A stretch of DNA of 64,000 bases. It comes from Stratiolaelaps scimitus (taxonomy: Eukaryota > Arthropoda > Arachnida > Mesostigmata > Laelapidae). The notes under the pieces are model-generated. The model made no database searches. It was given only the letters and a program-made list of their open reading frames with translations, and was not told the origin of the DNA. The stretch spans positions 24,851,501 to 24,915,500 of the forward strand of contig JABWDB010000002.1 in assembly GCA_019614645.1 (NCBI GenBank). Reading direction: 5' to 3'. The position numbers and the translations under genes are program-made. This document shows positions 1 through 64,000 of this stretch, in pieces. The stretch's first letter is position 1; each line of letters begins with the position of its first letter.

Positions 1-3000
1 CCATAACTCAGTGTCCCCACATTCACCACCATTTGCGCCGCCAGCCACTCAATTTTCAGGCTATCGATGCGCGGTAGTGCTACCACTACCGCCTGTCAAT
101 GCGACGATTATTAAACGGTTGGAGTCGACCTGGACTCTCTCTCTCCTTCTGTGTCATGTGGTATCATGCATATATATATATATATATATATTGTCGTTGT
201 TATTACTATTATTATGATTGTTTATTTGGCAATAAATTTAATACGACAATTACAAATTATATCGACGACGTCTAAAAACATAACGATTTTGCCAGGTTGT
301 GCCCACCCTCCTCATCTCCGGCCCGATGAATGCCCTCGACGATTCTCGTCCGCTCAAATGGCCACAACGCGTTTAGAACGAGGACGCGGTGATTCATTCA
401 TCGTATGCGGTTGGATAAGGATCAATCCTTATTTCTCGCTACAACATTACACCCGCAACTGTCGCTCTATGAAATTGCAGAGTACTTATTGGCCAATGCA
501 GCAGCAGCAACAACACCAACACATCCCATCGAAGTAGCGGTGACTTGAGGTCAAATGACGCGAGGTTGATTCTCTTCTACCGAAGCTGCAACAGAATGTG
601 GGGTGGGCAGGGGGTAATTTAGCTGCAGCAACAGCAGTTTAAAGACACTTGGGGTAATTCTGTTAACCGTGCTTGTAGTAATTGTGAAATGATCAATCTG
701 AGTAAACAGCGTAACCGTTTCCGGATACTGAGTGCTCTGTGTACATCGAATACGATGTCGACATGACGTTATCAGCGAATAGAAGCTTGCTGAGATCATC
801 AACAATTACTATGGCATTCAAATGGCGTCGGGTAGCAGCTGTATCAATGCGACATTGTCTGCGTATACTTTGTCGGACTCTTCTACAGAAGGAGTAATAA
901 TTGTTCACTAATTAGGTAGAAGAATTGATGTCAATACGGATTAGAGTTGAGCGCGTCTAAATGAGATTCTAACAGTTAACACATTAACACTTAATGAATA
1001 CTTTAATTAGACAGTTTATAGATTAATACATAATTAATACTTTAACTAGACAGTTAATATATTAATATTTCTTATATTCGAGTTATTTTCTTGAAACAAC
1101 AGTAACAACAACAACAATATTTGCGGAACGGCACAATTGACTACTTGGGGTTTAAAATCCCATATACATACAATGATATAGTTGAATTGCTGCTGCAACC
1201 TTAATCTCATGACTGGATAGGCAACTTCGTAGCTGTAGATTTATAGCTGGATTGATAGATACAGAGATAACCCTAGCATTCACATAATATTTCAGATCTG
1301 TCTATAAGGAGGCGGGTAGTGCGTGCAACAATTGTGCAAGACAATCAATCATTTTACTCGGATCAGCTGTCATTGCCTTGAATGGCTTTTGCCCAGTTGA
1401 TTCTGGTACGCCTTTGGCGTTCACCGTTTGAACCGGCCGCTTTCTTCAAGGATCTCTCCGGATGGCGAAGTCGGAAGTAGACTGACTCACGGCTAAATCA
1501 CCCTATGGCCCTCATCTCCTCGTCTCCTGCTTTGAGACCGTTATACACTATCGATACAGCTCAGTGCTTACCCCCTAAATGATGGTCGTACAAAGACCTG
1601 CGTTAAAATAGAAGAGCAGCGGAAGCCATCACAAAGAAAGCATACAGCTAATTTCAGATGAGGCGGAACTCCATTCTATGCCAATATATTATATATGTAT
1701 TAGACAATTTAGTACGCTATATGCCTAATAATCAAATTCTGAAATTATATAGAAATTAAAATATAGAAAAACATATTTTATCCCTGTCATCACGAACAAC
1801 GTCCAGAAATGGTCAAAATCGAGCTATTGAATCCAACATATAGCAGTCAAAATATTTGGACATCGACAGTTGATGAAATACTCGTGAAGTCGCCTCTTTT
1901 TACTATCGGCATACATTCAAAATACAGAAGATCCAATTGTTGCTTCCGAACATCGTTTTCGGAGGGGTCGACATTCGTTCGGGTATTCAGAGACAAGGAC
2001 ATTCTGAATAGGTAACAAATCACAGAGGTTCGCGCAATTTCCAAGCAGAATTTTGAACGCAGTTTTAAACGGTCGTCATTGAGTTGTTCGGCTCACAACC
2101 AAAGAAGCAGTGCATGTATTACATAGCATTACCGAATAGAGTCACCATTGTTACTACTGTTGAATCATCAGTTGCGTCAGTACAGAACCATAGGTGGGTA
2201 TAGAAGGTAGAATTGGACATATGAATGAACGAGCTTAATAAGTCTCTTGCATCCTGCAGGCGGCATTATCTATATTGGCGCTGTATCTACGATACTGCGA
2301 TGAGGGCATTAAGTGACGACGGCATTCGAAGTTGTTGCCTGTGGCCGAAATATTTCGCTATTTCGGCCGTCCCGCTTTACTCTGCTGGATCAAAACTTGA
2401 CAGGGACAATTGCTGATGCCGAGGTACCGTATATACACCATTGACCGAACGGAGAGTCGAGCGGCGCGTCAGCTGTGCTTCTCTTCCGGTCTACGTTGGC
2501 TCGTATTTATTACCTTCTATTTTAGTTTGTCGTACATGAACACTTGATGTATAAAATTTTTACCAAGAAATTGGACAACCGCTTACTTTCAAAGATCTAC
2601 CACTTTAATCGCTATTATCTGCATGCTTGCCTATGATTAATTCGTTTTGTTTATCTATAATAAACATAAACGTATGTACTAGATGTATATTAGTATATGT
2701 TATTGTGTGTCCTAATGTATATATATACAGTAATCAGTGACGCAGTACACAAACTATATCCACGTGTTCCGAATCGCTACTCAGTTAGTGATTGTATTAT
2801 CCGGCGTGTTTACATACACGGGGCTTTCTGCAGACACCCTATTAACCACAGTGGTCGTTTACGGACGGAAAGCGAACAGGGGTTCTAGAAAGGAAGTGTG
2901 GGGTGTGTAACAAAGAAAGCAGTTAGAGAGTTAGCTAACCACCTGATGTCCATACGGTGAGAAGGAGGAAGATGTGTGGTGCTCGTGGCTCGGCTTGTAT

Positions 3001-3490
3001 ACACCTCACCGGCCTTACTGAAGGAACGCGCCAATCGACACCGCGAAGGGCGGTTGTGCTGTTGAACGCCGTCAACAGTTCCAGAATGGGGGCGGTGACG
3101 GTGTTGTTATGCATTAGCATGGCAACCCAAAGCAAAGAAGGTGTTCAACAATACCAGCAATAGTAAACAAATATTTTTAAATAGAGATCTTCTGCCCACA
3201 TTGCAGATCTCATTTTCGAGCTATATATTTCAAGCGTACAAGGTGTGCCTTTTTCAGCCACACCGGAAAATGAAAATGGCCACTCTTTCCTTAGTCGTTG
3301 TCGCAGTTGTTTGTTATCCTTCCTCTTCACAGGGACTGGCCGTGTCCACCCTCACACAAGGTGCTCACTTACTTCGTCTAACGTGACCCTCGCTGGTCCC
3401 TCTCCCTGCAAGCGTGTTCGGGGCTGTAGCAGTAGCAGTTCCGAGCGCAACCAACTGGCAGGGGTTACCCTACCGAGATAAGCGCGAATC
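1..3490. other. Gene-free stretch at window start
   Basis: I see no supportable coding exon here. The open frames are short, overlap on both strands and show no recognisable domain or splice context. It holds a (TA)n run at about 171-191 and an approximately 40-bp degenerate tandem repeat at 968-1070. The right edge abuts the first alternative exon of the tetraspan gene, so its promoter may lie in the last few hundred bases. Confidence 0.5.
968..1070. repeat. Degenerate tandem repeat, about 40-bp period
   Basis: Two clear units share AATACTTTAAYTAGACAGTT followed by an ATA-rich tail, starting near 997 and 1037. A third, more decayed unit (AACAGTTAACACATTAACAC) precedes them. The array is A+T-rich and non-coding. 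Confidence 0.6.
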
Positions 3491-3497
3491 GTTTCAG

Positions 3498-3617
3498 ATG
3501 GCTTTTGAAAAGCTCCGCTGTCGTATCGCCTTTTGGTTGTGTCTCAAGAAAATGGGTGTATCATTCCACAAGGATGAGTGCTGTTCGCGCGCTGGAATCT
3601 TTCTACTCATTGAGTTG
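3498..3617 (+). CDS. Alternative first coding exon a of the tetraspan gene
   Basis: ATG at 3552 opens MGVSFHKDECCSRAGIFLLI and ends at a strong donor GTGAGT at 3618. It parallels exon b (7048-7113) residue for residue: same length, same phase, 18 of 22 residues identical, the changes being D/E, A/S, I/R and I/V. An in-frame ATG at 3498 would add 18 residues (MAFEKLRC...). The bases just before it, CGTTTCAG, look like a 3' splice site, so this copy may be an internal exon with more 5' sequence upstream. Confidence 0.65.
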
Positions 3618-5378
3618 GTGAGTCAGAGCGGTAAACCATAGCAAACAACAGCGTAATAAGTAAAATCGAATAGCAGACACTACAAATATTAGATCTGACT
3701 TCGTCGCGCAGGTGTCTCGCTGCGTCAGCGATGCACGTGTATTGTGATGAGGTAATCAAAGGGTAGGCTGAACTAAAGAACACAACTTTGTGAAGTCGTC
3801 ATGATCGAATGAATGCTCTCCGACACTTGAATCTCTCTCACTACGAAGGGACAAAATGTGTTCGTGGCTATCATTTTCGTGTTACTGCGCGTATCGGCTG
3901 AAAAGAATAGTGGCTAAATAATTTACAAATAAATAACAGCGGCCAGATTGCGAGATAGGGAAATACGCGCTGCAGTATTCAAATAATTCGAGAGATGTTT
4001 GTTTGGTGTTTTAATCTTTACAAGATGCTAACTGACAATGAGTTTGCCGGCGTTAAAATGGGTGATGCTAACTGACAATGAGTTTGCCGGCGTTAAAATG
4101 ACTACTCAGCAATGTGAATGTTGGCAAAATGTCATGAATGGCTTTGCCTTAATTCAGTTACTTGGTTCTAGTAAACGATATATATACATAGCACATGTGC
4201 TCAGATTATCGCCGCCGGAATGGCGCCGAATTGCGAAGATGGCCCACCTCAATGTGACAACGCTGTTCCGACGAATACAGTTGAATATGTTGCCCGATTC
4301 TGAAATAAAGCGAAACGTATTTTCCTGACGACTTTTTACACTGGGCAAACATTTACAATGCAGATAGGCTAGAAAGATGCGTCTTCGCTACCACTGAACA
4401 GATTAATCGGTGTGTTTAGGTCCGGCGTGACAGGGGTGTCATATGGTTGTCCATAATGATGCACAGAGCTGGTTTTCTCATTTACATTGTGAGATCGAGT
4501 GTTAATTAAGCGTCTTTGGTTGCTCCCGGTTAGACGCAGTCTCCCACCAATATAGTCGTGTGAACGAAGTCGATCCGAACGAATGTCCGAATTCTCTCTG
4601 AACAACTGTTTCTTCCCGATACAGTCATGAACCTCTGCGCCTTAGGAAGTCATTATCTTGCTGCATTTTGCTTTAGAGAAGATTTATCAGTGCCATCTCG
4701 ATCTCGACCAGCAAGCAACTGATATAGCGCTTAGCGGCAGGTATTACGAAATCCTCGATTCCATATTATTGTTTTTCTGGTAGCGATCTTCCATGTTGAG
4801 CTCACTACGTTTTCTGGGTTCAAATAGATCGGCAGTCTCTTGTGGTGCGCGGCACCTTTGTTCCGCTCTACAAACATTTACTTTTGATATAAATGCTTCC
4901 ATTGAAGGTAGCCGTTCGTTGTATATTCTCAACATATTCCAGCAGTCCCGTCAGTATTCGCACAGCGTGTGCCATATCATAGATCGAAACGGTGAAAGCT
5001 ACTAATCCTCTCATTGTACCATGAATGTAATATATGTTTGTTACGATCCGATGATGATTTCTGAGTCAGACCGTTGCGAAAAAAAATTATCTGCGACTTA
5101 TCATACTCTGTTAGATGGCAAACGAACCCGCTGGCCGAATCCCAAAACGCTAGTTGATACAAGCGACTTAGCCGCTAAACATATTGTTTGTTATTATTGT
5201 TGTGTTCTAGACATACAGCTCCAACACAATCGGACCTTCAAATGTAAACTGTCTCTAAGCTATTATACTTTACAAATGACAACTTTCTCAGTATAAATGA
5301 AAGCGGCGACTAGACTATCGCAAATAGTCTACCATTACTGAAGGACAGTGATATCAATATATTATATTATTTTGCTTC

Positions 5379-5409
<31 letters not shown>

Positions 5410-8400
5410 TGGCCACAGTGATATTTCTTTATCCCGGATCCGTTGCGACGAATAGATGTAAACCACGCCACGTCCAATTATACCGAATCTAACCGAATTG
5501 AACCAATGTCATTTGCACGTTCATTCACGGGCACCATATCATTCATGGTGTGATATCTTCTTGCGATTACAGACTCCCAAACACAAACACACACTCATGG
5601 ATATAGATAGACCCTGATGCTCGCGTACGTCCAATCACAATGGGATGTCTCGATGTTGTGGGTCGGGTGAATTGTTCATTCATTGGATTATTTATTTGGC
5701 TGATTTGTCGGAACATCGCCCACAGTTTCTCCCCACGCCTCCGGCCGGGTGCCGTATTGCTCAACCTTGACATGGTCGTGGCTCGTTCGTCCACGGTGGC
5801 CACCACAAATGAGATTGTCGTATGTAATTCGCGATCCACTAATGGTAAATGGCGCATAGAACATGACCAATAATGCTTCTGAAATTAAGTACATCGTTCC
5901 TGATATGGGCAAAGATGATGGCATTGGGTCAGCGAGAAATATGCGGGGAGATATATATTCAATTGCACCCATCTAATCATCTCGGTCCTGTTAGAGTCGG
6001 GGTGGGCTCATTAATAAAGATGAAGATGCTATTAAACAAACGCATTGCTGACATCAACAGCGTACATGACCTAAGCGATCATCGATTGTGTCCCTCTCAA
6101 ATCATTTCACTCCACCAAGAAGTGCTTCGTTCGATATTGGACTGGTATTGTCCATGTACAAGACGGAAATCAACTTTCACGCAAGATTCACGTTGACAGA
6201 ACGACTCGCGATTGACAGCGTGCGCCGCTATAAATTGTAATAATAGTAATAACAATAATGAAAAATGCCGAATATTTCCCCGGACAGAATAATAACCTGC
6301 CTTCATTCAGTATATTTATAATCGCACATTCTAATCTCCATGAAACCAGACAGAACCTAGTCAGGCTATTATGTACATTGATCTGTAGCCCTGTGGTTGT
6401 TGTTGTTGTCGTTGTGTTTGTCACAGATACTAGAATATTGTGTCAGTTGTTGGTCGATCAGCCGGTATCCCACCCGTATGCTGATTCGACTGTCTCCCTG
6501 ATAGCTCGCAGAGCTGGGAGCGCCCCTGATGTTCATCACTGACGTTGCCGGTGTTGCCCAGGTGTCCTCTCCGCCAGACGTCTTTTGCCCTCTCCGCCAC
6601 GTAAAAGACGAAAGCCACGTACGTCATGAGGTGGATCTGGGCTGGCCGCGTAGCGAATGTAGCACGACGCCAATGATGTCCGATCGTTCTCGCGCCAGCG
6701 ACCGTATCAGGCTGTTGTAGTTGTTGATGATGACGACGCTTGCGGTGATGATGATGATGATAATGTTGAGGAGGATTTATGTTGTTGAGGGTTGTCGTCA
6801 ATGGGGCGAGATAGCCGAAATGGGAAAGGGAATGACAGGGGATGTTGGGCTTGAATGAAAAGTGCGCGGGTCCTCAGGCTCGCGCGTATTTCGTGTCAGA
6901 GTTTGGCCACGCGTGGAGCTGATCCGTCCGCAGCTGTTCGCACGTTCGTTGATAGTGCTTGTGTGATAACAACGTCTGTGCGTAACGCCTCCTCTCACTC
7001 TCGCTCTTCTGCCCGCTCGACAACCCCTAGCCCTCGACCTCACCAAGATGGGCGTATCTTTTCATAAGGAGGAGTGCTGCTCCAGAAGTGGACGATTCCT
7101 GCTCGTCGAGTTGGTCAGTGGCTTTATATGTGAACTGAGTATTGAGAATATCAGGAGCATTTAGTTGTATTCTTTTCGAGGCTGTTCAGATGTTTGTTGA
7201 TTTTTTTCCATATCATGTATAGGTCGAACTTTACTTGAGACAAACTGCTCGATGTTGATAATCCTGTACCGCTGCATAGACCTAACTACTGAATAGTAGA
7301 CATAGCTGTAATATAATCTACTAGTTCATTTGCTACTTAGAATAAATTGTCACAGCTATTGCGAGTACCCTTGAAACGGATCTTGATAGTTCATGCTTTA
7401 CAAAACTACCATGTACGATCCGCATTAATTAGTTATCGTCAGAAGCTTTGTGTTGTCTTCAGTACCTATTATTATTATATTATGATAATGATAATAATAA
7501 TGATAGGTACTGATTATCGTTGATGAATTGCACAAGTTCCACTCGGTCTTAAATGCAGCATATACATATATATATATATATATATATATCAGTCCACGAT
7601 GTTTCCCATATACGTTGCATACTCCATAGCTTTCACAGAGCAATAACAGTTGCTCTCCGTGTTGATATATTGTGATCGTTTAACACTCACGAGTAGATCA
7701 ACCAGAAGAGAAGACAACAAATAACAACAATAATAGCTACGTACGATTGTCTGTCGTCAACATCTCGTCAATGCCATGCAAATTACATTTGCAATACGAA
7801 GCCTCCTCACTGACGCTTCAATAGTGGCCATAATCGCTGCCGTATAGTCAACGCGAGAACTGATCCTGACAACGACGATGTTGTTGTTATTCATGAATAC
7901 GACGACATTGATGAAGGCCACGAACGTAGCGCGCAATCGTACTTATGCTGTGTGTGAACGCGGGTGGGGTCTATCGGGCGATTTCTAACAGACTGACTAC
8001 TACATGTATTGGTATGGCCGACACATTTCAACTGTGTCGATGCCACTGTGTGCTATTACTGAGCGGCCTTCAGATTCCTCTCAGCGGCACATGGCCTCCA
8101 TTTCATCCGGGATTGAACGCGAGTGAACGCCTATTTCGGATCTCGTTTTATGAGCCAATGTCTGTCGTTACTCGGCGGGGTCATGCAGCACGATCTTCTC
8201 CTTTGGTATATTATCATGCACATTACTGTGTGGCTTCGCGCGGACGAATAACGTGTTGAGGAACAGTAAAACAAAGAAACGAACAGACAGACAACACTAC
8301 TTATGCCGGGTAAGGCGCGTACGTGAAACATTTGACTTTAAAAATTATTTCTTCTTTTATTTGTATATAGATATATACATATGTTGTTGGAAAATTGTAT

Positions 8401-11400
8401 GGTAACGCTTCAGGGACGCTTATAACGAAGGCGACACCGTTCCCTGGTCTAGGTATACCAGAACAGTTGCGAGGTTTCTATGTAGCCTACATACTCGGAT
8501 TATGACCATACTTCTATTTCTACTATATATATATAAATATATATATATACTCCGAAGAGCAGAAGGCCTAGTCCTTTACAAGCCGGCGTCAATCAGTTGC
8601 CAGCGATCCGAGGATTAAGCCCCGAGGAGACGGATCGCTGGTGCGGGCTTTCACGGTTCGGTCGACTTCACAAGCGAAGGCAAGCCAACGGCTAGGATGA
8701 CAATTCACCGGGTATGTCATCATCGTCGTCCACTAGACTGCTTCGTTCAGTGTTCCTCCGTCCCGAAAGTCATTTCGGCAAAGACGGAACCGCCGTGGGG
8801 CCCCACCGCTAAGGGGGCCGTTGAATGCCCATTGCAGATCCGTTCATTCGGTGGCGGCTACGGGCCACCGAGCACAGGGCTTCGCCTTCTCCGGGTCGTC
8901 TCGACCGCGAACACTGGCATCAGTGCATAGATGAGAAAACGCTTGAATCGAGTCGACAGCAAATGTGAGAGCCAGAGAGCTGACTACATCACAGGGTAGT
9001 GGTGATGTAGTCAGCTCTCTGGCCGTTGTCTCTCTCACAGCCGTTGTTTTTGCTGTTGTGTTGAATTTGAGCAATATCAGCAAAAATCTGTCCGCGACTT
9101 GAGAGCACAGAGAAGCAACGATTCCGATGACATGTCGTTTCGGACAGTGCTTGTTGACGCTATGTTTTGCTTGCCATTGCACGCTGCTTACCTAAAGCTT
9201 GGCTTACAAGCATGGTATTATAGACGCACGTTGTGGGGAGCCATATAACACATCACTATTTCAAGATAAAATATCATATTAAGCATTGGTAGTCCAACAA
9301 AACTTGAACGTCTGACGCTTCTTCAGAATACTAATGATTGTCACCGTGTTATTGCCGTATCTAAACCATCACCTTTGAAACAAATCGCAGCTATGTAAAT
9401 ACTATTACAGCAGGTGCTCAAAAGCGCTACTTGGCCCACACGATACTCGTCGTCGTCAACATCGACTCCCCTTCGGTGTGTTTTAACAACGATCAATATT
9501 TTTGAACGATCGCCTTGGTACCTTGAGACAGCTGCGGCTGGCTAGCGTAGTACATCGATTACCCGATATTGCTGACGGAGAATTAGATATGGACTGATGA
9601 TTCCGTTGGAATAGATTTCTATCACCCAAACGTTCGCATCGAGCGGAGCTGCGCCGCGTCCCATTCGAGGAACAATAGCGATGACAAATCATCACACTGA
9701 TGCCAAATTTCTCTCTCAAGCACAAGCGTATACTGAGGCAATGCGGCAGGTACTGTCGACGATCACCATCTATCGGGCCGATGTTGTTAGCGGTACAGGC
9801 ATGCCCGGTTACTTGATCGCACATGAAATTAAATTGTTGCTGTGGATTGCATCGCCGCATCGAATGACTGCCCGGAAGATGCAATCGCTCAACTTCTGGC
9901 TCCGCAAAACAATCACGACGATTGGTCGATCATCGCTGGCGCATGGATAGCCAATATTTCTTTTCAAGACGAATCTACAAAGGCTGTGTGATCATCTCGT
10001 GCTGCGCATACTCTTTATTGTCCATTAGCCACGGCTCCAATTCTCATTTATCGTTTCATTCTACCTAAGTAAGCCTAACATAAGTCGTAAGAAAGCTAAA
10101 CTAAATTGGCTTCCGTTGAACGGCGGCAGGAGAAGGTTGGCGAATATGAGATCCGAGCATTGTTATTTAGAATTCATATCATCTGACTTCCGTACACGTT
10201 TGTTCACCGTCTCTCGCAAGGGGCTCGCCCCGTGTTTACCCACAATTGTTTCTAAATTTTTTGAATTCTATATATGTCTGATGGGATTTATCACTGGTTG
10301 AGATCTTTTTTTATCGACTTGGAGCAGTCCGAAATAGCAGCTCACTATTATTTCCCTGTCTCGGAAAGTATAGGCAAGTCGAAGCAGCGGCAAGCCACGA
10401 TCGCCAAAGGCGTTCCCCCGAGGGCTCACCAAAGCTGTTTTCGTCAGCGAGCCGCACGCAGCGTGATTTAGCCAAAAAGAGGAGACTGTCGATGGGATGG
10501 CCAACCGAAACCCATGCGCTATCCGAGTCACAGCACAGCAGCGATCGGTTGTCCAATATAAGATGTTCTTTGGCGTATACAATTTGGCTGGTGCTCTGAC
10601 TGCCATACGTACCACGCGTGAGACCTCAGCCTGCTTCGGACACAGCGTCATGTGGCTAGGTATTCCGCCCACTTGACTGAACGCACATCTCACTGTTGGC
10701 GCCTTCACTGATCAACAGATATCCCGCTATGCGGCGTTCACCATTGCTGTAATATAATCTAAATAAAATTCCACCTGTGCTTCCTTTGGCACTTCCGCAT
10801 ATTTTGTTCTCGTTGTGGCGATTGACGCGATGAGTCCCCTCGCCTCTATCTTCCCTGAATGCGAATTGGATGATTTGACGAAGTCTTTTCAAGATCCAAT
10901 ATCCGCAAGGAGCGCCAAGCAACAACAACAACAGCAGCATACACATCTATTATGATACCATCATGATGCATTGTAGTGAGTAGCGGTCCTGCGCGGTGAC
11001 ACCCTCGTGTTTGCGCGTGACTCTGTTTGCTGCAGCAGGTGATGTTAGATGGATGTGGAACTATAGAATACGTAAGATCTTCGTATTATGGTCATCGCCA
11101 CCGTGTTATCAAAGCAATCAACCAAGAGTTGCGGTCCTTTCCCCAGTGGATTACAGATGGGTGGCAGGTGCTTGCAGGTAACGTCATTGGTGGCATAACA
11201 AAGGTAACATAGTCGAGGCGCTATGAGTTGCAGCTGAAGAGAGTCGGTTTGTCATTGGACAATTAGCTTTTTGATCTCTGTGTGGTCATGAACGAGCAGC
11301 ATAAACGCGTAAGATATTGTATATTTTGGACCCTTGACTCATATCTCCTGTTTCACCTGGATTCCAGCCTGGTTACAATTATGGTAGTGGCATAACAATA

Positions 11401-13547
11401 ATAATAATAATAATAATAATAGTAATACTAATAATTGCAATCCCAATTCAGAAGGTTCTCCCATTTCTTCTTTTGAGTAAACATCAGTATGCCATCATTG
11501 AGAACGTGCGCTAAATGCGTCGAGGAACTTCATTACGGATAACAGTAATCGACACTTGGCCAAAAAACAGCACCATCGTCATGTAACACGAACATAACAT
11601 TCCGTTGTCCGAGAAGCGGGACATATATTTATTTATTTATTCATTTGTTCTTTCTAACTATAGAATCATCATCATTGTCATTTCGTACATTCGCGTATAC
11701 ATTCGAAGATCCCTTCAGGCCATTATCGTACTATGGACAATAGTCAATATATCTTGTAACGCAAAATGGGTCATTCGAAACGGATCAGGATGTTTCACAT
11801 TCGTTGTGAACGGTAATATAAACAGCAGTGAATATCGATCATCCGAAACATGATGGTGGCCGTCCAGCGTTGCGTACGTACGGCCATTGAGATCGATGTA
11901 ATTAGAGCCTTTCGTAGAAGCGGAAGTGTCTTCCGTTGTCATCGACGGGGCAATCGCGTGAGCTTGCCAAAGATATTTGGCGGTCTTCGCCCACCAAACA
12001 CGGATGGCTATTATAATAACGATTATTATTATTATTACGGTAATCTATTGATATCAACAGTATCAAGATACTCTACTTGAAATTTTCGCACCATATGAGA
12101 GGTGACCAGCGTGGTGCTTCTTCGGAAATGTTATTCATTATATCCATGGATAAGGTTTGCCGAGCTGTCTGTTATCGTCGTGAGAATCTGATGGGGCAAA
12201 ACACGGCCTTACCGTTACTGCTCTAGACACAGACGAAGCTGAAATGGACGATTCCTTCGGCCATCCGATGTAATATCCTGTAGCCTATTTTCTCCGCTAT
12301 TTCCTGCTATTGCGGTAGATGGAATTGCTTGCATTTTACTGCTTCGTACGTTCGGGCGAATTACGTAGGCTGTCATATTTCTTTTTTGTGACGCGGTAAG
12401 ACAAGCGCAAGTATGTTAACCGTAAATTTTCAATGGTCACGTCTATTCGATTTTCTTTAACTTTTGAAGTGCTTGCAGAAAGTCAAGCTCGGATACTGTA
12501 AACACGCAACTGTCCAGTACATATTTTCATTCAAAATATTAGAAACCGACTGTGTCAGCCAGAATGTGCTATAGTTGCAATATCTAAATAAATACATCGA
12601 AACTATAGTTGCAATATCTGCCTCACCTCATCGCAGTACTGCAAATGGGTGCTTATTGATTGATTTTCCCATCACTCCGATGACGACGACGACGACATCA
12701 AAGTGGACGATGCGGCGTTGTTGGCCAAGCCGCGCGGTGAGACGATGATGTTTCGGCTCCGTTCGACCTCGTTCGAGTTGTCCCATCTACGGCCAAAAAT
12801 TTTTGTTCGTTATCGTGGCAGCATCAACAGCGTCACTAATACGACTACTGCCACTCTGGCGTGGTGTGGTCGTCAATACGCGCTGATTTTTACGCTGATG
12901 TCGTCAAACGCGCGCGGCTAGTGTCATTGACATGAGTGGGAGTAAAAAGTAAATTGTGGACCAATAAAGCCGGACCCAGCAAACCCACAAGCAAGACATT
13001 ATACTCCTGTAGTATATATATATATATATATATATATTAACCATATTTTGGCGGGACTAATCTAATCGTGACTACTTTCGATTTTTGCTACAAGAGAAGT
13101 GTCACGTTGTTTGGTGATGATAACAAAATGATAGTATTTCATTACATAAAGATTTTAGCAAAATAGTGCAAATAGATTAGGCGACATCGCAGGACATTAG
13201 ATGCTCAGGCATAGAATAAATGTTATAATTCTATGAGGCAAAGAGCTTGGTGAGTTGAATTTAATAATTGATGACAGTTATGAAGGCGCGGCCTAGCAGA
13301 GTTTGATAAGGCAAGTGTTATTATCATCAGTGTCCTTGTTTCAAATAATCACCATAATTACGAATAATAATATTGAAACATTTGTATCGACATTTATAAT
13401 GTTATAAATATGTAGTACTTGTGAAATGGGTTTGATTTAATCGAACATATATTTCATATAACATATGAATATCGAACGAGTCGTTGGGGGTTAGACAGAG
13501 CAACGCTATGGTGCACGCTACATATGCCACTCCACGTGTTATGCATC

Positions 13548-13582
<35 letters not shown>

Positions 13583-16500
13583 GGAGAATAAATATCGCTT
13601 TAGCGTGTCCAGGCACGAGCGCTGATCATTACTCATGGGGCCACTGTCATTGGAATCGCCTGACATAAAATAATTCCGCTTTTTCTTACTTTCCTTTTCC
13701 TATCACCTTCGACTCCTCCATACTTTGATTTGACTTGCAACGCGCTTTGAACTTGCAGGTAGACCTCAATATATATATCTATATATATATATATGACCGA
13801 TGACCACTCCCTGCAAGCGAATTGTTCGAAAGCTGAGGCTGGGGCAGCCTTCTCTCCCATTCGTCGTTTTTCCTTCGCTGGCTGTGGAGCCCGCAACAAC
13901 AACAGCTCGCATTTAGTGCGACCAAACACGTGCACTTCCCGCGCAGCGATTTCTTACAGTATATATATATACACTGTACACACATTCACGCTCGTTCCGT
14001 GAATCACTTTTGGCGCAGTTGTTCACGGCCCACACCTCGATCTTCGCTTTACTCTGATTGTTATACTGTTTGTTGACCAGCGCCAAATCGCGAGACCACT
14101 CTATAAACGAAAAGTGAAAGTTTGGTTTTGGAACGAGGCCAAATTTTCGGAGAAGAAATATTTTGTTTGGTAACGCTCCGGCTCCATTGTCGTGCTTTTG
14201 TTATTATTGTCATAGTATTTAATAGTTGTTGTTGTTGTTGCTGCTACCCGTCGTTGATATGGTGAGGATCGTAAGGAGATTGATCACGACGAAAAAAGGG
14301 ACGGGTCAAAGTATTAACACTGTCACAATAATAATATTTACCTTGGGGTATGTTATTGTTGTTATTGTTGTTGTCTGATCAGATGTCAAGATGGACCTGC
14401 TGAAAATAGCAATCGTTAAATTTAACTAAATCGTATCAATCTCAGCCAAAATCTGACCTCTTTCAAGAGATAAAAGCTTTGCGAGGTAAAAAGAATAGCT
14501 GATTACTAGCTGATGAGAACCGTCTGTACACAGGCGGTCGAATGTGGCTAGAAAAAGATAACAATATTATGTTGTCCTTTATTGAAACGGCAAATAAGAG
14601 ACAGAGAGATGAAAAAGGCGACAAAGGTCCAAAGGGGTGAATTATATTCGTACGTGCTGTATCGCGTACATTGACACCCCCTCATAATGCATAATTCATT
14701 TTGACTTGACGACTTGATGGAGAGTCGCCAATGGTGCTTCAAACGGAGGCACAAAGAAGCACATGTGACAAACACACTACATAGAATGCTGCATAACTAG
14801 ATAACATTATTATTCAGTAAAACAAAGTGTTTGTTCTTTTCACGAAGCTCACTATCCCAGTGCAGCACAACCCCCCCCTCTTTCGCTGAGTGTCTCGTAA
14901 CTCATAAATGGTTTGGACTGTCATTTCGGATTTTAGTTGACAACGACTACGTTGAGTATTCGTTTACGTAGGTCGGAATCGTAGCTCTGGTCATTCTTTG
15001 GCGAAGATGTCCACTCAAGACGGTTGGCTTCACCGCGAGTTAAAGCCTCTTCTACCGTGCGCTGATTTAAGCTTGTCCCTCTCTCTCTCTATTTCTCTCC
15101 TGGGCATTGGGAATAGATGGGCAAGGCGAAAGCATATAAGATGGAGCCGTCCACTGTGTCCGAGAAGACACCACGTAGCAGCTGTAGTGTAATCGGTCTG
15201 TGTCGTTAGGCCCATCCCCGACGATGCCGCAGCATTAGCAGCTACAGCAATAACAAGCATAACAATATCAGTAGATCGCGGCAGTGCTAGCAAGAACAAC
15301 AATGGCTCTTTAACAAAAATCGTCTGCTCTTGCTGCTGCTGCTATTACTCAGTGATGTCTATCTCGAGAGTGGATGTTCGTCGATGTCGCTAGCGGATTC
15401 GTTGTCTGAGCAGCAACAAAAATTGGCACCAACTGAGCAAAACACATACGAATGTGACGAACAACATCTTGAACAATAGCAACGGCGGCTAAACAACAGG
15501 CAACAAAGGAAGATACGGGAACAGCCACGATAATAATAATAACAGTAACAACAACGACAACATCTGTACAAAAGAAGCAGAGAGAGCTAATAAAGAAACA
15601 AATCATAAGAGAATGACAGTTGTATAGAAGTGTTATTCGCGGAGTAAGCACCAACTCATAAAAAGTCCTTCTACCTCAGAGAGACACTTTTAGCTATGAC
15701 GATCTCTCGTCTTTCGCCTAACTGAGATAGTAATTAAGATAGCTGCCGCTGAATATGCGCACTCAAGACAGCAATATTGATAATAACAGCAGAACAGGCT
15801 AATGAATGAAAGAACCAATTAAGTAACGTCAAGTTACACACCGCAGGCTCGAATCCCTCGACGCGACATGTAGACAACTTAGCCGCTGTAAAACTACAGT
15901 TCTATGAATAAACCAATAAAACTCTTACACTAACATGTACTGGTAGATATGTTGTGCCAGCTCGTACAACAAACGCATGTGTGCAACGGGTACAATCACC
16001 CTGACGACAACGACAAAACAAGTTCGATCATCATATTCATGAGTGCGAAGAGGAAAGTAAACAAAGATGCTAATTGTGACGATTTGGCTGAATAGAGAGA
16101 TAGACAAAAAGAGAGAGATCGATGAATAAACGGAACGATTTCCCGTTGACAAAGAACTCTCTCTCTCCCTCTCTCTCGCATTGTAGAAAAGTAAAGCAAT
16201 TGTTGAATTCTGGACTTCCGATTGGTTTTCCGAAAAAACAACTATAATATGCTGGGGGCGTATTCTGGATAATGTTTTCATTGGGTCTGGCATGGAGTTT
16301 AGCCTTTTTGTAGGTATCATTAGGTCCGTCACGAGGCTCGCTTCAGTTGAGCTGCATTCTGAGCTGTTGGCATTGATGGACTGAAATATATTATGGGTTA
16401 TGTGCGCCAAACAATTGCACACAGATGGAATCGTAATATAACTTGAATGGATTTTTGGTGCACGCCTTAATACATTGCTAAAGCAATGTATTGGCTTATC

Positions 16501-19500
16501 AGGTTAAAATAATAATGGGTAATAACGTTCGCCTGATCGAGTTTTACCAAAATTCTTCTTTTATTATCAACTACTGTACATCTCCAGAAACTAACTCTAA
16601 AATTATAGTACTATGCTGCTGCGATCGAGCACGCACTCAATATTCACTATAGAAACACTTGAAAAAATCGATTTCGTTATCGATAGAGATCAATGAGTAA
16701 ATGTGGTAGGTTCAGGTACTCTGCGCCCTCAGAACTAACACCAGCATGGTGCTATGTGTGAGATGGCAGCGGAAACGTAAAAACGAATGCTTGAAGCCCC
16801 AGCTGTTGCTGGTTGTCAACGCGGAGGTGGGCCCACGCTCCAGCGAGTCTTGACGCACAATTTTAGCTAGGCGAGGTATCAGCTTTAGCGGGTATGTTCG
16901 TGTGATCTGTCTGTGTGTGTGTCTGTCTCTATAGCGTCGATCACGATTTCCGTGGTGTCGTGCGCCATCTGGGTAGTGAATAGTTCGTCTATCGTTCACG
17001 CCCGCTCATTCGTTGGTCCGTCAACGATTATGGCGCTCCTGTCGTCCTCCCGAAGAAAAACAACACCTTGCTGCCGGAGAAAATTGGTCAGCCAGCAAAC
17101 GCAAGAAGGAAACATCAGTAAATCAGTGCACGCAGATGAACTCAACTGATGGATGCGTCTGAATGCCGGCCGTTCTAGTCAGTCACTCACTACGTAGCAC
17201 TTGAAATCGTCAAGTGTAGGAAATTTGTTTCGGTTATTTTTTTTTCGTCGATGTGCCGAAAACTGTCCGCGCTTGTGAAGGCATGACCAGCTGTGTCTCT
17301 CTCTTCTGATCTGCGAGTCCGCGATCTGTTATGGGGGAACTACTACCGGCGTTGCTTCGGAGGAATCAGGGGTCACGACAGATTTGTCCCGTGATGATCA
17401 TCTTCGATGATGATGAACGCGAAAAGCGGACATTGTTCCGAGTGGAGCTATGTTGCCCGCTCTTTCGTACACTTGATACAAAAATGTACTAAGTAAGCGG
17501 CTTATATGCTGACAACCGGCAGCGCTGAAAGTGGTCAAAGTCGAAATCGTCAACTCATGAACCTATCAGATACCTAGATAGGTAAGGAAAATAAAATATA
17601 AAAAAACTGTTCAGCTGGTCAACGTCGAAGCATACAGTCTAAGCTAATATCATTCGGGTAGATTCATCAGTACGAGTTAAAAAAATAATATTTCATAGCT
17701 GTATTGTACATACATGTGAATAATCTCTGCCATCGTTGCTGTATCTCTTTCTGTCTCTACCTTCACAGATATGCGGTGTGGTGATCTTCTCAATCCTCAA
17801 GGAGAACTCGTTCTCGCACTCAGAGCCAATCTACTGGCTGCAATACACATCCTTCATGTTCTTCCTAAATTCATTCTTCCTCGTCTTGTCTGGAGCTCTC
17901 ACCGGCGAGGGCGTGTCCGGTAGCTTCTACGTAAGTATTATATAATATTATTCACGTCAAGTAAGATGTCGATGATTTGATTAATAAATATAATATAATA
18001 ACTGATCTACTAGATTAGCTATTGCTTACGAGCTGTCTTGTAACCTACACGTGTCCGCCTTCAGGTCGCTTATAATACAGACATTGAATGACAGTCGTCA
18101 TAAAATCAAGTGATAAAACAGTTTTACTAACAAACTGTAAAATGAGCTGTCTCTATGGACCTGGAGCTGTCCGTGCACAAATATAGTGTCCTGCACCTTG
18201 ATCGCCCGATCCGAGATTGCCTGTAACATCCTTGGCAAGTGGATATTGAAGTATATCTTCACCTATCAAAGACATAAGAGTATTAATATTGGCGTCTCTG
18301 AAATTGTAGTCAAACAACCAGAAGAGACTAATGCGATAATGGCCTTAATGGCTAACAATTCTCATATTCTCAAAAAAGCTGTATATGCTACACATGCATA
18401 ATATCAATATACTACCTTGAGTAAAATAGCACAAATTGGAATGGACGTTTAGTAATAGACAGAATTGGACAATTTAAGATTCACCAGAAATCCATCAGGC
18501 GCATCGAACATCGACGTAATGCTGGAGTCAGTGATATTGGATGCGAGAGCTAGTAAGATTGACATTCATATATTGATATGCGACTGAATAATGGAGATAT
18601 ATAGGAAAATGTATTCTGACGAATATCGTCAGGAGAAGTTGTTCCGAACAGAACCAATAATTATTATTGCGTATACGTAGTAAAAAAACGCATGGCAATA
18701 AGTGAAAAACCAAGAAAAACCCAACCTCATTTCACCCTCCATTATGAGACGAAACGCATATATGTATACGGTATGGCCAAAAGACATTCGAAGAGTAAAC
18801 GCGAATGAGTGGCTCGCACACAGTCTTGTGCGAGTCATTATTGTCCTGAGGCGGACACTCACCATCATCTCATTTATTGCCGAGATGCTATGACGACGAA
18901 TGGCCATTCGCGAAGACAATAGACAATTAGTAATCGCCAGCTTGAGCTGTTCTATTTAATCTTATAATAATCATCTTAATTTGTTGACTCTGTGAAAAGC
19001 AGCAGAGTCACGCAGGTCTATCTATTGTGTTGTCCCGTCTCAAACAATATTATTTTACACAATCTTGAATACAGATTCTCAAATGTCGAGAAAAGAGGAC
19101 AATTCAAGCAAATACCAAGATAGGTTTAAGAAAAGTTTAACTTTGTACTGCTCTCAAGCGTTCTTCCTCCGTAACGTTCGAAAATATAGTCCAGAACTAA
19201 ATAAGCTTCGTGGGGCGACTCATAAAGCTTCTTACAAAAATGCAATACATGAGATAATGATGAAAACGATTTCAACTACCGCTGGCGAAGCTGATTAGTT
19301 GTGGACTATATGCAAATGCATTTAAATTACAGCACAACGTCTACCACTTCTTCGGTCTGGTCCTCTATTGCGGCCTAGCCATCTGGTCTATCTCAAAGGA
19401 TGGCGCCCCTTCTGGAGAGAAACCCAAGAACCACTACTGGGCTTCAATGGTAAATTAATCGTCATACACATCATGTGACAAACTTTCAATATATCAATAT

Positions 19501-19845
19501 GTACCAACATGATCCTTACCGCAAAGTAATGATAACACGATATTAGTCACCCTCTTTCAAATCTCATTGATAGGCATATCATCAGTCGAGGCAGTTATAA
19601 CTGAACCTATATCTGCATATCGCTGTGAGTAAACAACAAAATTGTCTTTTGCAAGATCGGTACCAGCGTGTTACTCCAGTTCTCGACCGCATGGAATGAT
19701 TTTCCATCTCCCTTGTTTTTTTCCGAGAAGTGCTACCCGCTCGATGCAAACACTTAACGATCATTGTAATTGACATTTACAGATTCTGTCGTTCATCGCC
19801 GCTCTCATTCACGGAATGCACGGAGTGTTCAACTGCCGCGGTTAA
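3498..19845 (+). CDS. MARVEL-like four-transmembrane protein, whole gene with two alternative first exons
   Basis: I read a gene of four coding exons: first exon 3552-3617 (form a) or 7048-7113 (form b), then 17769-17930, 19333-19449 and 19783-19845 (TAA stop). Each exon is a whole number of codons (22, 54, 39 and 20), so all junctions are phase 0 and either first exon gives a 135-residue protein. It has four hydrophobic segments: about residues 16-32 (FLLVELICGVVIF), 46-66, 79-95 and 113-130. This spacing fits MARVEL-type tetraspan proteins of vesicle or junction membranes. Acceptors (TTCACAG, AATTACAG, ATTTACAG) and donors (GTAAGT, GTAAAT) are good. AATAAA signals at 20445-20450 and shortly after could end the transcript. 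The family call rests on topology and size; I do not recognise a named orthologue. Confidence 0.75.
4024..4100. repeat. Exact 40-bp tandem duplication
   Basis: The unit starting GATGCTAACTGACAATGAG at 4024 recurs at 4064 with no mismatch over 37 bases, so the period is 40. It lies between the two alternative first exons. The near identity suggests a recent slippage or duplication event, or possibly an assembly artefact. Confidence 0.9.
5381..5410. repeat. (TA)n microsatellite
   Basis: Pure alternating AT of about 30 bases. Similar tracts lie near 171-191, 7565-7589, 13013-13038, 13547-13582, 33100-33122 and 38450-38486. They are the most common simple repeat of this window and lie outside the assigned exons. 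Confidence 0.9.
7048..7113 (+). CDS. Alternative first coding exon b of the tetraspan gene
   Basis: ATG at 7048, in the context CACCAAGATGG, opens MGVSFHKEECCSRSGRFLLV. The exon ends at a donor GTCAGT at 7114, a weaker match than that of exon a. The preceding 200 bases are GC-richer than their surroundings and end in a pyrimidine-rich 5' leader, consistent with a separate promoter and untranslated leader. The first membrane segment is completed by the shared exon at 17769. Confidence 0.75.
7460..7512. repeat. Hairpin with ATT-rich stem
   Basis: CAGTACCTATTATTATTAT on the left pairs with ATAATAATGATAGGTACTG on the right with one mismatch around a short A+T loop. The outer ten pairs (CAGTACCTAT) are mixed sequence, so it is not only a trinucleotide run. 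Confidence 0.6.
8600..8641. repeat. 11-bp inverted repeat
   Basis: CCAGCGATCCG at 8600-8610 is the exact reverse complement of CGGATCGCTGG at 8631-8641, with a 20-base spacer. The following 300 bases are GC-richer than the surrounding intron. No encoded product is recognisable. Confidence 0.75.
8958..9056. repeat. Long foldback with a perfect 22-bp core
   Basis: Bases 8972-8993 (GCCAGAGAGCTGACTACATC plus AC) are the exact reverse complement of 9003-9024, around a 9-base loop. The pairing resumes outside the core: GTGAG at 8966-8970 against CTCAC, and CAGCAAA at 8958-8964 against TTTGCTG ending at 9056. The right arm carries extra bases, including two ACAACGGC-like stretches. The asymmetry suggests an inverted duplication that later gained insertions. 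A structured RNA is possible. Confidence 0.8.
16469..16492. repeat. Short perfect palindrome
   Basis: AATACATTGCT and AGCAATGTATT flank two adenines, giving a perfect 11-bp stem with a minimal loop inside the large tetraspan intron. No further role is visible. Confidence 0.7.
17769..17930 (+). CDS. Tetraspan gene, shared exon 2
   Basis: This 54-codon exon starts ICGVVIFSILKEN and ends in GEGVSGSFY. It sits between a pyrimidine-rich acceptor (CTCTACCTTCACAG) and the donor GTAAGT. It completes membrane segment 1, supplies the first extracellular-type loop (SHSEPIYWLQ) and all of segment 2 (SFMFFLNSFFLVLSG). The flanking introns are A+T-rich, while the exon shows the C/G-ending codons typical of expressed genes here. 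Confidence 0.8.
19333..19449 (+). CDS. Tetraspan gene, shared exon 3
   Basis: This 39-codon exon encodes HNVYHFFGLVLYCGLAIWSI, the third membrane segment, followed by a hydrophilic loop (SKDGAPSGEKPKNH) and the start of segment 4 (YWASM). It has an AATTACAG acceptor and a GTAAAT donor, with phase 0 on both sides. Confidence 0.8.
19783..19845 (+). CDS. Tetraspan gene, last coding exon
   Basis: ILSFIAALIHGMHGVFNCRG then TAA. It follows an ATTTACAG acceptor and completes membrane segment 4 with a very short tail ending in a Cys that could be palmitoylated. The untranslated tail probably runs to the AATAAA signals at 20445-20460. Confidence 0.8.
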   Translation: MLSFIAALIHGMHGVFNCRG

Positions 19846-22528
19846 ACGTCCGAAGATCCGTTATGTGCGATCCTCACCATCCTTCGATAGACATCATCAA
19901 CGAGTGATCAATCATAGTCTGCATGTTTTTTCTTCGGATCCTGTTGAAGTTGAAATCGGACCGAAGACTTTTGTGCAAACATCATCAAGATCAATTCATT
20001 CAAGATGAACGCCAATATACATATTTACTAAAACGACCTTCGTTCCTTTTCGAGATCGAAGCGAGCGTTCTTAACATGATGAGACAGAAACTCCGCTGCT
20101 GAAATTCGATTTTTGAGTCAACTTATTAAAACGGGTCAAGTTCACCGTGTCATTGCTTTAGCCTGCGAGCCAACGTCTAGAAGGGGCTTTTTTTGGAAGC
20201 CAACTCTAGCAGCGAGTGTAGCTGTCCTTGTGTTGAACGCTCACCGGTCTAGCATCATTGTGCAAAACCAAATCTGGTTAATAACAAAACAAACTGACCA
20301 TTTAATTATTATTATTAAATAAAAATAATAATAATTATTATTATTATATAATATATTATACCAATTGCCAAACTTAGAAGTCGGACATGCATAAGTAAGT
20401 GTGCAATTAAAAAAGCTTGAGTGCTCTCAAACCAATCAATGTGAAATAAAGTAAATAAAGAATAACAATGAAAGTTTGTCAATAACGCCTGTGCGAGTTT
20501 TTATTTATCTTACATTGATACTTTATTCATCTGTTTAAACCTCTGTTATGAAACTTTCCTGGGCTACTAATTCCAACCCTCTAGTAGAAATATGAGAGTG
20601 ACAATACTCAGTGACTCTCGAAAGCAGCGTGGTTCGTAGGCCGAATCCGTGCGAATTCTCAGGTCGAAGTCATTCTTTTCTCATGAAGAGCAGAAACTGA
20701 AAATCTTCATTGTTGGTGCATGTGAGGCACACACATGCCATCGACTCCCTCGGGACCATAACGGCCTCGGCCTTCACCCTGTCCCCAACAGCTTCACTGA
20801 TAATTGTATATTTTAAGACATACATTTATATGAAAGAAGAGCATGCCTCGATAGTTCCAAACCGGATAGGAAAGGCCTCCTCATTCATACACTGTACGAA
20901 GGTACGGCATTCCACGAAACAAGGATTCCGAGTTCGATAGAACTGCAGACGGGACGCCCCCTGTTCTGGTAAGTGTCATGCTTAGCTCTCTAGGAGACTG
21001 GGATAGTGTCCGCTCTTTCGAAGCATGGATCGATAACATAATGATGAGGAAAGATAAGCTAGAGAAAAGCAGGCAAAAATTGTTAAATTACCCGGAACAA
21101 AAGGGCTTCGGAAGGGGAGGCGCGGTTCACCTTTATTGAATCTGACGCCACTACCCAGGGCCAATAGTAGGGCTGTATGGTGGTAGTTTTATTCATCTCA
21201 TTTTACATGTACTTATATTATGGCTTAATAATACTTGTAACGTTAAAAACGTTTTTCACTTTTTTCCGGAAAACAACTGCTTTCAATTTAAATGTATTCG
21301 AATTTCTTTATTTTTTTGTCCGTTTACCGCCATACAGTTTGCTTGTTTTGGCGGGTACATTTAAAGATCCCGCCAGCAAAATGTTTACTTTTGAGATGTG
21401 TCTGTCGTCTGCAGTTCAGTTGTCATGAACTTATCAGTGGTTGCAAATGTAGAGAAATTATCGATTTAAACATACCGGTACGTACATGTTAGATAAGCAG
21501 CTATCTAGAGGATCCGAATAATGCGCGGATCAAGTCTACAATTTGAAATTTGATATCGTTTGCGCCACTAGAGATAATACCAGCTTCGTAAAGGTTCTTG
21601 TATGGACATCCTACAGACACTTTTTTCCGAGCGGGTTCCCTAATATATTGCTCCTGTCGAATAGAAGAAGAAAATAATCTGAATGCTTGTACCACTATGA
21701 CTACTATAACTCTGATACTCTTATATACATATGTTACTCTCCACTAACGTTTAGTTAAATGTGTACTCCGTTTGGTTTAGGATAGTTGAATTAATGGGCT
21801 TTGAAATCGAAAATTAGGATATTTCTGAGTTCGTATTACTGAGAACCGAGTTAAATTTGCGAGAACCGAGTTAAATTGAGTTCATAGCGGTTTAGGACAT
21901 TGTATATTTAAATTACTGTAATAATTTAGATACTCTATACCGCTTTTTTTATATGGGGATGGCGCAGGCGAGCGTCGAAGATCTGGAATTATTGAGTCCT
22001 CATACAACGGGTCTTTTACAAGTGACACATTGACAAGTTAATTGGAAACGTTAACGTTTATATAAAAAGCGACTACAGAATGAGCCTCGTTTACTACAGA
22101 TGTTACAGTTAATTTTAGAACACAATGTCTAAGTATAAGGAGGCTCACCATCACCATGTCATTGTCTACAATCGATGAAAAAATCATCTATGGCTAATTA
22201 TGTTCGAGATGTCTACCTATCTCCTTTTTATGAAACATTACTAAGTGCTGTAATTATTCTAATAACAATGAGCTATATTAATTAGTGCCATATATGTACA
22301 TGCAGTTATATATTGCGTACCTTGAGCCGTGATTGAACCAGTATTAGATATCGGGTTCATGGTAGACGCAACTCGATCATCTGTATATACTTATGGATAA
22401 ATCAACGCACGATAACATGAGCAACGCTTGAAAAATGTAACTAAGGTTTGCTTCGATTCTTTTTTTGACTGTGTGAATTTGTACGTATTTCAAACCGCAC
22501 GTTTCAGCTTTTACAGTTGTTTGTCAGA
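19846..22528. other. 3' untranslated and intergenic stretch
   Basis: The first 600 bases are probably the tetraspan 3' untranslated region, which includes an A+T foldback near 20300-20360. No exon is supported between 20.5 and 22.5 kb. A 17-base unit (GAGAACCGAGTTAAATT) is repeated in tandem at about 21841-21879. The end leads into the 5' region of the SWIM gene, where an acceptor-like TTACAG stands near 22516. Confidence 0.45.
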
Positions 22529-25500
22529 ATGTCCTCGGCCACTTGTGAGGAAGCCGTGTCTGGCGCATCTTTGGTTCAGCCATCGGTTGTATATGAGATC
22601 GAACAGGGACCGGGATCAAAGCCGAAGAATGGCAGACAACCCTTGCCATGGTGGTGTGACCTTTTTGGCCCGTATGAACTAGCCGAAATGGGAAAGACCA
22701 CCGATAATGATGGCAACGAACCTGAGGCCGACTCGGCTTCTACAGTCAACGCCGTCATTAGGGGAATTGGTGCATTTACGCTAGTGTCTGTTTTCGATCA
22801 TGGCGGTGGACGCTTCATGTCACAGTGTCTGTGGGGTGCCAGGGCTGCCTATATTAAGCAGCTGCCACAAGCCTGTCCAGTTCGAATGGAACACCATCGA
22901 GACGGAACGGTTATTACCAGGTTAGGGTTTTGCTAATACAACATGGAGATTGAAAAATTTCCATCATACTAGATTTTCATACATGTACGACTATGCTACA
23001 TGATCATACTATAGAGGTAACCTGTATTGCTTCTAATACTACAACCATTTTATCTACTGTTTTTTTTATCGTTATACGAGGTTTTACTAGGTTGAGTACC
23101 GTTGACTTTCTCTTGTTGAGTTTAGACAGGGTATTCATAATCATGGGCCAGAGCAAGAGACACCGAGTCCGTTATCTGGTCACATGCCGGCTCTGCCAGA
23201 AGTTGCACCCACATTCGACGAACTCTATGCCACTGTACAACCGTTCAAGCGGCAATGTAAACGAAACTTTAAGACCTACGTAACCGTACTGGATGCTGAC
23301 ACCCAACAGATCGTCCAGTGAGTATTGCGCGTACAATGCTCAACTTTTTCACAAATTATTTAATTATTATAAACGGACACGATCATCCACATACGCGAAT
23401 CTAGGCACGGAAAAATTCGTAACAAGAAAAATATTGAGATTTTCTTTGCAAACAATTAGATGCGCAATCATCGCTCAGTTACAACAAGGAAAAATAATCT
23501 TTTTGCAGAATGCCAATCACGGTCGACAATGTCCGAAAGGTGTTTGACTCTGCACAGCAAGCTAAGGTGGACGGAAAACTCCGTGAGTATAAATTACTCA
23601 TTTTCATTAACGAAGTTAAGGCGTTTATGGTTGTTATTGCTCATATCGGCAATTTGCTACCGGCGGATGCTTCGCTATATATTGGTATAATTACTGGCGT
23701 TGTTGTAATTATTCAATTTTAGGATGGTGCTGCCCGGTCGATGATTGTGGTTCACAAATGTTAGGTAAATGGAACCTGTTTCGTCATTTGCAACTCTACC
23801 ATCTGCCAGAAGGCCAGCGCATGTGAGTCTTGATTCCACAGTTTAACATACATTGTCAATTTTTTTCGATCACACCGAGTGCATTAAACGAGTTTGGACA
23901 TTATTACTTGCCTATTTATACGGTTCTTTATATAAACAGATGTATTTCCATCAAGGCATGTAAGTCACGAAAAATTCTTCTTTTTTTCCTCATCGCGCAG
24001 CGTGACTGAGCAGGTCAAATCGACATTGAAAATATCCGGTTTATCTATTGTGTGCCCCATCTGCAAAGAGAACTTCAAATGGCGTCGTAAATGTCTCCAG
24101 CACATTATAGACGAACATCAGGTGCCCCTCAAGGTTTCCGAGTGAGTTATCTTCATTCATTATTTCTATCTCCTATCTGTCTTTATATATTATATATAGT
24201 AGAAACTCAATCGAATTAACAAAACAACAGAGCGTATCCCGTTTATTCTGGAAACTCTCAGTTAGAGATATAGAGCATGGCTCAAAACGATGTTCAACGA
24301 TTTCGACTTTTTACCCAGTTATGCTGATTGCAATATTGTTATTGCTATTACCTACCCTTTATTTACAGGCATGAGTTTGCTTCGTCGGATGACTTCTGGG
24401 AGTGGAAAGCCCGTACAGAATCTGAGGAAATGTCCACCTTCTCTCGTCATAAACAATCGAAACTGCATGAAATTGAGGGGATTTACCAGTGTTTCCTGGG
24501 GCGACGCGCCGCCTTCGAGCGGAAGGTAATAATGTTTTTCATAACGACAAATTTTGTCAACTATATATCGACTAATTAATACAGCTTAATTGGATTTTAT
24601 AGTGCAGCCGGGCATCTCTACAACGTCCGGGTTGTGTCACCCAACACCGGGACGACTATGTACGGAGTGTTCGACGAAATGGAGTTATTCTCTTTCAAAG
24701 TTCGTTTATTCTGATTTGAGTTCATTGCCTTTGCACATATTGCCATACGTCTCTATTTAAATGCTTCTACTTTTTTGTTCTTCATCTTCCTTTGTGGTTT
24801 AGTGCGAAGGTGAGACAAAGCCCCGAAAGAAGGCTCGTCTATTGAATCATTTCTGTCCAGCGGTGATGGACGTCAAACTTGGGCAGAGCCATGGTGAAAG
24901 AGGTGGCGGCAGTACTGGCCGGATTCACGTTACTTTCTACAGGACACACATCGGCCACACGCCGTCTCCTCTCGATGTGAAGTATGTCCCAGCTTTCCGA
25001 TATCTTTTGTTGGTTTTCTAGTTCCGGGGAAGATTCTAAATGAAGTCTTCGGTTCAATACCTATAATGTTACTGTTTTTCGAGCTGACCCTCAGCTGTTC
25101 CCCTATCTGACAGGCCTCAGCACTATGGAAGAAGTCAACTTTCCCTATTCTGCCCTGTTGGGATAAACGTTTAACCCATAAGGTCGTTGAGTACAAAGAG
25201 AAATTTAGTAGAAAGACAATATTGCCTATTGAGATACACATCAAAATACTGCGCTACTTTAAATGTAATCTCATTTTTCAACCGCCTCGTCTAATAGTGC
25301 ATTTGTTGCATCGTTTTTTTTGGTTGTAAAAAACGAACGTATTGTTTTTGTCGAATGTTCACTTTTTATTGTAAAAGGATGACCAATGAAGATTCACAGT
25401 GGCTTCGGGAGCAAATGGAAGCCGGAAAGGATCCCCAAGAAATCATGGCTGAAGTTGCACGTAGCTTCGACGGGCGCGGTCCACTCAGAAGGCTGCACGT

Positions 25501-28068
25501 TCTCGATCTCGGGGATATCTCGCGGACGGCCTTTCGATATGGACTTCGCAAGTGGGTGTTTCTGCATCGTTTTCTCTCTTCTCACACTCCACTCTTGCGG
25601 AGTAAAATTACGAAGTCCATCTTTTCCCTCTATACCTCGTTTCTTGGCCACGTAGACTTAGATTATTTGTCGCCTGCTTCTATTCAATTAGTACAATGTA
25701 TTCTCGCCAGCGATAAGCGTCTCATCGCGTTATCTAGACATTATGTCAGTCACTAATGTTATGCAATAGTACTTAAAACGCATTGGTGCTCAGCTTCGGC
25801 TTGCGTCTTCTGTAGCATTCACAACAGCAGACACAAGCCGAAGCTAAGCACTCAATGAGTCCCAGAAGCAATCATCTTAGCAATCAGTTTTTTAGTTCGT
25901 TTGCTTTCGCGATGATAACGTCGTCTTTTTTATTTGTTGAACGCCACACCCGATGTACATTTGAACTCAGCCCCGAAATTCGACGGGCATATGAGTGGTG
26001 GCGAACGGTGGATTTCAGCCGTGACCTGAATTTGGCTCGTCGTCGGCTCGTCGAGGTGATTCGAGCTAAGCTTGATAGGGAGGAACATCCTGTTGTAAAG
26101 AAAACTGAAAAGCACCAGTGGGCCGAGTCGCGTATCAAACAGGTAGATATTTGTTTACAGAACAAATAACGAATGAGGGGGGGGTACATTCAAATCGAAT
26201 TGATTTCGTTCTGAATTCATCCTGCCCGTTTATCACGAGTGTGGGTGGCTAGTCGGTTGGTTGGCTAGAATATCGTTGTGAAATTACAGTTCCATAAATA
26301 AATCACGCTAATGAATGAATGAGCGCTAATGAATGAATCTGTTCCTGATGCTACGCCTCGGAAGGTGCAAAATGCAATCCTGTGTTCATTTCCTTTTCCG
26401 TTCTGCCGTAGGTGTTGGAGTTAAATGGAGTGTGTCATGTTCGAGAAGGAGATGAAGTTCAAGTTGTGTATTCACGCAAGGCCGATCATGCGACATGCGA
26501 GGACGTCTGTATCTCGTGCAACGTTTGCGTACATAGGTACAATCGTATCTTCGTTGAAACTATTAATGTTATCCGTTAGACACATACGTAAACGATACAA
26601 CCACAAGTAAAACAATAGAGAAATAATTGTTGGTTATTGACTTTGTTAAATTTGGCTGTTACATATCTCAAAAATTATAGGTACGGTTGCACCTGCGTAT
26701 CACACGTCATTGACGGTCAGATGTGCCAGCATATTCATGCTGTGGCGCTTCGTAAAGGTGCACCCGGAGCTGAGTTCATCTCTGAGCAGCAAACAGATCC
26801 CGAGGAAGCGTTCAATCCCGAACGAGAGATTCGCGCACTAGGTCGAATCAATTACAACCAGCGTGTGCAAGAGATACTCAAAACTTTGGTGCCTCGGATG
26901 ATCCAAGCATTACAGGTGAGTAATCAGTCGATTTTACACATTATCAGCTGTATAAGAGATTTAGTTGTTTGCAGGGATGACATGATCTATCATCAACTTT
27001 CAGGGAGATCACTTCGTAGATCTGGAAAGAGTTGCCCAGCTCATCGAGAACGCCGCTGAAGTGTTAGAAGCAAGCGGTCCCGTACCTAACATCCATGTTG
27101 AGGAGAATGTCCCTAAGCCCCTACCTCTAGATGAGTTTCGTGGCCTCGTGGAGAAAATTCGCTTTAGTGCCGACGACAATGACGGGATAGCCGAGATTGC
27201 TGACGAAGGTGACCTCGTAAATAAGGAGGTTCAAGTTGACCCTGCTGACATAGAGAAGATTTATGCTGATCTGAACGAAGAAGAAAGCTACTTCGAAAAG
27301 CTGATGTTATCTGTAAGTAAGAAAAAGGCTGGACGTCCCTTTAGTACTGCTCATAAAAGGCAGAAAACTTCCAACAAAAAAATTACAGCGCTTGAAACAA
27401 GGACCAAACCAGAGCTGAAAGCTCTCCCCAAGCCTATACCAAAGAGAGGACCGGGACGGCCCAAAACGGTCAGTATCGCCGTAGAGAAAATAAATACTCC
27501 TCCAGTAGCAACCCCAAATCGACGGAGCAATCGAATCTCTGAACGACGTGCTCTCTCTGCGAAAAAAGCTGTGCCACAAATTTCCAAGCGGAAGAAGGCG
27601 GTCGTATCAAGGGCCGCAAACAAAAATCCAAAAGACTCGGCTAAATTAAAACAAAGCAGTCGAACAGCTGTCACCCCGCCAGAAGACACAGTCGAAATCA
27701 AGGTGGAAACAGATACCCTCGAGCCAGTTCCAAGTATCGTCGTTCTACCCTATCAAGAAGGGATTCGGTCAACAAAGCCATCCCTAGGCAGGGGTCGTGG
27801 TAGTTCTGGCATAGACCAGACGCAAACTGTGCATGAGTTCGTTATCACGCCGGCGACAAAGCGGTCGCGGACCCATGAAAGTTCCGAGGAATCTGGTCGT
27901 CCGACAGAGCCTTCTCCCATGCAAACCGTTGTTATAGAGGTCTCTCCTGCTGACGCGCCCATCTCGACAACGTTCGAGACAGCTGGTACGTCGAAGCCGA
28001 GCGACCCTGAAAAGTCTCGTAACACGCCGGCGGTCAAGGGCTGGATTCACGATCATATATATCTGTGA
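22529..28068 (+). CDS. FLYWCH-like / C2H2 / SWIM zinc-finger protein with AT-hooks (12 exons)
   Basis: Coding exons: 22529-22920, 23126-23317, 23509-23582, 23723-23822, 24001-24141, 24369-24525, 24803-24981, 25378-25551, 25971-26142, 26412-26536, 26681-26915, 27004-28068. All phases close over 3006 bases (1001 residues plus stop). Residues 1-150 hold a Cys/His module ending MEHHRDGTVITRQGIHNHGP, like FLYWCH or mutator-type fingers. Two C2H2 fingers follow (CCPVDDCGSQ...H at about 221-245; CPICKENFKW...H at about 268-290). Next is a core with HEFASSDDFWEWK, a Cys then VTFYRTHIGHT, and a leucine/isoleucine-rich helical block. A SWIM finger follows (CVHRYGCTC...CQHIHAV, about 567-590). The tail has AT-hook-like KKAGRP and GPGRPK. 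It is probably a nuclear DNA-binding protein. The domain order resembles arthropod proteins thought to come from mutator-like transposases, but I see no DDE catalytic core. An ATTAAA at 28272 could be the poly(A) signal. Confidence 0.85.
24603..24699 (+). other. Exon-like segment that does not fit the SWIM gene frame
   Basis: This 97-base piece follows TTTATAG and is open in a well-codon-biased frame (AAGHLYNVRVVSPNTG...). It ends before GTTCGT. Its length is not a multiple of three, and including it would break the frame between exons 24369-24525 and 24803-24981, which join correctly without it. It could be a frame-breaking cassette exon or an intronic coincidence. Confidence 0.25.
25074..25121. 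repeat. Dispersed repeat, copy 1
   Basis: The stretch containing TTTTCGAGCTGACCCTCAGC, followed by TTCCC, CTATCTGACAGGCCTCAGC, recurs at about 59543-59590 with a few differences. The sequence is inside the intron between SWIM-gene exons 24803-24981 and 25378-25551. The element family is unknown to me. Confidence 0.75.
25781..25857 (+). ncRNA. Candidate intronic pre-miRNA-like hairpin
   Basis: The left arm GTGCTCAGCTTCGGCTTGCG and on to 25812 pairs with 25825-25851 (GACACAAGCCGAAGCTAAGC within it). There are three mismatches over 27 positions and a 12-base loop. A further CATTG/CAATG clamp follows after a one-base bulge. The size (77 bases), the imperfect long stem and the position in a host-gene intron (25552-25970) match microRNA precursors. 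No mature sequence is recognised. It could instead be a decayed inverted repeat. Confidence 0.4.
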
Positions 28069-29814
28069 ATTTGTACAAGAACTCCAAGATGTTCGGAAAT
28101 AACGGTTCTATATTTCTAGACATCTGATATTCGGAATCTGATTTAGATTTTTGTATTAATGATTAAATTAGGTGTCGAAGCTAAAATTCAAGCTAGTAGG
28201 CAGGTAATGCCGTAGTCTGTTTGAATCACATTCGTCTAAATAGATAAATTGCAATTTATTCATGGACATATATTAAACCGTTTAAGTAAAGATTATTCAA
28301 ATTCGGCTTCGTTATTCATTCGCTTCTATTTTAGAGTAGGGCAATGAGTAACGAGCTGATAATAATGTTGGCTGTGAGTCAGGCCGGAATAATTTACTTA
28401 CTTACAAAACAACATGATACTTGAATTGTGATTCTTCCAGCAACAATAGACACAAAGAATTGAAATGGAGAAAGAGAAGTAGGAAATTTGTATAAAGTAT
28501 AGAAATGGCGATCACAAAGCAAAAACAAAATGAAATGGATGACGACGGGACGTTGAATTTCGGCTGTTGTATATGAAGGCCTTGTTACAGTGATTTATCT
28601 TCTGAATAGTGGTTGCAGGATCGATTCTTGTGCTTCGCTTTTCTACTTCCGAATGCCCTATTAGGTTGGGATTATTTTCTTTAATTATATATAATGCTTT
28701 TTTTATTTATCACATTTTTTTTCTCGCCTATGTATACGCTGATAATGATTATGAATATATTATATGGTTGTATGCACACCTACATGAAACACTAAATGAT
28801 AATGTTTAGGATGCATAAAGGTAAAAGGCATTTCGAAAGAAAATTGTAAATCAAACCTACGCTCTATGAGCTACTTTCGAGTTTGCTTAACACGAACGCA
28901 ACTGTTTTGGGTCGAAACGATTATTAATCAAGGCCTATACGAAGAATGTGAATTAATAATGCCGTCCCTCAGTATATCTATGGAACCTATCGATGAATTA
29001 ATTGATTTTATTACTTCGAATGACGCAGCCAACCGCATGAACGGACGTGATCTCTAGAAGTAATTAAAAAATGTGACTGAAAGAAAATCGTGTACAACTA
29101 CACGATTTATGTGGACGAGAAAGAGCGTTAACTTGAATTACAGCTGGAAAACATTTCCATATATATTCATGTACTCCTAGAATTTCATCTTCCTACGTAA
29201 GCTTGGTAGATTAGGACAAGCGTATACTATCTCAATCGTGTGTTATTAAACTAATTTAAAAGATGCTCGGAAAATTCCAATCCATTTTATGTGGGCTAAA
29301 TTGAATGTGTTAAAAAAAGAAAATTCTCTGCATTTGTTTGATCAAAATTGAGTAAATAAATCGATGTCATTACAGTGGTGCCTTATAAAATTGTATTAGC
29401 TGAATTATGTGCGAGTCGAAATCTAGAATGTTTACCTAATGTTCAGAGACAAAGCGAAACACATATGTATCTGCTCATCAAAGTTCAATTGCAACAATTT
29501 ATTCTGCCGCATGGCTGGAGAACTTCTCGTTAATTTCTAACAACAACGACAGCAAAGCGAATCACTCCTCAGATCCCACCGCACTACATATCGACAGTGC
29601 AAGAGGTGCCGTTGAGGCTAAAATGTAAAAAGCAATAATAAACATGTGTAACATCTATACAAATGTACAGCGAACTATTAATGATACCTATCAAATGGGG
29701 CACAGTTGAACTCCAACCGTCATTCAGCTTACATACATACATATATATTACGAGTGACCAAACTCTTGCCCGGGTGACTATTTTCGCCAGTGAAGTTCTC
29801 TACCTTCGTAACCA
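28069..29814. other. Interval between two convergent genes
   Basis: The SWIM gene (plus) and the zinc-finger locus (minus) end here tail to tail. The region is A+T-rich and no exon is supported. It contains one copy of a dispersed repeat (28364-28395), an ATTAAA at 28272 for the plus-strand gene, and a minus-strand AATAAA (TTTATT at 29498-29503) that could end the longest zinc-finger transcript. ATTAGGTTGGG at 28660 resembles a mariner end, but nothing else supports one. Confidence 0.5.
28364..28395. repeat. Dispersed repeat, second family, copy 1
   Basis: AATGTTGGCTGTGAGTCAGG with a following GGAATAATTT recurs at 62721-62751 as AATGTTGGCTGTGAGTCAGC with CTGAAAAATTT. A shorter relative may be present near 54996. 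The flanks are A+T-rich. Possibly the end of an unrecognised transposon. Confidence 0.6.
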
Positions 29815-31909
29815 CTATTTTTTAGGTTTGCTAATCGCTTTGTTTGGCTGAGTTTTGCTTGGGGATTGTTTGGACTTTTTCTTCGAACAATCCGATATTG
29901 ACGCGCCTTTGATCGCCTTGCTTGAGGTCCGTGTTCGCGTCTTTACACCTGTCGATAATGCTTGGCTTTCGCCAACGGGCAAGGTGATCGTAGTTTTAGT
30001 ATCGGAGATACTGTTATTACTAACCTGTACTTCCTTGTTATTCTGATCAACTGTCATGATACCCGCTTGGTCAATCCTAAATCCCGATACCGTACTACTC
30101 TCGCAGCGAATTTTATGGTCCCGAAATAGATTAATCGATTTCGTGGCGAATCCACAATTGTAGCACGCGAACAGGGCTGAAACAGTGTTTCCCTTCACGT
30201 GTTTCTCCCACATATGCTCCACCAACTCCTTGATTGATGACCAATTGCGGGTACAGAACGCGCAACAGAAGCTTTTTAAATTGTAGAATTGCCGCTGTGG
30301 TTTCGACTGCGCTGTGCTGCTCGAATGATGCTTGCCATCGTCAGCTTTTAGACAGAAGCGCTCCTTGTGTAGTTCGAGGCTTTGCTGGTACCTCGTCGTA
30401 AAAGGGCAACGCCCACACTCCAGCGACGGGGTGATATGGCTATACACATGGCGTAGCAGCTCTGCCTGTGATGCAAACATTCTGCAGCAGTGCTCGCAAA
30501 CCGCAAGTTGGACTCCGTTATGCTTGTTGTAGATATGGGTAAGTACGTCCGGCAAGGCCAACTCCGCGTCACATTGAATGCAACGGATTGAGTCTAGCCG
30601 TTCATGGCGGAGCGGTGGTACACCATCGATGTGTGCGGGATTTCGAAGCGGGTGATGGGTGCAGAAATGATCGACAATTGACAGTGAGACGATGTTCTGA
30701 TCGCAGAAGGGGCACGGTTCGACCGCCTGATATGCCACTGGATCAGGAGGTGTGGGCGAGCATATGCGGAACTCCTCAGGTATTTTCTCAGAGGATGATC
30801 CGTCGCCACTTCGACTGTGGCCACTGCATCGGCTGGCGTTGCTTGTTCCGCTCCGCTTCGTCCCGCTAATGCCGAATGCATAGTCGTGCAACCGAAGGTA
30901 GTCCGACCTCTGTTTGCTGTCCAGCATCGGCGTGCGATCGGCACTGCCGGAGCAGTCGTCAACGTGACGCAATCGCTCCTCTTCGGAGTCAAGATGGATG
31001 AGACAACGCTCACAACGAAGTTTGCTAGATACGCCCGCTCTACCACATTTAGTTCCACCTTCCCCGTTTTTATTTCGATGTAGCAGCATGTGAACTTGAA
31101 AATGGTACATTGACGAGAACTCCTTACTGCAAGTTTCACATGTATAGTGCTTATCGTTGTCAATGCCATGAGAACGAATATGTTTACTCATGGCCGCCCA
31201 ATATCGTGAACGAAAATTGCACTGATGGCAGCTATAGTCCTTCTCCTTGTCTTTGCGGGTTATTGCCTGTTGTTCCTTGTTATTATTATTATTAATATGA
31301 TTATCGTCGTCGTCGTCGTTGTTCTCCACAGTAGAGGTGTCATGGCTCTTCAAATGTCGATTATAGTCGAACTGGTACTGAAATTTGCGGTTGCAACGGT
31401 CACAGGCAAAGCGGAATTCACCTGTGTGCTTCCGACGATGTTCTCGCAGGTACTTTGCTGATTTTGTTGTGAAGGTGCATTGTTCAAACTCGCACCGAAA
31501 CTGCCGGTCGGGATTATTGTGCCTCTCGATGTGCGACATCAGATTGGCTTTCCAGGTGAACCGTTTCGGGCAGAGATGACAGATAAATCTACCCTCCTGC
31601 CTGTGCTTCTGAGCATGACAGCGTAGGTTTGTTCGAGATGAGAAACCTTTCCCACAGTCGGAGCAGAGAAAAGGTCGCTCGTGCGTGTGTCTTGCCCGAA
31701 CGTGATCTTCGAGAAATTTGCTGCATGACGCGCCCGCATAATCACAGCCCTCGAATGGACACTGTAGACGAGCTGTCTCGTGGACTGCTCGAACGTGAGC
31801 GGCCAGTCGGGATGCCGCCGCGAATGCCTTCCCACAACGGTCGCAAACGTGATCTCCCAAGCCGTGCACACGTTCCTCGTGTACTGCTCGCAGGCCCTGC
31901 TGGCTGAAT
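29815..31909 (-). CDS. Alternative 3' exon C of the zinc-finger locus (16-finger array)
   Basis: The exon opens after GTTTCAG at 31910 and reads a-FSQQGLRAVHEERVH, the second half of the shared finger. About 15 further C2H2 or C2HC fingers follow. A compact proximal block runs from CDRCGKAFAAASRLAAH to CETCSKEFSSMYHF, including CX4C forms CPFEGCDYAG and CEFEQCTFTT. It is broken by an Asp/Asn-rich low-complexity linker. A distal block follows from CPFCDQNIVSLS to CYNCGFATKS, with a basic Ser/Lys/Thr tail ending KAISKPKK and stop. It is the most diverged of the three variants and lacks the terminal single finger shared by the other two. There is no ATG at the 5' end of the open frame, which supports its use as a spliced exon. 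Confidence 0.8.
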
Positions 31910-32251
31910 CTGAAACGATAGCCAGATAATCACAATAGGCACGCTGTACTTCAAGACAGACGTTGAGATAGACACACAGAATAGAGAGATTACAGCGGAG
32001 ACCCGCAGCGCTGCAGCGTGTCAGTAAGCGCTACTCCTATAGCTGAATGTTATCATTATTCGAAACTGTTAGCAATTAACTCTTGCTTAATTCGTCATAT
32101 CTTGATCCATCTCCAATTCGGAAAAAAAACAATTTATGACCTTGGGGCCTTCTTTTATATTTGTGGCCACTTTTGACTGACAAATCTGTTCAATACAGAC
32201 ATTGAGCACCAATGTTTACCTATCGCTTGTCTGTTTTAGCATGTGAAAACG

Positions 32252-32282
<31 letters not shown>

Positions 32283-35200
32283 CGACGTACGTTCCATTAT
32301 ATGTCCGAATGAGTATTAGTTATTATACAAAAATAGGCGAGCTCAAGATATGCCATTATAAAACTAAACCAATAGGGCGCAGAGCTAAACTCTGACACCT
32401 ATTCAAAGTAGATTCTTGATACGCGAGTGACCTAAATGGAAGAAATCGATTTAATTTTGACGAGAATTGCCATTGAATATAGGGGATCAATATCTTGCCA
32501 TTATCTTAGCGAAACTACAAATTACGTTAGGCCATTTGCTGAGAGCTTCGACAGTTCGAGTGACACATTGAAAAGGGCACAATATTCATGGTACAAAAGA
32601 CATATTTATTCGCATCTCTATTACAAAGCATCGTTTGTATATGTTTTTGTGCAAAGAAGTTTATATATATATATATATTTATAATTGATACAATTTGTCC
32701 AGATTGATTAAAATACTATCAACATCACTGATTCGTTGAGCGGCTGTCTAACTGCAATTCAAGTGAAAGTTTTCATTCGTTCCTGCAGAAAACTTCACAG
32801 TATCTCATCATCAGGTAAAGCTTTTGACACCATCAAACTCCTTTTACCAAAGCGTATATACATTCTAACAAGTTACAATAACTTGGAAAGATCTCTCCCA
32901 TAGAAAGTTACCAAGTGTTCATTCGTATGTTCATGGTGTTTTCACTTAGGTAAGTCAATGCGTGTTGTAACAACTACTACCAGACATTATCTAAGTTATA
33001 GTGTCACTGTGTAGCTTTTATAAAATCTACCTTGCAAAATGTCATGTTGTTGCCTTAGTCGCCTACGCCATTCAAAAATATCTTACACCAGTATTATGTG
33101 TATATATATATATATATATATACAACGTAACTTGACAATTAATTTCATTTCATGGTATATATTGAGTATCATTTGTGAAATCACACAAGCTCCGTTACGC
33201 GATTGTAACCCGTTTCCACTTTCGAGATTGAACACATCGAATGATCAAAGAGTCACACAGGCTGGACTCTGCTTTCGATAAGTGACTGACGAAGCCTGTG
33301 AAGCTACAGTCCATCGGCTTTTCGTCATCGAAGGGGACTCCGAAACAGATACAGCTACACACGCACACATTCACACAAACCGGAGGAAAAGACACATACC
33401 TTTTTTTCCCCCACATGTGAGAACTTTTTGCTCATTCTGTACGTGTTCCACACTTTGCCATTAAGTAGTATTGTTTGTTTGAGGCAAACGTGTAATTAAC
33501 TATGCAAAATCACTCAACGCGTTGCACTTGTAAACAAGGATCGTGTATTTCATTATTGTATTGGACAAGCTCGCTTTCGTTCCCGTTGCGACATCTCGCT
33601 ACGAGATCTAGTCTACATAGCGCTCCTTCCTCTGTAGATGAACCCTTGTGTAATCTACAATGTGCACCAGTTAACTGGGTCGAGTTAATTATAACAATCA
33701 ACGTGTTTATTACCGTACATCGTGTCAATAATTAGTAACACAATAGCGGCTAATGAAGTGTCCGCCAAAGGGAAAAAAATTTGTCAATAAGCTGGCTAAC
33801 GTGATTGATAGAGTACAAGAAAAAAAGACACAAATGATCAACGTTTGATAAACATTGAAACGTCACTTCCACGTGATGCGCTATATACAACCTCGCATAA
33901 AAAGTATCCGCGCGAAAGAGTCTTCATTTTACTTCATGATTGAGCGTCTTTTCAAGTTGGCGAAAGCAACGAAATATGTTCACAGACGATGCGCAGCTGA
34001 CAAATCGGCCAAACGTCTTCACTCAAACCTAGAACGCTCCACAAGACTTCCTTCGATTTAGGTCGTTGTTATCTTGACTTTTTTCATTATTTATTAAATA
34101 CTAAGGTCTCAGTGCTGACTTGACTTTCACTAACACGACGATATTCGACGCAGCTTTAATCGACTACACATGTCATTTGTGTTATGCTTCTATGCAATAT
34201 ACTGGCCTTAACCCCTTATAATGTAGGCAGACAAGAGACATAATGAATAGTATTCAGTTGTTAAACAAAAACAATGGCATGTGATGCACAACTTAGGACA
34301 AAACTAAAAGAAAATAATAATTATTATTATAATAATAATCATAATAAACAATACTTAACAAAATAATACCTTATTACGTTTGTTATGTATACATTGATAG
34401 TTTCGCTCCCACAAGCTGATCAAAAAGAAATCAAGCATGAAGCGAAACCATAAACAAAAATCAACAACCTTATCAAAACTTGTTCCATCTCATAGTTTAG
34501 ATAGCTACAGTTCGCTCTATTCCTATTTATGTGCTCTCTTCCACTCCTTTGAGCCGACTCGTATTTTCACTTTGTTGACATGAGCCTCGACGATGTGCGA
34601 CGCGAATTTCGTCTGGTCCACGAAGAACGTATCGCACTGTGGACAGGCAAACATCTCGACTTCATCGTCAACCTCATCCGCCACAGCATGGTCGACCTCA
34701 TCACTGTTGGTTTCAATGATTACCTCGCCTTCGCCGTTCACCGTGGCTGCAATGTGACTACTTCGAATAGAGCTACAAGCTTCGTTGTCGGTGTGTTTCA
34801 ATTTACAGGGTGGCACTAATTTCATGTCGACGTACCGGTGTAATGACTCCCCTATTGTGGGTCTATTATCATCCTGTCCAACACCGTCGTCGTTGTCGGT
34901 GTTCGTCGGCGTCCCCTCAACTTGCTTAGTGTCGTCCTGGCTACCTGGTAGTTTGACGTTGACGGGTGCAGCCTCAGTGCACACCGCGTCAATTGATTCC
35001 GAAGGCGAATGGCCCTCAATGAGGAAATTGACTCGTGGATCGTGTAGCCGCTCACCCTTCGTAATCCTTCGTATTGTCTGTTTTTTCCGTTTCATTGACA
35101 CTTTGGACCCTTGTGCCTGATCTCTTACCCGTGGCGCGTAATCGGAGTCGGAGTCGCTAGCGTAGTTGGTTTTCTTCGTTTTTGTCGGTTTAGCACGAGT

Positions 35201-38200
35201 GCTTCTCCTTTTAGGCTGCACACCTTCGTCCGTTTGATTCCGCACCGTGCGAACCAGTGCCCCTTGGATCAGTAGCTTTTTCAGCACTTTTGAATGACGT
35301 TGCGGCATTTTCGGCGATTCGACTATCTTACTTCCCTGCAACTCGTTCAGTTCGATTTGCCCTTTCTCCTTTGCAGAAGGTTGAGGCTTGCCTTCTACCA
35401 TCGTCTGGCCATTTGCAAGTTTTGGCTCCGTTCTCGCTTTCTTTGTTGCATGCTTGACAATTGATTTTGACGCAGTTAAATCTCTCTTATCGCCCTCCTC
35501 CTCATCATCGCTACTTGCCCAGTGCATCCTTGGTTCTTTTACGACGACGACACCCTTTGTGCCGCGCTTCTTAGCTGGCAAAGCAATTCTCACGCGCATC
35601 GGCTTTATAGCAGCTGCTTCTTCGGCACTCCCACTTTCGTCCTCCCATGGCATGTCCTGCTCTTCAATTTTCACTTTGACTTTCCGCAAGCGCCCACCAC
35701 TCTTTAGACACTGCTTCCTTTCTCCGTCTGCGGGCCCGCCGACCTCACCGGTCTCTGTTCCTCCATCGTCGGCCTCCGGCTCGCAACCGGCCTTGTGCGC
35801 CTTCAGCAAGAACGGAATATGTGTTGTGAAGTCGCAGCGCGGACACTTCAGAGGCGTCTCGTGGAAGTTACAGTTGCTCTTCCGATGCCGAAGGTAGGTT
35901 CTCTCTACGGCCGTACTAAAGCCACAGTTCTCGCATAGATGTGTATGCTCATGGGTATGGCGTACCGCGACGTGCTCACGCAGCCTTCCCGGCGTGTAGA
36001 ACATCTGCTCACAGAAGCTGCACTTATGCCGTAGACGGTCCTTCGAGTGCACGCGATGCTCGTGAGCCCTCTGGTTGTTTCTATCGCTGAAAGCACGGTC
36101 GCAGTGCTGACACTTGTAAGGTTTCTCTTTGGTATGGACGGCTCGCACGTGCGCGGCGAGACAGTAGCCCTCGAAATCACACATCGTGCATTTTCTTTTC
36201 CCGCTGGACGCAGCCAGATCCATTCCAAGATGCTTTAGCCGGACATGCTTGTTCAGTTGCTGCTGGTATTTGCTCTTGTAGTCACATCCGTCGTAGCTGC
36301 ACGCGAATCGGAAATCCTGATGAGCCAGCATCGTATGCTGCTTCAGTCGGAAGGGCGTACTGAATAGCTTGCCACACTGATCGCACGTACATTTGCCAAT
36401 GTTGTGCTTACCCGCGAGGTGCTCGTTCAGGTGACCGCTCAACTTGAACCTACAACACAATGACAACAACGACAATAGCAACAATAACAACAACCACATC
36501 GGGAGGTGGGAAGATGATCCAGTAATACACTCAGACAGACATAGACCGACATACACGCACACATAGATGAAAGTGACAGATCTGAGACAAACAAATGTGC
36601 TAAGAAATCCACGATTGGCGAAACAGTCACAAATCGAACGGTAACTGCGAAAAACCTTAAGAGCCCTCAACCCGAAACAAGTGGGGGCAGCTGTACCTCA
36701 CATGTACCTCAGCTGTACACACACATCACAAAATGAGTGGTACAACCAAGTTCGTTTGTGAGTTGTGCTTATAGACGATATCAATTTCCCCATACACTCT
36801 CTCTCTCTCTCTCTCTATCCCGATAGCGGTCGGGGCTGAAAAGAACTGAAGTGTTTGGTACGATGTCATACAAGTATATGAAATAATGTTCATCTAGTAG
36901 TGTTACTGTGGGTATGTACAGAGCAATTAAAGAGGCGATGATAGTGGTATCTATGTCTAAAGTATATATACATTTTCATGGTATATGTAATTTATTATTG
37001 TTGTCCTTTTTTACATAATAACGCATAGCAAAAACAGGTCATTTGCTTCGCTCTTATTGAAGAAGGTCACCTAATTATCGCGATCGCCTACCAATCAAAT
37101 GAGTCTTACGAAAACAATGTTAACCTCGTAATCCTCTACGAAAATCGGATTGTATCCAAACATAGGAGGTGTTCACAGCTCAAAAATTACTTAAGCTATC
37201 CTTGGCCACCTTCGATAATTTGGACATCTTTTACACTGCGTGCAATTTTTTGTTTTCCTTATAACAGCCTCTTAGACTGCCAGAACGGCGCAGGAATACA
37301 CTGTGACGTTGACTCCTCCGACGCTGCCTCCGCAACTACAATGCTGACATAGTGTCATAAAAGTGTGCGCTGTTAAGAGCGTCCTAAGTAACCCGATCTG
37401 TTTCCAGCTTGCCCATTTGCCGGCAATCTAATGTGCGCATACTAAAATTTAACCAGATACATATTGGTACTTACTGCAGAAGTATTTTCGTCTTTGACGC
37501 CACTCAGAAGATCATTGGCAAAAACTAAATGCAGTGAAAAACAATGACTCATTGGAGCCATTAAATAAGCAGTACTATTAACTCCAGTGAGGAGTGCAAT
37601 AGCTGTGAATCTCAGTTGCATTGTCTAACGTTATTTTCGGAACTTCTCTTCACAGCGTTTTCTCAACCCTCCTAATTCAGCGGTTCATTTGAGCTTGGTA
37701 TCTAGCTCTATTCGACGCAACAATGAAAACAGAACAAATATAATATAAATCATTTTTGCCAACTCGGCACTTTATTTCTTCTATTCAGGTAACTGTTCGA
37801 AATGTACAGGGATGCCCAAGTCAAAAAATATTTTAAGTAACTTGTGCTCTCCATAGTTCACGATTAGCACTTTAGCGTTGAAATCGTCTCGCGTCTCTTC
37901 TCATTTACTCTTACATAGAATAAAATGATAATCATACTAATGATAATGATGATAATAATAATAATAATACAATTATGAGTATCTTATCGTCTTCATAAGC
38001 ACAAATCAACAACTACTCCAGTCATATGCGTGTCACAAGGGCCAGATAGAAGAAAATGACTACCTCTCGTGTGAGGGAATGACGAATTACTCATGCACAT
38101 TTCGAATCGAGAAATTCTTCGCTATTTCCTTTTACCAACATACAACCTAACTTTGTTGTTACGATTTAAATATCGCTCTGTAGATAACTGATATTTGCAA

Positions 38201-38445
38201 AGCAAACCAAGAAGGATTTATTATGAATAACACAATTCATAATAGTTCTACAATAGGAAGAGTGATGACTTCTCGTGGTTTCTGTACATTCAGAAATAAC
38301 AACATTCGATTGGATTCGCTCATTTGTTACATCATCCATTCGTTCACTCACACAAGCATACAATCAACCACGACCCACGTCATTTAGATCTTCAGAGTAT
38401 ATGTACACTTGATAGTCGTCACACCAACACGACGAATCTGCCCTC

Positions 38446-38491
<46 letters not shown>

Positions 38492-41400
38492 GCTTATATC
38501 ATGCTTAAGTACTTCAACATAAACGCTGTTCGACGCAGGTCGCAATGGGTGCTCTCGACAAACGCCTACTTATTCCCCAAGTATTGTTTCCTCGTTAGTA
38601 AACACTTGTCATATGATCAACCGTCCTCGAGCGGTCTTCTCTGTTTATTCTGCGGGGTGTATCTGTGTTTTTGCAAAACGTTCTCTCACTTGTACAATCT
38701 CCTCTCCGACCAGACGATATTCGGAGGATGGCATGCTTCGATAGGCAATCGAACTAGTTGGTGGTAGGTACGGCAGGGCGTGTCGGTCAATCCCTGCGTC
38801 AGATTTTCTTTATAGCTTCAGTCTATCATTGTCATAGGCAGCGTCCGCGTAATTCTAATCCTGACACCCATTACTAATCTGTTAAATGGGCCTTGTCTCA
38901 AGTTTTATCCAAGAGCAATCAAGTCCACCTTTCGCGTAATGTTATATTTGTGTAAAAATCCCAATCAGAAGTTGTATGCCAATCCGAATTAACTCTGGCT
39001 TATGGTCCTACTTCATCAACATCTGGTCACGAAATCCTTCCATTAGGCAGATAGAAATTTACGATATATTAAATCAACTACACGATTGTGGGTGACCAAC
39101 AAACAGTGACAAATATGGTCGCTCCATTAATCAAAAAAAAAAAGGACAGATACGCAAATGAAATAGATGAAGGTATCCATTTACCTATTAATCAGTCAGC
39201 AGTGATAACCATCTCGAACTGGTGCTCGGTTTTCATATGTTCCCGCAATTTGTCTACATCAATGAAGAACGTGTTACACTCAAAGCAGTTCATCATGGTG
39301 ATTTCTTCTTCCGCGTCCACTTCGTCGCCAAACGATATCTGTACAACCGCGTCATCGTCATCATTGACAATCTTTTCATAGGTCTTGCTTTGAGTCTTAG
39401 GGGGAGGCTGGGATTCGATCATGTCGCCGGCCTCGGGAGCACCCTCATCGTCCTGATCGCCGCCACCGCCACCGCCGCCATAGACGGATGCTTTCTCTGA
39501 TATCGTACTACTGCTACCGCTTGCCGTTGCTGTCGTGCTTTCCACGGTAAGCACCGCTGCGTCAGCTCCTTCTGTCTCCGCTCCTGTGGTCGAGGCAAAC
39601 GCAGTCTTCAGTTCAGCTTGCGACGCCTGTTTTTTCGCTGATGGTTTTCGGCCAGCCGACGAACTCGCCCGTGCAGGTGGTAGGCGCGCTTCGAACATTA
39701 ACTCATCTTGAGGTTCATGCCCTCGCTCGAGACTGGCCAATGTCGCTTTCCTTTTGGGTGGCCGTCCTCGCGGCCGTTTCGGTGGAGGGGCGGGTACTGC
39801 GAACGTTGGTACAGATTGCTCGGCAGTGATATTTGATAGAACGGCGGCAGCATCGTGGGTCGTAATCAACGCTTCTCCGCTAACGCCCTCATCAAGAAGC
39901 TGTTGTCTCACCGGTAGAGGTTCCTTCTTGACGCCGTCGGCAACGCGCGAATGCCTTGAAGGCAACTTGCGATTCCCATCAGCCGGCTTGAGTTTCTTTT
40001 TGTACGACGTCCTCGGCTGATGTCTTGAGGGATTATCGTCAAAGAATGAGGAACTATTGGACGCCGCTCCCCGCCAACTCGCATTGGTTCTCTTTCGTCT
40101 GCTACTGCGCCGTTTCGTAGATCCCTCATCGCTATCGTTTGCTTCCAGCTCGCGAAGAAATCTCGCCTCCTCAAAATCGTCGTCATCCAGATCATCCGAC
40201 ATTTCCGGTTCGTCCAGATCGCTCAATTCTTCTTCTTCTTCTTCCGAGCTGCTCTTTCTGCGCTTCCTTGAAACCCGCTTCTTAAGTGTCTTTCGCTTGG
40301 CACCCCTGACCGTTAGCTTAGCTGTCTGTGTTGGCTTCAGCGTGACTTTAAGAGAGGGCACCGTGGGCGGTGCCGAAGCCGCCTGATTAGATGCTTGAGA
40401 CTTGCGCTGTGACGGCTGGCCGTTCTGAGATTTCGGGGGCCTACCTCGTTTCCGAGGTGGATTCGCCGGTGGCGGCACAGCAAGCGCAGCTGCTTTACTC
40501 GGCCCACCAGCAGGGCTCCCTTCGATGGCTATTGTAGCCGGTTCCTCGATTGCAGGCGCGGCCGCTTTTAACGTGGGACCAGCCTGTGGCGCTACCTCGT
40601 CCAAGAGCTCTTGTTTGACGAAGGCTGTGGGCGCCTCCTCAGTTTCGTCTCCGATCTCTCCATCTGAGCCGCTCTGGGCAGGCTTGACGGACCATGGCAT
40701 ATAAAAGACTTTCGATGATTTCTTTCTGCCACCTTTAGCCTGTGCCCCTGACGACTGATGTTCCGCGTTTTCGCCAGTGGCAGCGGCGGCGTTCGTCTCC
40801 TCCTCTTCAAGACCCTCGTCGCCCTCTCCGTCATCATCGCTATCGCTCTGCCACGCTTTGCGTTGCTTTTTTCGTTTCACTATGTGCTTCGGGTGGCATT
40901 CCTCCTTGTGCGTACGCATTGTGAACGGGATTTTGGTCTCGAAAGCGCAGAATTTGCACCTCATCGCGGCTTCCTTCTCATAGCAATTAGCGGCCGTGTG
41001 GTCGCTCATTGTGCGCCGCGAGGCGCAAGAGAATCCGCATTTGACGCAGAGATGTGGCTTCTCATTGGTGTGCTTACCAATATAATGATCCTCGAGCTGG
41101 CGTCGCCGAAGAAATCGATCGCCGCACACATGGCACACAAACGGATACTGGTCAACAGGCAGATGGACCTTCTTGTGTTGGCGTAGGTTACTGCCAAAAT
41201 GGAACTTCTTGCCGCATGTGGGACATTCAAAGCGCGGCTCAAGTCCGTGCATCGCACTCTCGTGGCCGCGAATGTCGTAACCGACATACTCGCAGAAGCG
41301 GCACTTCTTCCGGAATTTATTGTCGACGTATTTGCCACCCTCGTGATTGTAGCTCACATGCCCCTTGAGCAGGTATTTGCTGGTTGTGCTGAACTCGCAA

Positions 41401-44400
41401 CCATCCCAGGTGCACCGAAAGCGAAAGTCCTCGTGCACGACCTTCATATGCTCCTCGAGGGCGCCCTTGTACGGGAACAGCTTGTCGCACAAGTCGCATT
41501 TGTGTTTCCCAACATTGTGCTTGATGCTATGGACGCGCAAACCACTGCGCGATTTGTACCTAGAACACAGACAGACGAAGGCACCATATGAATACTCAGC
41601 GGGTTGCAAGGAATAAGGACCACCTTTGACAAAAGCAGCCAGCGGGTAAGAGGGACCCTCCTACAATTTTAGCCAAATTGCTAACGGTGGCCTGGCACAG
41701 AACATTAGCTCTATTATGTTTGCAAATTGAAAGGTCCTTTGGACTGGAACATTTCTAAACACTTCGACCATTTCGAAATATGTTCTTAAATCTGATAGAA
41801 ACAATTCTAAAATGAAACGTCTATACGTTCGGTACGCCGCAAGGGAACCGAAGGCTATTCCCGACTACATCATAATGAAATTATTCCTCTCTGTCGAAGT
41901 ACCGTGGCGATCAATGACTCTATTTTGGTGCCCTCTCTCTCTCTCTCTCTGATACGATATCAGCATTGCGATAGATTCGCCTCTGATTCGAGTAGGTAGT
42001 GGTCCTTGTTCCTTGCCCCAACGTGCCATTCACACCGTCTGACGTGCACTACACAACTATGTACTTGCATACAGCAGTAAATATTAATTACATTTAACAT
42101 TTATGCTAGAACAAATACTTGTTCACTAAACCCGATAGGTTCGGTTCCAAGTAACGCAAGCTGAACTATCACTGGGTTCGATGGCTGACCGAACTAGATC
42201 GATTTGAACGAATTGCATGCAAATGCCGTAAATCTCAAGATTTTGGTGTGTTGGCCAATGAAGTGATGAAGTCCTTAGTTAAGCTGAGTTGACAAACTGG
42301 CCCTTGACTTATATTTTAGTATAAGTAATCAGCCGGTACTTTGACATTTTGCTGTCCTCCTACGATTTAGGGGAGCGAAATTGCTACAGAATAATGAATC
42401 CCCATAACCTCCCATATTTATAAGGCATGTTTTCCACAAACATGCATTGAAATCCGCCCTTATTTTGTGAACTAACGTGAGCCCTATGAAACTAAGACAC
42501 ACAAAGTAATGTAAACAGATACACCCTCCGAGACTTGATACTTCAACCGAATGATTAAAGGTATGAGCCACAATGTCCTCTAGTTCGAGTAGAGGAATAA
42601 GGGACATTCTTAATGAGCCTACAACATATTGATTGTCATCGTAACGAGCCCAACAAACGGATACACAACAAAACCGTCTAATTTTGATCTCACGCGAAAA
42701 AAGCTGACGAAGTTAAACCTCGAAATAGCACGTCGATTTGAAAAGTTTCGTTGTGCCCCGGCGGTGTGTATTTAACATGTTTCATTAAGAATATCTGAAA
42801 TATAGCCCGACAAGGTTTGCAGCAGAACAATGCTAATAATTTTGTGGATTACTCTATATTTCATAAAAGCCTGTTTAAAAAATGGGGATTTCATGGCTTT
42901 AATCAGGTGGGGGAGGGATCCCCCTTTCTGCCCCAACTTGTTGCGGTCAACAACACATATTGAGCCAAAATCAGCGATCGTGACCTTTGGTATGATGCAT
43001 TCTAACCGGCCAGTTCGTAGCTCAATTGCGAGGCACATACATTAAACACAGATTGATCTGGTAGTTACACGCATTGCAGAAATATAAGAGTTGACGACAG
43101 ACAGCAGTACTCACTTGGCGTCGCAGTATGGGCAGGGGTAGTTCCTCTCCTGCGAATGAACCGTGGCCAGGTGCCTCTTCAACATCCGTTTCGTTTTGGC
43201 CACATGACCGCACTCCTCGCAGCGGAATGGGGGTCCACCTTCGACCGCAACGAGCTCTTCCGTCTCCAGAACTCCCAACGTACTGACGTTCATTATGCCA
43301 CTGCCTCCGAGGCCGGCCGAACCAACTCCGCCAGTTAGCGTCTGAACCGTTACCCCACCGCCGACGGAGGCGAGACCTAACGCGTTCAATTGACGCGAAT
43401 GTACACAATGCATGGTTACTAAATTTAGATCACGAACAGGCTGACCTTGATCTACGTTGAACAAATGTTGCTAGAAAAAATGACAATATTTTTGTAATTT
43501 TGCTAGAACTTACTAAATCATTGAGTGAAAATGGCGAGTTCTGGTAGAGTGCTATGACCCACACATACCTCCAATTTGCAAGGTCCCGCCCATGCTAACG
43601 GCAGTCGCCGCTGCAGCGTTGCCTGCCTGTGTCGAGCCGGCTGGATGATGCAGCACCATGTGAACGAGTTGGTGGCCCCCTCCGGGCGTTTGGGCTACCA
43701 CTTGCTGAAGCACTTGTGTTCCACTTCCGGCTGCTTGTCCTCCGAGCTGGCTGGGAGTTCCGCCGATCATAGTTGCAGCTGTACCAGCTTGAGTTACGTG
43801 CAGCTGGGCAACAGATGGTGTTACGATATGATGGCCTGATAAATGTAATGTATGATGTTGCTGTTGGACATTCTGGCCGGGGACTGAGGTCATCCGGCCA
43901 GCCACGTTAACAACAATCGCCTCGCTTGGCAACGCCCCACTGGCGGTGACAACTGCACTCGAACCTCCGGGTGCTGACAGGTGAATTGTAGTAGGAACGC
44001 CGCTACCTCCTAAAGAATTAAACATTTCCCGAGAGACCAAAAATTGTCTCTGTTTTACAAACAACTCTTGATGTTCAAAAGTGATGTTTATATACATTAC
44101 AGCGAGCTACCGAGCTATAGTATTGGCCTCGTCTTAGTATATGTTAAGAATACGATCCTTAATCGGGTATAACTGATGAGTTCATGTAAAGCAATCGGCA
44201 TTATATTTGCCACTATGTTTACAAATCATTAATTCAAATAGCAGATGTATGATACAACGCTTATCTTTCTCACGTCTTCATGCGCTTACGCCCTTGTACA
44301 AGGTAACAACAGCTGCAACCGATTAGCCAATTCTCCCATAAGGCGGATCAAAAGTGTGAGTCATACAACCAAACATTAATACGAGTAAGATGTTATGCGA

Positions 44401-44728
44401 ACATGGCGAAGCATGAGTCTATCCGTCTGGGCTTCTTAAGCAAAGGTCTGTCGTTGTCATTCGTACCTGCCGTCGCGGTTCCAGAAGACGGGCCTGCAGC
44501 TTGTCCGGCTGCATTGGCGCCTCCAGTTGCCGCGCCGGTGGCACTCGTCTCCCCCGGCTCATGCTGCTGGATTATCGGCGTCCGTAAATCCGGATAGTCG
44601 CCCGGCGGTAGCCGAACAAGATTCGATGTCGATGGAGCTTGCGGACCCGGGGGTAAGTCTACCGAAGGGTAGGCCGGTGTTGTTGGTGTTGGGTACCACC
44701 CCAGCAACAGCGAGTCGTGTCCCTCCAT
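29815..44728 (-). CDS. C2H2 zinc-finger locus with one shared 5' part and three alternative 3' exons
   Basis: Shared coding exons are 44467-44728 (start), 43569-44009 and about 43115-43451. The last ends GAC GCC AA before a strong donor GTGAGT, inside the finger CPYCDAK. Three acceptors lie downstream: 41559 (TTCTAG, first base G), 36449 (TTGTAG, first base G) and 31909 (TTTCAG, first base A). Each base completes AAG or AAA (Lys), followed by Phe or Tyr and the helix half of the finger. Totals are 3408, 2967 and 3135 bases, all divisible by three, giving 1135, 988 and 1044 residues. Function is inferred: nuclear transcription factors with isoform-specific DNA binding. The plan recalls lola or mod(mdg4), but no BTB/POZ domain is present. 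The alternative view, three separate genes whose own 5' exons I missed, is unlikely, because none of the three long exons has its own ATG exon nearby and all share the split-finger phase. Confidence 0.8.
31910..34522 (-). other. Sequence between alternative exons B and C
   Basis: No exon with a finger-half start or any other coding signal is seen. It is A+T-rich, with (TA)n tracts near 32259-32282 and 33100-33122. The exon C acceptor and its branch region lie at the left end, and any 3' end of exon B transcripts lies at the right; TATTTATTA at about 34085-34095 gives a minus-strand AATAAA. Confidence 0.45.
34523..36449 (-). CDS. Alternative 3' exon B of the zinc-finger locus
   Basis: It starts after TGTTGTAG at 36450 with g-FKLSGHLNEHLAGKHN, completing the shared CPYCDAK finger. 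Next come CDQCGKLFSTPFRLKQH, the CX4C finger CSYDGCDYKSKYQQQ, the short CTMCDFEGYCLAAHVRAVH, CQHCDRAFSDRNNQ, CSFCEQMFYTPGRL, a C2HC type CENCGFSTAVER...C and CPRCDFTTHIPF...C. About 400 mostly charged, disordered residues (acidic EDDD-like and Lys/Arg blocks) follow. One isolated finger, CPQCDTFFVDQTKFASHIVE, stands near the end before EWKRAHK and stop. The finger order and the distal finger match exon A. Upstream in-frame sequence beyond the acceptor is leucine- and cysteine-rich noise, as expected for intron. Confidence 0.82.
36450..39191 (-). other. Sequence between alternative exons A and B
   Basis: I find no coding exon. A (CT)10 run (sense strand GA) lies at 36797-36816, about 350 bases upstream of the exon B acceptor, and a (TA)n tract at 38450-38486. 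The open plus-strand frame at 38324-38767 runs through the (TA)n tract and is not convincing. Confidence 0.5.
36797..36816. repeat. (CT)10 run upstream of exon B
   Basis: A pure CT tract on the plus strand, GA on the sense strand of the locus, lies 348 bases upstream of the exon B acceptor. A comparable run stands at the same distance from exon A. Confidence 0.9.
39192..41559 (-). CDS. Alternative 3' exon A of the zinc-finger locus (nearest to shared exons)
   Basis: It starts after GTGTTCTAG at 41560 with g-YKSRSGLRVHSIKHN. It then gives CDLCDKLFPYKGALEEH, the CX4C finger CTWDGCEFSTTSKYLL, the short CRFCEYVGYDIRGHESAMH, CPTCGKKFHFGSNL, CHVCGDRFLRRRQL, C2HC-type CVKCGFSCASRRTM and CKFCAFETKIPFTM. 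A long disordered region follows, with two clear AT-hooks (RKRGRPPK and KRPRGRPPKRK), Ser/Glu-rich and Gly-rich stretches. One isolated finger, CFECNTFFIDVDKLREHMK, precedes the stop. It is the only variant here with strong AT-hooks, so its DNA preference should differ even though its finger block parallels exon B. Confidence 0.83.
41560..43114 (-). other. Intron between the shared finger exon and exon A
   Basis: The strong shared donor GTGAGT is at 43114 and the exon A acceptor at 41560. Read without splicing, the next codon after CPYCDAK is TGA, so intron retention would stop the protein at once. No further alternative exon starting with a finger half was found in this intron. Confidence 0.6.
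41933..41950. repeat. (CT)9 run upstream of exon A
   Basis: A CT tract (GA on the sense strand) lies 374 bases upstream of the exon A acceptor, mirroring the tract before exon B. A third run at 46537-46554 lies in the 5' region of the locus. Confidence 0.9.
43115..43451 (-). CDS. Zinc-finger locus, shared exon 3 with the split finger
   Basis: It encodes a Gly/Val/Leu-rich stretch (LGLASVGGGVTVQTLTGG), an acidic piece (ETEELVAVEGG), a full C2H2 finger (CEECGHVAKTKRMLKRH) and the first half of the next (CPYCDA plus AA). The downstream donor is GTGAGT at 43114. The upstream boundary is uncertain. AG at 43452 (CAACGTAG), a slightly later one before GTCAGCC, or one before TAACCATG all keep the frame with the previous exon; TTTTTTCTAG, the best-looking acceptor nearby, does not. 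I chose the first in-frame AG. Confidence 0.75.
43569..44009 (-). CDS. Zinc-finger locus, shared exon 2
   Basis: 441 bases, phase 1 on both sides. It encodes a low-complexity activation-like segment rich in Gly, Ala, Val, His, Gln and Thr (SAVVTASGALPSEAIVVNVA, QQQHHTLHLSGHH, GGHQLVHMVLHHPAGS). It carries no zinc finger and no BTB fold. Acceptor AATTCTTTAG, donor GTATGT. Such glutamine- and histidine-rich segments often act in transcriptional regulation, but that is inference. Confidence 0.75.
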
Positions 44729-44883
44729 CCTTGATCACGACTAGCCACTCGCCACGAGCACGAAAAAGTGGCTCACTTCTAATTAATAGCTTAGCGATAA
44801 CGTCGCCCACACCCACCCACACACATGAAGCCAGACGATATGTGTCCGACGGTACGAGCAGCTTTTGCCATCCAGTTGAGATC
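44467..44883 (-). CDS. Zinc-finger locus, first coding exon with 5' leader
   Basis: ATG at 44728-44726 (CAAGGATGG, good context, in-frame TGA nine bases upstream) opens MEGHDSLLLGWYPTPTTPAY. The exon continues as a Pro/Gly/Ala-rich segment, ending before donor GTACGA at 44466 with one base of the next codon. A strong acceptor (CTATTTCTCGTTTTCAG) ends at 44884, so bases 44729-44883 should be untranslated leader joined to a further upstream exon. That leader holds a short upstream open frame starting at GGATGGC (about 23 codons). Only 44467-44728 is coding. Confidence 0.75.
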
Positions 44884-47800
44884 CTGAAAACGAGAAATAG
44901 GTCCAGCAAGAACGAATAAGTTGTACGATCCCTCGGAGAAGAAACTCAAGCTGGGAATCAAATCGGAAAGTTGTTGAATTTGACTTCGATGATAATCACT
45001 GTTAGAATGTAGGGAGGTGCAGTTTAAGTCGTCCCGATGTGGGTGAGGTGTACGGAAATATATAAATAGAGCTGTCCAAATTTAAACTTGTCATTATTTA
45101 CTAAGCTTTACGATGTTATTTATAAACAAATGACTGAATGTTCTATACTAGTCGACTTGAATTTGCGGATTATTCTGCCCGCGTTCCAAATTGTATTCGG
45201 GCTAAAGCGATAACGTGAAGTCAAGAAGCCCGTTGTTCTGGCTTATATTTATCCAATTAGCACTATTTCAACACAACCATATAAGTGATCATAAATAGTA
45301 ATTAAAATAATAACAATACTTTAAACTAGAGCCAAACGTATAAAATTATCAACAAAGTTTCGTCTACAGAAAATGCATCGTTGCGGCGGGAAAAGCAACT
45401 ACTCGAATAAATCCTTAAAAAATATCACCATCAGCATGCACTCGTTCAACGACTACGTATTCATTCCGCTGTCGGAATAAAAACGATAATCTTTCCTCTC
45501 GACTTTTTCTAACTTTGAACTAATACTAAAATAAGAACAAAATAGAAACGTAAGTATCTTCCCTCGAAATCCCGATTAAGAGCAGTGTAAATCGTGCAAA
45601 CGTATACGCCAACGCTAACTGGAGCGTAACATTAAAAAAGGTACTGTTAGCAAAAATATGCCGCCGCACTATGATCCATATTTTTTACGATGCACGAAAA
45701 AAATGTGCAAACAACAATTTGTGGTTTAGAAAAATGAATAAAATCTCATAGAGAAATATCACCATTTTATCGTTGCATATAGAATTATTTCATAGGAGCG
45801 CATTGGTCTGTACAGTGACACTAATATAAGGGAACTATTTGTCATCTGCTATTGACGCCGATCCGCTGCACTGCCTCTGCAGTTGGAGAGCCGTTCGGCT
45901 CGGAATGGCGGCTTATCGAAGGATACGGCGAACAAAACATTGTTCCCAGCGCCCATCCGCCGGTCGAGAAACAGCGCTCAATCAACGTCGCGCTGACAGA
46001 GACGGCCAACTTAACTGATGCTCCATCAATAATCAAATGCCTAACAACGACACTGATTCGACAAGGTCTGATTGTCGCGGCCGTGCTAACTCAGGAGTGG
46101 AGGCAATAACATAACAATTCTTCTAATCAAACACTGATTAGTAAATAAGGACAGAAGATTTACAATGTGGTTCCGTTCATTTTGCTCTAAAACGCTATAG
46201 ACTGTAGGCTTATATTAAATTGCGACAGCGGGATTGTATCCAATATTCCGAGTTGTATTTATGAAAACAACACAATTTGTTTCATTTAGAGGATGTGGAC
46301 AAACATGTTTAATTGATGGGATGGCGGGCAATGATGGTTAGCTAATCATTGTTTATCAGATGCGAAACTCTCGAAGCCAATTCACGTCTTTCTTATACAT
46401 CAAAGCAAGTTACCTAAATATATAAAGAAAAGTTGGCAAAACCCTGCTTCCAAACCTCATTTCTCTGCTCACCCTTTTCATTTGTCGAAGAAGTAGTGTC
46501 TCTTCAAACTTTTCATACACACAAACGATATTTCTCCTCTCTCTCTCTCTCTCTCCTGTTTTATTATTTATTTAAGTGGGATATCCAAACACTGCCGCAC
46601 CTTCAACATGATTCCAAAGCGGGAACAGAGGTAGGCATTGAAGGAATATACAGGCGGACTGTCAACCAGAGCCAAATCAACTACACAACACCCGCCATCA
46701 AACAATCACGCCAGGAAGAACGAACTGCGCTAACCGAAACCTTCGGTGCTTATGCGGGTGCTTAATTCGCTCTGCGATACAACACAGCTGTTTGACAATA
46801 TATTGACTGCTCCTGCCGCCGCCTCATTATGGTCCCCTGTTTTATGCTGTTATACAAGGAGCCAAAATGATTATTTAGTTAGCGTTTAACGACTAACTAA
46901 TTCATAATAACTCGCTTCCGGAGACGTCCAAGTCGAAGATACAACCGGTTCGGATGCACTGCGATCGACAAGTGGCAACTGAATTGCATCGATCATCGGT
47001 TCTAGCTGTAGCAGCAGCAACAGCAGTTGAGACGGCACAATGCAATGGGGCATTTCGGTAGGTTTGCCCCTCTTCTTGTTCTCCTTGAGGTTGTGTTGAA
47101 CGCTTCGCGATCGTGATACTCAAATTGCACGTTGCTGTCGCCCGATGCTGTGTCTTGCTGCTTGCTACTGCGTCTTGGTCATTATCATCATCATCGTAGT
47201 AACAGCACCTGCGTGCACTGCTCAACATTGTGTGTGGGCCGCCAGGATCACGGGTGAACGGAATAAACTCGTCGTCCTCCTATTTGGGTGGTTTGTTTTC
47301 AGAACGTTCGAAAATTCAGATCGCCACAGCAACGGCGAATACACGCTCGTACACGAACACATGCACACGAACACACACACACGCAGAAAATAACGTCACA
47401 ACTGCGGCAATCAAGGAAAATCGCCGTTTGACGCACCAACCGATTCGTAGTGGCTTTTCCTATTCCTTGCGCCGTTGTTCTTCTTGCACTGCTGGCTTGC
47501 TTGCCTGCTCCCCTGCCTGCCTAGCGTGGCTTGTGATGCCTGGCGGCGCCTCCGTCCGGTAAGGGCCACACCACTGGTAACACTCTTCGAAGACGCCACC
47601 GCGCTGGGGCTCCGCTATAGAGGGTGCAACGACAAAACAAGATGGCGGTCTCGCCCAGCGGACGCTGCAGCAGCAGCCACAATCGCCCGTCACAGAGTCA
47701 CTCTAACAAAATATAGCTGCAGCAGCAGCAACAGCCATCAAGGGACACAGCCACACTAACGCACCCACAGGCACGACACATATATACACATACACAAACA

Positions 47801-49642
47801 GTCAGGCACACACACGCACAACGACCCATACGCGCTTAACTAAGCGACAGGCGGCGGCAGCTTTCCATTCAGGCCGTTCTTTTGTCTGCTTTGTTTTGCG
47901 GGGCAGGGGAGAGCCACGAGAAGGAGGGAGAGGTTCTTTTTTGCTCTCAGGGGTTTGATGCCTTGAGCGGACTCGGACGGAGGACGATGAAGATAAAACT
48001 CGGCCAAAGGCTTCAAAGATCAGAGGGAAACTGAAAATACTCGATGTGAAATCTTTGCCGATCGGCAGCTTCTTGAGCTTCAACCCTCTGCTAGAGGTTC
48101 CCTGCCGGCTACTTTTGAAACTTCGAGTAAGGAAACAAAGGAATATGGCCAAATCCCCCCAATTGATGGGACATCCTAATATCCTATTGAACTTTGAATA
48201 TAAATGCCCATGAGTAGGGTGTATTATATTATATTAAAATAATTGCAAAACAAAATTGTATCCACTTTCTCAAGGTGAGAAGCATAGGATGAAGGTATCT
48301 TTTGTCAATTCGCAATGGAAAAATTAAGGTAGAGCAAATATAGTACATAAGTGACCTTTTTAATGTGAAACGCTAAAAACCGTAAAAACTACAAAGGGAT
48401 AAATATTCTCTTTAGGGAAACTACACAGGAAAACCGTGACCGCTAACGAATTTCTCTTCTTTAATGTTTAGTTGTAGCACTACAATTGCACTCATAATTA
48501 GAGTTTCGAAAGTCTTTGCATTAGTGTGTCCATATCTAGAATTAAGGGTAATTATAAAAATACAATAGTTATTCAAGAAGTGTTGCATAAAGTAATGATG
48601 TCTGAGATATGAAGAGTAGCACATCAGTGTACTTAGAATAAAGAAATAAAGCCTGAATAAAAATCCATGAACGTCAATTGATCTCAGAAATCAATGAGAC
48701 TTAACAAATGGACTAGTAAGTGTAACAATCCTTAAAATGTACCAAATATTTAAGGGATCTATATAAGGAGCGAACATATCTTCCACACTATTGACTAGTG
48801 TTGTAACGAGGTCGAAAAGACCGCCCTAAAACTTGTTCATTAACTATATCGAGCAGTTCAACCCGTTGAAATACCTGTTTACTCAAAAAAGTCACAGTCG
48901 CCTAAGACAACACACGCTCGTAGAACAAATATCACATTGTACATTTATTATGGTGGATATCCTTTTGTGACCGATATTCGCCTTACGATATAGGACAATA
49001 TATTTCTTAAAATCCTTATCAGATGCGCGGCGCAGCGTCAATTTGTTCCTTCGTTGTTCTTCTGTTTTCTGTTTCTATTTCACATCAGTAATGATATAAC
49101 GACTACAACTCTTCGCCCTAAGTAGCGCCTCTGAAACAATCATCTAGAAATTTCGACAGCATCTTTCTATAATCTCTCTTTCGGCATTTTTGCCGCTCCC
49201 GTTTAACACATGCGCACACGATAGTATTGATAGCATTACAGCAGCCCTAAAAACAACTTTATTTCAAGTCACGCTTGTCAAGTGCAGTCATCATAGCAAA
49301 CAGTTGCACCGTTTTAGTTATACAACATGTACGGATGTACAATTACATAGAAGTAATATAAATAGTATATATATTTATATATATATATGGAACATGGACA
49401 AAATGGATTAGAATAAATATTTAATATATTAATGTGTCGTCGGTATCGTCCAGTTCATCAATATCCTATTTGCATCAGTAATATGAAGTCTGTTTACTCT
49501 ACACATTATTCTATACAGAACTAAGTTGTTGTTGTTGTTGCTCTTTGCCTTGCTTCGGTACAGAAGGAAACTTGGATTGCATTTTACGCAAAAGACCATT
49601 GTCTCATTAAGAGGTAATGATAATAGTACTCAATGGAAAAGG
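44884..49642. other. Upstream region of the zinc-finger locus, no gene assigned
   Basis: No coding exon is supported. A GC-richer block at about 45850-46110 is open on both strands but unrecognised. A second block at about 46900-48150, with CAG, CA and CT runs, looks like a promoter and untranslated first-exon region. It may belong to the minus-strand zinc-finger locus, whose leader must continue upstream of 44884. A plus-strand donor-like GTAAGG at 47560 after a short ATG frame is noted. From 48.2 to 49.6 kb it is A+T-rich and featureless. Confidence 0.4.
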
Positions 49643-51838
49643 CTAGTCATTAATATTGGCGATAGTATTGGAACGAGCGCCAAGCTTCGGTCTGCCGAAT
49701 GTTGATTTCGATTGCGTCTGGATTACCTGCAGACAGAAAAAAAAACGCACAGTTATTAATCACACTCATAATACCGAAAATAGTTGTCAATAAAAACAAT
49801 AAAAAATACACTGACGTAAAGCGTAGCTGGGTATTTCTAAGTAGAAGGACACAAACTCATTCAGCTGGTGCCAACTGAGATGCTATATCATGTTAACCAC
49901 GCATTTGACAAGTTGCGTCAGAAAGTCTACTAATTTGACCTTGTAATAATATACATTTGTAGAATAAGATAGAGGCAGCCACTCCACCACCATTGCTCTC
50001 AGTGTTTATACAACGAAATGATACCCTTACTGTGTTGGTACTGTATAACTGAATTCAAGCCAGAGGGTGAATAATAAATTTTCTACCTTATTCATGATAT
50101 ACTGTAGTGGTTCGATGAGACTTCTTCGGTCAAGTGAAGACACCTCAATGAGGCGGACTTTTTCACGAGCGGCCCAGTTCAGCTGAAACAAACAACACAA
50201 CAAAGATTTGCAGCTAATCAGCACACTTACGAACTTGTACAATTAACGTCTCATCCAAACGTAACAACGTTGAAAATACTATTTTATACCGATAGAAAAA
50301 CCTTTTCCTCATGAAGAGAATGTTGTACACACAGCTCATTGGGAAATCTCGTATCCCAGAAACATTCATATCACATCAATTGCCAAATGGCTCCCGAATA
50401 CCTCAACGGGTGAACGGCCCCTTCAATTTGTTACAAGAGAGACAAGTCAAACTGGACAAATTTGGCAAATTTGACGCGCTTAATTTTGTGCGCCTATTTC
50501 ATACTTACAGCAACCGCCGCTTCAACTCGCCGTTGCTTGAGATCTAATTTGGTTCCAATGATGAGGAAGTGAACGTCCTTCTTCGAAAGATTCTTATCGA
50601 TATCTTTTTTAAGCTGTTCCATGATGTTGTAGGATTCCACGTCGTTGACCGCGTAAACCTAGTGTAAACAAAAATAAGACAGTGTTTAGGAATAAAAAAA
50701 AACGAAGAAACACAAAAATACGTGTTGGTGATAGAAAAAAATATCATTTATGTTAGAGGTATAAGGCAACTGCATTATGACAAAATGTGCGATCCGCACC
50801 CACTAAACCTTGAATCTCAGGAGCTTGCGGCATAGCCTCGAAGTAATTTTTATGTTACGTCGGACGTTTTCCAGGGAGCGGCCTGATCCTCTAGGTCCAT
50901 CCTTTCTTCTTTGAATCGTTCTTTACAAGGTCACAAGCTGACCTCGTCTATGGCTACCATCAAATCACTATCAGAATATGTACGGCCTCTCGACTTGCGA
51001 CAGTCAGGTAAATACGCTTATATTATCCCTGTTCTCTTCGGAAAAAGGTGGCGATCAGGCCGTCGTTAACAAGAAAGAGACCTTTTTCTATCAGTCTACG
51101 TTTCCCATTAACTAGCGTGGGAGGTCCACGTTATCCTTACGACATTGAGTTACTGCGTTGATTTACTATGAATAAATTGACGCATTGACGTTTCACGCAG
51201 TTTCATTCGTACAGTTGAAACGTCCTTAATTACTTTCTAGAAACGCTTGTTTATTTTAGTGAAATGACAACGAACCAGGATGAAGGCGTCGGTGTGTGGC
51301 ATAAGCGTTCGCGGGATATCGTAGTTTGATGAATCAATTCCTTGCGTATCGTGAATAAACACCTGTTGAGAACGATTAAGCTCGTCGAATTTAATGTTGA
51401 TGACGAAAGGCAGAGCATTGTATACATGGGCGGCATGGAGGGGGTCGATACAGTTTGTATTTGAAATATCAACTATGAAAGGAGTATCACTTCTCGAATT
51501 GTTATTCCTTCCAGTTAAATTAAACCTATAATGATATTAAATTATCTATTTATCTATCTATCACGTATCACAACTGCAAAATGTTAGAGGCCTTCGTTTG
51601 TGCCAGTGCCAAGTATACGTCCACTTTTGGCTGGTACCGTCCAACCAACCTTTTCCCTTACGCCACGTTCCGTTTCAACAAAACAGGCATAGATGTCTTC
51701 AATGGTGGCATGGGCCTTCTTTCGTGTTGGCGGGATCCCATAGACGAGCTGTTCGACTAACGAAGTTTTGCCACTTCCACGCGCTCCGCAGACCGTTATC
51801 CGCACGAAGCGGCTCTGGTGATTCTGGTTTTTGAGCAT
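49643..51838 (-). CDS. NKIRAS: NF-kappa-B inhibitor-interacting Ras-like protein (kappaB-Ras)
   Basis: Five coding exons: 51650-51838, 51276-51362, 50509-50658, 50087-50182 and 49643-49726, all phase 0, giving 63+29+50+32+27 = 201 residues. The P-loop is GARGSGKT (residues 19-26). The switch II motif reads HDTQGI, the base motif GTKLDL, and the C-terminal part has WAAREKVRLIEVSSLDRRSL and QSKSTF. Order and spacing match kappaB-Ras (about 190 residues), small GTPases reported to bind IkappaB and restrain NF-kappaB and Ral signalling. As in that family, the Gln of Ras DTAGQ is replaced (Ile here), so weak GTPase activity is expected. The usual NKxD is TKLD here. Most splice sites are good; the exon 2 donor GTTCGT is weak. 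An AG directly precedes the ATG, so a 5' exon exists. Confidence 0.92.
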
Positions 51839-53617
51839 CTTTGGAAACTAAACGACACGATTACACATGGTTACGATGACGTTGTCAACTGGCTGGTATC
51901 TATGGTCGAATATATATATATAATATGCTTTATGTTTGGTATAACACAAACAGGAAGGACGTATCAATGAACCCTTTCTCCAATATATGGTACCTTAGTA
52001 TTATGGGACGTACCAGGTTTTTATTATTAATTACTCCATCTGAAGGGAGCATGTAATTTCTGCAAACATTATAACTTAATGCAGCCTTCGAGGAGCAACG
52101 AATTATCCCATAGAAATAATTCTGTGTACAAAATTATAAGCCACAACGAGTACAATTTAAGTTAAACGTTTGGTGCACTATGGAACAATAAGTATATAAC
52201 CTTACATCCATAAACTAAAATCTTTCTTAGAAAACCTACTGCCTAAAACGCGCCGATCCTACAACCTGCACATTCCTGTTCCTCTTCTAAACATAACCCG
52301 TATGTCAAATTATTAAAAATAACTTCATCTAATAAGCATACGTGTTAGTATTAGCTTATACTGATAGAAATGGAAACAATAATATATTAAATAACGTCGA
52401 AAGGGGGCTTTCTTTTATACTGATCCAGAATTCAGAAGGGCGATGGAACTTTCTTCCTTGAAAATCAGCCCGCTACAAAATCGACTTGTTTAAATCTTCA
52501 CGGCGATCTTCTTACCTTGTACTTTGTTTTTGTCTAGCGCATTGATGTTGATAACAGGACGACATACAACTAACCCATGGATTTCAAATGAAATGTCGTT
52601 CGTTCCGTTTTTCGCCACAAATCAGCGACGTGTCACATAGTCACAACAAGTAACAACCTGAATTTCATTCACGCAAGCAGTTGTGTGCGAGTCATTCAAG
52701 CACAATTTTGTCAATTAATATGGACCTTTATATTGTGATAGTCATAATAATAATAATGATAATAGTTGCTTTATTACTGTGTGTCAATAGAATTCATCAC
52801 ATCGTAGCACAGGGCAATTGTCAGCTACATTTGACAACAACAATAACAATAATCGGATGCTCAGAGATGGCATCAGCTGTTTGGCAGGTCTTCCCTCTCT
52901 CCGTAACGGCACAATGAATGCATAGCTCTGTGCTGCTCAAAGTATCTTTGCGGACGGGCGATTCCACCCTGGCATCACATAGCTTCCACTTGTCCATTCT
53001 TTGAGGCTATGCAAGTTATCATAAAAAAAAAGCATCGAAGCACAACGGGCAAAATAGATTTGAGATACAAATATGCCTGCTCCGAACGCCGTTGTAATAT
53101 ACACATAAGTAGCAATGAAGCCTCAAAAGCAGCCGATACATTGCCAATAAACGAAACGGAGCAGTCTCAACAAAGTGAAAACATTTTCGTTTTGGAAACA
53201 CGATATTTCCAATTTTTAGTGAACTTCGAAGAAATGTTATCCAATCATCTCCTCATACCAATATTTGTCTTGATCATTGTATTTAGGCTATTCAATTCAC
53301 GTGACACTTTTCAGCAAGCGGAACCAAATAACAGAGATACGAGCTTAATACGAGGCTGCTATTCGGGAATCTTCGCGAAAATGTGCTCAATTTTTTTCAT
53401 TTCATTAGTGGTTTATTTTCAAAAGTTATCGTCGACTATTACGTACAGGGGGGATTTAATGCAGCACAATCAAAATCTCTCCTAGGCTTTAACTTTCAGG
53501 CTAGACACATATTGCCTAAATCAACTTTTGAATTAGCCATATGTTTGCTAAGGTTGTTACCAGATTTCATGTTAACTGATTTCTACAAATTTTCCCAAAC
53601 CTTATTTGCGCACTTAC

Positions 53618-53671
53618 CTCAAATTCGTGCTTGACAATGGCAGAGCAGAAATGCTCGAGTTTCTCCGCCAT
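53618..53671 (-). CDS. Short 5' coding exon, possibly an alternative start for the NKIRAS gene
   Basis: ATG at 53671 opens MAEKLEHFCSAIVKHEFE (54 bases, phase 0) and ends at an excellent donor GAG|GTAAGT. The next minus-strand acceptor I can support is the AG just before the NKIRAS ATG at 51838, also phase 0. Splicing would add 18 residues in front of MLKNQ. Otherwise it is the first exon of a gene whose other exons I missed. The N-terminal peptide is not one I recognise in kappaB-Ras proteins. Confidence 0.4.
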
Positions 53672-56600
53672 CGTGTGACGAAAACGCTGAGTGACGAACA
53701 AAGAATGACCGATAGTAAATTGTTAAACAATTGTTAATCTTGTTCGATCGTCGCAGATCGACCGGCATCGAAGCTGTTATTGTTGACATAGACATGTAGT
53801 TATTGATCGTAGCGAAATTTTCCCATTCGTTGTAGTTGCACATTCGCCGATTCTTGTTGCATATAAACCTACGCCTTGTATACGTACAGACTCATTTGCA
53901 TGAATACAATCCATTTGGATCACGTTTTGCAACACGACAACTCTCCCAGGTACAAGGTTGTAAATACGAGATGCGTGAACAGCTGCGATGTGTTATAATA
54001 GAAATTTGCAGCTAGATCAAATCATTGATGATCAAACCATGATTTTATCATTGCTGTCTGATAACAATTTATTATTGGTTGTAGAAGCAGTATGTAGGGG
54101 CGCCGGCGATCTTTTGGTTTCCCATCTTATAGCCTAACCTAAGATATAGCGATGCAGGCCGGAGGATTAAAAAAATAGCTCTAGCACTTCAATATCAACT
54201 CTTGACCTGAGCGTCTGCTAAATATAGATTACTAGTACATGCAGGTCCAGGGTTTTTTTAATTCCTGAAAGCTCTTAGCATTAATACCCCCCCAAAGGTC
54301 AATACTGCCTGTGACACGTTAGGAATAATTTTTGCGTCTATTTGGTGTAGGAGGTGTATTATGCTTGTTCAACGTAGCTGCTTAGCAATATGAAGAACTG
54401 AAACTCTCAAAACCAGCATTTTCTACAGCTCTAAAGGACCGCTCACGAAAGGGGTAGACCTCAATCATATCACGATTAGACACTACGGTGCCTAGAAGTT
54501 CAGTGAACATACTGATCATGTCGGAACTAAGTGTTCTCCCTAGGGGTTCTTATTCTGACATCCCTGCCTGCCTATCTGAGACGAATTCTCAAGTTGTCGC
54601 CGTACCTATATACGCCAGCACTATATATTATAGTAATATATTATAGCAATACAATATTTTATAGTAATATAAATATCACAAGTCCATCACAATAGCAAGT
54701 CATTTAGTACCGAGGTACTCATGTCCGGTTGGTCAATATGTGGTATTCGCTGCCTTCGGATCTGCGGAACTTGACATCATTACTCAACTCAAGTGGAGAC
54801 ATAAGTTGTTTCTGATAAGTTCCCAATAATATTGCATACGCATTCTGATTGATTTTCTATTCGAGCTCAACCATTGTGGAAAGAATCCCGTAGCGTATGT
54901 TGGTTTATATTTTTGTGAGCACTTCATAAAACTATTAAATTGTGATAAACAAGTCATACAACAATTGGAGCTTGTCGTTTATAGTAAATTGGAGGCTGAG
55001 TCAAGCTGAAAGAGCCCTTATAAAAACGCTAACTAATGGTAGAAAGCATTAACGTATGAAATTTCCATATAATAATTGTTATGACAATATGTGCTATACA
55101 ATTAAATATATGTGACGTGAATTAATAGAGTTCATTATAATAATTGTCTCGAACAGCCGAAAAGCTTCTGTGGTGAGAATGGAGGAAAATACAAGAAAAA
55201 ACGTTTTCAACGTTTCACTAAGCTGCGACGCGCCGTTAGCACTGTAGTTCATTGGCGTCAAGCGTCCGTGATAATAACTTTTGGGGTTTCTGATCCGAAA
55301 TATTAAGAAATGCCCGTGAGACGGTCCCGTTAAGTATTCTGAACTTGAGGCAAGAGGCTCAGGTGGGCTTTGTAGTGCACCAAAACAGAATTGGCGGAAA
55401 CTGAACGGATTAACAACCTATTTGTATGGGATTCTTCTGCTTATGAAACTAGAATGATTAATTGTGTTCTTACTCGGTGAAAACAATTTCACTGATATTG
55501 TTTACTGAACCAGTAATGATCTAGAGCGGTACACCTCAGATTGGGTCAGCAGGAAATCGTTCATTGAATTCTGAATCAGTGTTACATTACCAGTAAATCT
55601 ATCTGAAAGGGCTATATATAGCATCTTGACAGGGTTATGCAGAAATTTCCATCTTCTCATACAGCACTTACTATGGAATATGAAGAACACTCTCCTAAAT
55701 GCTGGTGCCCTTAATACATTTTTGTAGCTCAAATTAGAACATTTCCAATGAGGAGTATATCGTTAAAGTTTCCAAAGATTGATTCTATGATCGAGAGAAG
55801 CATAACATAGCTATTTCGTTGTTCTCTCAAACGAACCAGTGAATTAGAGCAAGTACTTAGTTGAGACTATGAAATTAACTTTATATTAGGGAAATAAATA
55901 GTAACAATCATATTTTATTAACACCGGACGTGTACGCATTCCTTGTCCTTGGAAAATATTTCATCTCTTCATCGTTATCCCATTTCCACCTGTAAGGTTT
56001 TGATTTTCCTGGCACATTGCAGTCCCTTTCCTGTTTCAGGATCGATCTCAACAGTAGTCCTGGCTTCGACTTCTACACATATATCATAGCCATTAACTTG
56101 ACTCTAGTCAATATGATTCGCACAGGAACCCAGATCAACCATTCGATTCATTGAGGTGTCTCGTGATCTCCATAACGGGGACAAATGGTCAATCATCATC
56201 CACAATCAGTCTGCACATGTAGATTCGTCAGGAAAAATAGTTCGCCTGTTATTCTCATGGACCAAAACAGATGTTATCGAGCGGGCACTAATTAGCACTA
56301 TGTACAGTATCTATATCCTGTGTAGCCCGTCTCTATTTCTGTCCCGTCCATGATCTACTAGCTAAACTGTACAAACTGGCAGTGGGAAAAAACAACGGAT
56401 GTGGTATAGGAGTATACTTTTCATACAGAACTTCCTTACAGCTACACACTCTATGACAAACGCTGTACAAACATTGATCACACGCACATGCTGATGAGCA
56501 TGTGGAGGTGACCCCACATGACTGCTCTGAATTGAATATCATTCTTATTCTACATTTAGCGCACGCACGAAGGCACGTCTTATGCATGACTCACACCCTT

Positions 56601-56817
56601 TCAATTGTTGTAAAGAGAACCTTCTGAACATCAAGAACAACTTCCCTCGAAACTATGGTCATAAATTATTAATCCAATATTGCACGCAATAAACTAGTTT
56701 CTTTCCACACTCATGTTTTCGCATATTGGTTGTAGACGATAGCTGCCATGGGTGACGCCTCCCGATGGCGGTCAAAATAGACAATAGGTGGCATCCTTCG
56801 GCAGGGACGGTCGAACA
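53672..56817. other. A+T-rich interval with no gene assigned
   Basis: No exon with splice signals and a recognisable product was found on either strand. The interval separates two minus-strand genes. The first few hundred bases are the likely promoter side of the short exon at 53618-53671. Confidence 0.45.
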
Positions 56818-58062
56818 TTAGCGCTGAGAACGTTGAAAGATGTTCTGCGAAGCGAGAAATTCATGGAAATTCACGTCTGCAGGGCAGAGTAGGAAATCAT
56901 GCTCAAATTCATCTTCCGCATGCTTCAAGTGCATGCGATCAGCTTCCGACATCGTATTTTTCTTTTTCTCGATAGCCACCGCTGGCTTTTCAACCTGAAA
57001 GCAAAGAATGAGAAATAAAACGGTATAATAAGCTAATGTAACAATTCAACACCCGTTACAGACATTCAATGAACAGATCGAGGCTGTGCATACACACAAC
57101 GCTCGAACCGGTACTTTGAAACGGCGGACAGAAGGTTGTAACTATTCCAGCTACTCCAACAGCTGCGTCCGTTAGCTAACAAGAAAAACGGGTTTCTTGT
57201 ATGTTGACTCGAGACCAAAAATTAAAATACGAAATAAACTCGCTATTCTAGCTCGATTATTATATTTCGAAAATTGTGCTAAGATTTTCATTTACCCGCT
57301 TTGTACATTTGGTAAGATAGGCACGTGATTAGGTTCTCCTGAAATTGAGCATGGCTTTAGTGAGATTCACTAGGACACTCTGGTGAACGCTTGTTGAAAT
57401 GCGAAATGCGCCGAGTACCTTGTGTTTATTTTACAGAGGACTCGAAATTTCGATGGCATCTACTTGCGCTCGCTTTTTGCTCGAACGGCTAAAATGATTC
57501 TTCTAATGATCTCACAAAATTGGTAACGATCACTAATAACTAGACACATCATGAAAATATAGTCAGATTTCAACATAATGCCAAAATGAATGAGTTATGG
57601 CCTTCTTTCAGGCGAATTTAGTAGCCCTCTCAGCAATGTTTCAATGCGAATGTGAAATTGTGTTCCATTATTGATATTGAATATTCAAAATGATGAACGA
57701 GATATTCAAGTTCATTGATAGGCAAGATTTCAAGAAGGACACAGCGGAATCAGCTAAATTTGTCTGAAATAAAGAAAACTACTGGAACTGGTTGCTTCGA
57801 AGGGTGTAGGCGCATTTGAGTATCGTGTTTACGAGATGCTATTTTTCTTAGGATAGTTTTAACATGACGTTCGTTGATGAAGTTAAGTTTGAATATAATG
57901 AAACAAGCGTACACCAGTGACTTCCTGCACTTTCGCCTTGTGTTCAGGGCTACGGTTGTGCTCCATAGCTGCAGTGAGGGAAGCAAACTTCACGTTGCAG
58001 CAATAACACTGAAGACATTTTGGGGCAGTTAGAGCTGATACCTCACTGCCGCGGTCCGCCAT
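56818..58062 (-). CDS. Small protein with one U1/matrin-like zinc finger
   Basis: The first exon has ATG at 58062, directly after an acceptor (TCTTTTTTTTCAGTG), so a noncoding exon precedes it. It reads MADRGSEVSALTAPKCLQCY and a finger CYCCNVKFASLTAAMEHNRS with a further His in EHK (C-x2-C-x12-H-x5-H). The last exon, 56818-56994 (acceptor CTTTCAG, phase 0, TAA), encodes VEKPAVAIEKKKNTMSEADR and an acidic, Phe-rich end (EDEFEHDFLLCPADVNFHEF). The first exon's end is uncertain. Phase-0 donors exist after KAK (GTGCAG, about 57937) or VQE (GTCACT, about 57928); a slightly better GTGTAC is out of phase, so a small exon may be missing. The product would be about 105-110 residues. Fingers of this spacing usually bind RNA or DNA in nuclear complexes. 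I do not recognise the family. Confidence 0.6.
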
Positions 58063-58454
58063 CACTGAAAAAAAGATAGAGCTTATACAGACACACACAC
58101 ACCAGTACATTACTTGAAAAGAATAACAGAAAGTCGTTCATAGAAGCTGTTTCATCGTTAACAGTGTTATACCGTTATTTAGTCACCCTCCGGAATAGTG
58201 ATGACAATAGTGGTAGAGAGTGCTCTCAGACATCGAGAACCCACTACACAATTCAATGGGACCTCCAAAACCCTTATGCAAATGTCGAGCTCCGAGCGAC
58301 TTTCTTTTATCTAGCGGTTAAAGGAGACATATTTATACGGAAAAATAATAATAATAATAATTTAATTTTTTATACTTGTTGAATAATAGACTTTTAAAAG
58401 TTTTCATACTTGTTGAAATCGGTTTATCCATGAATTTCGGTTTTACTATACTTA

Positions 58455-58489
58455 CTATCCTGATTAAGTATATTATCTAATCAGGATAG
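58455..58489. repeat. 12-bp inverted repeat
   Basis: CTATCCTGATTA and TAATCAGGATAG are perfect reverse complements around an 11-base A+T loop. A direct repeat ATACTTGTTGAA lies just upstream (two copies at about 58372 and 58407). Confidence 0.75.
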
Positions 58490-59479
58490 AAAAATAAATT
58501 GCAAAATACGTCAACCATAATAAGATAGATACAACTGGGCGGTGGGCTGAAATTATAGCCTCCGATCTAGGAACTTGTTCACAGCATGGGCAAGAAATTT
58601 CCTAAGTTCCTAATTTTCTAAGTGAAAGCGCACAATTAAGACGCCATGACCTTGCTCACATTATACTTTAGCCAGACGATTCATTTCTAAACTTCTGGCT
58701 ATTTCATTATCGACGAACCATTTCTCGGAAAACTACCATAGTGAATTTTCAGTTTAGACTAACAGCTACAGACAAAATGATACAATTTTTATAAAGTCAG
58801 CATCACTATGATTATTCGCGAAGGTGTCCATCCGTAAAGGAGACAAGAGTGATTAAGTTACAATGTTTGACTCTATGGACTTGCCAAGTTCAAGCATTCC
58901 TTCACACCGAAGCTGTTATCCCCACTCGAGAGGGTTCATCATGAAATAGAAAAGAAGTTGGATTTGCTTTTCGGTAGAAGATTTCCCACATCGCACAAAT
59001 TGCACACTCCACGAATGTATTGTTACTTTTCTTACCAAATGGGTCTTAACGTGTACTTTATTCGATAGTGTCTCATTGATGCATGTTGTCAATATAATCT
59101 TGTAATACCTTCGTAATTCCCGAGCAAAACACCTCCCTTGAAACTGTCACGGACACGTTGAGCAACACTATGATAAAACACGGCCCAGCTAGCACAGGTT
59201 CGAACAGTTTAGTTCAAATCAGCGCTCATCGGCGGGATGTTTAGTTCCGACAATAACAACGGCAGTGAGAGTAGTCGCCGGCAGTCTACGAGCAGACGAC
59301 ATTTCGGTTCAGAAGCCGGTTCCGTCCCCCGAAATTGCGGGTTTGGCTGGAATATGGTTAGCAATGTCCTGTCGTCATATAGGTCTGTTGAAGAAAGCCC
59401 ATATAAGTCCAGCATTATTAACAGGCACGTCCTTGAAGCAATGCTACACAGTGATTCAGAGGCCTGTTCTGGGAAGATA

Positions 59480-59590
59480 GCTGAGGGTCAGCTGTGGAAT
59501 AGAAGGCGCCCTTCTAAATATGTTGAAGATCCTTATTATATTGCTTTTCGAGCTGACCCTCAGCGGTTCCCTATATGACAGGCCTCAGCT
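59480..59590. repeat. Short element with 14-bp inverted ends, contains dispersed repeat copy 2
   Basis: GCTGAGGGTCAGCT at 59480-59493 is the exact reverse complement of AGCTGACCCTCAGC at 59551-59564. The right arm and the following 25 bases match the intronic copy at 25074-25121. The paired ends resemble a miniature foldback transposon, but no target-site duplication was identified. Confidence 0.6.
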
Positions 59591-60189
59591 CTTAACCATT
59601 TAGGTATTACTACACTTTTAGGCACTTGCCTAGCAGTGATGATTATCTGAGACGTATTGACACATGCATAACAAACGGCGAATTCTTTAGTTGCGGTATT
59701 GAGAGATTTCCGCGCCTTAAAAATAATATCTCATGTGTCTGTGTATGTGTACTGGTATTTAAATTGATAGGAAACTGTCCGATGGATTTATAGGACACTA
59801 GTGGTAGTATTTATCGTTTAGAAGATGAATGTAAACTGGATCACTTGCAGTCTCAGAAGAAAACAAGTCAGTAGCTATTTACAGGGAAACGATTTAATAA
59901 CTATCAGGAAATATTATTTTAATGGCAGAAACACTTTTCAACTAGCCTGTATAATGAGTTACGTTCGATGTTGGCTATTTATTTATTATATATATTTGTC
60001 TACATTAAATGCTGAGGTTCTGTAACAAATGCGCCAAGAGCTGCGGCCGTAGTGCGGACCCTGTCGCGACGCTTGACTACCACGGCCTATTGTGCGAGCG
60101 CAACGCCGGTCGACAGCCGCGTTTCTAAGCTACGGAAATACCCCGCCCTCCAGGCCACTAGTCCTATCAACTGTCGTGTGCCGTCTACA

Positions 60190-60722
60190 TACGCTAACAA
60201 AGCTTTAAAATGAAGGAAAGTGGGTGCTATATGACGTCTTAACTTACTTATTTTATTTACTTGCTCGGCAAGCAAAGGAAGAGTTTTCGTTACAAAATTA
60301 TTACCGGACGTGACATAATGATCCTTTACGATAATCCCCAATGCAAAAAGCAGTGGTGAGACCTAGGATTCATGGCCATAATGTAGTCTTGTTCATTTGG
60401 CATGATCAGAAGGGTGTCCCCAGTTATGAGCCGGTTAAACCTGGTGAAACAGGTAACGCGGACTATTACACAAAACAACTCAGCAAACTAAGCCTAGAAA
60501 TTGACAGGAAATGGAGCGAGAAAGTCGAAGGGCGACGGAGAGTCGATCGCTTCCAATGGCAAGACGTTTTTTTCGCCGCGGAAGCCACACGCTGCCTTTT
60601 AGATGGGCGAGAGTTGCGGAAAGTGAGGGGCGCTATATTGATTAAGATCCATTCATTGCTTCAAAAGATACTGTAATTCCAAGTAAGCAAAAAAACGATC
60701 ATTATTTTTCGGCCAACCTAAT
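60190..60722 (+). pseudogene. Degenerate mariner transposase with its 3' terminal repeat
   Basis: Fragments in order match mariner transposases. GKWVLYDVL (about 60214) parallels the GKWVPHEL region. After a frame change, ITGRDIMILYDNPQCKKQW, then a stop (TGA), parallels the catalytic-Asp region, where the usual DEKWI is lost. After another shift, PRIHGHNVVLFIWHDQKGV and YEPVKPGETGNADYY follow. The tail (FFAAEATRCLLDGRELRK...) resembles the C-terminus, but the DNARPH segment with the second catalytic Asp is missing. GGCCAACCTAATA at 60711-60723 matches the end of mariner terminal repeats (TTAGGTTGGCC inverted), followed by TA. No 5' repeat was found. It is a dead, internally deleted copy. Confidence 0.85.
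60695..60721 (+). repeat. Right terminal inverted repeat of the mariner relic
   Basis: Read from the outside, the sequence is TTAGGTTGGCCGAAAAATAA, matching the consensus start of mariner repeats. It stands about 20 bases after the decayed transposase frame ends, as expected, and is bordered by TA, the mariner target. Confidence 0.75.
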
Positions 60723-63700
60723 ATATAAAACTAGCATATACATATGGTTGACTGTAGTAAAGCCAGCCCTCATTTGGAGAACCTATTTTGACTAAATATT
60801 TTTTGTAGAAAACTAAACTGAGCTAACTGAGTGCTAACTGATTAGCGAGTCAGATCCAGCCTTCATCTAGGCTGCTAAACATCGCAATCGTTTTCCTGCA
60901 TATGTCACAGTGAGCGGATGCCTTGAGACAGATTTGCAAAGGGACAAAACCGGGAACAATGTCTACACACAACTCGACGACAACACTTCATTCAAGCATC
61001 CGAACGAAACATAGCTCAATGCTTGCATAGATCAGCGAGCACAGCCCAACGTATGGTATATATTCAGGACGACAATGGTTACGGGCGGGTTCTTCTACAT
61101 GCCTAGTGGGCACTGGACAGATCGGGATGCTCCGCTGAGTTCGGACGTCTTCTCTCTGCCAGATCTAGGGTTTCGCATTGCAGATCGCTAATCCGCCATT
61201 TGATCGGGGTCTGAATTTCAGGTCAACAAGAGGGGGGGGAGGGTAGGATGGGGGTAGGATTTCAATCCATTGAGCGCCGAAGACTCATATGGCCGTGATC
61301 TCTTCGAGTTCGTATCGTGCTCACTTCGAGTGCGATCTAAGATTTCATCTTTGCTTCGTTTTAAATCCACCGATCTCGGTGAAGAAATCGATCGGATCGC
61401 TGGCGCTGGACGTCTGTCTAATGCCTCCCCACGGTGTCTGAGCGCGAGACTGGCGGCGAATCTGCGGATCCTGGCGACCTCCGAAGTCCTGAAAACGTTT
61501 CTATAGACTCAGCGCCTGCGTTCGGCTGAACGAACTAGATATGAACATGGTTACACTATCGATGTGCATCGAACTGACTCGCACTCAGATAAGCTATCAG
61601 AGTTTCGAAATTTCTGTAAAATAGCCAGACGTTCTTAACTGATTCGGGCACGGTCAGCAAACATCACCGTATGGTTTGTGGCGTTCCCCATTGAAATCTC
61701 GTCGGCAATAGCTAGCAGTTACCTGACGAGTTCCTTCACTTTGAAGTGTTTGCCGCACACTTCCCTTCTTCTTCTTCTTATCATTATTATTATTATTCCA
61801 ATTCAAATCTTCGCAATTTGATCAGACGTCGGCGTCTCCTGTCTAGACCTAACGCTGTCCACAATTATTAAATCAATCTCTAATAGTAATAATCTCTACT
61901 GTACGATTCACTTTTGCCTTTTGTAATAACAATAATAATAATAAGCATGCACCCACGTTTTATTAACAGAGTGATGATTAAAGCTTCGTGTGCGTGCCAT
62001 ATGAATTTTAAGATTGAGACAGCCACCCATGCAAAACCCTCTGGTTACAAGAAGCACAATGTTTGAGGGTGATGAGCACGGAGAAATGAACGCTGCTGAT
62101 TGAGCGTTGCAAGGTGTACTAAAGTGCAAATTGTCAGAAAATAAAACCAAGAAAAAAGCGAACACCAGGGCAGCGCCTCATTGGCAAAACAGGACCAGTA
62201 TAAACAGGAGTCGAGTTAGCCGCCGCCCGTCAGCGCTGTCAAACTCGGACTCGAGTTACAAACTTGGTCAAACGTTCGCTGTGCCTGCCGCAGAATGTTC
62301 TCGAACATCTTTGATTGCCACCATCGGAAGGGGATTCCTAGGACGTGTACGTGATCAAAGTCAAAAAAAGCAACAGTTTAAGTAGTAGCAATGCAGCCGT
62401 CATTTCGCCGATAAGATTAGATAATGAATCCCGAAGCTAACACTCAGTTAGCGTCTCTGTTCTCGTTAGTCCATTAATGCGGCCACAGAAATCGTAATTT
62501 CAAGTGTGAAAAACGATCGATAGGAAGCGAAAGGTCTAATTAATCATTCGTAAGAGCCATTGCTATGGTCAAATTCGCCTAAAAATATATAAATATATAT
62601 ATATGCTTAAAATCGTATATTGCTAGCAATAGGTATCGATGTTTGGAGATTGGTAGTGGCATTTAAAGGGATTGTCTGTCTTATGAAGCAATGCCGAAAG
62701 CAGTTGTACCGTGGACGTTAAATGTTGGCTGTGAGTCAGCCTGAAAAATTTAAAAAAAAGGTGCCACCTAGTTTTGCTTATAACTTGATTAGATTGACTT
62801 TATCCGTTTTCATCCGTGGCTTTTTATTGTGCATCTTTTTTCGCGAATGTTGCTAATAGTTTACGAATCCTGACCCCGTTTTTGTAGAACTTGTTTGCTG
62901 TCGTTAGTTCTATTTCTCTTCGTTGTGTCACTCGTATGGGCCGCAGCGCTCATTTACTGCCCCGGTGGTCTTCCTGCATTTGACGATCTGAGTTGCCACA
63001 TGTGCCATTTAATTTCATTGGTAATTAGTTTAAATTCTGACCCTAGATATTCCGCCCCTGCGTTTGCAAGAATCGTCCTTCCAAACCTGTTACCATTGTG
63101 GTTTGTTTTTAATAATAATTGTCACAGTATATATATATATATATTATTTTAATAAAGAAAATAATTTCGTAATGTGGTGAGTATTGCGTGATAAGGGTAC
63201 GGCGATCAGGGCCCTCATTTCTATGACTGCGACAGCGTTGCCTCGCCGTTTTAATTATTCTGAATATCGGCTCGGCAAGGCGAAAATGATGCCAGCTGGA
63301 GAATACGCAGCGGATGCTGATAATAATGGTAATGACTATATGACTCATCCATAATAGAATGATTGGTATATTAACAGCTGTGATACTTGGACAATATGCA
63401 ATAATAGACGATTTTTTTTTATTAGTCTGTCGTTTTGTTCACTTTAACCCTGACGTATACACACTCACAATCATTAGCAGGGCTTCAGATCTGCCAATTG
63501 ATAATCGATGCCGAGCCAGACGTCTGACGCTGAAGACCGAAGACAACAAAAAGTGACGCCGCGAGAAGTAACCATTTGCGCCGTAATCACAACGACGGAA
63601 ACTTTTAGAGACAGTTATTGATATCTTAGCTCAGCAGTGATAACACATAACGGCGACTTTATTTCTGATGGCTCTGATTTGCCTCGAGGAAAATTCGCAA

Positions 63701-64000
63701 GCCCCCAAGGAAATGTTATCTTTGTTTTAGTTTTGCCTCACCCTGTACACTCTCCTCAGTAAAGTATCGTTATTAATAAACAGTGTGGGTAATGGTCTCG
63801 ACGAAACGAGTGATTCTATGATTGTTCAGGGCCGCTATTGGTGGGAAACCAAGGGTCAGGTTTAGGGTCAACGTATAATAGATGTAAAACTAACCGGGCG
63901 AGACGAAGAACTTCGCGACTTGAAGACACAGGGGTAACAGACGATGATTGATTTGATTTGGTGATCGCACTCGATCGCAGTGAATAGTCATGAGTGGGAA
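60723..64000. other. Window end, no gene assigned
   Basis: No exon is supported. A GC-richer patch at 61080-61510 is open in one frame (61270-61506) but shows no recognised domain. A short plus-strand frame at 62895-63152 is hydrophobic and A+T-driven. The dispersed repeat copy lies at 62721-62751, and (TA)n tracts lie near 62590 and 63130. Confidence 0.4.
62721..62751. repeat. Dispersed repeat, second family, copy 2
   Basis: It shares its first 19 bases (AATGTTGGCTGTGAGTCAG) exactly with 28364-28382 and resembles it for about 12 more. The two copies are 34 kb apart, in the same orientation, in non-coding sequence. Confidence 0.6.

Follow-up and report, generated by a model that had tools for sequence, protein, structure and literature searches.

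In Drosophila lola, a common N-terminal BTB region and its exons are combined with C-terminal exons that are unique and, for the most part, encode fingers (PMC1947980). A similar arrangement of shared 5' exons and many alternative 3' exons has been described for mod(mdg4), where part of the variable regions are encoded on the opposite strand (PMC4667647). In fruitless, which encodes a BTB protein and employs five finger exons for its P1 transcripts, alternative 3' exons give rise to different zinc-finger domains, and the domains designated A, B and C differ in DNA motif (PMC3852243).

Here we describe a locus on the minus strand of a 64,000-nucleotide stretch of the genome of the mite Stratiolaelaps scimitus (contig JABWDB010000002.1; hereafter, the window), in which shared coding exons are followed by three long alternative terminal exons, A, B and C. 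The locus most probably represents one BTB-free, lola-like alternative-3'-exon C2H2 zinc-finger transcription-factor gene of mesostigmatan mites, and confidence is higher for exons A and B than for exon C. The likeness to lola consists in the common 5' part and the predicted alternative finger-bearing C-terminal exons, and the likeness to mod(mdg4) in shared 5' exons combined with alternative 3' exons. The lola gene has a BTB domain and at least 20 isoforms, whereas the mite gene has three long multi-finger exons. Its junction lies inside a finger, and its sequence carries no sign of trans-splicing; mod(mdg4) combines BTB with FLYWCH, whereas in the mite gene neither domain is matched and all exons lie on one strand. 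The layout of a common 5' part and variable 3' parts would also suit trans-splicing, with the 3' units transcribed on their own, which is the route documented at mod(mdg4) and lola (PMC4667647, PMC11426971). We regard this as quite unlikely for the mite locus, the sequence of which contains nothing that demands trans-splicing; since all exons occupy the same strand within 15 kb, ordinary cis-splicing suffices. The original prediction of a shared region without BTB is supported by a Pfam search at E 0.1, in which the shared part, 322 residues long when the joining Lys is counted, matched 5 families, all C2H2-type and none of them BTB, while a search of the three exon frames at E 0.001 returned only C2H2-type models and no FLYWCH; tandem C2H2 fingers, the hybrid one included, are present in the locus. 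Given that neither BTB nor FLYWCH was matched, the mite gene appears to work like lola, mod(mdg4) and fruitless without being a member of that group.

Among genes of other animals, Zic3 has no BTB domain, and vertebrate ZFP64 (ZNF338) is a C2H2 gene, likewise without BTB, whose finger array varies between isoforms. The isoforms of ZFP64 have been numbered and named (PMC12178792). A splice point within a finger is not unprecedented either: in mouse Zic3-A and Zic3-B, alternative last exons are joined inside finger five, changing its last two residues, and exon 4 has been suggested not to be a duplicate of exon 3 (PMC3157443). In the mite gene, by contrast, the predicted exchange affects the greater part of the helix and the entire array behind it, and the exons appear to be duplicates. 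No gene combining the lack of BTB with a junction in mid-finger and with duplicated terminal exons of many fingers was found among the papers listed by a limited search of the open-licence literature with few terms.

The gene starts at 44728 with an ATG (ATGGAGGGACAC), three codons upstream of which there is an in-frame stop, and its shared exons encode a Gly/Gln/His-rich region, one full finger and the first half of a second. These exons were compared with the key relative, P0008 ('hypothetical protein BIW11_04454'), an NCBI gene model of 1546 residues from another mesostigmatan mite, Tropilaelaps mercedesae, the N-terminus of which opens with the same residues, MEGHDSLLLGWYPTPTTPAYPSVDLPPGPQAPSTSNLVRLPP. 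Shared exon 1 (44467..44728, minus strand) begins with the ATG (MEGHDSLLLGWYPTP...) and ends at a GTACGA donor; residues 1-89 of P0008 match 44728-44462 at 85%. The Gly/Gln/His-rich shared exon 2 (43569..44009, minus strand) is an open frame between a TTTAG acceptor and a GTATGT donor, with 62% to P0008 across 148 aligned columns. Shared exon 3 (43115..43376, minus strand), to which P0008 gives a tblastn match at 43377-43114 with 81% identity, holds the complete C2H2 finger of the shared part, CEECGHVAKTKRMLKRHLATVH, and the Cys-Cys half of the next. The coding totals of 3408, 2967 and 3135 bases originally given for the three isoforms are reproduced and divisible by 3, but they need exon 3 to start at 43451. 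This start was dropped: P0008 reads ...GGTLQIG-GLTSVG..., which fits a start at 43376, and because P0008 places the start there, the totals are revised to 3333, 2892 and 3060 bases for A, B and C, respectively, with the frame kept.

The junction itself was confirmed in the sequence. Directly after CPYCDA, shared exon 3 ends with AA at a GTGAGT donor (43115), and the three long exons open with G, G and A, each followed by the helix half of a C2H2 finger. Terminal exon A (39192..41559, minus strand) begins with G and YKSRSGLRVHSIKH after the acceptor ...TTCTAG at 41559, terminal exon B (34523..36449, minus strand) with G and FKLSGHLNEHLAGKH after ...TTGTAG at 36449, and terminal exon C (29815..31909, minus strand), in the same phase and register as the other two, with A and FSQQGLRAVHEERVH after ...TTTCAG at 31909. 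The joined codon, AAG or AAA, specifies Lys in all three cases, and each joined frame runs uninterrupted to a single stop at its end. The chance of finding AG at the required position for all three acceptors is about 2e-4 given the minus-strand AG frequency of 0.0586, a rough, after-the-fact estimate. With the shared part included, exons A and B each yield 9 fingers and exon C yields 17 under the same loose pattern, the hybrid finger counted for A and C; one finger of A is solitary, near the C-terminus, and the finger layout of B resembles that of A.

All three hybrid fingers align over positions 1-23 of the 23 of Pfam PF00096, with scores of 25.5 (A), 24.4 (B) and 20.8 (C) bits, so that, taken alone, only that of A passes the cut-off of 25.2 bits; for comparison, three fingers of the locus that are not hybrids score 25.8, 26.5 and 22.1 bits. 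Exons A and B have half fingers that match the canonical pattern. The half finger of C, the least canonical, has the correct C-x12-H-x4-H spacing with the leucine one position early, and because of this displacement exon C failed the strict pattern scan. At helix positions -1, 2, 3 and 6 (usual numbering, counted by hand), exon A encodes S, S, G, V, exon B encodes L, G, H, E and exon C encodes Q, G, L, V. The strict scan for AG plus a half finger on both strands gave 4 matches, namely A, B and two plus-strand sites, the latter open for just 43 and 33 codons and hence dismissed as further split-finger exons. A loose half-finger donor pattern occurs 25 times in the window (13 on the plus and 12 on the minus strand), and 43115 is the only one of these that unites a preceding finger, GTGAGT and at least 60 open codons.

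These observations suggest a mechanism in which three terminal exons would compete for the single donor 43115 of one pre-mRNA, each exon ending in a stop of its own and followed by polyadenylation-like signals; AATAAA is present within 1.5 kb downstream of each of A, B and C, although this signal is common by chance and no chance control was applied. Common to the mRNAs would be the N-terminal region without BTB, a first finger in full and, of the second finger, the hairpin half with its Cys-Cys pair. The shared half would provide the zinc-binding cysteines and the terminal exon both histidines, the DNA-contacting helix residues and the remaining array; since the exon supplies the histidines and the helix residues, each isoform would alter the remaining array as well as the hybrid finger. 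The isoforms would thus differ in their hybrid fingers, and presumably in the DNA that they target, while having a single N-terminal effector region in common. That all three exons are spliced to 43115 in vivo, how one of them is chosen and which DNA is targeted are what we infer from the sequence.

Alternatively, only A might join the shared exons, while B and C would belong to distinct zinc-finger genes next to it, products of tandem duplication whose 5' exons have gone unrecognised. The open frame of B reaches 82 codons beyond the acceptor on its upstream side and holds an in-frame ATG, the protein matches of exon C include no ortholog, and the Tropilaelaps model lacks a join from 43115 to B, all of which would fit such an arrangement. 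However, just before the acceptor the frame of B reads MWLLLLLLLSLLSLCC, like a T-rich splice tract, and both B and C open with half fingers in the register of 43115, the first half of which is absent upstream (C by spacing only). No C-x2-C is encoded in the open frames upstream of acceptors A, B and C; a single C-x-C lies in the frame upstream of A, and a C-x3-C together with a C-x-C in that of B, but not where they could complete the finger. Nor is another donor at hand: among the 12 minus-strand half-finger donors, just 43115 and 36708 fall in the locus, and 36708 would give C-x13-H, the wrong spacing by hand count. A further copy of the non-finger shared part is absent from the window (best match elsewhere, E 2.0), and the shared finger resembles other fingers there only weakly (best E 0.003). 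We therefore consider separate genes unlikely and retain the reading of one gene with three alternative terminal exons.

Comparison with relatives supports exons A and B and the junction of A. P0008 has the same shared finger and the same CPYCDAKYKSRSGL join to A (CPYCDA-K-YKSRSGL), with B following A in the same order. The fingers of A are identical to those of P0008 at 218 of 225 positions (97%) and those of B at 181 of 198 (91%), compared to 233 of 423 (55%) and 170 of 366 (46%) for the respective tails, gaps left out in all cases. The second relative, P0005, matches A at 186 of 187 finger positions and 366 of 515 tail positions, and runs through A to the C-terminal EMVITAD, identical to that of the window. 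These figures indicate that the fingers of A and B are under purifying selection. In the relative carrying P0005, no match to exon B came up, although one search only could have detected it. The searches returned 3 matches out of 29 candidates for the fingers of A and 2 out of 23 for the shared finger with the start of B; P0006, P0007 and P0009 (bird ZBTB24), with 28-36% identity in the A and B searches, were taken as generic and set aside as relatives. The solved-structure search with exon A gave 30 sequences, all of other kinds of zinc-finger protein.

In P0008, the only annotated relative that was found, a single protein runs from A into B, which raises the possibility that the two are exons of one long fused protein. 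The join in this model, however, leaves A inside its coding sequence, before the last finger and the stop, and enters B past its half finger, so that P0008 lacks the first half finger of B and the C-terminal finger of A, the latter kept by P0005 as well as by the window. Because P0005 keeps the C-terminus of A, this exon looks terminal, and B could not be read after it in one frame. A genuine fusion is accordingly very improbable; with the tail of A and the half finger of B cut off, the fusion in P0008 looks like an annotation artefact of an alternative-3'-exon locus. Automated annotation, this case suggests, can draw loci of this kind as a single, false protein, and similar loci may for that reason hide in other chelicerate genomes.

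The lola-like interpretation is supported in part, namely for the common 5' part, the three in-frame finger exons and the splice point within a finger, and is backed by relatives for A, B and the A junction; for C, no close relative was found. The protein search with C produced 31 matches out of 2204 candidates, finger proteins at 21-35% identity, with no ortholog among them. It is hence conceivable, if rather unlikely, that A and B are genuine alternatives and C a dead or unrelated finger exon unused by the gene, a view with which the displaced core leucine of its hybrid finger would also agree. Against it, C has a frame of 704 codons from stop to stop with many intact fingers, the phase and the AG are correct, and its head is closer to those of A and B than is any of the 323 background windows. 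These windows, in the same register, were taken from 33 other zinc-finger proteins found by the finger searches made here and are not a random sample; their maximum scores were 95 (A), 125 (B) and 119 (C), whereas the first 80 residues of the exons score 164 (A-B), 130 (A-C) and 136 (B-C), above every background value.

The three heads also have a common layout, in which the half finger is followed by a six-residue linker, a C-x2-C finger and a C-x4-C finger. Exons A and B are 36% identical over 227 residues and have a similar solitary last finger, and A and C are 29% identical over 190 alignment columns, 39 of which are gaps. As the heads of A, B and C are more alike than any of the 323 generic finger windows, the set most likely expanded when a terminal exon starting with a half finger was duplicated in tandem. 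Whether a BTB-free lineage of mesostigmatan regulators evolved its own exchangeable tails, with the exchange point inside a finger, as a convergent route to the strategy of lola and fruitless, is in our judgement evenly balanced. In such a scenario, the half finger heading each terminal exon would act as a plug, any duplicated terminal exon being in frame and folding with the shared half. Evolution independent of the BTB genes is what we infer from the lack of a BTB match. If the locus is transcribed as drawn, the switching of DNA-binding tails under one regulatory head would have arisen outside the BTB genes, and the junction would yield a new hybrid finger each time.

Scans with Rfam, at the gathering threshold, and for tRNA genes gave no hits, and the fold of the donor region is not unusual (z 1.69; 197 of 200 shuffles fold at least as well). 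Among the 25 longest of the 69 inverted pairs, no long DNA-level copies of the exons were seen; the repeats of the locus in this set are simple-sequence AT/CT runs and short matches.

The public gene model of the Tropilaelaps mercedesae protein BIW11_04454 (P0008) appears to contain a false intron that fuses two alternative terminal exons, A and B; the last finger and the stop of A are absent from this model, as is the half finger of B. In the window, the introns that separate one terminal exon from the next contain AT dinucleotide runs, at 32240-33130 and 38436-38504.

Pieces of a further gene are possibly present on the plus strand at 23100-28100, a region that comprises two finger-like motifs, CCPVDDCGSQ... 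(23728) and CPICKENFKW... (24053), as well as an extended open frame (26986-28068), for which no Pfam match was found at E 0.001. On the minus strand, the finger-like motif of a short open frame at 57883-58137 matches zf-met in Pfam below the cut-off (E 0.0035), and a P-loop GTPase-like piece (51584-51847), which we take to resemble NKIRAS, yields only weak Pfam matches, all of them below the cut-off. The plus strand also carries a transposase fragment at 60335-60676 (Pfam PF01359, Transposase_1; E 2.1e-10), presumably mariner-like.
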